Below, one piece after another: positions 1-64,000 of a stretch of 64,000 bases of DNA (position 1 is its first letter; every line of letters begins with the position of its first letter). The notes beneath the pieces are model-generated. The model was not told the DNA's origin, searched no databases, and saw nothing but the letters and a program-made list of their open reading frames with translations. Both the position numbers and the translations under genes were made by a program. Origin of the DNA: Mesaphorura yosii (Eukaryota > Arthropoda > Collembola > Poduromorpha > Tullbergiidae). The stretch covers positions 1 through 64,000 of the forward strand of contig WIXG01000249.1 of the NCBI GenBank assembly GCA_009869945.1, read 5' to 3'.

Positions 1-416
1 GACTTTAAGGCCCCCAAAGGGCCGCAAATATTCCGAAGAGCAAAACGGGAGAAAGCGGGCATTGGTGGGTCGCATGACATTCAAATGCATGGTGGGTGGG
101 TCGCCTCGCAGACTAGTACCCTCGTAGCGAATATACCAGCGAGACAATCCCGCAACGAGCTAATCTCCCAACGAAACCATTTCGCAGGGAAGCAAGCGCT
201 GGAGAATATGTGAATGCGAACCGCAGCTTAGCCTGAAACAAATGGCATGAGAATTTAGAACTTCATAATATGCATTGTTGTGGTTACAAACTGTGTCAGT
301 ACAGGCGTGCAGGCTTCGTCACGTTTGGTGTCCAGCACCATTCACATAGTTTGCGTGCTTCGGATGCGCAATGACAGGTGCTAAGCACAAATTTGAGAAT
401 TTGAAATGACCATTTC
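1..416. other. Unassigned sequence upstream of the first VKR exon
   Basis: I see no recognisable coding exon here. The signal-peptide exon of VKR could lie here or upstream of the window, but no open frame with a start codon, a hydrophobic run and a matching donor stands out. Confidence 0.4.
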
Positions 417-547
417 ATGTTTAACCACCATAAAGTAGCAGCATCAGAAACAGAAAACTCCAGGCAGGAAGAAATGGCATGTGGTCCGGCAAGGCATTTA
501 CTAGGACAGGGATTCTGTCATGGCAGTTGCAGTTACGAATTCAAATT
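417..547 (+). CDS. Vkr: Possible N-terminal exon of the VKR gene
   Basis: An open frame with a cysteine-rich stretch (ending GSCSYEFK) runs into a GTGAGT donor at 548. It leaves two bases that join the single base opening the exon at 1135 without breaking the frame. The acceptor is unclear: the best candidate is the AG at 462-463, while the open frame extends upstream to an ATG at 417. No signal peptide is seen, so another exon should encode it. The phase match and the cysteine pattern are the only support. Confidence 0.42.
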
Positions 548-3500
548 GTGAGTAAATTCAAGCAGATTCTAACCCAGCCGGTTGCTGGTTTCGTTGACAG
601 TTACAGCTGTAAACTAGAATTCAATCTCACTCATTCCCTCGCGTGTGTCGTATATCAACAGGATTAATGAAGATGAGACACTGACACATGTTTAATTAGC
701 ATTACATTGTGGCCATGTCCATTCTCAAATTGCGTCCTAGATTTGAACTTTGCTTCTAGTTTCTGAATAGGTTGTATCGCATTACAGTATTTATTGTATT
801 TTGCTGGGCTTATTCTATACAAATGCTATCACTTGTGACTCTCTGATGCATTCCCTCCTTCGTTATTTGCTGTTTGCGGAGGGATAAATACGTGTATTGC
901 TCCATTCCTTTTCGCGAACGATGCTTATTTACATTGGTCTTGAAATGGAGATGCGCCTCACTCCAGTAATCAAATGCTATCGCGAAGTCTGCGCCATTAT
1001 GAGAATTCGTTTCCGAGTATAATTGTGTGGTCCACTTTACTGCGGCAGACGCCGCAGCTACTATTTCTTTGATTCATACAAGCCTATTATTATGAAGCAT
1101 GACGTCTAACCATTCATTTCTATTTAATTTCCAGCGCGCCACGAACAACAATCAACTTGGCTGTCTGGCCTTCGCCAGAGATAGACGTTGATCACGAATT
1201 GCAGGGGGTCGTAGAAAAATGTGGTCATCTTGGCTTTCCCGGAAGGTACGAAACTTTTCTCTCTCTACCAAAGTAAATTAGATTTTCTCGATTTTTCTAA
1301 CTTTGCGTAGAAGAAAAGAGGAAAGTGCCGCAGCACGGTTCAGTGAATCTCATTCGCAATTCGCAAAACGTGCCGACCGACGCGTGCACAAGTGAACAAG
1401 CACATAAGAATTGCGGGCGCATTTCTCCGACCCTGCATTTTGTTTTATTGTTTATTTTGACTCGGAGTATCTGTTGCTCATGTGCTCACTCCCTACAAAG
1501 AGATAATTTCTTTACAAAAGAGTTCAGTCTGCGGCGAAAAAGGAGAGACTATGTTATTCGGATGATGAGTTTCCCTTTCAAAACAATGGAAAAGTGCAAT
1601 ATGAAAAGATTCTCTGGAGAAAAGAATTAACTTTGAACAATTTGCGAATGCGCACCAGAGAAATAATAATATTATTATGATCACAAGAACCGCACTGGAG
1701 AGTTCTTGTCTTACTGCGTCTGCATCTGCGCTGCCCGGCCCGGTCCCACATAATTCACTTTGCAATTGCTATTACGTAAGCAATTGTTGAGTTGTTCATA
1801 CACACATACATTACATTAATTGTAATGAAAGCACAGGATGGAGACGAGCGCTTCGTTTTGTGCTGAAATAGTTGCCGACCTTGAGAAACAATGTTTGGTT
1901 TGGTAATATAACACACAAGTTCAACGCACTATTTATAGCTTCACGGTATCACCGTGCAGACTTGCCGACTTCGTAATGTACTGCATTATTACCATAATTT
2001 GGGTGTACGGAATGGATCGACTGTGTCCAGTATGTGGAGCAAATAAAGTAGATTGTGTGCAGAAAAGAAACTACGAAATCAAAATTGTCGTCGTTACGTG
2101 CTCCCGAATTATGGAAAGACTTTTGCTCCTCGTTTTTATATCAACTTTGCAACCAAGTCCAGAGCTTAAATTACAATTAAAGAGTATTCTGTGAGGTCTC
2201 TCTCCCGCCCACTTTTCTGGTAGAGCACGCTGACAAACAAGTTTCTCCGGATGTTGACTCCACCACTGGAGCTAATTCATCAAACATGTGTGCGGTTAAG
2301 AAGTGCTTTTCTTAGACCAAGATAATACCTAATTACCATATTCCATCCAGTAATTTCAGTAAGAATCATAATACACCACCTCACTATTATTCGCTGCTTA
2401 GCTAATCAAGGTGATGACTACATAGCACTACGAGCTTCCTTCCAATTTTGGAAAGGAAAACTTAACATTGAAGTTATATGCGAGTAAAAGGTCAACACTG
2501 CTGAATATGATATGTCCATGCGCTGAAACAAAGATTCTGTGTATCGTGTCTTCATTTAGCTGGGCGAAGACTCGTAGCTTCTGTTTAATTTTGATCTGCA
2601 TGAGAGATTTATTAGCCTACCTCATCATGCACATCAATTCTACAGAAAAGTAGTGTATCCTATTTTTGATTCGTGAGTCATGACATCATTTCTAACCTCA
2701 GTCGCCTGGACTACATCGAAGAAAATGAATCTAGCATTTCTGTGTAGTTGAACTCGTCTGAATCATTTTCCTAGTTCAATAACTCGAATCACCGCTAACG
2801 TCGCGAACGGTTCGGCTCGGTTTCCTAGTGGAAGTAGGACTTAAATGCCCAAGAAAGCCAAGAATTCATTGACCGCCCAAATTTTGACGGGGTATTTAAT
2901 TTATTGTGTCTGGTTTTATTTTGCTTTATCCGTTCTGTGTCCTGGCGAAAACTACGAAAACAACATTATCACATAAATTGAGATATCATTTGTCAACAAC
3001 GTCGCGGGCTATTTTTAAAAGCTCTTGCTCTGCTCTGACTGAATGAATGCCAAGAGCAAAGTGTATCCGGCGTCACGGCTGTGACTGTTGGCAAAAATAG
3101 AAACCTTTGATCCTGCTTTTATCCAAGGTTTTGATCCGGCTCCATCCGAGTACTTTCTTAAGAAATTGCGTTGTTTTTCACGGGTTTGCAAATCTAAGCC
3201 ATGCCCTTGCTTCTTTGGGTTTAGCGTTTGTTTTTGTTTAGATTTCAGGTCAAGTTGATCCTTACTCGAGAAGGTACTTGAATCGTGCCCGTAAAGCAAA
3301 ACAAACGAATAATTGCGTTATCGCTCTTGGCATTTTCACAAATTGTGGCGGTACATGTTTGTTATCCAACTACCACGAATTGGTCCTCGACGTCTCCTTG
3401 TTCAATTTAATTTATCGCCCAGACACTTTTTCGCAATTACTGGAATTCTTCGGGGCATCTCAAGTAGTCTCAACATTCTTGGGTCACGCCTTTGGCCTGT

Positions 3501-6500
3501 TCTTGCTATTGCTCGCCACTTCAATATTCAACAGCGCAACAAAGTTTCAACAAGTCCATCTAATACACGAAATAATGAACGCTACTCCACGTGTAGCATG
3601 TTGCACTTGAGATTCTTTGAGCTTCCAGTGGAGAGTGCGGTACAGAAAGCGTGGCGAAAACATGAAAAAGGTAGACCCGAAGCTGCAAGTTAAGATGTTC
3701 GCGCTGCTCTTTAAGAATTTATGCGGGAATAGTTCAAGTGTGAAGAGAGCTCGATCTCGATTTTGTCTTCATGTTACAAGCCAATGGCGAGGCTAGTTAA
3801 AGCATCCCATCACTATACTCACAGTTTCATTCATTCATTAACTTCACTTCTTCAAAACCCGGTACTAAAGGACCATGACTTGAGCCAAGAGTAAGTAGTA
3901 AGTAACACCATCCATTGAATGACGCAACTGCAAAGGCAACAACGCAGTTGACATGCAATGAATTATAGATTCGTTGGTATCAAATATAGCGTAGCTTGCT
4001 GTTGCTCACTGTGTCTGAATGTTGTAGCCACAGCTTGTCGTTGTCAATTAAAGCTTAATTTTGTTGGTGTGTAAATAAAAGAGGGTGAACATTGCTTTTC
4101 TACGTGAAAACATTTCGTAGTTGCACAGCCTTCGCAGCTTGGCGTTCATTTTGGCATGTCTAGCGCTCATTTCTCATTTACACCCTCCACAAAACATAAA
4201 CCATAAATACAGTTTATAGTTTATACGGGCTAGAAATAGTTTTCATCATTCTTATCAGGTCGTGACCAAAACCACAATCCACAATAATAATATTATGTTT
4301 ACTGTGGTACGAGCAACCAGTGATGTCTGGCAACGCTATTAAAACAACATGCACTTAGTAGAAGGTTACATTTTCTGAGACGACTTGCATGCCAAGGCAA
4401 AGACTGGGGTCAGGCAGCGAAGGTTTCCAGTTCCAATGCTTTACATTTGGCTTCTACACAGAGGAATTACAGAATGATTGCGTAACTCAATGATAATTAT
4501 TGTCTCAGAAATAAACTTGCCAAAAGGCTTAATGCTGGAGGAGTTCCTGCAGTCAATTCTGTTGTGCTTTTATTAACTCTCGCGAAATAGACGTGCTTCA
4601 CTGTCGCTACATGAATGAAGTGGTTACTCACGGTCTCGCCGCCTCGCCTTTTATGCTCTTTTTACTGCAAAAAGTGCCTGGTGTTCCAATGCCAGTCTTA
4701 ATCGCATAGCAAATGCCATTGCTTGCTGCCACTATTTTGCAGGCGGTTTAATATTTTATGGTCTTTTTATGACCAGCCGTTACATTCCTGTGCACAATGC
4801 AGCACTTTGACGTGATTTATGGGTTCATTCTTATAAACATAACCAGGAAATCGCAGTCCTCGTGCGAGTTGAATGCAAGCGGAATCCAGAGACAAGGAGC
4901 ACTGACAGTATTGAAGCATTGTTGTCATTTCTCCTTTCATCGCCCTGCTTTATGCTCCGCCGCTCATTATTCATGCTGACGGCTGACACATGAATGAATG
5001 GAATTCGCAAACCCAAGCCGCTTGGCGGTATCCATTGTTGTCTGCAGACACTAGACTCAATCTGCCTCTTTTTATGTTTAATTTGACATTTAATGAATGG
5101 ACTATGGACAGACTCAATAGATTCGAGATCTTATAGTATTCACCACAAATATTTCAAATCCACACCTTTAATTGGTCCACTCAGTCCCAAAATAATGTAT
5201 GAATGCCTAGTCGTTCATTGATTATCTAGTTAGTAATGAAACTCATAATGCTCATACTCTTTCAGCGCTTCCACTGCGCATGTATCCATAAATTGCAACT
5301 ATAAATAACGATTTTACTTATTTCGCCTACGTCACCTGCAGAAAAGCTAAATCCGGTGATTTATACCTGTGCTTAGTGTTGTAACCGCCAAGCCAAAGGT
5401 ATCTTATGAGCTTTAAGGAATAGAAATTGAAGTTGGAAGAAAGAAGAAGACGACGACTTTAGGTGTGCGTACAAACTCATGCTCATGCTCGCTTGAACCG
5501 AGAAACGAGAAACCCTCTAAAATGCTATTCCTGTGCCTCCACTTAATTTTCACCAGGCTTTGCAGATTTCAGGTGCATGCATACTTGTTTCACATTTGCT
5601 TTACTACTGGCATTCATTCTCATTGAAAGCATTCACGTGAGAGGTGAGTTATTTATGAATATGAATGTGGAGTAATTTATGCGAACGACGAAAGGAGAAA
5701 CACTGCGGGATATCAAAGTGAAAGTTACCTCGCACAGCTTGAAAAGTCCGAACAACTGTAAATAAACGTGAAGTGTAAACTGTAAAGTTTACGTACTGAA
5801 AATGATGTGCCGTGTTGTAGTTTAGCTTGAGGCTCATTAATTGTGATACGGCTTTCTTTGATGGAGCAAGATACACTGAAGTGGTATTACGTTGCTTTCG
5901 GGAGAGACTGGACTGCTGACTAATATCAACAGCAGTATTATGATGACGTTTTCTAATTTCCTTTCTCATTTCCTTCAAGCGTATCTAGTCAACGCGGCCA
6001 TGAAATTTATTGTGTCATAATTCGTGCTAATCTACACTGCCCAAATGTGGGACTTACAACATACATTTATGCCACGCGCTATTATAATTAGATTTCCGTG
6101 GTAATGACTATGGTACAAAAAGTAGATAAACTATGAACAGAGTGTGGACCACCCGTCCTAACATTCACCGCTTGGTACACTTTTAATTAGTGGCCACCTG
6201 CAGGTGATGGTAGCAGAGTCGACAAATGTGGGGCATTGTTACCCGTTGAGTTGTGTGGTTAAATAAAGCTTGTCCCTGGTGTTAGAGGAGATTTTTAGAT
6301 TTCAAGCTCCATTCACGAGTCTTCATTCGTTCGCTCACGCCAATTTGGGCTCGGTGGCATAACTTCCAATGCATACATGTGTCCTGTATTTACTATCTGC
6401 CTTTCACGTTTAATTTGAGAATATGTATCGGACAAATGAAGCATGCTTTCTCCTCATGGAACAATCTGTCTTCATTGACCGCGCCCAGTCCAAGAAGATG

Positions 6501-9500
6501 GATGTGTAATTAGGTTGATCACAATGTCATTGCTTGTTTGCTGAGCATATGCTTGCATCACATGCCAGGCGAATGCACACTGCATTTCTGATATATCCTT
6601 TGGTGTGTTCTTACTTTCTCGGCATTACCCTTGGAAAAATCTGTATGTCATGTTTTGTCTGCAAGAGGTTGGGGGGTTGAAGGTTACGTTCTCTTTTAAT
6701 TTCATCTGATTTCCCATGTCAATTATGTCCTCCAGAGGGCCAGTATCCTGGCATTGGCAATGACATGTCGTAAAAATTTCATTCCCTGGTGCCATCATGT
6801 CATTCAATCTCCTTTGGCAATTTCCTTCTATTTTTGTACAATTTGACATTAACATTGATCCTGTGGCGCGTGCCTTCATTAACTTTAGTGAGAAACACAA
6901 AGTGATGCCGGGCACTGTACATTGTGACAGTAAATGACAAATTGCATTCACATCACATGCTTAACAAGTTGGCTAGAAAATGTTGTTCGGTATCTCAATG
7001 ACAATAGACAAATTGAGACTCTGCTGCCATCTTCTCCATCTTTCTGTACGTTGGCAATGACGCATGTTACCCGACGACCTCACTCATATTCGATATAGCC
7101 AATAATTACATTTGCTTGGATTCCCATAATGCCGATTCTTTAGTTTGATTGATGGGAAAATGCTTATTGAAAAATGTCAAAACTCTTTGTGTACACAAGC
7201 TTACACTCATTAGAGGTCCACTCACCCATTAGAAAATGAACGTTTAGACGTCCGACTAGACTTGTCCTGTCATATCTATCGCATGCAGTATTATGCAAGC
7301 GACTGAATTCACAGCATTCATGTATGCGTACGTTGTTCGTAAGCTAAATATAAATCTGGAGAGAGTATTGCGAAAGTTTTCAAAAATAAAAACTTATACT
7401 CTCTTTATTCTTTATCATTCTTTATTTATTCTGCCTGACTTTGCGCAAAAGACGACGCTGCACATACTGGCCACAGTCTGTCGAGACTGCACAAGATGAG
7501 AACATGATACTTCGTCCTGTACGTGTACGTAAGTGTCTCACGGCCTAGGAGATCGAATAGACCAAACCTTCAAAGAAGGCAAGAAGGCAGACAAGAACAG
7601 CCAGGCTTGGGCTCAATTGCATCAAAGGGCGAAGGTTCGATAGATTATAAATGTACAACTAAATCTAGTTCTCAGCTTCTCTTGTAACTGGAAGCTTCTC
7701 AAATTACACAAGATTTAGAAAACTTTTGGCACTTATGAAGTTTCGCCTCAGCGTTAAGTTGAAGCGAACTTTCTCAGAATATCGGCGGGAAAAGCTAAAG
7801 AGACGACAAATAATTGCGCCGTTTTCCCAAAAGTCACGAAGAATGATAAAAAGAGCTTGTGTATCGAAATTCCAGTTCAAGTGAAAGAATCTGAAACGCA
7901 TTTGCGAAGCACTTATGAAGGTTAAGCACATGGCTTTGAAAATCTGCACGACCACAATTAAAGGTTAGAATTTTTATGGCCTTGAATCTTGAATTCTTTA
8001 AAAGACACGAAAAATGTAAAACTTAAGAGCTTTTATGAATGGTGTACTTTTTACGCACTTTATTCCGCCAAACATATACCGGGGATTTACTTTAATGTAG
8101 GATTGGGGATGTGTGCGCAAGATTCAAAGGGCAAGGGTAAAGGAATTTGAATTCAAATTCAAGGCATGGTTTAAATTATGAATTCAATAAACTTTTGAAG
8201 TTACGAGTCATGAATGTGTAACCTTGGCACGATAGGGCAGGGAATTAGAACAAATTCTTGGATAATGGTGAAGGCGACCGTGAAGTAGACATGGAGCATT
8301 TTGCATGGTAACATGTTGCCAAGATTGCCCGCTAATCTCTCTACCTTCCAATGAAGAAATTTTGAATAATAGCTGAGATGTCCGGCCTTATTCACTTCAC
8401 ATACTCGTGGGAAGTTGAAATTGAAAAATGAAAATCTTTTATGATATTCATTTACTATTTTTTTTTACGCAAGTGTCATCTTTATTCATCATCATCATCC
8501 TTCCTCTTCCATAAACATGGGGCATGGTGTGTTGGCTTTTATCTCGGTTATATGACTCGAACTCCGGGCGAGAACTGGACAAATACAAATAACATGGTAT
8601 GAGCATGACAACCTGAATTACATTTTTACATGCACAAGCCCGTAGAACCGAACGTTGGCTCAGGATATGGCGTATTTATTCCTGCCTTATTCATTTTGGG
8701 TCTCATGTCTAAGACGCAATTTATTCTTATCAAAATTAGGCCGCCCGGTTGAGTCGGATGGGCAGGAGCAGTTAGTAATAAGTTCCTATAACTGACTGCT
8801 ATAATGGTGTCTGTATGTCACGACCGCTTGAGATAGTTGACAGAAATAAAGTAAACGCTCATGACAGGCGGATTTCGCGTCGTACCTGATGCCAGGAATG
8901 CGTGAATCGAAGTAAGACAGCCGTCATTAATTGCTCCAAATGCCATTGGACAGATTTGTTGTGCTCCGCCTGGTCACTGTAAACATGTGAAAGTTCAGAT
9001 ACGAGGTCAACGGATTATCCATAGAATTAGTAGTTTGTTGGGTGAGCAAGAGAGTCTCAATGAGACGGAAAGATATGAAGCACAAAGTACATTGCGCACT
9101 GCAATTTTTCCGAGACGCAATTTATGCCTTCAGTGTGCATCTTCAAAAAATGATATGTTTATTTGGAAAGTACTGACAGCGCAAATACAACTTTGTCAAA
9201 GGAGTCGTAATAACGCCTAACGCGGTGACATCAAATCACAAAGCACGAATGAGTCTGGAGTGTCTTTTTGTGTTGTCTTGCGTGCGTGCGACATGCGGAA
9301 TGAAATATCAAAAGAATTCGCCTTTTTGCAAGACAGGGAGATAGAAACGCCAGAAAAGCACGGAACATGAGGTGAACGTACATCGCCAAGCACTTCTACA
9401 AGTTCGAGCATCGAATTTTGCGGGCAATTTTTCTCGAGGAAAGTGAAAGTTACTTCTTCATTCCATAACCCTCTCACATGGCAAAGCCCTGAATGGAGAG

Positions 9501-12500
9501 AAGAGAAAGCGGAGATCGAGTTGAGTTGACTATAAAGCACGAGTATAAAGTCACAGCAGGAACACGAAATGTGGAGAGGACGACGATCCGTGCAGTATGC
9601 CGTTGTGCATGTGCTATAGAGAAAATCAATGTAAATGCTTTCTTTCTTCGCGCTTTTGCTCCAGTTCGCCATATCCACTCGCTTTTCCTATTGGGTCGTT
9701 TGCGTGTTCGTTTGTATAAAATGAAAACTTGTTTCTCAGCCTCGGTAACGTTTATATTTACATGGAAAGCAGTTTCTGTGCCTGGTGCCACGTGCACCGC
9801 ATACATTTTGGGTCCAATTTTGCTCCTGGGTCCGACTCTTGAAGTGGGGCATTGTGGCTGTATTCTTCGTCGGGACATTTGAAGAATCTGAGACTTCTAT
9901 TTTTGGTGCTGTACCCAATAATTTGCGCGAGCTCCACTTCAATGAAAGAATCAAATAGCACTTACTTTGTGCCCGCTAGGGCAAACACTGGTACTTTATT
10001 GAATGCCTCAGCAAATACCGATTCGTCGAAATCGAAATCTGAAGGAGTAGTTTGTCATCTTAGGATTGAGAGAAGAATTAAGTATGAGGCACGTAATCTT
10101 TATCTTGTGTATTCAGGTACCCTTAACGCTTGCATGACTGTTGCATTCGAGTTTATGAAATCTTTGGGCGGATTGATCAAGCACGTACAAAGACACGTGG
10201 AGACATTTTCTAGTGAGATTGTGGTAGAGCAAATATTCTACTCAAGAATTGCGAACTAGTTTACACGAAGATTATTGCCTTGATTACCCACTTCATTCTC
10301 TAATCGTGTATTCACAGCGACTGCCCTTCCAAGAATGAGTGGGTTCAAAGTCAATGAATCAAGAATACTTAGTCTGGGGGCCACATAGACACGCTGCGCG
10401 AGAACGAACAACGTAAAAATGGTGAAAGATTTTGTGCTGCTCCAATAAGTATGTAAGCAGAATATTGAAATGCCTACTATGCTTATGTCAAGCTATTCAT
10501 CGGATTGCTGACAGTTGGTTTTTCCCGTCGGCAGCTCTCTTTGTCCAAACTTCTATGGCTTTCTCCATTGTACTTATACAGTTCTTCAGTCTATTCCTTG
10601 TCAGTCGCCGAATAAGGAGCACGCGACAAAGAGAAGGCAATATCTTTCGCCCATTCTTGGAATAAAGACTTTTTACAGTTGACATTATTAATGTTCTAGC
10701 TCAGCTCTAATAATTGCTTCGCCGCGCCAATATGTGCTAGTTGTAGAAGTTTAGCGTAAATGCGGCAGTTTGGACTAGTTAATCTACTAAATTCATAGAA
10801 CGACATGAACAAGTATATGCTCAAACAACATTCTAGACGTTATGATCATTCTGCTAATTAATGTCAGCCTAATTCATATTAATACTGAGTTTGCGTGGTC
10901 CAATGCCGTTACTGTTTGAAACATTTACACAATCCAAATTCCAAATCCTTAACGTTTTTTTAGTTCTTTTGAAGATTACATGCCTTAATGTCCAATGGAC
11001 CCAGATTGGCTACTAAGCTCGAAAGAATTGGAAATCGAAAGACAAGGTCTGAGGAGGGAAAAAAGAAGCAGAGAATTCTTTATTTTTGAGATATTCATTA
11101 TTCATTGCATAATCAATGAGGTTAATTGCATTTAATTACACTCAATACTCGTTTGACGACTCATAATTTCGATTCTTTCTCTGGTTTGTTTCACAAACAT
11201 GTAGTTTTGGTGTTCTTTATTATACTCGACGTTTATAATTACCCAAATATGTATTGATTTTATGAACTAGGAAAAGTTTTGCAAATTATTGAAAGCAGTC
11301 ATAAAACCACTTCATTCATGGGTGGCACAAACCAAGCCTACTCTTGAGCTCATTTGCATTTTAGTTTATTGCCACATAATTGGGAATATTTTGAGCGAGT
11401 TAAATGTCACTTCCTAACAGTTTGACAAGAAAAGCAAGTTCTTTCCTTTTTATGTTGATCGTACAAGTGTGATGATAAAATTTTAATGACTCAAACAAAC
11501 AAAAGGTCGACCATACCCATGATCACTTTGGATTCGCACTTCGAGTTCGCGTGCCGAAATACCAGCTACAAGATAAGAAAGGAATCGACTTCCTGCTATT
11601 CGTTCTGTTGAAAACTTGATATGCAAGATTATGGCTTTGCTGGCCAAGAAGATCTGACACAATGAAGAGTGCACGAGTGACTGACCTATCTTAATTACAT
11701 GCTTAGCATTTACAAACTTATTTTATTCGCAGGTTTGGATGGTTCATTCCGCAGTCCAGAATCACAAGAGACCACCCCGAAGTTGATTACTGGCGCACAT
11801 TCCAGCGAAATCAGCCATCACTCACTAGTCAGTTCAGCTTAAGCCGTGAAGATTGGGAAAATGTCACCAGATTATCAATTAATCCCGAAACCAAACAGCA
11901 CTTCTGCACGGATCCGAAAGTGTGCGAAAATGGGGTCTTCGAACCCGAGATTTGCAAGAGCCAGCAGAAAGAATTCGAATGTGCCGTGCTTCTGGCATCA
12001 TACCCAGAATCTTCTTCCTTTGTCACGTCCCAAATCAAATCACTCTCACTTTACGTTAAAGTCGTATGGATTGGCCAACATTTGGAATCCTTCGTTCGTC
12101 ATTTACAATCAAAGTACAACTCCAGCGGAGAGAAACACGCAGTGTTGTTTTTCTCCTGGAGACCAACCGTTTTGACTACAGAATTGGATCTAGTCAGTGT
12201 CAACTTCCCAGCTTGTAATAGTAAGAACGATACGCTCTGCAACTATGAATCTCAGAAAGTGGAGAAGATGGTCTGGAGCAAACTGGAAGAAGGTGCCAAA
12301 TTAGCTTTTGAAGTAAGTGTGAACTTCTACTGAGGGTGGTCGGACTTATTCCAGACAGCAAGGTTTTTCTTTCTATTTGATTCTACGCTGCGGGGCCTTC
12401 GATGGAGTAGCTGTAATAGTTCAGTGGCAGCCTAACATTACATAATTTAGTGCTTTTTGTCCCAACTGGACCGAAAATGAGTCGAAAATTGGGGTTGGAA

Positions 12501-15500
12501 GTTGACCAATTGGTGCGAGCGTATCCCAGAGATGGTCTGTCACTCAGCTATCGTAGCAAGGTTAAAATTGGAAGGAATCACCATCGGCAAATCAACAGTT
12601 GCAGACATCATCAATAGCGTCGGAAATCGAAGAAATCACAAGTTGACCGGTCTCGCATCACCAGAAAGACACAAGTCACACCACCACTAACAAAAGGACT
12701 AAGGTCCTCATCAGAAAGGTTGACCTTCTCACGTCAAGGGAGAACCCGCCCAGCCAACGACAAATTGCAATGGGCGCCTGGAAACTTCTGCAGGAGGTCT
12801 GGAACAATGTCACTCCACGAAGAAGTGTCTAAAGTGTATTATTCGTGGAAAAGGAGACCGTGCCTGGTTGCCCAGAAGGGTGATGGACATATTGAGCACA
12901 CCAAACAAATTCATAAACGAAAATTAAACTTGTAATATTATAAACAAAGCTGTCTGGAATAAGCCTGAATATCTTCTGTACAACATAAGTAGCCTCGTAC
13001 AGCTGGCTAATTTGATAACGAGAAACGAGCAGCATAAATAATTTTATGCACTCGTAAATAATAACCGTGAAAACTGTGTCCTTTTCGAGTGTGTTCAAGA
13101 CTTTGAAGGCAATCGAAAGCTAGAATTTCACAGTTTAAGAATTTTCTGACCTTTTAATTTTATGGCTTTTCGCTTGCCTGACACAAATAACGACATCAAG
13201 AATTCGTACTTATCACACATCCCGCAGACGGGGATCTGCCCCGTCTCGCCCTAATTTTACATTATTTGCTGGTTACAGGCTGTTCATAGATTCTCACTTA
13301 CACAAGATGAATACGTTAACTTCCTGAAACTATACACGAACAAAACTACCGGAACTGCATTCAGAAATTCTCATGAATCGTACGAGTACGTCGCTTGCGA
13401 ATGGATGAAGACGAACAAAGGGGTGTGGAAGGGCTGGAAGCCAATGGCTGGAGTGAATAGACTCCATATCGGAGGCATCTTCCCAATTTCTGGAACTTAC
13501 ACCGCCAGAGGAGTTGTGACTGGTACGTGAGGCGTTAATATGTAATCGATACTAGTGCCAAAGATGGAACTTAGTTCCACAAATGGCATGCAAATAATTT
13601 GAACTTCTTCGAATTCCATTCTCATACTTATAATTCTCTTCTCGTTGTTTCTCAATTTCGCAGCTGCAACCATGGCGGAGGAAGCCGTGAATATGAATGA
13701 GAGCATCCTGAGTGGGTACGAGCTGAATCTGCTGGTTAGTGATGGGCAATGCCGAACTGATGCTGTGATGAAAAGTTTCATAGACTACATTAGGACTTCA
13801 ACATTTGACACCATGGCTGGTATTCTCGGTATGCACCACTTTTGTTTCGTCTGTCCAGCCCAAGCATAATGCGCAGGGGTTTGTACATTTTTGTGAACTT
13901 GGTTATTTTAGGACCGGCCTGCTCGGACACGGTAGAACCTTTGGCCGGTGTTGCAAAGCACTTCAAGACGGTCGTGATCAGCTACAGTGCGGAAGGATCA
14001 AGCTACTCAGACCGAGAACAATATCCGTATTTCTTCCGGACTATTGGAGAAAACAAGCAATTCCAGTAAGTAGCCGCCGTGAACGATTTTCCACTAATTC
14101 GATTTGCGAATAGGAATAACACGCAGACTTGTTCCCATCTAGGCATGTGTACCTGAAACTATTCCAAGAGCTTGGGTGGAGTCGAATTGCTTCTTTGACC
14201 GAGGAAGGGCAGAAATATGCTGAATACATAAGCCATTTGCACGACTTACTACAGGAAAATGGAATGACTTTCATCGCTAGTCGCAAATTTCCTCGTGAAA
14301 GGCCCGCACTAAACATGTCACAGGTTGGCCGTCCACACAGTTTTTTTCTGAAAGAGTCCCAATGTAACTTCAGCTGATGAGATTGTTTTCTCTGAACATT
14401 TCAGTACCTTCAAGATCTCAGAGATAAGAGAGCAAGAATTATACTTGGTGATTTTTACGATCACACCGCACGAGCTGTAATGTGTGAATCCTACCGACAA
14501 AAGATGACTGCGAAAGAGGGCTACGTGTGGTTCTTGCCAGTCTGGTTTAATCCGGTAAGTGTAGTTTAATCAATCAAATGTAATCAATTCGTACCAATCT
14601 TTAAGTGGTAAGTGCATAATAAGTGGCAAATGAACGAGGCAAACTATTATTTCAACTGAATTAGCGCAGCGAAGTTAAAAATTTTTTTACAAACATTTTG
14701 TTACAATTTAGTACAAACAATTTCTTCAATGACCGACGACGGTTACATTGAACGGAACGCTGAACTTCAACTTCAAAACCTCTGCACGTTTTTTAAATTT
14801 TTTCGTTTTCAACCAGAAGGAATTTTTTTAGTAGTTTCTGTGGTATCCATTTAAACTTCAAAACCGTTTCAATCATCATTGACATTATTCTCATAGGATT
14901 GGTACGACACTGACAAGTATAACAACATAAGTGGGAAGGAGCCCACTCCTTGCAAGACTTGGGAAATGGTCCAGGTGAGTCGACTCGACACTCTGACGTC
15001 TTTCGTATAATCGTATCTGGTATTGATCTCCTGGAGAAAGTCTAATAATCTTGTGCAATGCTTTGTCATTTAGGCGATTAACGGCCACTTATCACTCCAG
15101 TACGCATATTACGCCCCAGACGATCACATTATGCAGGAGAATAGAACAGTCGGAGAATGGAGGGCCGACTACGAGAAAAAATGCAAGGAAAGTAATCGAA
15201 CGACATCAGATTATGCAGGGTACGCGTACGATGCAGTCTGGACATACGCGTATGCCCTTGATAAACTACTCAGACTGAATCAGTCACACATTACCAACTT
15301 GCACTCTGATAATATAACTGAGTAAGGAACCGATCAATTCTGTTGAAAGCGAAGTTTATTTTCTTCCAAAAATATCTAATATGCTTCCATTCACTTTTTC
15401 ATCGTCTAGAACATTTGTGCAAATAATCAATGAAACGGATTTCTACGGAGTAAGTGGCCATATTAAGGTTGGTTCCTCTTTGTTTTCTTTCTTTATTCTG

Positions 15501-18500
15501 CTCGCTTAATAGTGACATAAGGTGAACACGGAAGAAAGGATAAGTTAGAATTTAGGCTACCAATTTTAAGAATTAACAGTTTTGTTAACGTACATAGAAG
15601 TTACTAGAAGTTAACATATATATCTACATGGTAAATTGAATGCAATCTTTCTCCTCACAATGCATTTTCACATAATATATTCTTCCGCTTTCGTTGTGGG
15701 TTTTGCTACAGGAACCGTTAATATCATCGTAACACGAAAGAGGAATATCTCGCTGAGCCAAAACTTTTGCATCATGTCGTGCTGCCTGCACGAATGGCAA
15801 CTCTTTCGCATCTGTCATTGATACAAACCCATTGCATATAATTTGTGCTCCTTGGATGCTTGTTACGCCATTTCCCGAACAGCTAAAACAAAATTAGGTA
15901 TTAGTTATAAGTAATGACAAATGTCACTAATTCGAATAGGATGCACAATAATACCTGAAACCAAGCTTCCTCTTGCTCCATTGATTCTAAGCTTGGATGA
16001 ACATGTTTAGCTATCTCGAATGCAACCTTTTCACCATTGATGCATGCATCAACAATAGCACTCCCATTCCCATTTCGTCTCTACGTGCGTGGTCCTTTTG
16101 AAATATTTTCTAATATCAGGGAGTGCACTACTTGAAGATGCACGCTCCAACAATTGTTAATTGAAATAGCTGATCTCAACAATAGCAGCTATGATACAAT
16201 TTTAATTATAACACTAAAATGAACTGTACTGATAGAGTTTTTTGTCTACGATTTTGAACCAGCATTGTGAAGAACGAGACCAGAAATATTTTGTCACTTT
16301 TCAACACAAATACATACAACTTGGTACTCAAAAATGTACATTATCTGCATTTGACAAGCACTTGATAATATAAATGCTATTGCTATACGCCTGCTTTCTT
16401 GAAGAAACTGAATCTAATTATATTCATCATTTTCCCTCTCCACAGTTTATCGGAGGACCTTCTCGAGTTTCAACAATCCACGTTGTTCAATGGATTGAGA
16501 GAAAGACGATAATAGTGGGTTCGTTTCAACCAGTCACAAGAAATATGTCAAATGATATTATTGGTGGAAGGTAGGCGTAAATCAAATAAAGACGGGCCTG
16601 CACTTGTGTAAAAACAGTAAGAAATATTTTCTATTTGACAGGCTGGATTTAAATATCTCGGCGATTGTGTGGTTAAACCAAGACAATTCGATACCATCGG
16701 ATGGGTCGGAGCCACCTGCGACATGCGTTCTAGAAACACTCGCTAGCGCGCTGGATGTATCGTGTGAGGCTGCGATTGTCATAGCCAACGTCATTGGGTT
16801 TGGGGTTTTTGGATGTATTCTCGTTGTCTGCTTCATCATAATCAAAAGAAGGTGCTTACAAACTCTTTCTGAAAGCCTTTTATCGCATTGAAGTCTTAAG
16901 TGTAATGCGTCCATCTTTTCCAGATATGATAAACACATACAAACAACTGAGGACTACTTCAAGGCGTTGGGAATTGATATTCTGTCGGCCACAAGTGTTT
17001 CCGCACTTGATAAATGGGAAATTCCAAGAGATCGAGTTGTAAGTGATCATTTTAAGTTATTTATTAAAGCACTTTACTTTTGGTTTAACGGTTTGACTCG
17101 TGTAACAAGAGTAAGAGAAGTAAGAAGTAATGACTTTTAGTAAGAAAACACACTTACTAGAAAACAAAGTAGTTGATGCTCGAACGAAAAGTGAACGTGT
17201 TAGTCACGCCTGAATTCACCTGGGTCTTTCTTGTTTGCAATAAACGCCTTAATTTGTTCAGGGGGTAGATTTGCTATCCGTTTGCAGTTTTGTTCGCAAC
17301 TGTTGAATTTTGATGGTTTTGGAAACGAATGTTCAATTGTTTGTAGAACCCACATGACACGAGAAAGTCCCTTCTTCTTGACACTGCACAATGCAACAAA
17401 TACGCGATTTCACTGCCACGATTTGCACAAGTGAACCGTTTTTGAAGAATGATTTTCTTCTTTCCACCAAATTCAACAGATGAGGAAGCAGTCACGACGT
17501 GCCGGAATTGGCAATTTCCACCACGGCACCAAAAGGTTCCGGGTCCCACATGTCCATATCTTGCGTTTTGATTGATTAGACGGACTATACCTTAGAATTA
17601 AGAAATAATGAATTATCAATTAACAAGTCATTAGCGCATGTCAGTTATATTATTATTAGCGCATATTGTCAGTTAGTATAAACTAAATATTAGACTTACC
17701 ATCTCCGCTGATAGTGTTTGGGCAATAAAGTTCCGGCTCCACACCACTGTCAGGCCACTGTGAATAGGGAAGGAGATCGTCGTTGAACTTTGTCGCTTCA
17801 ATGGTTGTGACTCCGGATCCGACGGTTCTTTTCAGCAAGATTTTCTTAATGTCGCAGGAATAAATTCTTCTAAGGATCTTGTCAACTGACTTATACCGTG
17901 TGCTGTCACCATAAATAGATACTGTGAACTGCTTCGTGTTGCTTTCCATGTTCCTCTTGAACTGTTCAAGCGCTCGTCTCTCCGTTGCAGAGAATGCAGC
18001 CTTTGATTTTGCTGCTTCCGTAGTGAATGCATCAGGGACGTGGCGCTTCCAAGCTATAAAGCCAATACGTGACAGATTATTCAGTAAATTCTCAAACTGC
18101 AAACTATATAATTTAATTTCGATGCAATAACTTACGCAAAGAAGTTTCTTCAAAAATGGGATCTCCTGTAACATCACTTCATTGTCATACTGAGCTTAGT
18201 TTCGGATCACAACTCGTACTTGAAGTCAAATCGGCTTTATTGATTTCAGTCTTGACATTCGCCCGTTCTGGAATTCTAACAAGCTGAATTGCTCTCAAAA
18301 CTTCTTCAGATATAGAATCACGGCTAATCACAACACAATTACAGTTTGTACTTGTTTTCGCAATTTCTTGATTGCTGGTCTCGGTGTTGAAGGCAGAGAG
18401 TCTTCAATCACTACTATATCAAGTTCAACTTGTGCGATTTCCCTCTTCTGAGATTTGCTTCTGCTACTTGAATCTTTGTTCGGAATTGGTGTCTCGTCCT

Positions 18501-21325
18501 CGAATTCAAGATGGAATTATGCAAGTGATTTCGTTGTTGTTGCCATGTTTTAGCAGTAATTGTATTATTTCTGCAAAAATGGCCAATTAAAAGTTTGATT
18601 TGCGAAATAAATTGAAAATTAATAATTGCAGCAACAATTTGTTTATAAGCAAACAAACAAGTTTGAACAAGCTTTCAATCAAACAAACAATTCAATTGCA
18701 AACGCTGCTCGCGTCAGCCAATCAGTGCTCAGCATTTTAAACTATTATTTATTTTGTTATTTAGGTCATAAATCGGAAACTTGGCGAGGGCGCATTTGGA
18801 ACCGGTATTTTGTTTTATTATGCTCATTAAAAGTAACACTTCTAACACATGCTTTGCTTTCAACAGTTTACGGTGGTGAATGCTTCTTTGACGATAAAGG
18901 ATGGGTCGCTGTGGCTGTCAAAACGCTGAAAGTAGGCTCCACTTGTGAGCAGAAGTTGGACTTCTTGAGTGAGGCCGAAGTCATGAAGAGATTCGAGCAC
19001 AAGAATATCATAAAGCTTCTTGGCGTTTGTACACGATCTGAACCGATTTACACCATAATGGAGTTTTGTCTCTACGGTCAGTTGAGCGAATAATTTAATC
19101 CGTCAGAAAATGATCAATTCATCGTCTAAGGGAAATCGATGCATTTTCCCACAGGCGATCTCAAAACATATTTGCTGGCCAGAAGAAATCTGGTTAACGA
19201 GAACGAAGACTCTGATGAAATTTCAAGCAAGCGTCTGACTTCCATGACTTTGGGTAAGTTATTTCAAATAACCGTTAAAGGTGGAAGTAAATGGGTAGCT
19301 AGTGAAATAAATAACAGGGTAGTAAGAGTTCAAATAACGGATAATGGTTTTTAAATGGTACTTGAACAGAGTAACCACATTGCTTGAAACGTATCTTCTC
19401 CAAGCTGTCATACAAACAATTACTTATTCATTCATGCATCTTACGCAATCAAGTCTGGTAATTCTAGGTCTGAATGCATAATCCTTACCTTCTGCTTCAT
19501 TAACAAAAATCACTTTCGCCAGTATCTTTATGAAATTGCCATGCTGTTGATAATTTCTCTCTTCTTTTAACGTCGACATCATCAGCTTTCTCTTTGTTCT
19601 TACCTGGAGACATTTGAGACTTCATAAAATCCAAGACTTCCTTGCGTTGTGGAGAAAGCAGCAGTTTGAATGGCTCTATTACACCCTGCGATGTGCGATG
19701 ACCAGCTGCTTCTGTTTGAGATTGTGTGTTTGTCAACTTCTTTTTTTTTGGGATTACATCTTCTTCGTCACTCGAAATGGTGACAATGTCTACTTTCTTT
19801 GACATTTTACAGTAATGTGAAAGTATTCAAGGCCAAATGAAATTCAAAACACCTAAAATTCCTGTTTGTTTATTATTCGTAAGTACAAGCAAGTTTGAAG
19901 AAAGTTGAAAGCGACATTAAATTAGAAGTTAAAAACGAGTTGGAATATGTTTGTGTTTTGTTTGCTACTTTGTTAATTTCATAAAAACAAACAATCCAAA
20001 ACGCCAGCCAATCAGCAACTTCCAAATTGCATTTTAATTGGTACCAATACTGATAAAAGCTTTCCTTCCCACCTACTGAGATAGTTCCTAGTCATGATAT
20101 CATAATTAATCGTTATCATATTTTTCAGATCTTGCACGTGCACTTTCCTACCTTGCGGAGCTTAAATATGTTCACAGGTATGTCATGTCACATGGAAATA
20201 TATGAAGGTTTGTTGTAAACTTGTCATTGAAACCCATCCTTGGAATTTGCAGAGATGTGGCATGCAGAAACTGTCTAGTCAATGCAAGTCGTGTGGTCAA
20301 GTTGGGTGACTTTGGAATGACTCGCCCGATGTACGAAAACGACTACTACCGATTCAACAGAAAAGGTATTACAGAGAAGCATAAAGTAGTTACTTGAGGA
20401 ATGTGTTTACAATTCCGTCCTTGACTTTTAGGCATGCTTCCAGTAAGGTGGATGGCACCCGAATCTCTGGAGTTAGGAATCTTCACTCCAATGTCTGATG
20501 TTTACTCATTTGGTGTTGTACTTTATGAGGTACAACATTTTTCGCTACATGTTTAACGTGCTGGTGGCTTTTATCCAAATATGAAATTACGAATGTTACA
20601 GATTATCACTTTTGGAAGCTTTCCATTCCAAGGCCTGAGCAACAACCAAGTTTTGGAGCATGTCAAGGCTGGAAATCAACTCCCTATTCCTCGTGGAGTT
20701 CAGCCACAACTGTAAATTGCCGAATGTCATGCTTCATGGTCGTTTCAAATCGCTATTGCAAGTTTTAAATTAATTTTAGGGAAGCTTTGCTGAGATCATG
20801 CTACGCCATGGAATCAGCACGTCGTCCAGCGGCATCTGAAATTGTGGAGTTCCTGGCCAATGTATGTAATAAGTCGTATTTACTTACCCTTTCACATTTA
20901 TTACTCAAGGAATATGTAAATTTGAACAAAACAAGTATGTTCATGTGTTGTGTTGCACGATGTGTAACACATAGTAGTAGTAATGTTCGGCGCAGTTTAA
21001 AGACTTGAGAAGCACTAACTCTTCTTTTTTCTCATTCCAGAACCCGAGAATTATTTCACCCTGTCTTGATATTCCACTCGCTTCAGTCCAGATGGAGGGC
21101 ACTGATCAACTTGAGATTTCAATCCCGAAGAAGCCGAATAGTACTACAACAAATCGTCTCAATAGCAGTAAGAATATACGCCAGTGTTCATCGAAACTTA
21201 GCAGTTTTGAAACTCAGCCACAAGAAACGATTCCACTAACTCAGCAAACGAATCAAAACAATACCAGTCCATATGCTACTCTGCAGCACAATAGTCACAG
21301 TAACAGTGTTGATCAGTTCGCTTAA
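464..21325 (+). CDS. Vkr: Venus kinase receptor (receptor tyrosine kinase with Venus flytrap ectodomain)
   Basis: This is a single-pass receptor kinase of the plasma membrane; in other invertebrates VKRs bind small molecules or peptides and act in reproduction. Exons by splice sites: 464-547 (uncertain), 1135-1245, 11733-12312, 13279-13522, 13664-13828, 13912-14065, 14143-14323, 14405-14554, 14897-14974, 15074-15321, 15410-15467, 16446-16570, 16642-16851, 16924-17038, 18765-18804, 18867-19076, 19155-19253, 20129-20177, 20253-20365, 20432-20529, 20602-20711, 20780-20861, 21041-21325. Every junction keeps phase, giving about 1195 residues. Order: OpuAC-like region, ANF-type flytrap (from [13 protein letters not shown] to [10 protein letters not shown]), one TM helix, tyrosine kinase, 95-residue polar tail. 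Kinase marks are GEGAFGTVYGGE, VAVKTLK, HRDVACRN, DFGMTR and RWMAPESLE. The insulin-receptor-like kinase joined to a flytrap rules out an ordinary GABA-B receptor or insulin receptor. The signal peptide was not found, so the true start is missing or lies upstream. Confidence 0.9.
1135..1245 (+). CDS. Vkr: VKR exon: start of the OpuAC-like ectodomain
   Basis: The exon has an acceptor (TTTCCAG) ending at 1134 and a GTACG donor at 1246. The frame reads [12 protein letters not shown] and ends GHLGFPGR. It leaves two bases completing an arginine codon with the first base of the exon at 11733, which continues FGWFIPQSR. The joined G-x-P-G-R-x-G-W-F-x-P pattern is typical of betaine-binding-like domains in animal flytrap receptors (family knowledge). 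The 10.5 kb gap to the next exon is therefore a single intron. Confidence 0.75.
1246..11732 (+). other. 10.5 kb intron of the VKR gene
   Basis: The stretch is bounded by a GTACG donor at 1246 and an acceptor (TTCGCAG) ending at 11732, and joins two halves of one domain in phase. It is AT-rich, and its open frames of 60-153 codons overlap on both strands without recognisable motifs, so I read none as genes. First large introns in receptor genes often carry enhancers; nothing here proves that. Confidence 0.65.
11733..13474 (+). other. OpuAC-like (glycine-betaine-binding-protein-like) part of the VKR ectodomain
   Basis: This region covers exon 11733-12312 and most of exon 13279-13522, together with the earlier exon at 1135. 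Seen in sequence: [42 protein letters not shown] and W-K-G-W-K-P, with paired cysteines and N-glycosylation motifs (NVT, NSS, NDT, NKT). The pattern of an aromatic wall, a V-x-F-F-x-W-x-P strand and a late W-x-x-W resembles ABC-transporter substrate-binding (OpuAC) domains fused to some animal flytrap receptors. The assignment is by remembered pattern, not by a profile search; the alternative is a VKR-specific N-terminal region of other origin. Confidence 0.55.
12341..12967 (+). mobile_element. Mariner/Tc1-like transposon relic with terminal inverted repeats
   Basis: The element lies in the VKR intron 12313-13278. Left end 12341-12359 and right end 12949-12967 are inverted copies matching at 17 of 19 bases (core CTTATTCCAGACAGC). 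Between them lies a helix-turn-helix transposase remnant on the + strand: it begins near 12478 ([17 protein letters not shown]), then after a frameshift reads [10 protein letters not shown] and [10 protein letters not shown]. Another frame near 12710-12760 reads [19 protein letters not shown], like the second HTH of mariner-type enzymes. At about 630 bp, with frameshifts and no catalytic domain, it is a dead internally deleted copy. I could not see a clean TA target duplication. Confidence 0.7.
13475..15467 (+). other. ANF-receptor / GABA-B-like Venus flytrap module of VKR
   Basis: Eight exons from 13279-13522 (its last part) to 15410-15467 encode a type-1 periplasmic-binding fold. It begins [15 protein letters not shown] and continues with [70 protein letters not shown] and [14 protein letters not shown], ending [10 protein letters not shown]. 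These follow the order of ligand-binding domains of GABA-B and natriuretic peptide receptors. Exon 16446-16570 continues with FIGGPSRVS and IHVVQWIE, as in those families. In VKRs this module is the ligand sensor. Confidence 0.85.
15624..16160 (-). pseudogene. Minus-strand spliced coding remnant inside a VKR intron (CX4C motifs)
   Basis: On the minus strand an exon ends at 15955 with a GTATT donor, followed by a 72 bp intron (15954-15883, acceptor TTTTAG) and an exon from 15882 to a stop at 15624. Coding text includes [32 protein letters not shown] and, after a frameshift, [15 protein letters not shown]. The two C-x4-C units resemble those of the remnant at 17200-18546. The frame must change at least twice, so it looks broken. 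It could be a decayed nested gene or transposon; FLYWCH-type fingers share the C-x4-C spacing, but I cannot claim that family. Confidence 0.4.
16642..16851 (+). other. VKR transmembrane segment exon
   Basis: Two cysteines ([10 protein letters not shown] and LDVSCEAAI) precede a hydrophobic run of about 24 residues from [20 protein letters not shown] to the basic stop-transfer IIIKRR. It is the only strong membrane span in the protein, which separates this gene from seven-pass GABA-B receptors. The next exon (16924-17038) encodes the juxtamembrane stretch ending KWEIPRDRV, immediately before the kinase glycine loop. Confidence 0.85.
17200..18546 (-). pseudogene. Nested minus-strand spliced gene or gene relic within a VKR intron
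   Basis: Unrecognised family. Minus-strand parts: a 5' segment from an ATG at 18546 to about 18183 (one in-frame stop near the start, one frame change); exon 18165-18136; a 39 bp intron; exon 18096-17700; a 109 bp intron with GTAAGT donor and AAG acceptor; exon 17590-17200. The last junction keeps phase, reading across as CPNTISGDG then [12 protein letters not shown], so this is not a retrocopy. Visible features are an acidic/hydrophobic patch ([10 protein letters not shown]), a basic helical middle ([19 protein letters not shown]), and a C-x4-C unit in [16 protein letters not shown] one-base frameshift near 17390 separates the last 60 codons. It sits between VKR exons 17038 and 18765, in the opposite direction. 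Confidence 0.45.
18715..18725 (-). promoter_or_regulatory. CCAAT-box candidate shared by two minus-strand ORFs (copy 1)
   Basis: The 11 bases CAGCCAATCAG here recur exactly at 20005-20015. Both lie 170-200 bases upstream of a minus-strand ATG, each with AAACAAAC-type and AAGTTTGAA words between. On the minus strand this reads CTGATTGGCTG, a classical inverted CCAAT (Y-box) element. Confidence 0.3.
19500..19802 (-). CDS. Intact 101-residue minus-strand ORF in a VKR intron, paralog-like to the nested gene at 17.2-18.5 kb
   Basis: The product starts [16 protein letters not shown], a hydrophobic core followed by acidic residues like a SUMO-interacting motif, then a basic cluster (IPKKKK) and a lysine/glutamate-rich end. 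This order mirrors the 5' part of the minus-strand remnant at 18546 (DIVVIEDS followed by KKLRK). Both share an upstream block of similar words and the same 11-base CCAAT-box sequence (20005-20015 and 18715-18725). No finger-type region follows, so it may be a truncated duplicate. Function unknown; a nuclear role is a guess from composition. Confidence 0.35.
   Translation of the reverse strand, partial: SKKVDIVTISSDEEDVIPKKKKLTNTQSQTEAAGHRTSQGVIEPFKLLLSPQRKEVLDFMKSQMSPGKNKEKADDVDVKRREKLSTAWQFHKDTGESDFC
20005..20015 (-). promoter_or_regulatory. CCAAT-box candidate shared by two minus-strand ORFs (copy 2)
   Basis: Identical to 18715-18725 and placed about 200 bases upstream of the minus-strand ATG at 19802. 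The shared flanking words suggest a duplicated promoter region rather than chance. Confidence 0.3.
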
Positions 21326-21856
21326 TGCCTCGGCATACTTAAATATTGTAGGTTTTAGAGCTTTAGCCCTATTTTGAGGCGCTTTCTTTGTAATCTTGTT
21401 ATTAAGAAAGACCGTGTATTTTTCTCACAAAAATTGAGGACCGGAAGGCAACAAAGAGATTTATCTTTAAACAAACACTTATACTATACGAATATACTCA
21501 GATGCATGCATTTGACATGGCCTGCAACGATATTTAAAACAATAGATATTATTTATAAAGAGTCATATTTTATCGTAAAGAATTTACGCATTTATTGTAC
21601 GAGCTGTGAAAAATGTCTTTTCAACGGCGCTTCCCTGTCGATGGGTGTTAACGCAGCCATAATGTTCTTGTTATACTGTTCTCTCTGTTGTCTCATTCAT
21701 TTCGCTTCATATTTATTACAGTCTCTCTGTTAGCCAGTTAAGTAAACATATTTCACAAGTTTTGCAGAGAATACAGAGATAAGAGTTTTCTACTGAGAAT
21801 GTATCCTTTGTTTATTTATTCTTACCAGTACTTTATTCACCAGTCGTTTATGGAAA

Positions 21857-21862
21857 AATAAA
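21857..21862 (+). terminator. Poly(A) signal of the VKR gene
   Basis: An AATAAA hexamer lies 532 bases after the VKR stop codon, the best candidate before the next gene. The 21326-21856 stretch between shows no other gene and is read as 3' UTR. Confidence 0.5.
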
Positions 21863-21905
21863 ATATTACACGTGCTATCTTTTCCGAACTTCGCACATCT
21901 TTCGC

Positions 21906-21949
21906 ACGAATGTCCACTTCTTTGCAAATGCAAAGAAGTGGACATTCGT
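21906..21949. repeat. Perfect 21 bp inverted repeat with 2 bp loop
   Basis: Left arm 21906-21926 (ACGAATGTCCACTTCTTTGC plus A) and right arm 21929-21949 are exact reverse complements around an AA loop. It lies just past the VKR poly(A) signal, in the gap before the UPF0462 gene. Such a structure can extrude as a cruciform, form an RNA hairpin, or result from a template-switch event. Confidence 0.85.
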
Positions 21950-22007
21950 TTCGCGAACCAAAAGCAGCATGATTCTGCCTCATATTTTCTGCATCAGCTT
22001 ATACCAC

Positions 22008-22262
22008 TCACGACTTCACTTTGTAGTAATGGGGACGGATTTCCTTCTCTTCCATCAATTTTAATACTTCAAAGAATAAGAAAGTCTCATGCGAAACCCG
22101 CGTATTGAATTGATTAACCTTGAACTCACATGCTTGGTTCGTCAGTTTAGCTTCACGATACTTTTCAATACTGCGATAGTGCTCATCAGACACTATTGTA
22201 AAGTGCATGCTTCTGTGTTCACCGCTCACAATCAGGCAGTGCTGATTTTTTGGCGATCCCAA
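22008..22262 (-). other. Unassigned minus-strand open frame, 84 codons
   Basis: The amino-acid balance is protein-like (FTIVSDEHYRSIEKYREAK, EVLKLMEEKEIRP) and a GTGAGT donor-like site overlaps its end, so it may be an exon or relic. No family is recognised, no clear acceptor is visible upstream, and it may be related to the other minus-strand remnants in this area. Otherwise 21863-22357 holds nothing I can identify. Confidence 0.2.
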
Positions 22263-22357
22263 TCACAGAGCAGTGAAATAACTACAAAGCGTCGAAATTC
22301 CAGTGGCAACTTCTGAAGAGCCAATGCAAATCGGAAGTTGAACTGCAACCGAAAATC

Positions 22358-22933
22358 ATGTCGCAATCCCCTTCACAACTGCAATACACAATCAATAAAA
22401 CCTGGGACGATCAACCGGCTCCAGATAGCACCGAAGTCACTATAATATTCAACAAATCAGACACCAACGACGATAGTTTTGTGGTTCAAGTCGAAGCGCC
22501 ATTTTACGATGATCCAAAACTTCCTTCAAACACGCCGCCTGGGAGAGTGGACGGGCTCTGGGACTACGAAGTAGTGGAAATATTCTTTCTTGGATCCGGC
22601 GACAGATACTTGGAAATCGAATTGGGACCACGTGGGCATTATTTGGTGTATTACTTGGAAGGAGTTAAGAATGTTACGAAGAACGACATGAAACTGGAGT
22701 ACTTCAAAGCGGAAATTAGCGACGAAGGGCGCAGGTGGAAGGGCGAAGCCAAAATTCCCATGTCATATTTACCACCTCAAGTCAGCAAATTCAACGCGTA
22801 CGCTATTCATAGTTCTGGGACACAACGAGTCTATTTGGCGTTGTTTCCAGTTGCACCGGGAGAATACGAGCAGCCGGATTTCCACCGACTGGGACCGTTT
22901 GGTGATATTGATATGCTCGGAATACGTGCTTAA
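22358..22933 (+). CDS. UPF0462 / C4orf33-family protein, cytosolic form
   Basis: A single-exon gene of 191 residues, close to the length of the human C4orf33 product. Family hallmarks: WDDQPAPDSTEV near the N-terminus, APFYDDP, GLWDYEVVEIFFLG, YLEIELGPRGHYLVYYLEG, KFNAYAIH, YLALFPV and a final PDFHRLGPF. The fold resembles a beta-sandwich carbohydrate-binding module, but the molecular role of the family is unknown. No signal peptide is present, so it should act in the cytosol. The absence of introns contrasts with the three-exon paralog at 23704-24611; it could derive from a retrocopy or from intron loss. An AATAAA at 22978 follows the stop. Confidence 0.88.
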   Translation: MSQSPSQLQYTINKTWDDQPAPDSTEVTIIFNKSDTNDDSFVVQVEAPFYDDPKLPSNTPPGRVDGLWDYEVVEIFFLGSGDRYLEIELGPRGHYLVYYLEGVKNVTKNDMKLEYFKAEISDEGRRWKGEAKIPMSYLPPQVSKFNAYAIHSSGTQRVYLALFPVAPGEYEQPDFHRLGPFGDIDMLGIRA

Positions 22934-22977
22934 GTTATGTTAAACTGTAGAAAATATTTCTGGTAATTTGTTCACGA

Positions 22978-22983
22978 AATAAA
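22978..22983 (+). terminator. Poly(A) signal of the cytosolic UPF0462 gene
   Basis: AATAAA 45 bases after the stop codon at 22933. Confidence 0.6.
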
Positions 22984-23569
22984 ACGTCATGGTACGCGGC
23001 AATTATATTATAAAATCTAATTGGGCTTTGTAGGAACTAAATGTCCGAACACCGCAAGCGATCGTGGTGGTTGGTATTCATGTAATATAAATCATATATA
23101 ATCTCACAGTTTACGTTCTCTTCGTGTCATCGTGTCTGATCTGAAATGACTATGACACATCATCCATCATAGAATGAGCGCCATTGACAATTGCCCAATT
23201 AGCTGGAACGACGATGTAGGGATTAAGATCGCATACGTGCAATAGTGGTTCATTTACAAACAGGGCTCAGTATTGACGTTATTTCGCCGAGTGATCCGTA
23301 AATACTTCATTCGATGATCTCAATTGGCCAGGTTGATGAATGCGTTGGATCTGATGGGTGATTACCGTGAACTTGAACAAGTTCGCCAGCACGACCATCA
23401 AGGTTAATGATTTAAATGCTCCAATTTATGTCGCAGAAAATGCAAATTAGCTATGCCGGGTTCCCGTTCCCTATCCACAAGTACTTGCAAGGCTCATTGT
23501 GCGCACGCGGCACGCGTACAAGTCTGACAATCGTTAGAGATAAGTGATAAATATTGAACGTGATGGGTT
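22984..23569. other. Intergenic spacer between the UPF0462 paralogs
   Basis: No gene seen. It contains the upstream region of the second paralog, ending at a TATA box at 23570. Confidence 0.5.
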
Positions 23570-23577
23570 TATAAAAG
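23570..23577 (+). promoter_or_regulatory. TATA box of the secreted UPF0462 paralog
   Basis: TATAAAAG lies 134 bases before the start codon at 23704. A CAGTCATT initiator-like sequence follows about 25-30 bases downstream, giving a plausible 5' UTR of about 100 bases. Confidence 0.5.
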
Positions 23578-23703
23578 AGTTAACAAGTCACAGCCACAGT
23601 CATTGTCATTAAGCCCTCGTGGCCACGAGCAAGTGAACAGCCAAATCTTTCTTCCTAGTTGAGTTCAATTAGTGAGTGCCTTTGAATCTTCTTCGTGAGA
23701 AAA

Positions 23704-24611
23704 ATGGACAGCCGAAATACGCGCTTAGTGTTTCTTGTTCTGCTGGGACTTCAACTTAGCAATTCATTGTGAGTTCTCAGTTCTGACGACATTAAACTAA
23801 TTAGATGGTGCACAAAAATTCGCCCATAAATTCTGCTTATCTGCACAAATCACAGGTCACTGCCAAGTAAGTCTTCTGCAACGGCAAGCCATGAGTACAA
23901 GATAACAAAGACGTGGGATAGTAGAGATCACCCAGACGGAGCGGTGATCACAGTACAATTTTTGCCGGCTGAAGCTGCTTTGAGGGAAGAAGGCTTCATT
24001 TTACATGTCGAGGCTCCATTCTACGACGATCCTCGACTACCTGAAGGCACTGATTCAGGTATAATCTCGATACAGTCTCACAGTCATAGTAAAAACTCTT
24101 GAACGAGACTCAAAATGTAATCTTTACAGGGCGATACGACGAGCTCTGGAATTTTGAGGTCATCGAAGTCTTCCTTTTAGGGGACAATGAGACGTACCTG
24201 GAGATTGAAGTTGCTCCAAGTGGAAACTTCCTCGTCTACTACTTGGAAGGAATCCGGAACGTCACAGAAACAGACTTAGAAATTGAGTATGAGGCAACTA
24301 TATCAGAGAATGGTGACCGTTGGGAGGGTGTAGCGTTTGTTCCATGGGATTATCTCCCACCTGGCTTCGGAAAGTTCAACGCTTACGCCATCCATAAGTC
24401 CGACCCCGACAGGATCTACATGTCCCTGTTCCCCGTCCCTGAGGGTTCCGCCGAAGTGCCAAATTACCATAACCTAGAACCTTTTCAAAAGATTGATTTG
24501 TCTGATTTGCAAGAGCCAGACGAAACAACAACCACCCAAGGAAGTGGTTCGCTCTTTGGAAGCCTAATCGTAATTATGGCTCTGTGTTCATTCTCGTTGT
24601 TCTCACGCTGA
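23704..24611 (+). CDS. UPF0462 / C4orf33-family protein, secreted and probably GPI-anchored form
   Basis: Three exons: 23704-23768, 23856-24058 and 24130-24611; 249 residues with all junctions in phase. The first exon encodes a signal peptide (MDSRNTRLVFLVLLGLQLS). The core matches its neighbour: KTWDSRDHPDGAV, EAPFYDDPRLP, ELWNFEVIEVFLLG, YLEIEVAPSGNFLVYYLEG, KFNAYAIH, SLFPVPEG. After the core come a Thr/Gly/Ser-rich spacer (DETTTTQGSGS) and a hydrophobic end (FGSLIVIMALCSFSLFSR), the usual layout of a GPI-attachment signal, though a C-terminal membrane anchor is also possible. NVT sequons fit passage through the secretory route. Compared with 22358-22933 the family domain is kept but the location changes. 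Confidence 0.87.
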
Positions 24612-24616
24612 ATAAA
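24611..24616 (+). terminator. Poly(A) signal overlapping the stop codon
   Basis: AATAAA begins at the last base of the TGA stop (24609-24611). If used, the 3' UTR would be only about 15-30 bases. Confidence 0.45.
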
Positions 24617-25019
24617 TATACTATTTTTGCTAGACACGAAGTGGAGTTGAATCTATGCATGAACTATACTTCCTCGTAGGCTGTAATTGTAATTAATGCA
24701 AAGCAAATGAACCGCATTCCATCCGGTCCAATACCACAACTTCATTACACTTCTCCGATGAGCGTTCTAATTCGGTTTGGAACCGGAGGCAAAGCATGGG
24801 CGAAGCCTTACGGAACTAACGGAACTAGGAAGTTTCGACTTCAACTATCACAAGCCGCACTTGGAATTAAATGTTCCAATGGTTTCCTCGAGCTCTAAAC
24901 TTCATGCAGGCTTGGGACGTACTGGAAGACTTGAATGTTCAAGATTTAATTTGCATTTGCTTTTGCGTGTTAAGATTGATTCGATTGTTTCGGATCACCA
25001 GACGCTTGAATTTTGTATC
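24617..25019. other. Upstream region of the small peptide gene
   Basis: Two overlapping open frames (24707-24898 and 24777-25109) show no motif, the second running into the signal-peptide exon. I read this as spacer, promoter or 5' UTR. No clear TATA box is seen. Confidence 0.35.
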
Positions 25020-25206
25020 ATGCAAAGATTTTTAGTTCTCATTGCATGCACTTCGCTTTTCGTAGCTTCAACATGGAGTAAAGCATCGGTAAGACACCAA
25101 TTTGTCTAGTTCGCGTCCAATCATTGACCAAATTCTGCTTTCGTAGTGCAAAATCAAAGCCAAATGCGACCCAAACGGAAGTGAAGACATTTGCTGTTGG
25201 GGATGA
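25020..25206 (+). CDS. Putative small secreted cysteine-rich peptide
   Basis: Exon 1 (25020-25088) encodes a typical signal peptide, MQRFLVLIACTSLFVASTWS plus a short spacer, ending at a GTAAGA donor. A 58 bp intron with a TCGTAG acceptor leads to exon 2 (25147-25206), which encodes 19 residues and a stop. Those 19 residues hold four cysteines in the pattern C-x5-C-x8-C-C. The total is 42 residues. Without splicing, the frame loses the cysteines and stops seven codons later, which supports the intron. No family is recognised; size and layout fit secreted regulatory or defence-type peptides, but that is inference. It stands alone between the UPF0462 gene and KRR1. Confidence 0.5.
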
Positions 25207-27303
<2,097 letters not shown>

Positions 27304-27361
27304 TTTAAGACTTCAATTCTTTGTGAATACATTTGTTCTATTTGAAAGTTTGCCAGAATCA

Positions 27362-27367
27362 AATAAA
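27362..27367 (+). terminator. Poly(A) signal of KRR1
   Basis: AATAAA 59 bases after the KRR1 stop. Confidence 0.6.
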
Positions 27368-27562
27368 CCTGATCTGTTTTATAGTTAGAAGTTGTAAATG
27401 CGCGGCAGTCATTTTGCTCGATTCACCGTTTACATTCCATCTCACGAAGAGTTCGTGTTACGTTAATCTCGCGTCGGTTTAACTTCTTAATTCTTAGGCC
27501 ATGTAATTAATCTTTGCGCTTCTATTCTTTCCAGAGAAGGTTGAAAGCTTCAACCAGTCAAG

Positions 27563-30500
27563 ATGTCGAGGCTGCGATCTCAGTTCCCTGTAGATGTTTA
27601 TCGCCTCCTTCGCCGTACTGCCAAAACAACGCCCTTTCCCAGTTTCTTCTCGACTAATACCGCTGCAATGGCATCAAAAGCAACCGTAATAAAGAAACTC
27701 CACAAGACGAATAAGGAAATGTTTGGCGAACTTCTTGAGAGGAAGAGCGAGAGAACGAAGAAAGCCAATATTCTCGCGAAACAAAAGAAAGCAGAGGCCA
27801 AGAAGAAGGCCAAAGCGATGCTACTGCCTGGTGACACCAACGAGCTGCATCTCAACGATAGTCTGGACCCGGATGTAATTTTGCCAACGAAAACTAACAC
27901 GAAACCTGACAGCATGCATGCCATCAAAACTAATTTTGTACTGGACCATGATGTTATAAGCAATGCTTCACACAGAGAGGACCACAAGGCTGAAATTGAT
28001 TGGACTATGAGGAATTTCCCACAAAGAGCAAAGCTCATCTCAAGATTTAATCCAGAAGTTCTAGTTGAGTCGTTTGAACCACGTCCGAAATCGGAAGCTC
28101 ATGATGGCAATGATGCGGCGCCAGAAACAAGTGCCAAAGGTGAGATTGAGACGTGAGACAGGTTGCATACTTTCAGGTTTACGTTGACCTTTACCGATAA
28201 TTTATATTGTTGCCCTTATAATTTTGTTCAGCCATGAATCAAGTGCCAAGCTTGCAACAGTTATTTGCAAGCCTTGAATTCCGTGATATCTTACCAAGTT
28301 CCCAAAAGACGGTTGTGGCTGTGGCCAAGTCAAGTGATCCGGAAGATACGATCGAGACCACCGATAATGCGGGGATTATTCTTGATCATTCTTCTCTCAT
28401 GCCTGCAGAGAACCAAGTCAGTGCATCTGCTGAACAAGAACAAACTCTCCCGGTCAATGATAAGATGTCCGACGCTGCTCTCGAATCGGTGGCGTTGCCG
28501 TCCATCTCGTACGACAATCCTGCACGCGTGACTCCATCAGTCGGCGGGAACCTGCAGCTAGAAATTCTTTCCTACCAGTATGACTACAAGAGAAAGCCGA
28601 GTCTTCGTCTCCCGAGTGTATCAAAGATTCTGCAAGCAACGATGAGTCCCGAGCAAGCGCAGATTCTGCAAAAGTGGGAGCAAAAAATGATTGCACAACT
28701 GGGTGAAGATGGCTTCAAGAAATACAAAGACGGTAAGTTCTTTGAGAGACGATCACGCGCAAACGCGAGAAAGATTTATGCCCGGCGCATGAAGTTGATA
28801 ATAACAATTTGTTGTGGCTAAACAAATTGAATTTGATTTATTTCTTTGAGAATTGCATCTTGGCGTTTGATTTGGCAGCTTGGTTAATTTTCCGCAAGTT
28901 ATTCAAAATTTTATGCAAATAGACATCGCATCAACAATCAACCTCCTACTCACATTCGAGGCAATAGGATTTTTTTGCAACCTGTAATCTTATGAGTTAC
29001 ATTTTTCGTTAAAAACGCAGTAGGAGATCAGACGAGAACATGTAAATCGTCACTCTTAAAAACAAGAAATAACTCGGGGCCTTGCCTTCGCCATTCGCAT
29101 AGCACAAGAAGGAAGGAAAATGATTGAATATCGAATCATCCTTATTATTACAGCAGCAGCTTCTGTATTTAACCTTTCCCTTTTGATAATTGCGAAGTTA
29201 TCTTTCCATATTTGTGAACCTGATTTGTTTCACAGCGGCGGCTTATCGTCATCCTCATAAACTGCTCTCATGCTCGTCGTGATCATCGTCGAGTCGAGCA
29301 TTCAGCCATGAGTTGTTATAATTGCAGGGTTGCCACTTGTCAAGTTTTCTGGCTACCGTTGCCAAAGTCAGTCAGAGTCAGGCCAGGATTGCAATCATGC
29401 AAATTCACGTTGTGCGTCCATGTTCATGATCTTGCTGAGGGAATCAAAACAGAAAATCTATAATGAGATTTTTTCTCAGGACGTTCAGGAGCTCGCAAAA
29501 AATTGTATTAGACATTAGAAAATGATCTGCGCTCTGCATGTGTTTGCGGCGGACTCTGGTTTTTGCGGACGAGGAATTTCACGAGCGTTATAACAATACA
29601 ATGAACTTGTCTCGTAGATTGACATAATGAGACAAACCACACTGCACACAGCATTACACGCTGTACAGACTCAAGCTTAGAATTTAAATCCAACCACAGC
29701 CACGGTTTGCTTTCGCCTTGCTGCGACTATATTGCAATAATCGCTTTACTTGCTTACGGATGAACACCTTCAGAAGACGCAGACGCAGACTTTCATGCAA
29801 AACCAGAATACCAGAGCCCGAGAGCCGCCAACGAATAATAATCACGACATACTCCGTGCCATGACTCTTTCCGTGCCCGTCTTTGCGTTTGTGCTTGTCT
29901 CGTAATTCATAAGAATTTTTTGCAAACGGCCAAACTCAATACTTGTTTAGTAGTTGATGACGAATTGCTGCGTTATTGTAATTGTAATTTAACGAGCGAG
30001 AGTCGCTCCGGCATGGGCAGGCTCATGCACCATGAAAACAATTACAATTTTGATTTGTGCATGTATGATTCGATGATGACATAAAGATTGCCCGCAGATA
30101 CACGACATGGTTGCGTACGGTTAGTGAGATCGGGCTTGGACGGACTTTTGTATGCTGGTACCCGTAATTCTGCAGGCAAAGGTGCAAAAACTTCGAGTCG
30201 AGTCGAAGTCCAGTGCAATGAGTGAATGCAGAATCGTAGCAGGCAGCAAAGAAACAAAGAAATACGCAATACGCAAACGCAAGTTTTTACAGCTACAATA
30301 ATCAGAGTACCATCTCAATTATTTTGGCAGTCTGCATTATGTAACAGCATGGCAATGCTAAAGCAAAGGCAGCATTATTTGTTGTTGGATTCATTCAATA
30401 AAATGTAGTAATAAAGGAAGAGTCCACACCATCCAATTATGAAATAAGTTTATTGCCCTTCTTCGTTCGTTTCTCGGACTAATGTGCAACAATGTACGTA

Positions 30501-32394
30501 CGCATTATTTCGTTCCAAATCACAATCTCGTAGCCACACCATGGCCATAGCCTTAATAATATGTTGATTGTACTCAACCTAAGTGGTCAAGCCAAAATCT
30601 TAAATCCAAGGCGTATAATTTGCGTAATACTATGCTATGTAACACCATGAGCATGGATTGACGTTCACGGACTACGGACACAGGCAGATTTTGGCAGCAT
30701 TTTACTATAAATCTTATCAGCTCCACTTAAACTCATTACTCCTCATCAAAGGCAGGCGAACCCGGCCGGAGTTAATGATAAAATTTGCACGTAGACCTAC
30801 GGAACGTAATGATTTTACAATGCGCAAAGGAAATTTGATTTTAATCAGCTTGGAATGGGGTTCTGAAAAATTTTCTGATTAAATCCGACCGGCTCGACTG
30901 AGATTGCTCTGCGGTGGGACAGCGTGCCTGTGAATATCTTAATTCGTCATGCACTTTTTTGTGAAGCTTGAAATTGTCATTTTATAATTAACTTTTTCTA
31001 TGTGCTGTCAATGTTAAGCTAACATGTGTCGCTCCTCGCCCGTCTTGGTGAAACTAATTTATCTTTGTCCTCTTTTGTTTCCGCACAGCACTCTTCGCTA
31101 ACGGGAAAGAACTTCACAAGAACCTTCAACTCGTACTCAGCGGAACACCAAGGGAGTATTTAACCGTCGACGATGCAATATTTGGTCATTGGAATAGTCT
31201 ACAGACGCTGTTGCCAGAAGTGAAGGATGTGCAGGTTCTTGAAAGTCTTGTTGCGCATCCACAACTTGGATATTGTGGAATTGTCGACTGTGTGGCTGTC
31301 TACAGGTGAGAAATCCACGCTTGAAGAAATTCTTGACAATTATGAAATGACAGTATGATCCCAAATCTGAGTAAACAACGCAAGGGGTGGAGTTTATGTC
31401 ATTCGTTTTTGTGCAGGGACAAACTGGTGTTAATTGACTGGAAAACATCAGAGAAGAAGAAATCATTTGTCTCAATGACTTACGATACCCCACTTCAGAT
31501 TTCGGCCTACATCGGTGCACTGAATCATGATCCAAAGTACCAGTTGAAGGTAAGCCCAACGCCTAAGCCGGAGTCGGCGTTACAGGTGAATCGAATTGAA
31601 TCTCGCTGGAGTCTGGAACACCGTTCATGATTTATGGTATTTTAGTAATTTGAGCCCTCGTTTTCGATAATTAAATATAGATAATACGGAAAGGCCAACT
31701 GTAAACAGAGATCTTTGTTTCAGTTCAAGTTGTCGGAAAGTTTTTCAAAGCAAAATTGAAGGGTACACATCTTTTATGATGTAAAATTCCTTAACCTTTT
31801 TCTACATGCCGCACTGCCTGCTTTTTGAGCAGTTTTCAAGAAAGTCTCCAGCCAAATTAGCCAGACAGATTTACAACAACTTCTGTATTATTATTATTTA
31901 TGGATCTTCTCCAAGCCGACGACCCATCCCTTCCATGATTTAAAAGTTAATTCAAATCGTGACCTAAACCCAGCAGAAATCTCGTGTTCAAAATCTACAT
32001 CTCATAAACTTCAACGTGAAAGTAGTCAACCATGTATTTAGCCGCTCAGAAATAACATAGCAGTGTGTAATTTTTAGATGAAAGCTTGGGAAAAGTTATG
32101 AGTTTGTTCCAAAACGCTGCAACTGCATTCTTATAACTTGTAACCACAACTTGCATGGAAGAGTGAAAGGGTTAAATGAGGCATGACTAGAGAATTGACG
32201 CTAACGTGTACATTTATTTCTGTAAATTGTAGGTTACGAATGGCCTTATCGTCATTGCGTACCAAGATGGTTCTTCTTGTCAGCATTTCCAACTCAATTC
32301 GGCGGATCTCATCAAATATTGGAACGAATGGTTACGAAGACTGAATTTGTACAAAAAGATTTCAGAAGGTTCCACCGTTCTGACTGACCAATAA
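27563..32394 (+). CDS. MGME1: Mitochondrial genome maintenance exonuclease 1
   Basis: A RecB-type PD-(D/E)XK single-strand DNA exonuclease of mitochondria that trims 5' flaps during mtDNA replication. Exons: 27563-28139, 28232-28732, 31089-31305, 31417-31549 and 32233-32394; every junction is in phase, 529 residues. The N-terminus is arginine-rich and non-acidic (MSRLRSQFPVDVYRLLRRTA), as expected for mitochondrial import. The catalytic part begins near residue 320 with PSVSKILQATMSPEQ, then LFANGKELHKNL, GYCGIVDCVAVY (active-site Asp about 426), LVLIDWKTSEKKK (Asp 439 and Lys 441), PLQISAYIGALNHD and VTNGLIVIAYQDG. It is about 185 residues longer than the human protein; the extra length lies in a lysine-rich, then acidic/Ser-Thr-rich N-terminal region. 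A second ATG (MASKATVIKK, 27668) could start a non-mitochondrial form. Confidence 0.95.
28733..31088 (+). other. 2.36 kb intron of MGME1
   Basis: Bounded by GTAAGT at 28733 and CACAG ending at 31088. It holds no open frame with recognisable motifs and no repeat that I can see. Confidence 0.75.
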
Positions 32395-33924
32395 TTGAAT
32401 CCTAAGGAATCTCAAGGCCATTTATGGGATTCCGGAGCCCCTCAATAATATTTTACACCTGAGCTATAATTAAATGTTGTATTACAAAATTATTGACTAA
32501 TTAAATGTGCCCAACCATTGTGGTAATAAATGTCGGACAGACAACATTTTTGTTGTTGTTTTTGTATGGAAACTTGCTTCAAGTGCGCACATGCACATTG
32601 AGTTATTTTCTTGATGCTGCTCATACCGCCGTCCCTGCAGTGGAGAGTCTGTGCATTAAAATTGTATTTATATTCAAAATGATCATCCTTTGTTGTTTGA
32701 AATTCACCGACACTTGTAATCTTTTACACTTGTCTGGATGCGTAAACGTAAACTTGAAGGGATTCTTTTGTTCAGTGCCATGCCATATTTAGAAGGAGAG
32801 TCGCTCGCACGCACGTACCGTACCGCAAAGTTCCGAACATGAAACACAGTTGAGGAAGGTTTTCGACCAACATCATTAAATTCCTAGGCCAGGCCAGAGT
32901 AAGGACCAATCTATTATGTAATTTAAGGAATACTGTATTGCATGAAGATAAGTCTCGAAATGGGCCCTTTGCGCAAGACACACCACGCCTGCGAAGGGTA
33001 ATTATTTCAAGGCGAGTCCCGCATAGCATTCAAAATTGAATTCTCATAAAAGGATCACGTCAGCGTAGCGTGGCCCTTCTGCGTCTTCGTTTAATGAGGT
33101 TCCTCGAGTCATTGTTCTCATGTTCTCCTAGGTTAATCCCGACGCACGATGAATTCTGAATGTACCTCGAAAGTGTAGAGCTCTTTTATGTGAGTCTCAA
33201 TCCGACCTGCACAAAGCGCAAATTTTACATTGAACTTGGCAACGACTTGTGCTGATATATCGCCTAAATCTTCATATCTCTCCGTAGCTACTATTTCCCT
33301 ACCGAAGATACAACAAAATATGGCGTGTTGAAAACTTAGTAAGACTTCATCATTGAAATGGCACTTGAGTATTAACGTTGAATATGATGATAGCGGAAAT
33401 TTTATTAGCGTGACGAGTCTATTGATCCTTCATAAAACTAAAAATTACCGATCGATGATCAGCGGGAATCATTGATAGGCAAGTGACTCAGAGATTCCGT
33501 CGGACATTATGGTATATACCGTCGGGACAGCAGCAGAAACTCCAAGAATAACCAAGCGCTGGCGAATAAAGAGGAACACGCATCCTCAAGCAAATCCGGA
33601 GGGATCCAGAGCCTGAAGTGCCCTTCAACAAGCAACTCGAACCCCTGAAGCCAGGGCTCCGACCGAGAAAGAGTATATCAATGAAGGTAAAAGTTCAACC
33701 TTGCAATTTTGACCAATTTTATGTTGTGCGTTATTGGGTGGGCTCTCAGTAATATTTGAGGTTAGTATTTTCTGTGGTAATGAAAAGCCTCGATATTTAG
33801 ATAGTTTTCTTGGCCCTTTCGTAGATGATTTATAAGAAGTACAAAAATTTCGGGCGTAACAACTAGTGCTGTGAGCTATAAAGTTAAAAAATTCGTAATA
33901 GCACATGCCCTAACCAGAATTTTC
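32395..33924. other. Spacer after MGME1
   Basis: No gene recognised. Short frames at 32505-32792 and 32772-33029 (minus) lack motifs. The right end may contain the unrecognised 5' part of the transposase relic that follows. Confidence 0.4.
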
Positions 33925-34871
33925 ATAAAATGTGTGAGCACTCATAATGCGTATTACGAATGCGAACGATGCTATCGCAGAGGAACATAGAACAATCGGC
34001 GAGTGATTTATCCACCTAAATCGGAGAGGGCATTGTACACAGACGAGTCGTTCAGGAGCAGGACCAACGCGGCCCATCATTTGAGTTCAGTTTCTCCCCT
34101 TGAATATATTATTTCCGGAATGATTACTCCAATTCCATTGGAATACATGCATCTCTGTTGTTTAGGTACAATGAAAAAGTTGTGTGGACTAAGGGATTGC
34201 GCCAGCACAAATTATCTCGTAGAGATGTTGAAACAATATCAAACCGATTGCGGGGGTGCTGGTCTAATTCCCCGCGAATATTTTCTCGTACGCTGTGTGG
34301 GCTTAACAAGTTAGCGCATTGCAAAGCTATTGAGTCATGCTTTATCTCAGTCCACCATGTTTGAAAGGGATATTGTCAAAAGATAAATATAAGCACTTGT
34401 TATTTCACGCGGCGATGTATATATTGGATACGCCATCAGGAAATGAGCCGCAGTGGGTTTGATTTTGCTCATAGATTACTCACTGGTTTCGTTTTTAAAG
34501 TGCCCGACTTATACTACAAAGAACTTTTGATTTACAACATGCATAGCTTGCTACATTTAACAGATCAAGTTAGGCGCCACGGCCCACTGGACAAATTCAG
34601 TGCATTGAACTTGACAGTTTCTTGCAAGTACTTAAGAGAACGGTACGGCAAATTACGGCTTACAAATACTCTATGTAATGAAATAAGGGTAAGGCACTTC
34701 GAATCTATACGGCATGTAAAAGGCTATCCAATTAGATCTACGCAATCATCAGTATCATTTGTATACGATCTAGGCGATGAAGAACTTTGCGATGAAGATC
34801 AAGTACGCAAAGAATGCCTCCTGTTAGCGCACGAAGACAAATACTTTTGCATTCCATTGTGTAATTGGTAA
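33925..34871 (+). pseudogene. Decayed DUF4218/tnp2-type transposase
   Basis: Remnants in family order: FIKCVSTHNAYYECERC, RVIYPP, YTDESFRSRTNAAHH, SPLEYI, PIPLEYMHLCCLGTMKKL, WTKGLRQHKLSRRD and ISNRL, then KGILSKDKYKHLLFHAAMYI, and in the last frame (34443-34871) ELLIYNMHSLLHLTDQVRRH, GPLDKFSALN and YLRERYGKLR. This order is that of the large transposase-derived proteins common in insects and other invertebrates. A TAG at 33988 interrupts the first frame, probably from a tryptophan codon, and at least two frame changes follow, so the copy is dead. No terminal repeats found. Confidence 0.7.
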
Positions 34872-37800
34872 GTATCTCAATAACATAGTTAATAATATTA
34901 TTAATTTACTGTGCATAAGATTGTCTCATTTACTTTTTGTAAGTATGTTTGTTTAAAATGTTATTAGTAGTTCATTGTGTACCAACAACGTTTACGGAAG
35001 TAAAAGTATATCCAAATGTTGATTGTAACTATTCGTTGTCATTTCGGCATAGACTTATTGGCATTTCGACGACAATTGGAACATGACTATCAATACAGAA
35101 TAGATGACGAAAACTTCGTACCGAGTTCATGTCGAATCAACGGTATTCAAAGCGCGTCGATAAATCAATGGCGTCGACATTACGTTACCATTTCAGTAGC
35201 AACTCTGTACACTAAAAGTGGCCATTTCAGAGCTTATTCTGTATTGATTAAACATACCGTCTCGTTGTTCGCTGTGCGGGTCGGGAACTCTTACACGCAA
35301 TAATGGATTCTCTCCTCTCCTTACTCGAATCTTGTGCTCATCAGTGTCTCATCTCAGGCACCGTGGCCAAGACTTCTTTAGGGTTATTTTTAAAATATTT
35401 TCCTTAAATACACTTATTACGTCTCTCTTGATGCTTTTGCCTTTTCTATTAATAATAATTTATTGTGTAAACATTTTTTATTCAGGAAAGATGAAGAAGC
35501 CTTACTCGTTGGTTTGTCAAGTGTACTCTTCATGTGGAATGAAAGAAAGGGGTGTTTTGACTGACTTCGGCTTCGACTGCTTTTATGATATTTTCTTTTG
35601 TGTGCTTGTTCACAGCTCGCAGTCGTAATATAGCACAGCCTTGAAGCCTATTAAGAAAATTCCGATCCTATTCCGACGCTTTCCTCGTAATAAAATTACC
35701 TTAGGTTATGCAGAAGATTGAAAAGGTTTCGGCTTCGGTGCAAGTATTCTTTGTCTTTGGAAACGGATGCAGGGAGATGAGATACATATTCGCTTTGTCG
35801 TGGATTACGGGTGTATGAGTGTACGCGCTTCTAGTAAGTTACCATCACTGACACAGATGACCATAAATCGTGAATATTGTGGGTAACTTGAGGGAATTAC
35901 TTGAAATTACGTTTCTAGCCTCTAGACACGGGTTTGTGTTTACGACTTTAAAAGAATGCATGTCGTGCAAGAAACAATGCTATACTTGTTCAGCTGGAAC
36001 TCCCATTTGCATAATTTTTATTGCTTAGGGCCTATGAGTTGACGACTGGGGTCCAGCAGGCTAGGCTCAAAATTTAAACAGCCTTCAGTTTTAGTGATGA
36101 TGATCTCTAAGCAATTGCATTGCTCATCATCACCGTTCATCAATGATTGAAACTATCTGAGTCGAGGATGGTGTGAAGAAGCAAGTGATGACAAATAATA
36201 TGTTTACTTGAACTCACGACACTGCACTGCACTGTTGATTGTTGTACAGTAGTGCGAGAAGGCTCTAATTGAAAAATTATGAGTTCGCAATTATAAACAT
36301 AATTATGCATCCTGTCAGCAGCGCCAGCGGTGCACGAACTCGAATTCTGTTTACTTGCTGTGCGTGAGTTGCACTGACAACTATTGTATCGCGCACGCAT
36401 AATTAATGCACAAGAGTGAAGAAATTATTAAAATCATCGCCTCAACCGGCCAATTCAACAGTCTAGATTCGATTTGCACTGTCAACAACTTGACAATGCG
36501 TCTGGCGTTTGCATTGTCCTGTGAGTAATTGCTTTATCTTCCAAGCGAATCAGTCCATTGCAATATACTGCTAATGTTAATTATTTACAGTCTCAGTTTG
36601 ACGGTGTCATTAATATTATGCCATATTTTATACTCATTTCATGAGCCCAGTGCATTGCCTGAGGCCCCTGCAATTCTTTTGCTGTGTCCATGGTTTTATT
36701 TGATTAAATCCTGGAAGGAAGAGCATAATTGTCTTAATTTAATTTCGCGGCCATTGTCTTCCATGTTTATTTGCTTTTTGTGTTTTTCAAAAATAATTAA
36801 TTTTTTAATGATTCCCCGAAACAGATTCTTGTCGGCGTAATTTTTGAGTTTATGTGTTTCGTGTTCGCAGCTCACAATTTTTCCCTCAAAAGTTATTATC
36901 TTAATTAAAATTGAAAACGCAATATTGACTTGACTTGACGTTGGTGGCAATGTGGCAAGACGTGCACCATGCCCGCATGCAGGAGTCTTGAGGGTATTAG
37001 CACTTAAAATTCTTACAGTTTATGTACAAGTTGAGGTCTCGGTCTTCACTTTTGGCTTCACGAAGGCATAACGGAGTATCCTTCTTAATAAGAGCGATAA
37101 AGGTATAATTCAAGGAGATTATTAAAGATGATAGGAAGTAGAAGCGGACGAGGCAGCAACATGTGGTATGAAGTTGACAGATGTTTTAATTTGACTGTTT
37201 ATTTTTCGCCGTGCAGCCATTCTTCCGTTGTGAGTCACTGCTCAGCTTCAGGCTGAAGACGGTCAGGTGAGCCAAGACAACGGGTTACAAGCGTGGGCTG
37301 CTCGAAACACCAGGTGCATACAGAATATCCGGGAAATGCACACTCACCAATTCCGCCAGTTGGCTTCTGTTTCCGAATGTGAAGACGCAAAGTAGCATAA
37401 GAGTTCCTGTTCTTCGTGGAATTCAATGTCTTTCATGCAAGGAGGGAGGTTGGGGATGGATGATAGAGTTGTTCTTGGATGTTGCTAATATTTTGCAAAA
37501 ATTCAGGATGCCGCAGTGGTATTCAATGCTTATGTAAATACATTTGCTTGGATTTTAATGCCGTTTGATGATTTTGCAGGCAGGAGAAAAAGTGACATAT
37601 GTAATGGGTCTGAGTTACCTTGTGCTTAGCTTATATATTTAAGGAAAGCATTCTAGCATTACTTCCTGTCTTTCCTACTCATCATCTACTCTTTATGTTT
37701 GTTCGTACCCAAAAATAATGTTTAACGACAACTGGTTAAAATTGACAGCCGTTGATGCTGCTGTGTTTAAATATCCCGAGAAACAGTACTTGTTTGGGCC

Positions 37801-40800
37801 AACATTGGCCTAACCTCGTACCGTTGGCAAATGGATGGAATTGGGAATTGGTTGAAAATTGACCTGTAACCTTGCGAGCCCAACCCTATCCCTAAGCACA
37901 TGCTAATCTGATAGAACAAAAAGCAGCCTAAAGCATTGGCATCTTGTTGGGTCAATGTCGAATCCAATCTGATTGGGCTATGATCATGCCAAAGTATTGG
38001 CCTTTGTTGAGCTCTGCTGAAAAAGAGCAGCGATCGTCTCTGGCTTGACTTGAGAACGAGAAGGCACTACACCTAATTACACAAGTAACACCATATTGAC
38101 AACAAAAGACTTAATGCCAATTACAGATGTCTTGATGCTTCTTTAATGGTGTTATTTCTTTCTTTCACAATGAATGGGAGGTGGATCCGCAACGGTTCTT
38201 CCTTGTGCTCATAACACACCTCAAGCATTTTTGTACATTTTTGGAGTTGGCTAATTGAAAAAAATGGTCGGATGACACAAATTCCTGTTCTAATGTGTGA
38301 ATCGTGCAGTGGTTTACAGGAATTCGTGAATTCTTGAATGTAGAATGTTATTGCACCCTATGAAAAGTGAATTATTGCAAAATCGTTGCGCCCTTTTCTG
38401 CGAGTCGGTGCTGGTCTCTGAAAGTTGGTGCAAGGAAAATCTCACCCAAAAGAAAATAGACCAGCTGGGCATTGTTGAGACTACAAGCGGTCTTAGCGGT
38501 CAAGGTGCAGATCGCAGGTGCAGGCAACAATGAAAAGCTTATCATAATCAGGCTCATCATTTATGTATTTACTTGCTTTACTATTTACTATTATTACTGC
38601 CTGAATGCATTTTACACGCGCACGTTGAAGCAATTCGTAATCGTACAACCAACTGATTTATTGAAATAATCCAGTTTATACCAAGCAGGCAGAAAAGTTG
38701 ATTGCATTCTTAACGGAGGTGTCACTTTGAGTATTTTAACGAGATTTGTAAACAAGACTGTGAATCAGCTCAGCTTCGAGACTCACATCTGAAACCCACA
38801 TTTTGTGTGAGCACTTGGCAATGTCAGCAGCCAGAAGCCGCAGCTTTGAAGTAGCTTGTGGGCTTATTCCGAAGTTCCTAATATTCTTCAATTCTTGGCA
38901 TTATAACTGTTTCTGGCTAGTTAATTTACATATAAATTAATACATTTGTGTCTAATGTCGGCTTAATGATTGGAATGCGATGATTTACTACAGTGGCAAG
39001 AGTTTAAGTGAACGATTCTCTGATTGCCTTAAGCTTTACTTACGTACGAACTCGATCTGTGAGTACATATTTAAGAATTCAATACCCGTTTGCCCTTAAA
39101 AGGAAGCGAACGATTGTGAGTCTCATTAAATTTAAGTTGAACATAAAATCAAGATCAGGTTATGTGGCCCAAAGTTAGTGGGAATGAACATTCTAAGGCT
39201 GCACTTTTACTTTTCTGATTGTTATGCATTCTTAATAATAACCTCATGGCCTGTAATATTACCCTTCTGCTGGGCTAGCGAAGTTGTTAACAGTAAATGT
39301 ACACAAATCAGGCATTACATTGCCATTACATTTTACGTCTTTATGATTCCAGTTCCCTGTTCAATCCTCAAAAGAATGCTTATCCAGCAAAAAAAACGTC
39401 TCGATCCGACGGACCGCTGTGGACCCTTGCATGCATGGTTCGTTTTTATTACGATCGTACGTGATGTAAACTTCTTGCAAGGTCCGGGTCCTTCCCCGTG
39501 TGTGATCCTTCTCAAAATAATGCAGACGTGTTATCAGATTTTCAACAATGAGCTGCCCAAAGCCAAAGTCAAGGCGACCCAAGCGAAAGCCACGCCAAGT
39601 ACCAACAGGTAGAAGGTATCATGGATCATGTGCAGCAATAGAAAGGGGCATTTTGTCCCTAATAATGGATTACATTCGTAAATCGTAATTCGTGAATCGC
39701 GTCAAATGGTAAAATGTAACTCAAATTATCATTACAATAAACTCTGTTTTTTCGTCGCATTGTGGTGATTGTTGCGAATGCATCAAATCAAATCCTAAAA
39801 CTGGCTCAGTGCAGTACAAAAAGTTCTTTGTACGATTCAGGAAAACTTTACAAACGCAAACATGGCTTAATTCTCATGGTTCGGGTACGCGATCATGGCG
39901 GCAGCCAAGGCAATCGCAATGCAATGCTGTCTCGCAGCAATTAAGGTACCACAGGAAAACGCGGACGCGTTTGTTGAGTAATGTGTACATTACGTAAACT
40001 TGAGCTTGTTGGCGCTGCACAATTTCGGTCTTCAATTTCCTTTTAATTTAACATTCTTGTGGCTTGAACACTCGTCTCGAAACCTCAATTCGAGTCTTGC
40101 ACCGTATCGCGAGTATCTCGTATCTGGTGCGTAGTGCCGTGCTCCTTCTGAGAAGAAGAATGATGATGATTTTTTGGTGCTCGTCTCTCGTCTCGTCTCT
40201 ACTTCATCATCATCATCCATCCAACTTTTAACTCCTTCCTTCAATTTACCTTCATTCAATTTTTTCGCTTGGTAACCTCAGGCATTCTCGTTCTCGTCTC
40301 TCTTCATTGTTGCTTCTCGTGAAGCGAGAACTGCGTCTGTGTTGTAGTCTCTGAAAAGACACAAGTCAGTCTGTGTCAAGAAAGAATACAGTTTGGGTGT
40401 TTGTTTGTGGTCATCGTCAGCCGCTTGCTCGTCTCGTGTCTCATCACCTGCGATAAGTCGCGTCTTTGCAAGCGTCTCAAAGTTGATTTCTATTTGCTTG
40501 ACATTGCTTGGACATTCAGTTCTGGTTAAGTAAATTGTAGAAGGTAAAGTATCCACCAGTGACATATTTTTGCATTTGCCGCACCAACTGGCCAATTTGT
40601 ACGGTGGTCACAGTGAAAATTTGAAGTTTTTGACAAGCTTTCATTCATAGTCGTGAGTGCGGCAGTGGAGTGCCCAGATTTCGTTGTGAAACAATACCGA
40701 TTAACTTGTTTTCACGTCTTCTTGCAATTTTGAAGTGTTAGCACTGTATTTATGAGCAATTGTTCTGTCAGTGTTAGATAAACAAAAGCAATTCACTGCA

Positions 40801-42865
40801 CCGGTTTGTGTAAACTTTGCTTATTGAATAACAGCAACTTGTCGGATTTTGAAGTGAAATCATGAGACATAGCTCAGGCCTGACTTTCACACGAGGATCA
40901 AGATCCAGTTATCATCTTTCACGTAAATTATAATTGCACATGGACTTGTTTCCGTACTCAGGATTCTCGTCTTCGAAAATCAGAATCGCTGGCACAATAT
41001 TTCGGAAACTGAAGGTTGGTTTTTTCCTTTTCTTATTGGCGTTGTGCTCGCTGCTTTCGAACAAGTAAAAAGTGCATGTGAGCTGTCACAGAGTGTAAGC
41101 AATTGAGATCGCAATTCGATGCATTCAGGCAGGCAGGCATGCCAATGATTGAGCAAAATCCATGGATTCTTGCCCGTATGAAGTGTTTGAAGATTCTGAA
41201 TTGATATTGGCTGCAACTTGATTGACAGACACTACATTCATGTCATTATTATATAATGGCAAGGGCTATTACGCCATGATCGCACTTGCTATTTTACACA
41301 CATTCGCAAGCTGTAATCACGGCCCAGCTCTTGAATCTCAATAAAAGCCACGACACTGTACCGTAATATCATCTTATATGGTGAATTATTATTTCGAAAC
41401 GTCAATTTTTCATGCTGTCAAACGAGAATCTCTTCTTTTACAGCTTTCTATGGACAAATCCAAAAGCCAGTCATTTTATCGTGCAGTGGAGCGGCTGTAC
41501 GCGTCAATTAAGATTTATACGCAGTTGCAGCGATATTTTTGCACGGTGTAGGAAGAATATTGAATGATCTGGCCAAGCAGGAATCGCAAACTCATTATTA
41601 GCATTTACACTTTACAACGTATTACGAATAAGATTGCCGCATGCATGCATGCGCTGTTTCATTTCATTTCGATTGTAAACGTTTCATTTAGTGCTTGCAT
41701 TACAAATCATTTAGAAACAATATCCACGTTAATTATTTGCCTTTATTGAATTGTTAATTACCGTGAATGTCGAATTGAAAAGAAGTCTTACTGCTGTGCT
41801 CCTCTCATTTTTTCCATTGAATAGCTTAAGGAGGAGGCTGGTTTGCAGAACTGCAGAACAGAGCAGCTGCAATTTGCACACAAGTTTCTCACTGCCATTG
41901 TGTCTTTTTGTGCCGTACCATTGATTTTAATTTCACCATTGAGTTTCAATCGAAATGTGTCCATTTTAATTAAATTCAAAGAAAAGACTGCTCGCTGATC
42001 GAATTCTCAAGTAGCCACATGGGTGAGTACACGAAGAGTGAAATAACGGGAGTAACGACCACTGTTTCTTTGTAATGTAAATTAGGTTGATTTTAAAATC
42101 GAATTGAGTTTCAGGCTGGGCAGCATGACTCGAGCGATGTGCTGTGATTTCCCTTTGTTTCATGCATGAAAAGAAATGCCTGGCTTGCATCAAGGTTCAC
42201 ATCGGACGGCAGCACTCCACGAAAAATTCGCAGAAACAGTTTCTGGCTCGAACTCCCATTCTTGAAGTCATGTGTTCTGTCTTCATTATTGGATTAACAT
42301 TAAGAATTCAAGGCGAGGCAATGTGTGTGTCCAATTTAATTCCTTGCACCGAGACAGAACAATTTCCCAGCCACACGTACACTCGCGCCTTTTGTCTGAA
42401 ATAATTCTGAGCCCCCACTATTCGAACGAAATAGAATTTATGCCGCGTTGTCTTCTCAAAATTAGAATAAATGGCAAATTACACACATGCATTGTTACGG
42501 TGCACACATGTTTCGAGGTGGATCAACCAATGTACGCGTATTAAGCATAAAAATGTTGTTTACATTTGCACAATAAAATATTACAAAAGCAGGGCAAATA
42601 AAAAGGTTTATTATTTCTTAAATTACTTTGGGCCCACTGTTCTCTGCAAGAAACAAAAGAATCAAGATGCTTTTAAGGTTTCGGGATTTAACCTTCAATG
42701 CAGCAGTTTTTCTCACAGTACGCTGCGCGATAAAATTGTATTTATTTGAGGAATGAAAAAAACAGCTTCACAGAACTTCAGCTCGGCCACGTTACCTGAC
42801 TTCCATGTGAATTCTATGGATCCGCCTATTTAACTCGATGTAGCGATATTTTATGCTTAATGTTT
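34872..42865. other. Gene-poor stretch
   Basis: No supported gene. Open frames at 35016-35303, 35332-35628, 36529-36840, 39178-39612 (144 codons) and 40278-40595 (minus) show no domain, no splice pairing and no family resemblance. The region is AT-rich with frequent TAATTA- and CATAAA-like words. A GTAAGT directly after the transposase relic may be chance. Confidence 0.5.
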
Positions 42866-42914
42866 AAGCGCAAGGAGTTATAAATCATGCCATGATTTAT
42901 AACTCCTTGCGCTT
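42866..42914. repeat. Perfect 24 bp inverted repeat with 1 bp spacer
   Basis: Left arm 42866-42889 (begins AAGCGCAAGGAGTTATAAAT) and right arm 42891-42914 are exact reverse complements around a single C at 42890. It is the strongest palindrome I found in the window and resembles in form the one at 21906-21949, though the sequences are unrelated. Confidence 0.88.
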
Positions 42915-43828
42915 GTGAGTTCAAGTTAAGTTCATACTGCAATATTTCTGCACGAATGTTTGTTGCCCAAAGTCAAGACGTTTATACGTGGGAAAATTTT
43001 GCCACTTCAGACGAGTGCAGCGTGAAGCGATTTGTCTTTCGAAGATCATCTGTGGTAATTAGCTAGAAATTAGTGCCATCTTCTTGATTTTACTACTTGA
43101 TTGCATGTGGGGGGCTACTTTTAAGGGAAAGTATTACAAAAATCGGTGAACGGCGATTCACTGCATTGTGCGCTGTGCCGTGCCGCACCGGCAAAGGAAC
43201 GAAAGCAAATATTTATTACGGATGTACTCGGCAGGGGTTGAAACTCAATTTTTATGGTCATAACTTTTCGCATGTTTTGCCCTGTGCGCCACATGGACCT
43301 ACGAATTGTGCAAAAAATCGAACGCACATTTTTAAAATTTTGGATTCGCATTGTGCATCATCTTTCTGCAATATTTTGCAAGCAAGCAATTTCAAAAGCA
43401 CAGTGAGCCCGTGTAACAAAAGTCAACAAAATGCAAACAACGAATGCAACCGTGCAAATTCTTTCAGGATTCTTTTCTGTCCTCTTTTGTATTGTAACCA
43501 TTCAGACTCGACTTCGGCTCGTGCATGCCTTGCATATGTTATAAGGTGGAGCACTCACCATTAAGATTCTATTCTCAAATTCCGCACATCCTCATCCTCA
43601 TTCATTACACTGCAATTTGCTATCTATTCTATAATTTGCAAATCATGCATTGAATTTTTGCGACTCGCTAAGAATTCGAGTGAAAAAATCCCGTAGTCGT
43701 TCATAGCTTCAAGCTCTAGTTGCGAGCCTGCTTGCTCCGTGATACAATAATTTTTATTTTGATATTTATTCGAGAAGGAGAATGACAAGAGCATTTTCAT
43801 TTCCCTTTAATTCGAGCTTGTAACTTAG

Positions 43829-44013
43829 TCGAGAGATTCGTGGCCTGTTTGACTTTGGTTGCACTGGTTGCGCTGCGATCTTCACTTGGGCAATTTCGCA
43901 CGTTAGATGCCAAAAGGCAAGTTACAGACAGCACTCGACTCGACTTCAGCAACGGGAACAATTACGTGAATAATCGCCCTCATCATCATCCTGATAATCG
44001 TGGTAATGACATT
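43829..44013 (+). CDS. Possible signal-peptide exon of an unidentified secreted protein
   Basis: An acceptor (AACTTAG) ends at 43828 and a GTAAGT donor starts at 44014. The frame between encodes a hydrophobic run, RFVACLTLVALVALRSSLGQ, with a likely cleavage near the final Gln, then a polar stretch with NGNNYVNNRP and three histidines. The first two bases complete a codon from an upstream exon, which would carry the start Met, a layout common in arthropod cuticle and other secreted proteins. I found neither a matching upstream exon nor a downstream one, so this may be the second exon of a gene with very long introns, or a chance frame. No family is recognised. Confidence 0.33.
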
Positions 44014-47000
44014 GTAAGTGTGAGTTGTAGTGCGGCGCAGCCGAATGTCGAATATCAGAGATCAGGTTTAACTGTTAATTCTCCTCTCACGTTCACGATG
44101 TTCGTAAAGTTCGTATTCGCCAGGCCAAGTTTGGCTTGGAGCTTGAATCAGGAATTGCAGATCGTACGTGTGGGGGGTGAGTGTTATTTGTTTAATCCGT
44201 CTTTCGCCTTTGCGTGTGCTGTGCGTGTCTGCGTCGGGAACAACAGAATCGTGTAAATGATAAACGCGAACTGGCAAACTCGTCCGTTCCTACGTGTCGT
44301 ATTGTTATCAAGAACATTAAGGAAGAATTTATGAAATCAAGCACTTGTAATTTTATTCAATGGCCAACACGATGCAAAGGAAAGAAAGATGAATTGATGA
44401 GGTGGGAGATTAAAGGTCAGCACAATGAAATCCATTGCGGTGTCGAGGCAAAGCTAAGCGCCTCGGCGCGTAAGGTGTAAGCAGCGAAAGAAGCCCGTGT
44501 TGATGATGCAGTGCATCTTTCAGTTTAGATGGACCGTACAACTCATGCAATGACGAAAATGATGCATATTGTCAACGTTTTTAATGCTCTCCACAATTTA
44601 GCTATTCGTTGAAGTGCGGGTGGGTGTAGTAATGCATTATTATGTGTTGCATTGCAATTTTCGATCGAAGTAGCAAATTATTAGCCTCTCCGGCAGACGT
44701 ATAAAATGAAGCTTGTTCAAATCAATGCGAAAATGCTTCAGCTAAGTTCTTTGATGTGCGAGGTCAAAGATCAGTACCTGCACCACGAAACTTTCAATAA
44801 CAGGAGGACTTCACAGACAACTTGAAGCTTTTACTCTTTGCGTTAATGATGTAAAGTGACTGCATGGAAGGAAGTTGGTGTGATGATGATGCGTAATGGC
44901 TTGCAGAGTTTGATCACCATTTATTAAAGTAATTTTCGAACATCTCAAACACGCAAAAGAACAAGCAAGCCGGCTTGTCCATCTCCGGCTGTCTCCAAAG
45001 ATTTCACTCCATTACGTTGAGCGTGTACACTTCAGTCGTGGTCTTGGCATTCGGCTTCGTTTGGCTCGAAAATGACGGCTTTGCGTGATACCTAATCTTA
45101 TGCAAATTTCCATTATTCAACATTATTACAACAACCATTACAATTTTTGGGATGTCAGAGAATGAATTAAATTGACCCTCATACATCACATCACACGCGT
45201 TGCACCAGGATTCTTTGCACCGCGATCAAAAATGAGATTTTGGTGTTTTGAGGAAGAAACAGAGCCGACACATCTCATCCGGCTCGCCTCACGTAAGCTT
45301 TTGCGTATATTCTGTAACCATTTTCGGTGAGGTGCATTGTTTTCTGTTTCTGAGTTGCACCAGCAAAGCAAAGGAATTTGAGACGGGTTGAAAAATGATA
45401 ACCGAAGCTAATTAAAAGTGTAAATGTAATAAAATATGTTACGATGCAAAGTAAAAGGAGCCAGCAACAGCAAAGGGCCTGCTAGCATTTAAATGGGATA
45501 AATTACAAATTTTTCTACGGCTTCGGTTTCAAGAAAACAGGATTTTGAGAAGGGTTCAATTTTCAATTCAGCAAAGCCAACGCAAAATGCGATTCAAGTA
45601 TCGCAATCGCCATTTGCATGCATTCTGAAAAAATTTTAATTAATTAGCCTGTGCTTTACCACTACAAAACTCAAGAATGGAATTCCACGTCCAGTGATCA
45701 TTATTCCGTCCGTCCGTCCATCCTCCCCCAGTGACATGCTTGTTATGGGTTCTTTGTCTGATCATGCAGCACGCAATTGAATTACATCTTGAAGTGAATT
45801 CATCGCATCTTCAACGTCAACAAGAATGAGCGGAATGTTTCATTTGTTATTAGGCTTTTGATATCAAATTCTTTGATCTTTTCTTTACCTGTTCACTCCA
45901 TTGGTTTGCCGTGGAATACCGAATACCGTTCTTTATTGCCTGGTCGTCCGCGTCCATTTCCTTGCCGTGTAGTGCATTGTGTATTGAATTTATTTGTGTG
46001 TGCGTTATAGGCATTATTAATGTGGAAGTTACTTTGTACGCCGGGCAGCCAGTCAAGCCAAGAATTACTTTAGAATCTCCTCCGGCTTAAAGATGGGCCT
46101 GCGACTGAGAATCCACACTGAAGATCATAAAAGATTGTTTGTAAAACTTTGGAGGCCAGTTGTGTGAATAGAATTTTACTCTTAGCGGTGTGACCAACTG
46201 CCCAACATTCCAATTTTCCTTTGAGGCAATGCAGTCTCCAGTGCAGCGCAAAGGAATTCATTTGAATATTAAATATGAGTCAGCGTGTTTATTGTCTTAG
46301 GCTTAACTCCCAATTTTTGACTACGATTACAAGCTTCAGCGGGACGCGAGATCCGAAGATCCAATCCATCCAGGAATGCACATGCAATCACGATCTGGTC
46401 AAACGCTATTGAAATTGGTTGGCTACCTCCGCGGTAATTAATATAATCGGCCTGCATAAAAGGGAAGATGATGAGCTGGAGCTCGGACTCGAACTCCTTT
46501 CAAGTTGCAAGGCAATTAAATGATTATGTGTAATTACGACTTGATGCGGTTGATGATTACAAAATTACCCCAGCCTTAATAAACAAATGCGGGCAACGCA
46601 TTGCATCGCGTGTGAAGATTTTAAGAACCCGGAATTGCCGTACAACGCCTTCAGCCTCAGCTTCGTGAGTTCAGGTCAGGGCTTGGACTTCGATCAGGTG
46701 TACAAGCCATGCTTCCTAAATTCTTCTTGGTTCGAAAGTGGGACGGGCATGCCTCGGAATAATTTTATTCCAATAAGGACAGGTGTGGTCTCAAGAAGTA
46801 TATGTCCTCGAATACCCTGTACGTGTGCTGCTGCTCGTGTCGGTGAGTTAACCAACCTACCGATCTCTAGTCAAAACAATCTCACGTAGCGTGGCGAGAT
46901 TTCTCTGCAAACATTACTTGATTTGTCGAAGGTGGTTTGTCATCTCAAGACTGAGCGAGAGATAAGAGCAAGAGTCACATATTCCCGACGTTGCTATCAA

Positions 47001-50000
47001 TTATTGCCATGTCAGGACTTTATTATGGCATACGACAGGGTGAATCATTAATCAAACAACAAGCGTCACCAGGAATTCTAAATATGCAAGAGACAGGACG
47101 AACGGCGAAGGTACCGTGAGTTCACATTCATCTTGGACGCTTCCACCCGACAGATGCAGAAAACACTCGCTGCACTCAAATCTCTGAATTTAATCAGTGA
47201 GTTTTTGTGCAAATGCATTAATGGGAATTTTGTGTTGCAAGGATGATCATGATAATTTCGCGATCACGGATTTAATCTGGACTAAAGTGCAGCTCTAAAT
47301 TCTACGCTGCTTTGATGTAACCGCAGTGGTTCTGAGAATTATAAGCGCAGTCATCTGCGTTCTGCCTACAATGAAGAGATGTTGATATCAAGATTATTAT
47401 CCGACTTGCTCGAAGCTTAATGCCAAATTATTGCTAAGAGCATCTCCACTGCATACATGAGGCAAAGATGATGGGCACATCGAGGTACGGCGGTAATCCG
47501 AGATTAAGATTTACGTTATGCAAAAATTATAAATCAGGCGTCCTACTCTATAAATTGCATTTACTCCTTGCTATATTGCCATACGTCAGGCCCAGTGATT
47601 AATATTCATTGGCTGCCCCGGCGTAAAAGGAGTTATTGGAGATTAGGCTGATGCAACCGATATAATCAGAAAGTGTGAAACATCCCAATTTATGTTAATT
47701 AATGTAAGATCAACCTGGTTGACGAGCTCCGAATCTCTCCCTGAAGATCTCTTTCGGTCTGAAGGAGGAGTGCCTGCTCTCGACTTTCGACGGCGACATA
47801 ACTTAACTAACAAGGCAATAAACAAGACTGCAGACTGGTATGGCACTTGGCTATTTAAAAGTTAATTTATGCACCACACCTTTCTTTCTTTTCTGCTGCA
47901 AGCTGCAAACGAACTTCTCAAGTTTCAATTAATTTTGATGCGTAAGTCACTGCCACGCACTTTCTCAGACTAGAACCATGCCGTATAATTTCTCAAGCGA
48001 TGAAACGACACTGCTGCGGAATCAATGCTTGGCAATTGAATAGAGAAACCAGGCTTCCCAAACTGTCGCCTGTCGCTGTCGTTTCCTTTGTACACAAAAG
48101 GTGTAAAAATGCATTCACGACAACACAACGGGACAGGAAAAGACAGACATAAACTGCAAAGGCAGGCATAAAAAAGTGAGAACAGAAATTCTATTCAGAA
48201 CTTTATTAAATCAGTGACAATGCAGCTTGCTGGAAGTGAAAACCCTTTTTCTCCGGGATCATTGTTACTGCTTGAGTGACAGTTTTCTCAACTTCCCAAA
48301 CTTTACTTCACACCTTGGACGTGGATTTCTTCCATAAAGTTCGTTATCCGTGTCATCTTGTTACCTCTGTATTGCATTGTTATTGTGTTTAGAGCCCATT
48401 GTCATTCCAGTCACCATTCTTTGATCTAACTGAATCAGCGATGAACCGTAATAAAATATTCCCTTGACTAATCCGCATCGTTGTGTCGACTGACCAAGTC
48501 TCAAGAACAGGATTGATTTTTCGTTTCTGACTCATGGTCTTGGATTTCTGCGTCTGCGTCATTGGGGTTTTAAAAACTGTGGTTGACCGTACATACAACA
48601 ATCAGTTAGACGTTCAAAGCTGCACGGCCAAAGGTCCAAGTGTCAGGCTAACACACATTTATATTATTAAGATCTTAAAAGTTCTCATCAATCTTTCCAT
48701 TCTTAAAAGGACTTGGAACTCTGACTCTTGCTCTCTCTGTGAATGTGAGCGTCGTGAATCTTGTCGCATACAAGAATTGCTATTACCTGCGCAAATTGTA
48801 AGCAAGAGGAATTGCCCACTGGAATGAGACACTGTCATCGAGTGCGTGTGTATAACAATGCTGGTTTATAATTTTGGTGCATCGCCGACTTCCACGAGCA
48901 CTTGCACTTGGGTAATGATAATCGTCTGCATCTGCTTCGCATCTTGCATTGCTGTACTTGTAATTCACTTTAAATATTTATAAAAAATCATCGAGCATTC
49001 TTTGTGGTTTCCTTTGGTTGCATTTTTATCTCGTGAGTTTTACATTACACAATAAGATTGCATGCGTGTCAATTCGTTTCGGCTTCACTTGCGCTTGTGA
49101 CTCAGCCATATTCAATTTTAGGCTGCACGGTTTGCGTTTGCCTGCAATTTAAAATCCTTGCACTTCCAAGCAGCAGCAACGTCTCAACGCCTGGCAACTC
49201 ATGTACTTCGTATCTCCGCTCCATCATCATTAAAATCCGTCAACCTGAAAGCCCCTTGTCTTGTCCATCGTCCGCTTAATGTTGTTTCATGATTACGTCG
49301 AATATGACACCACCGCGTCGCATGAAAAATGATGAATAAATGAATGAAGTCGAGATGAAAAAACGACAAATGCCAACAAAACCAAAGAAACTGGCAAGTT
49401 GCAATAAAGCAAAATTGCGAATGTCAAATAATCGCTAATGTGTTTTCCTCACCAGTCAAGACTTCAAGAAATCTGAAAATTCAGCTTGTCAATTGTCATC
49501 CGAGCACTTGTCCACCTGTGCCAGTATAATTATGGCTGTGATGAAAAATGAATGTCCGACAAATGATGGCACTTCATGAGAAGCTGACACTGCAGCGACA
49601 ATTTGGCGGCTCTCTTACACATTCTAATTTCAGTCTCTTATTTGATTAGATTAGACGCAATTTAGTGCTTCAAAGCGCAATTAGCCGACAATGCAGTCAA
49701 ATTCTTGTTGCCGAAATCCACAGACTCATTGTCCTCTTGACTTGAAGATTTTGTTTTCTTTGGATTCAGAGTCAACTAGAAACTTGGTTCTTCTTGCATT
49801 ATGAATTTTGCTTCTGGCGTTGAAAAATATTTTCTTAACGTTACATCTGCTGCTGTCCATAAATTCCTCGCGCTCGTGAGCAGTTATCAATACAAATATG
49901 GGAAGTGTAACGAATTTGAATAAATATTTACAGTGAAACATAAATTTTCAAACCAAAATTCGAGTGCCTCGTCCTCATCAGATGCTTGATTCCTGTGCTT

Positions 50001-53000
50001 CAAGCGATAAATTGTCCACGTCCTGCCCATATACTCTAACACAAATTCTGCGACTGACGAGTCTGCCGGCGTTTGCGCACATGACACATTGCCATATGTC
50101 GAATCAAGACATAAAATATTGCAGTTAAACTGAGCTTGAGTTCGGACGCACTCATGCACAAACCATGGCAGTTGCTGCTGCTGCCGGCTAAATATCCATA
50201 AAATGTGCTCTGTTGGTTAATCCTCCCTTTTATTGCCGGTACCTACTCGTGTCTCGGGGTACCAAATCATAAATCTTGAAATATATTTGATTTTGTGAGT
50301 GAGTGCCCAGAGAACAGACACCGTGTGCACCACGGTCCTACCAACCGTGGTATGCACCTTCTTCATTTCTTCATGAACATGAAGCATAAGCATCGTTCAA
50401 AATAAACTCATTAAAATATTAATACATCCGAGAACAAGTTGGATTCAGATTTTATTTTAATGGCGTATGATTTTACGACTTTTCTTGTCGAGCCTCAACC
50501 CCGAACCAGTATTGTAAGTTTGCAGAGGCACAATAGAAATCTGCATTCATGCATAGTTAAGTTGTTCATGTTTACCGAAAGATTTATTTCATTTACAAGT
50601 TCGACAAGTACAAGAGATTTTGCTCCCTACAGAATTACAACTGGAAGTTTATTTAAAGGATTTACAGCCGTAACGATAATTGAGTCTAATCCGCATAGAA
50701 ATTTAGTACAGCAGATTAACAAAAGGTTGAACCTGCAATTTCCATACGAGTGATTTACCAATTTATGTGTCTGTTTCTTTTCTTTTCTTCTTTCACACCC
50801 TCTTCTCGTCTTGGCGTTGACTGCTACCACCTATCTGCTGCTGGCCAGGTCAGAGCATTGTTATGTATTCAGTGCCGGCCCGTACCATTTCTAATTAATT
50901 TATGAAAATTAGCATTCTCTCCACAAGAATAATAATTATTTCGTTTTTGCTGCCGTAAATACAACCACGCCAGACGCAGACGGTGTGTATCTTATCTCCT
51001 CAGGGTTAATCACTCACTAAATGTCAAGCCAGGGAGTGAACGTAAACAGTAAAGTGAAATTCCATCCGGTGGTGGTGTGAAATTTATTTGAATACGAACA
51101 AGTAAATGTATGAATTGGATTTGCACGAACTGATGCTCACGCTCACGTTTCACGTAAAGGCGCTGCTTACTGAGATACGTGTGAAGAATACTTTACAAGT
51201 CCTGCAATCGTATATTGCTTAATAAATTATGCAGACGTAGTGTAGCTTGGCACAGGCCCAGTCAGTCGATGCCCAAGATTCCAGTAAACGCAGCATAGCC
51301 CAGTGCAAAACGATGTTGGTCAACCAATTAAAAATTCTATTCATAAGCAAATTCTTCTTTTCTTTTCGCTTCGAGTTACTTTATGACCCCGGCTTGGCTT
51401 AAGAACGCGCAATTATGCGAAAGCAAGGTGCAAAGTCAGTCCGTCAGGAATAAAATGAAAGAAACTTGCTCCTTGCTCTTTGTTCAGTTGTCGGAAACAT
51501 AAATTGAATCCAGCGCTCGCACTTGCAGCACTCGGAGCGATAAGATCCAAGTTTGGCAATTCAGACACATTTTCGATAATATGTAAATTTGTAAATGGGC
51601 ATTTGCGTTGTTATTTAGTGAGCGGTCATAAAAGAACCACGGACGAAGCACGAATGGTTGTAAAATATATTACTTTTATGGAAATGATTCTAATTACGAG
51701 AGTAATGATGAGAACGCGTAGCTCACGGCCAACAACGAACGGCGGGCATAAAACAAGACATTTTTATTTCACTTTTCACGATCATGTTTGTGAACGACTG
51801 GTGACCGTTGACGCTGTGCTTGGAAGCAGAAGGGATGAGGGAATGATCTGAAGTCAAAACCCTTGAAGCTGACAATTTCTCAAGTCTCAATTGCACAAAT
51901 CTGTAAGATGTTTTACAATCGAATGCAATGCCGCTCTTATAATTTCAAGAAATGTTTTACGATGTGATATAAAAAATGTTAAGATTTTATAGCACGAAAA
52001 TATTTTGATATAGCTTGAATACAGAGAATCAGCCAATACGCGAAATTACCGTCCTGTCTTAGATTCCAGCTGAGAATTAAGATTCGAGTTCTCATGCTTT
52101 ACAAGTTTCAGGATTCTGACTGGCCTTTTGCGAAATCAAGACGATTTCAGTGCAGGTTCTGAGGAGACATCTTCTTGAAGCTGTTTGGTAGCTTTTTACG
52201 AGCATTTCTCCTTCTCGTTAATAACGACAATGACACAAAAGATAATGCAGAACAGGGATCATGAAATGAAATCGCTGTGCTGTGGTGTAATGCACAAAGT
52301 GTTGAGATTGAAATAATCGTAATCGTAGCTTTGCATGGAGCACAAACACAAATGGCAATGCAATGGTCAGCGTGTCGCTTAAATAATCATCAAGGGAGCA
52401 ACATGAAATGAAGAAAAGATCGTAAAAATTGTTTCAACTTTTTTCTTGTTCAATTGTCACATAAAAGTTACAAAAATTTCAAATTAAGCAATTCATCTTT
52501 TGTATGCATGAAACTTGTTACTTGCTCGGCTAGAGGCTTGTGGTTTCTGCTGTCCTTTCGTAAAGAAAGACGCACCTCGTTGATGATGTTGATATTGACT
52601 TTTCGCCAGTCGCCTTTGGTGAAGCTGTTGGAATTTTTTGTAATGTGTGGATTTTCTTCTTGTTCTCACACACGGGGCACCGAAAGAATGAAAAAAATCT
52701 CATTATTGCTTTATTACAAGACTAATTGTTTCTTAAAAGAAATTAATGAGTGCTTATTAAAGATGGGAAGGTCAATGGCTTCTTTCGGGCTTCTTGATCT
52801 TTCCGCGTTCACTATTATAATGCTTAGTCTCAGGGAAAAGGCTTAAGACAGTCCAGTTCAAATTCTAATGTGATTAAATATCTGACGGAGCTTTTAAGTT
52901 ATTTGCCACTTGAACCCGACGCTTTCTTGAGCCTGACAACGAGCTTACCTGTAATTTATGTACAAATTCGTATCGCCTTGACCTTCCGATATGTCATAAT

Positions 53001-56000
53001 CCAATTATCATAAAAATGTGTCCTGCAGCTAAAGTTACATATAAAGAAGTACGGGTTCAGGTACAATCGACTCTTCAACATCACTCTGCCTAAGTAATTT
53101 GATGCTGCCAAGTGCAATGACAGGTTTGCCCTCTCAAATATCAAATTACACGTTTTGTTCAAAAAGTAAAGTACAAACAGTCATTCTGCCATTCGCCATG
53201 TCAAACCTTGCCATAAAGTCCAACTTTTTAATCATCTCCTATTATGTATGCAAATTCTAGTTTCGTGTTTAGTTGGCTTTTAAATCACAATGCAGTAACA
53301 CACGCTCGGCATTGTTGTCTTTTGCCTTTGACGGAGATGGAACTCGTTCCATAAAGTCTTCGTCTTCACTTTCTGAGCGTGGATTAATAATAATGAGCGT
53401 AATAATAACTCATTATTATTACGTCTTTGTAATGCAGCAATTGATAACATTCGGACACATTTATTGGGCTGATAATAAAGAAAACAAGTTTCTCTCTGTA
53501 CGACGACCACGACCAGCCAGCCAGCAGTATGAGTTGGTCATTTGTAATCAACTTAGCGTGCATGGAGAAAGAAGGACGTCTGCAGTCGCAGGTGTGCTTG
53601 CGCATGGAAGAAATTGGTTTTTGGCTGCAGGTTGCAAAGGCTCAGAGCAAGGAATTATTACGCGACACGCACTCGGGCGCAGTACATTTAATAAATTAAC
53701 TGAAACCTTAACTGTGGCAAACTTTACACATTTACAACGCCTTGGCCCAAAGAGTTAAGCCATGCCATTATTGCGGGCGCACATCGTTGATAACCGCCAC
53801 GTTAGAATGCGCTGACTTGGTTCGAGTTGAGCGTAACTGGTCACAGTGCAGCGCATTTACGCATTGTCTGCATTGTATGGGAATGGGAATTAACTTGGTT
53901 CTTTCTCTTCGTAATGCAGTAATAACGTAATAAGCCATGCTGACTTTTACGTGTCTGCCGGGCACTGCAACAGTACCACGAAAAACATCTTCGAACTTAA
54001 CGAACCATGACTTTCGAATTCAATTGTGATACAGCAGCGGTAGAAACAGTTTCGCGAAACAAATCATGGCGATTATTTACATTAAAGTTTAGGATTCATT
54101 TCCACAATAGGCTTTATGCTACCACCACAGCTGCTGAAGATGATTTCGAAGCTGGTAAGCGTGAAGTGAGGTAGTAAAATATTTGCATTGGCAGCCTGAT
54201 GCCGGTATCAATTTATGACTTCTTAACGAGGCGCGATGCAATGCTCCTTAAATAGCAGCATCATTTGCGTTATTGTCAATAGCTTAATAAGTGTTCTGTT
54301 TCGGCTTCTCTGAAAATACGGCCATGTGTCATGCGCATTTATTGGGCAATTTGACCAAATGCGGCCAAGTAGACTAAAAAAACACACAAATGCGTGCGTG
54401 CGTACTGACTTACTACAGGGCTGAAGCAATAAAATTATTTAACGGAACGCAATATTGATACCCTACTTGTCTCGTCGCCGTTGTCGGCTTGTTGGTGCGT
54501 AGTAGCTTGTCTTATGTTGCATTGACACGCGAGGAATGGAATGGAATTTCTATTAATTGACTTGTAAGGTAATGGATACGGCAGCCATCGGCCGCTTGAC
54601 GGCTGTCTTGTTGAAGGATAACTATCACAACACTTCTGTTTCGTGCAAGGAAAGCGATTGTAAAGATATTTAGAACGGTTTGTGCACATAGCATAAATTC
54701 ACGTGGTTAAGTGAGGCTTGACAGCATGCTTAACCCATTACTGTTTATGGCTTTGGCTGCAAAATCGGACCAAGAAAAAGAAAATTGTTTCGATGGTTTT
54801 TGGAGCTTCTCGCTTTAATTGTTATTGCTTTACGACCCAATTCATACGCTTCACGTAATTATTGCTTTAGGAAGCACACATAATTGTGATGGCTGATGGC
54901 TAACTTGAGCCCACAATAAGTAAAAGCATGCGATGATAGCACAAGAACAAAGTATACCATTTTAAACTCATTTACTCACAAACTCACTGATTAATTACAG
55001 CGAATTGTGCCTCTTGTCTCGCGATCCACGGTATTTATGGCTTTAATTTAAGGTTGTGCGATTTTCCTTCATAAATCCTTGCAAGTTCTTTGGTCCAGTC
55101 AGTGCACTGTACATTAACATCGATTTAATTGTTGTTTGAATAAATTGCGGATGTATTGCAATTTAGTCAAAGTATGAACCACCGAGCGAGCCTGGGAAAA
55201 TGGAAGCATCGTCGTAAAGTTAGAATCCTGTACCAATTAACCGGCATCGCAATTCTCATAATTTTATTGCGCAAAAACTTCGGTTGTAATTTGTAATATG
55301 ATTAGTATAATTTCATTTTGAATTATGATTCATGACTCTGGCTTGATGTCTTCGGGGTTTGACGTAAACGTGGACGATGATAACTCAATCACCAAGTACT
55401 GGCACGTATGAATTATTACGCAGCAATTGAGATTTCGATGAACGATTAACTCACGATTTGCCGTGATCGTGGAAACTTGGACTCAGCTGTCATAAGCATG
55501 AATTTTTCAGACTTGCAGAGATTTAAAGACCTGCAATTTGAACCTTAAAGTATTGTGCTGCTTCTTCAAACAAAAATTCGAAATTAAGATCTCAGCCAAG
55601 CCACATCTCGCTCAGTCGAGTCAAGAATTTAATCTTCAGCACCACAGCGTCATTGGAATTCAATGACTGCATCAGTCGAAGCTATAAAGATCACAATCAG
55701 TTGATTTGAAACGAAGTGAGCGAACACTTCTTCCGTTGCTGAGTAAATTGGTTCAGTTTATAGCTTAATTATTATGAAGCTCACAAGTCGCAAGATCGCC
55801 AAACCAGTTAGTTAATTAAATTTGAGCCATGGATCGGTTCAGTAATTCGACCAGTCAGAGTGGAATTCAAATCGCAATCGCAATAAAATCTCATTACACC
55901 TCATCAAAGTGAGCGTCAGGACGTGGACGCATCGAGTCGACTCGGGAAGCTCGAACTTGGCTGTGATGGGCCGTGTCGAGCCGAGTTTCGAATCGCGAAT

Positions 56001-59000
56001 CGAATATCATGTAGATTTAATTACATTTGTTACTTGTTACTTGATCATGTACGATTTACGATTCAGTGAACTGGATTTATCATTCTTCTCATCTTCCCTT
56101 TCTTGTACACTTCTCTAAGTTCTCTTCTTCTCTTCTCGGCTATGTTATTGAGTGAGTCTAAATGTCATGGTCATAGCAAGGCTGCTCTGCTGTTGCGAAT
56201 GTGAATGATTCAACAATGCAACGCCTAATGGAATGAAATCGTAATGATAATGAGAGCAAGAAATGGAACTGACTCGAAACTTTGGCTTCACTTGCCATAA
56301 TAATGCGAATTCCTCCTGAGTCTGAGCTGTGTGACTGCGCTGCGACTGTATCTCCAAATGAGATGAGAATCTTTATAATGCAAAATGCTTCATTTCACAA
56401 TGCCATGTTGTTATAAGCAATTTTATACCATTGTGGAAGTAGCACTTGTGAACAAGTTCAATGTACCCACGAAAGAGCACAGCGCTCGACCGTCGCTGAC
56501 TGCCCGAGTCAGGATTCAAGAAGACAACAATTTACAGGATTTTAATGTCAAATTAAATCCCACAAAAATTTAAACCAATTTCTGCGGATTGAGGCTCATA
56601 AGGAGGCGAAGGTGTTGATGACTCTTATCTTTATGATTGTTACAGATTTCTCGGCTTTCTACTTGGGCGGATGGGTGAATAAAACTGACAGTAACCGGAT
56701 TCTCAGGCTACTTGAACGTCCACGTTGGAATTCCGCGCAGCGTTATTTTACAAGGCAAGCAATTATTAATTTTATAACCTTGCTCTGCTTGCATAATATG
56801 CTTGAAGTTCAAAGATTTATTGAAATTACACCTGGTGGAGTGAGAAAATGATTTCAGATGAGCATCGTAATGACGAGATGCCGAAATGCTGATCCAAGTA
56901 TTTATTATTTAAGCTGTCGGCTTCTTTTCAATCCACCACTTTCTGAAACTACTTCCATTCTTTACGCCTTGCACCCTGCTTTTTTGTCTTGGTGTAACAT
57001 AATTTGATGAATATAAATCCGATTTTGCGAGACTGACGGTTTTTGCATTGCATTGCATCCACATTTTACATTCAGAGATTGTTCTTTGTGTGAGTTCTTT
57101 CGTGCCACTTTTTCCACTCCTGAATTTATTGTTGATGATTGTTAAACCTTTTCTATGTAAGTCTGAACACCTGAATTGAACTTATGTACACTGCACACAC
57201 GGAATGGATTCCAGAAGCTTTCAAAGGCAAATCCGTGCAATTACCTTTTCGTATTTCGCATGTGAGGCCCAACACCAGCAAAAAATGTTTATCACGCATT
57301 CGGAGTCCTTTTGTAATCTCGGACATTGTTTCCGAATATGTTATTCATAATCATTAGCAACTCTGCGCATCTTATTATTGCTCATATTTTATTATTACTA
57401 TTTATACGCGGGAAAACGTGATCGTCGTCTCTTGCCGTCTTTTTGCGGATTTGCAGAAGGTGTGACGTTATCTCGAGACAGACCAAGTTACATGACCAAG
57501 GTGGTTTTCAAGCATTTTGAGCAATGTCGCAATGTTTTGATGGAACAACACAAAGGCAAAAATACGCATTACTAGATGGAGAGGCGAATCGTCATATTTT
57601 CTTTATCTTACACAATACGCACCCGCTCAGGAATAAAGAATCGTGAAAGTGTTCAATCCAATTAAACGCAAGCATTCCTGTCGCCGCAGCGCAGCTGAAA
57701 TTGCGTTCACAAACGACATTTGATTACGCTTTGCAATTAATGCAAGCCGACGACAAACGAAGATCTAAATGCAAATGATGTTGCGAAATTGTAATTAGTT
57801 CGCGTAATGAGTACATTATTCGATACTGTGCACACGTTGTGTGAAGTAACGGTTGAAAAGTTTCGCTAATTTGTGATTCTATTCATTGCAAGCAAAGGAA
57901 TCTTAGGCTGAACTGCAACGGCACAATGATGCATTCGGGTTTGGATTGCATCATTTTAGTCTGTCTTAAATCCATTAATTAAGAAAATCAAAGAAATGTG
58001 AGTCGGTCTTGCGTTCTTTTTTTGGGCATGCCATAAATTCCAGGCTGTTGAGGATTAAGGAATAGATTGGAATCAATTCTCTTTTAATTACAGTGGTTTG
58101 CGAAAGCCCATGCGCCTCTTCTGGCAGGCGGTAGAAATCACCACATGTTAATTGTAAAATAAATACGGAATTATGAACTCGTAAATTGTGAGCCAAACTC
58201 GTTTCTTAATACGATAGGAAAATATTTTGTTCGTCGGATGGTCGGATCACCAATATCCTGAACACACGAGAAGACGAACATGAACACGAGCAAGCTTGAT
58301 TAAGTCAGACATTAATATTTAAATGCTAATGCACTAAGCTGATCGTCGTGCCATATAAGTGCAATGTTAATGAGTTAAATGGCATCCATTATTGCCATTC
58401 CATTTAGTAACAATGGAGGTCCGATGTAATGTGGTGCTTTGTTGTAAAGCTAATGTGCTTTTGTTAGCTCGTGGACTGCATCGAGTAATCTCTTGTCGTA
58501 AAGCCATAATGAGTACATTTAATAGGATTAAGCTGGTATCATGCCCAAGATGATCCAGGCCAAACTCTGCATGGGGCACAAATAATGGGCAGAGTATGGA
58601 TATCGCCGGTGCCATTACGTGCATGCACGGTGCGCGATTAATTCGCTTTTCGCTATTCGTGGATGAATGAATGCCAAATTGACAGAATAGACCATTACGT
58701 AGGAAGAGGCTCTCGAGGAAGAGTAAACTAATTGGTTCTGAATTAGAACTCCCAAGGGAGGACAAAGCGGCTAATTATTACATGCATAAACTAAGGGACA
58801 TGCAGAATCCGTATAGTAATGGCTGAATGGCACTTGGTGGGACTGTGAATGGGCCAAATTTGGGCACAATCTCATTAGCATCATTTGAAGATTACCCGTT
58901 TGCTGACCACGCGTCCGAAATAACGGAATAAGAGATTTGCTTTGTAATTCATCAGATCCTATTAAAAATTTGAGACAGGGAAGTGTCTTGCCGAGGCATA

Positions 59001-62000
59001 TAAGCCCGAAGAGAGGAGCAACTCAAGACGACCGGAAACAGCAGCAATACCGGGCGCAGATGACATTATTTGTGAGCAAAGAATTAATTTCTAAAGTTTT
59101 CTGTGATTTCACAGACTTTGAATTTACATCTATATAAAGCCGGATTTTATTCGGCGTGCGACACACAGAAAAAGAATCACGATTATTGCCGCAATTATAC
59201 GGTTATAAACTTCGACGCATTAAGACCCGAAGCCTGAAACTCTACAGTCAACAGTAGCTACGGAAGCCAGCACAATAAAAGCTTAAGCTGAAAAGTGACA
59301 GCGACAGTTGACGGTTTTCACAGCCTCTCAAAGGATTTTATAACTTAATCTTGCAACCATAAATAATAATTGCAGTGACACATGTAAACTCTGGGTATTA
59401 TAAAAATAAACATAAATCCCATGTAAAATATTGTCATTTAAGCGCCTGCGTCTACGTCCATTACCATCTTCTTTTACACGGGAAGATTTTATTTTTGACA
59501 TCTTCACTCTTGCATGAATTTCATTTCAGGTGCTTTTAGCTTTGTGTCCCAGCCCAAGCTTGTCTCTTTTCTTTGTATTTGTGTGATCTGGCTATTGGTT
59601 TTTATAATGCCTGGATTTAAGCATTGAGCATCCCGACAGTTTAGTGTGAGAATTTTATTTTACAATTCCCACACAAAACAGCAGAGCAGCAGCTTCTGCG
59701 TTTTGTTTTGTATGGGAAAGCACTCGAAGCTGTTAACGTCCACGTTCAGGTCACAATTTTTATTTTAGTCCCGTGCTTGAGAATAAACACATTACACAAT
59801 GTGATTGAGTCTAAAAGCCAAGCTCAATTTGGTACTTCCTATTCCAATTACCTGGCTGCTGGATGGATCATCGCGTCAATGCCAATGCCACAGCTCAGCA
59901 TGGCATGGCGCAGCTTTTATTCTTATGGAACAACAATGGAGCTTGCATTTTTCATGTATCACGTTCATGACCACAACGTTAAACCATACGTTCTGAATCC
60001 GACATGCACGGAGCTCAGCTTACGTGTGGATTTTTATATGACTGTCATCAAAAATATCTCCACACACACAAGTTCAAGAGTTTCGTACTTTCACTAATAT
60101 TCATCATTAAAGCTCTTACAACACAGAAAGGGCAAAACTGGCAGAGTACATGTACGAAGATCGTATTTGACTTTCAGTCACACCCTCTTCACTTTGCATA
60201 AGCACCACACATGATAAAATGGTCCATTTGAGCAAATTATGATTCTAAAGTCTTGTTTCTCGTGTAATGTATTATCATTACGACTATTTGCATTTACAAG
60301 CACTTGTATTAATTTCTTGAATTTTATTCCGGCTCGGCATTTCGCCTCATCGCTGAGAGAGTAACACGCCTTTGGCTATGAATGTGCTGCAGAGCACAAA
60401 GTCGCACGAGAGTGTTCATCCAGAGTTTATAAGGTTAAATTGTAAGTGCATGCAAGAGCAAGAAGGATGGTCAAACTCTTATTGACGAATTTGATTAATA
60501 ATACGGGCTGCTTGCTCTCATCTCCTTCTCTTCGTTGTTGAGTCGTTGAATGTTCTGTCAATACATTTCCTCATTAGCGACTTGCACATTACGAATAATT
60601 ACACATTTTTTGTGGTGAACCTTTTGACTCCATTAAAGCAAATGGCACTGTGCCATTGCTATTGCCATTGCCATTTGTGTACTGCGCTGGTTCAATAATG
60701 CCCTACCAATTCTTGTTCAGTTCGGACTATTGGGAACCCATTTGTAATTGCACCACATCACACTATCTCCGAACATGTAAATGTGATACGAGTACAAAGG
60801 AAATCAAAGCCATAATTCATTGTATTGACTTTGATTTATGTTGCTGAACTTCTCGTTCATGCCTGCATCGTTTTTATGCTGGGCTGGCTGAAACTGGACT
60901 TGAACTTTGTGCATTGTGAATTTGAGCGTAACGTGTCCACTATCCGCATTCAGCATGCTCGTTGTGCACCTTATTCACGAGCGACGCCCATAAGTAAAGG
61001 AATTACGTGACATTATTAAGAGAACATTAAAACATTCACTACTCGATCGGCTCTTGTTCTCACGTAAATCTGCCTGAACTGCCAATACCTTCTTCTATTC
61101 TGCGTCTGTTTCAATCTCCGGTGAGAACCGCTTTTGGTCTTTGTAATTTATTATTCAATCATCCACTCAGCACTCGACCGGCAGCCAATAGGAAAAGACA
61201 AAGGAAAAGGAATCGTGTAAATTCGGAATTGCTTTTCTTGCTTTCACAAAGTACAAGAATGCTGCCGTTATAGTTTAGCTGCTGCTTTTCTCGATGCTGC
61301 AAATTTCGACGTATTACAAAAGATTTCTCACTCACTGAGGTAATTACAAGTATGCGGCCGTGGAACATGATAATTTATCAGTTCTTGTTACATTCCTCCT
61401 TGTCTTGGACTTGAACTCTGATATCGAGGATCTTATTACATCAAATTACAGTCAACGTGAAAAAACTGGCTGAAGATGTTGATACTAATTACAGGATTTG
61501 AGTTTTTTTTTGCGTGTATACGAATTTCAGTAAAATCAGAGTAAGGAGAAATGCTACGATCATGTGATCCTGAAAACTCATTTTGACGTGAAGACTGCGA
61601 ATTATGTATTTACCATGATTATACACTGCAACCCCGCATCGAGAGCTTGCACAGCGAAAAGTAAAAGCGAACTCGTGATTCTATAACCTCTTTCATGATT
61701 CAGGAATCAAGTAGGAGCAAAAAATGCACCTGTTGCCTAGGCTGGCTCGTTGGTTGCGGTTTTCTCGCAAATCGAAATGAGCTTGTGTGGTTTTATTATT
61801 TTTGGTAGTTTATAATCGCATTCGCGATGTAATAATTCATTATGAGCCAAGCCTAGCTTGTGCTCACACGCCACAGAAGTCTTTGAGCAATTTATTACTT
61901 AAGCCTCGCATTGAATTCCTGTGCCATTACATGTGAATTGCATTGTGGTTTCGGGATTGTGAATTTGTGAAAAATATCAGAATTCATCCTCTTTACACGC

Positions 62001-64000
62001 ATGCGCTATTAAACGGACGCGAAATGTTAATCCAAATTAGTTGGTCATGTTTCCATTATTAGCGAACTTACGCTTTGAGCTAAGGTGCAGTGGCAATGAG
62101 CAAACTGCGTGAACAACGATAATTTACGAAATTTCACAGATGCAAAAAAATGATTCCATTGTTACAAGGTAGTGTGGTGATGGGAGGACTCCATTACACC
62201 AATATAAATTATTGCTACACATTTGAAATGACAAGACGCAGAACAATGGACGCAAGCTGAATGCTAAGTACACACGAGACAAGCGCATGCACCTTTTCCA
62301 TTCGTTCGTACGCGATTACGTGCATCACGTCTCAGTGAACGAGGCTGAACACAGGATTAGCTTAATCAGGACCGACAACCAGCGCTGACTTTACTAAAGT
62401 CCCAAGAAAATAGATTAACTTGATATTTACTTTGGGCAGGTTTTTCTCAAAGTTGAATTAATGATGTGAGATTATGTTTCGCCGGTGAAAAATGAAGCAG
62501 GCTAGATTTGCACTGATCTTTGAAATGGATTCTACAATGTCCGCAACTTCACTGGTCACAACCGAGCACCATCACCATGAGCATATTCGCTGTGTGTGAC
62601 ATTTCCCTCCCGGCTACGACCAGTCACTTTCTAGGTTGATGAAAAATGAAAAATTGTAAGAATCCTTCTCCTCACTTTATCATCATCATCGTAACTAGCC
62701 AGTCTCCACTTCTTTTGTCCATTTCGTTGTGAATCTATCTGTCTGCAAAAAATAAAACGTCTCTTTGCTGTCTCATTAAAGCGGTTGTGCAATTTCTGCT
62801 GCACTGAAAAGAGGAATGACATATTGAAAGCCAAGAGTCAAGCGTATCCAAATATTTGTGCTTTGGCTTGCCTGAAGAAGAAAAATACAACTTTCGTTTA
62901 AGACGGTGAGTGTAAATTAAAGTGAATCGAAGTCGATCTGATTCGCAATTTGCAATTCATCGATTCGAAATCCCGCTTAAAGTGGAGTCAAGAATTCGTA
63001 ACCTTTCTGCCAGCGGCAGTGACGGTAACCAATTTTGTACTTGATTGAACTCTGAAAGTGGAAAAGGTAAATGGCGATGATGGCAGTGGGCTCTTTTAAT
63101 CTTCCCTGTCAACCATCAACCATCCTCTGTGAGGTCTTTTAAGGAAATGAAGATAATCGAAGATGCGATGTTCATTCCATTCGCCTTACGCAATATGCGG
63201 GCAGGCTCGTTTCATAAATGATTTATGTTCTTGTCGAAAGGTGAGATTCAAGAGCGATAGCCGAGACCAAATGGACAATTATTGTTGTGGGATGAAGGAG
63301 GGATGGCAAGCCATGGCGCACTCGGTCCTCCGTAATGCAATGTATTAAAATCTTAATTTGAATTTCTGATTGACGTGATTACGTCCAACTTTTCCCATGC
63401 CTTTGTGCCGCATCTTATTTACAGTGCAGCCAAAACTTAATCAGCATTGGAATTTCTTCAAGCTTTCTCCCAACCATTCATTACACATACACGCGGAATC
63501 TCTAATCTCTGATTTGGGCCTGATATAATTTCAAGTACACTACAATAAATTACGACTCATAAAAATGCCATTGTAACTGGCTCAATTTGCTCGCCGTCTT
63601 TAATAACTGATAACAATAATCGAATTAAGCAACAAATCTGCGCTTGCCCTTGCGCTGAGATCAAGTCAGTTTGGAGTTCCTTTCCCATGAACGCATTAAT
63701 AAGCATTTGACTTGTATGTCTGTCCGTTCGAGTTCGGGCGACTCCTTTTCCTGTTGTTGTACAAATAGTTGTCTTTCTAAGGAAATCCATGCCTACGCGG
63801 TGTATAATTATGTTAAGGAGTTGTAAGAACTGAATTCCTCGTCGTTGCAGAACAAGCAACAAATTCTTGCAAGTGCGTACGTACGTATTAAAAGTATTAA
63901 TCTCAAAAACCAACATTTTAGATAATAACTGGGGTTTGGGGACGACAGCAATGCCAGTGAATTGTTAAGTGCACTTTAACGTATTTCGATGGGGTCACGA
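44014..64000. other. 20 kb gene-poor stretch to the window end
   Basis: I recognise no coding exon, RNA gene or complete mobile element here. Open frames of 100-161 codons (50439-50753, 51480-51851, 52454-52846, 53273-53758, 58367-58765 minus, 59708-60097, 63557-63916 minus) are motif-free and partly overlap frames on the other strand. The sequence is AT-rich with many homeodomain-like words. If the exon at 43829-44013 is real, part of this is its downstream intron; otherwise it is intergenic. Confidence 0.5.

Follow-up and report, generated by a model that had tools for sequence, protein, structure and literature searches.

The genome of the springtail Mesaphorura yosii contains a gene encoding a Venus kinase receptor (VKR). 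Its predicted ectodomain very probably joins two binding-protein folds, with an OpuAC/ProX-type (type II) domain placed ahead of the ANF/GABA-B-type (type I) Venus flytrap, a transmembrane (TM) helix and a tyrosine kinase. The DNA analysed (the window) covers bases 1 to 64,000 of contig C249, in an assembly of 93 Mb and 1127 contigs. Joining exons by GT-AG borders and phase gave 22 exons on the + strand (Table 1). All 21 introns are GT-AG, and the single open frame, which ends with TAA at 21325, translates into 1167 residues, preceded by an incomplete codon. The exons that the initial annotation had placed at 1135-1245, 11733-12312 and from 13279 onward are present as it described them and lie in one open frame.

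Table 1. Exons of the VKR gene in the window and the parts of the receptor they encode.
Feature	Position	Strand	Content	Evidence
Exon 1 (first present)	1135..1245	+	Residues 1-37, OpuAC-type strand 3 (INLAVWPS...)	Phase and open frame
Exon 2	11733..12312	+	Residues 37-230, bulk of OpuAC-type domain	Bacterial profile, E 2.1e-11
Exon 2 contents			Cys198, Cys206, Phe177, Trp179; insertions 63-89 and 97-114	Domain alignment with bacteria
Exon 3 (bridging)	13279..13522	+	Residues 231-312, OpuAC-type C-terminal part and first ANF strand	
Exons 4-11	13664..16570	+	ANF/GABA-B-type Venus flytrap including Ser371	PF01094, GABA-B1, motifs
Exon 12	16642..16851	+	Ectodomain end and single TM helix, residues ~741-765	Hydropathy maximum 2.77
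Exon 13	16924..17038	+	Juxtamembrane segment	Open frame, GT-AG
Exons 14-21	18765..20861	+	Insulin-receptor-like tyrosine kinase	PF07714, PDB matches, motifs
Exon 22	21041..21325	+	C-terminal tail and stop	Open frame to TAA

Pfam places ANF_receptor (PF01094) at residues 311-673 (E 3.7e-50) and PK_Tyr_Ser-Thr (PF07714) at residues 807-1071 (E 2.5e-83), which bears out the flytrap and kinase calls made earlier. The single TM helix also stands, as the five best hydropathy windows all fall between these two domains, within 741-765. The closest PDB relative of the flytrap is GABA-B1 (1.2e-44). The best 60 of 582 PDB matches to the kinase include, in second place, S. mansoni VKR2 (7zvs, 3.4e-74), and after it the insulin receptor (5.8e-72) and the IGF1 receptor; a 678-aa EGFR entry scored above SmVKR2 (1.1e-78) but without a single stretch passing the threshold. 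The kinase has the catalytic motifs of the insulin-receptor-like class, and the flytrap carries GPACS at 367-371 (with Ser371), FRTIGEN at 408 and GYVWFLPVW at 517. Judged against the available parts of PMC3703292, the Ser, Arg and GY(V/I)WFLPxW motif conserved in VKRs are all present, and Ser371, 79 residues past the first flytrap strand, is flytrap residue 66 in the numbering of that paper. The receptor is thus like the known VKRs (SmVKR1/2, AmVKR, AgVKR, AaVKR and SgVKR) in its flytrap binding Ser, its one TM helix and its insulin-receptor-like kinase.

The region ahead of the flytrap is almost certainly an OpuAC/ProX-type domain, as judged from its alignment with bacterial binding proteins. 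A tblastn search of 72,556 plasmids (7.3 billion bases) returned 18 records matching it, the best from Nonomuraea (E 1e-7, residues 25-285) and the next by E-value from Pseudohalocynthiibacter (7e-5). A gene name is given at seven of the 18 places, in every case that of an ABC-transporter substrate-binding protein; another seven have no gene in an incomplete table and four are unannotated. Neighbourhoods were inspected at seven of the 18, two of which have no listed genes nearby. ABC-transporter genes adjoin four of the five places with listed neighbours, and two of these are named as betaine/proline/choline family. The fifth, an archaeal place with the weakest match (E 5), has no ABC-transporter neighbour and looks like chance.

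A bacterial profile was built by aligning four of the plasmid proteins, collecting relatives from prokaryote genomes and keeping the best 80 of 516, with the VKR itself left out. All seven relatives tested belong to PF04069 (E 5e-33 to 3e-53). On the 285 VKR residues the profile scored 75.2 bits (E 2.7e-19, taken for a million sequences). The match falls into two colinear pieces, residues 22-62 (16.0 bits) and 126-283 (57.1 bits), and leaves residues 63-125 unaligned. The highest score among 2000 shuffles, of which 1432 were reported, was 9.1 bits; the sequence read backwards gave -1.4, and the kinase and ANF parts of the receptor gave -2.1 and -2.2. When all 2848 segments from translating the whole window in six frames were scored, none stood out except exon 2 and exon 3 (E 0.012); the next segment had E 0.94, and exon 1 by itself was not among the best. 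By blastp, the closest bacterial proteins, two from Chloroflexota (L083 and L082), align with VKR residues 5-285 in one gapped stretch (bacterial residues 50-285, 24-25% identity), and in a global alignment with them 29% of aligned columns are identical.

The initial annotation had named a PF04069 hit before PF01094 as the check on its OpuAC-like region. No PF04069 match was found in residues 1-285 at E<=1, nor in the genome at E<=10, where the same model finds matches in eight of 14 control genomes. NCBIfam likewise gave no match for the region, and in a phmmer search of the PDB the glycine-betaine/proline-type binding protein 7yle came third (E 1), after two nanobody sequences. The silence of Pfam and NCBIfam would fit a resemblance due to chance or composition, a reading to which we give next to no weight against the margin of the profile score over the best shuffle, the colinear pieces, the conserved Cys pair and a tblastn E-value of 1e-7 in so large a collection. 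The OpuAC-like region claimed before the flytrap is upheld by tblastn and the bacterial profile, as about 285 homologous residues in the same exon chain.

The VKR domain shares with the OpuAC, ProX, TmoX and DmpX proteins a colinear motif order, the Cys pair, the strand-3 Trp and the Trp of F-x-W-x-P. The columns of Cys198 and Cys206 are Cys in all 80 bacteria. It differs in sitting in an animal receptor, whereas the bacterial proteins are free binding proteins, in having lost one cage aromatic and the TMAO-bonding Glu, and in two insertions, missing from most of the 80 bacteria, with four of the eight domain Cys in or beside them.

The junction between the two ectodomain modules is read within a single exon. 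The first ~53 residues of exon 3 close the OpuAC-type domain, which ends at residue 283 (base ~13437) in the bacterial profile alignment, and its last ~21 residues open the flytrap, which starts at residue 292 in the GABA-B1 alignment, leaving about 8 residues between the domains. The presence of both in one open exon argues against a gene-joining artefact at that point. Exons 1 and 2 are linked by phase (AG|G) over an intron of 10.5 kb, and the blastp alignments with bacteria cross their junction. The length of this intron, and a linkage read from DNA alone, would suit a different gene or transcript as the source of the OpuAC-type exons, but exon 3 carries both domains in one frame and the phases fit at all junctions, and we consider such a separate origin very improbable.

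The 5' end of the gene is missing. The contig starts at window base 1. Entry of the first exon in phase 2, together with the match of VKR residue 5 to bacterial residue 50, indicates that a 5' part is missing; by the alignment, it would be a signal peptide and ~45 domain residues including the first cage Trp. The DFG Asp is residue 1031 in AmVKR (PMC2680970, available in part) and the DFG lies at 958 here, 73 fewer and near what ~45 residues plus a signal peptide would leave. No exon for the missing ~45 residues was found in the window with the bacterial profile in six frames, or in the genome with one bacterial query, where an empty answer proves little. A reading of the exon at 1135 as domain strand 1, followed by an internal gap of ~50 residues, was rejected, as the alignment puts the exon at strand 3. 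Strand 3 is favoured by blastp, in which L083 and L082 each align in one gapped stretch over residues 5-285; one of three MAFFT modes still prefers strand 1. Intron 1 was scanned for an internal phase-2/2 exon, and inspection by eye found none of the 25 candidates convincing.

Just downstream of the receptor, 22277-22933 and 23830-24611 (+) encode similar proteins, an apparent tandem pair, both with the motifs VEAPFYDDP.LP and LW..EV.E.F.LG and reminiscent of the C4orf33/UPF0462 family. Further along, three ORFs of 138, 203 and 199 residues at 26887-28821 (+) may be one gene; the last, with LPSVSKIL, may be like a mitochondrial exonuclease.

Outside the VKR contig, 61 genome matches at 28-59% identity were found; among the 57 of 288 candidates scored, none joins a flytrap to a kinase and no other full VKR was seen. 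When the bacterial profile was run over 24 loci of this genome (with ~1.5 kb of flank, some being pieces of this gene), E fell below 0.3 only in the VKR. The only further genome match to the N-terminal domain is L012 (C242:419-622, E 0.06), which lies in a hydrophobic ORF of 170 residues adjoined by another of 262 residues, with no kinase or flytrap in 2.1 kb; by eye only, the ORF resembles a multi-helix chemoreceptor. Viral contigs gave no match to the domain. In a tree of 39 rows the VKR domain is placed beside Chloroflexota proteins (support 87/92), on a branch of 3.6 changes per column that the program flagged as long and odd in make-up.

A recent, lineage-confined capture of a bacterial gene, fused to an ordinary VKR, would agree with the lack of any other OpuAC-like domain seen in this genome and with the bacterial origin of all relatives found in the collections searched (PDB, prokaryote, plasmid and virus collections and this genome). 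We regard it as improbable: introns interrupt the region, one exon serves both it and the flytrap, its sequence has diverged (29% identity, branch of 3.6), and in other VKRs a stretch of suitable length precedes the flytrap.

Two groups of loci were noted in the genome. Tyrosine-kinase-like stretches, about 60 besides the receptor itself and 28-59% identical to its kinase (57 of 288 candidates scored), occur for example on C604, C610, C653, C387, C37 and C539 (L016-L024), many as long stop-free frames and mostly on high-numbered contigs. They may be intron-poor kinases that have expanded in number, or may come from a second organism within the assembly. At C69:205021-211715, two ANF-receptor matches (L002 and L004) lie ~5 kb apart on one strand, with internal stops as in intron-bearing genes, and are possibly a tandem pair.

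The ligand pocket of the N-terminal domain was compared with that of TmoX, which consists of Trp55, Trp102, Phe106, Glu131, Trp177, Phe220 and Trp222 (PMC8918994, available in part); all seven were confirmed at those numbers in the 4xz6 sequence. In two of three MAFFT modes Trp102, Phe220 and Trp222 are kept, as Trp11, Phe177 and Trp179, and Phe106, Glu131 and Trp177 are changed, to Glu15, Phe38 and Ser130. The counterpart of Trp55 falls in the missing 5' part; the third mode sets Trp11 on Trp55. The Trp11 column is Trp in all 80 bacteria and the Ser130 column is Tyr, Trp or Phe in all 80, and the Phe38 column, that of the TMAO-bonding Glu, holds Ile in 54 and Glu in 26. Aligned with E. coli ProX, the residues Trp65, Trp140 and Trp188, which we take to be its cage, receive the same VKR partners as TmoX, with Trp65 on Trp11; two cage positions are kept and the third is Ser130. 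With the pocket altered at Ser130 and Phe38, classical betaine or TMAO binding by this domain is doubtful, and a changed ligand or protein docking appears more likely.

AlphaFold2 modelled exon 2 poorly when given the exon alone (pLDDT 41.9, pTM 0.27); with 42 bacterial rows the mean pLDDT was 74.8 and the pTM 0.69, and in the model positions 84-141 of the exon run strand, helix, strand, helix, strand. As the rows are the bacterial family itself and the 5' part of the domain is missing, the model supports compatibility with a type II fold rather than proving it.

Published work on VKR activation is cited here from partial texts. AmVKR dimerises at the cell surface (PMC2680970), and in several VKRs the flytrap Ser mediates activation by L-Arg (PMC6401105, PMC4038586). 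The hormone OEH activates a mosquito VKR, and a 2015 review supposes that one flytrap takes both amino acids and a large peptide (PMC4522560). We infer that the N-terminal domain acts as a second module, closely coupled to the first, for sensing or docking. The ligand of the flytrap would be an amino acid, of the L-Arg type to judge from the conserved Ser, and the N-terminal domain would bind a second ligand, perhaps a small cation that is neither betaine nor TMAO, or a protein, for example a neuroparsin, on the Cys-rich insertions. Closing or occupation of the N-terminal domain could then, through the short linker, shift the geometry of the flytrap dimer and so alter trans-phosphorylation of the kinases. 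The receptor could thus sense two ligands, and the chances that the N-terminal domain has a direct role in the ligand response seem to us evenly balanced.

The main rival sees in the domain a degenerate binding protein that now serves only in folding, spacing or dimerisation, with the ANF flytrap as the only ligand sensor. It would explain why Ser130 replaces a cage aromatic, why the hydrogen-bonding Glu is gone and why 45 residues are inserted ahead of that region, and it agrees with the loss or strong weakening of L-Arg activation on mutation of the flytrap Ser in AgVKR and the SmVKRs (PMC6401105, PMC4038586). Yet the domain retains Trp11, Phe177, Trp179 and its Cys pair. The activation of a mosquito VKR by OEH, and the report that cestode VKRs lacking the Ser do not respond to amino acids, make another site plausible (PMC4522560). 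A purely structural role is for us the less likely reading, and a second sensing or docking module is preferred.

The initial annotation had taken the double ectodomain to be unusual among VKRs. The available parts of PMC3703292, PMC2680970, PMC4026697, PMC5601475, PMC6401105, PMC4038586 and PMC4522560 name one flytrap only, and no description of an OpuAC-type domain in a VKR was found in the literature searched (most subscription papers lie outside it), although database annotation may exist. Published residue numbers, on the other hand, leave room for a family trait. The flytrap Ser is Ser505 in AgVKR (PMC6401105) and Ser466 and Ser410 in SmVKR1 and SmVKR2 (PMC4038586), and the AgVKR mutagenic primer spans an LGPAC.ETVEP motif (PMC6401105) that is also present in this gene. 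Set against a Ser 79 residues into the flytrap here, these numbers leave ~330-440 residues before the flytrap in all three receptors, room enough for the domain; Asp1031 of AmVKR points the same way. Table 2 of PMC3703292 has entries for 38 genes, and in 36 of them the flytrap starts at exon 2 or later. Known VKRs differ from ours, then, in having one named flytrap, and their residue numbers suggest that a second domain has gone unrecognised rather than that it is lacking.

We think it probable that most VKRs have the N-terminal domain. More tentatively, and with somewhat less than even confidence, the tandem double flytrap may be the rule in all or most VKRs, across cnidarians, insects and schistosomes, with the type II domain as the site for a second class of ligand (neuroparsin/OEH, a male factor or an osmolyte-like cation). 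By analogy, the class C GPCRs of the fungus Allomyces may serve as a precedent for receptor use of an OpuAC domain. They too are eukaryotic receptors with a reported N-terminal OpuAC-type domain, but they have seven TM helices and no kinase, and PF04069 was found there by Pfam (PMC3251606, available in part).

In the parts of the literature available, egg formation depends on VKRs in schistosomes and Aedes, but the receptors are dispensable for fecundity in Anopheles coluzzii and the locust (PMC4522560, PMC6401105, PMC5601475). Their ligands are disputed, with L-Arg, calcium and the 86-residue hormone OEH all reported. The M. yosii receptor offers a VKR in which type I and type II binding-protein folds are very probably joined in one receptor tyrosine kinase. 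To our knowledge, this combination is unusual. A second, independent binding-protein domain is a concrete alternative to one flytrap binding both kinds of ligand and, if tandem double flytraps are indeed general among VKRs, an overlooked second site would explain why L-Arg, calcium and peptides have variously been reported as ligands.
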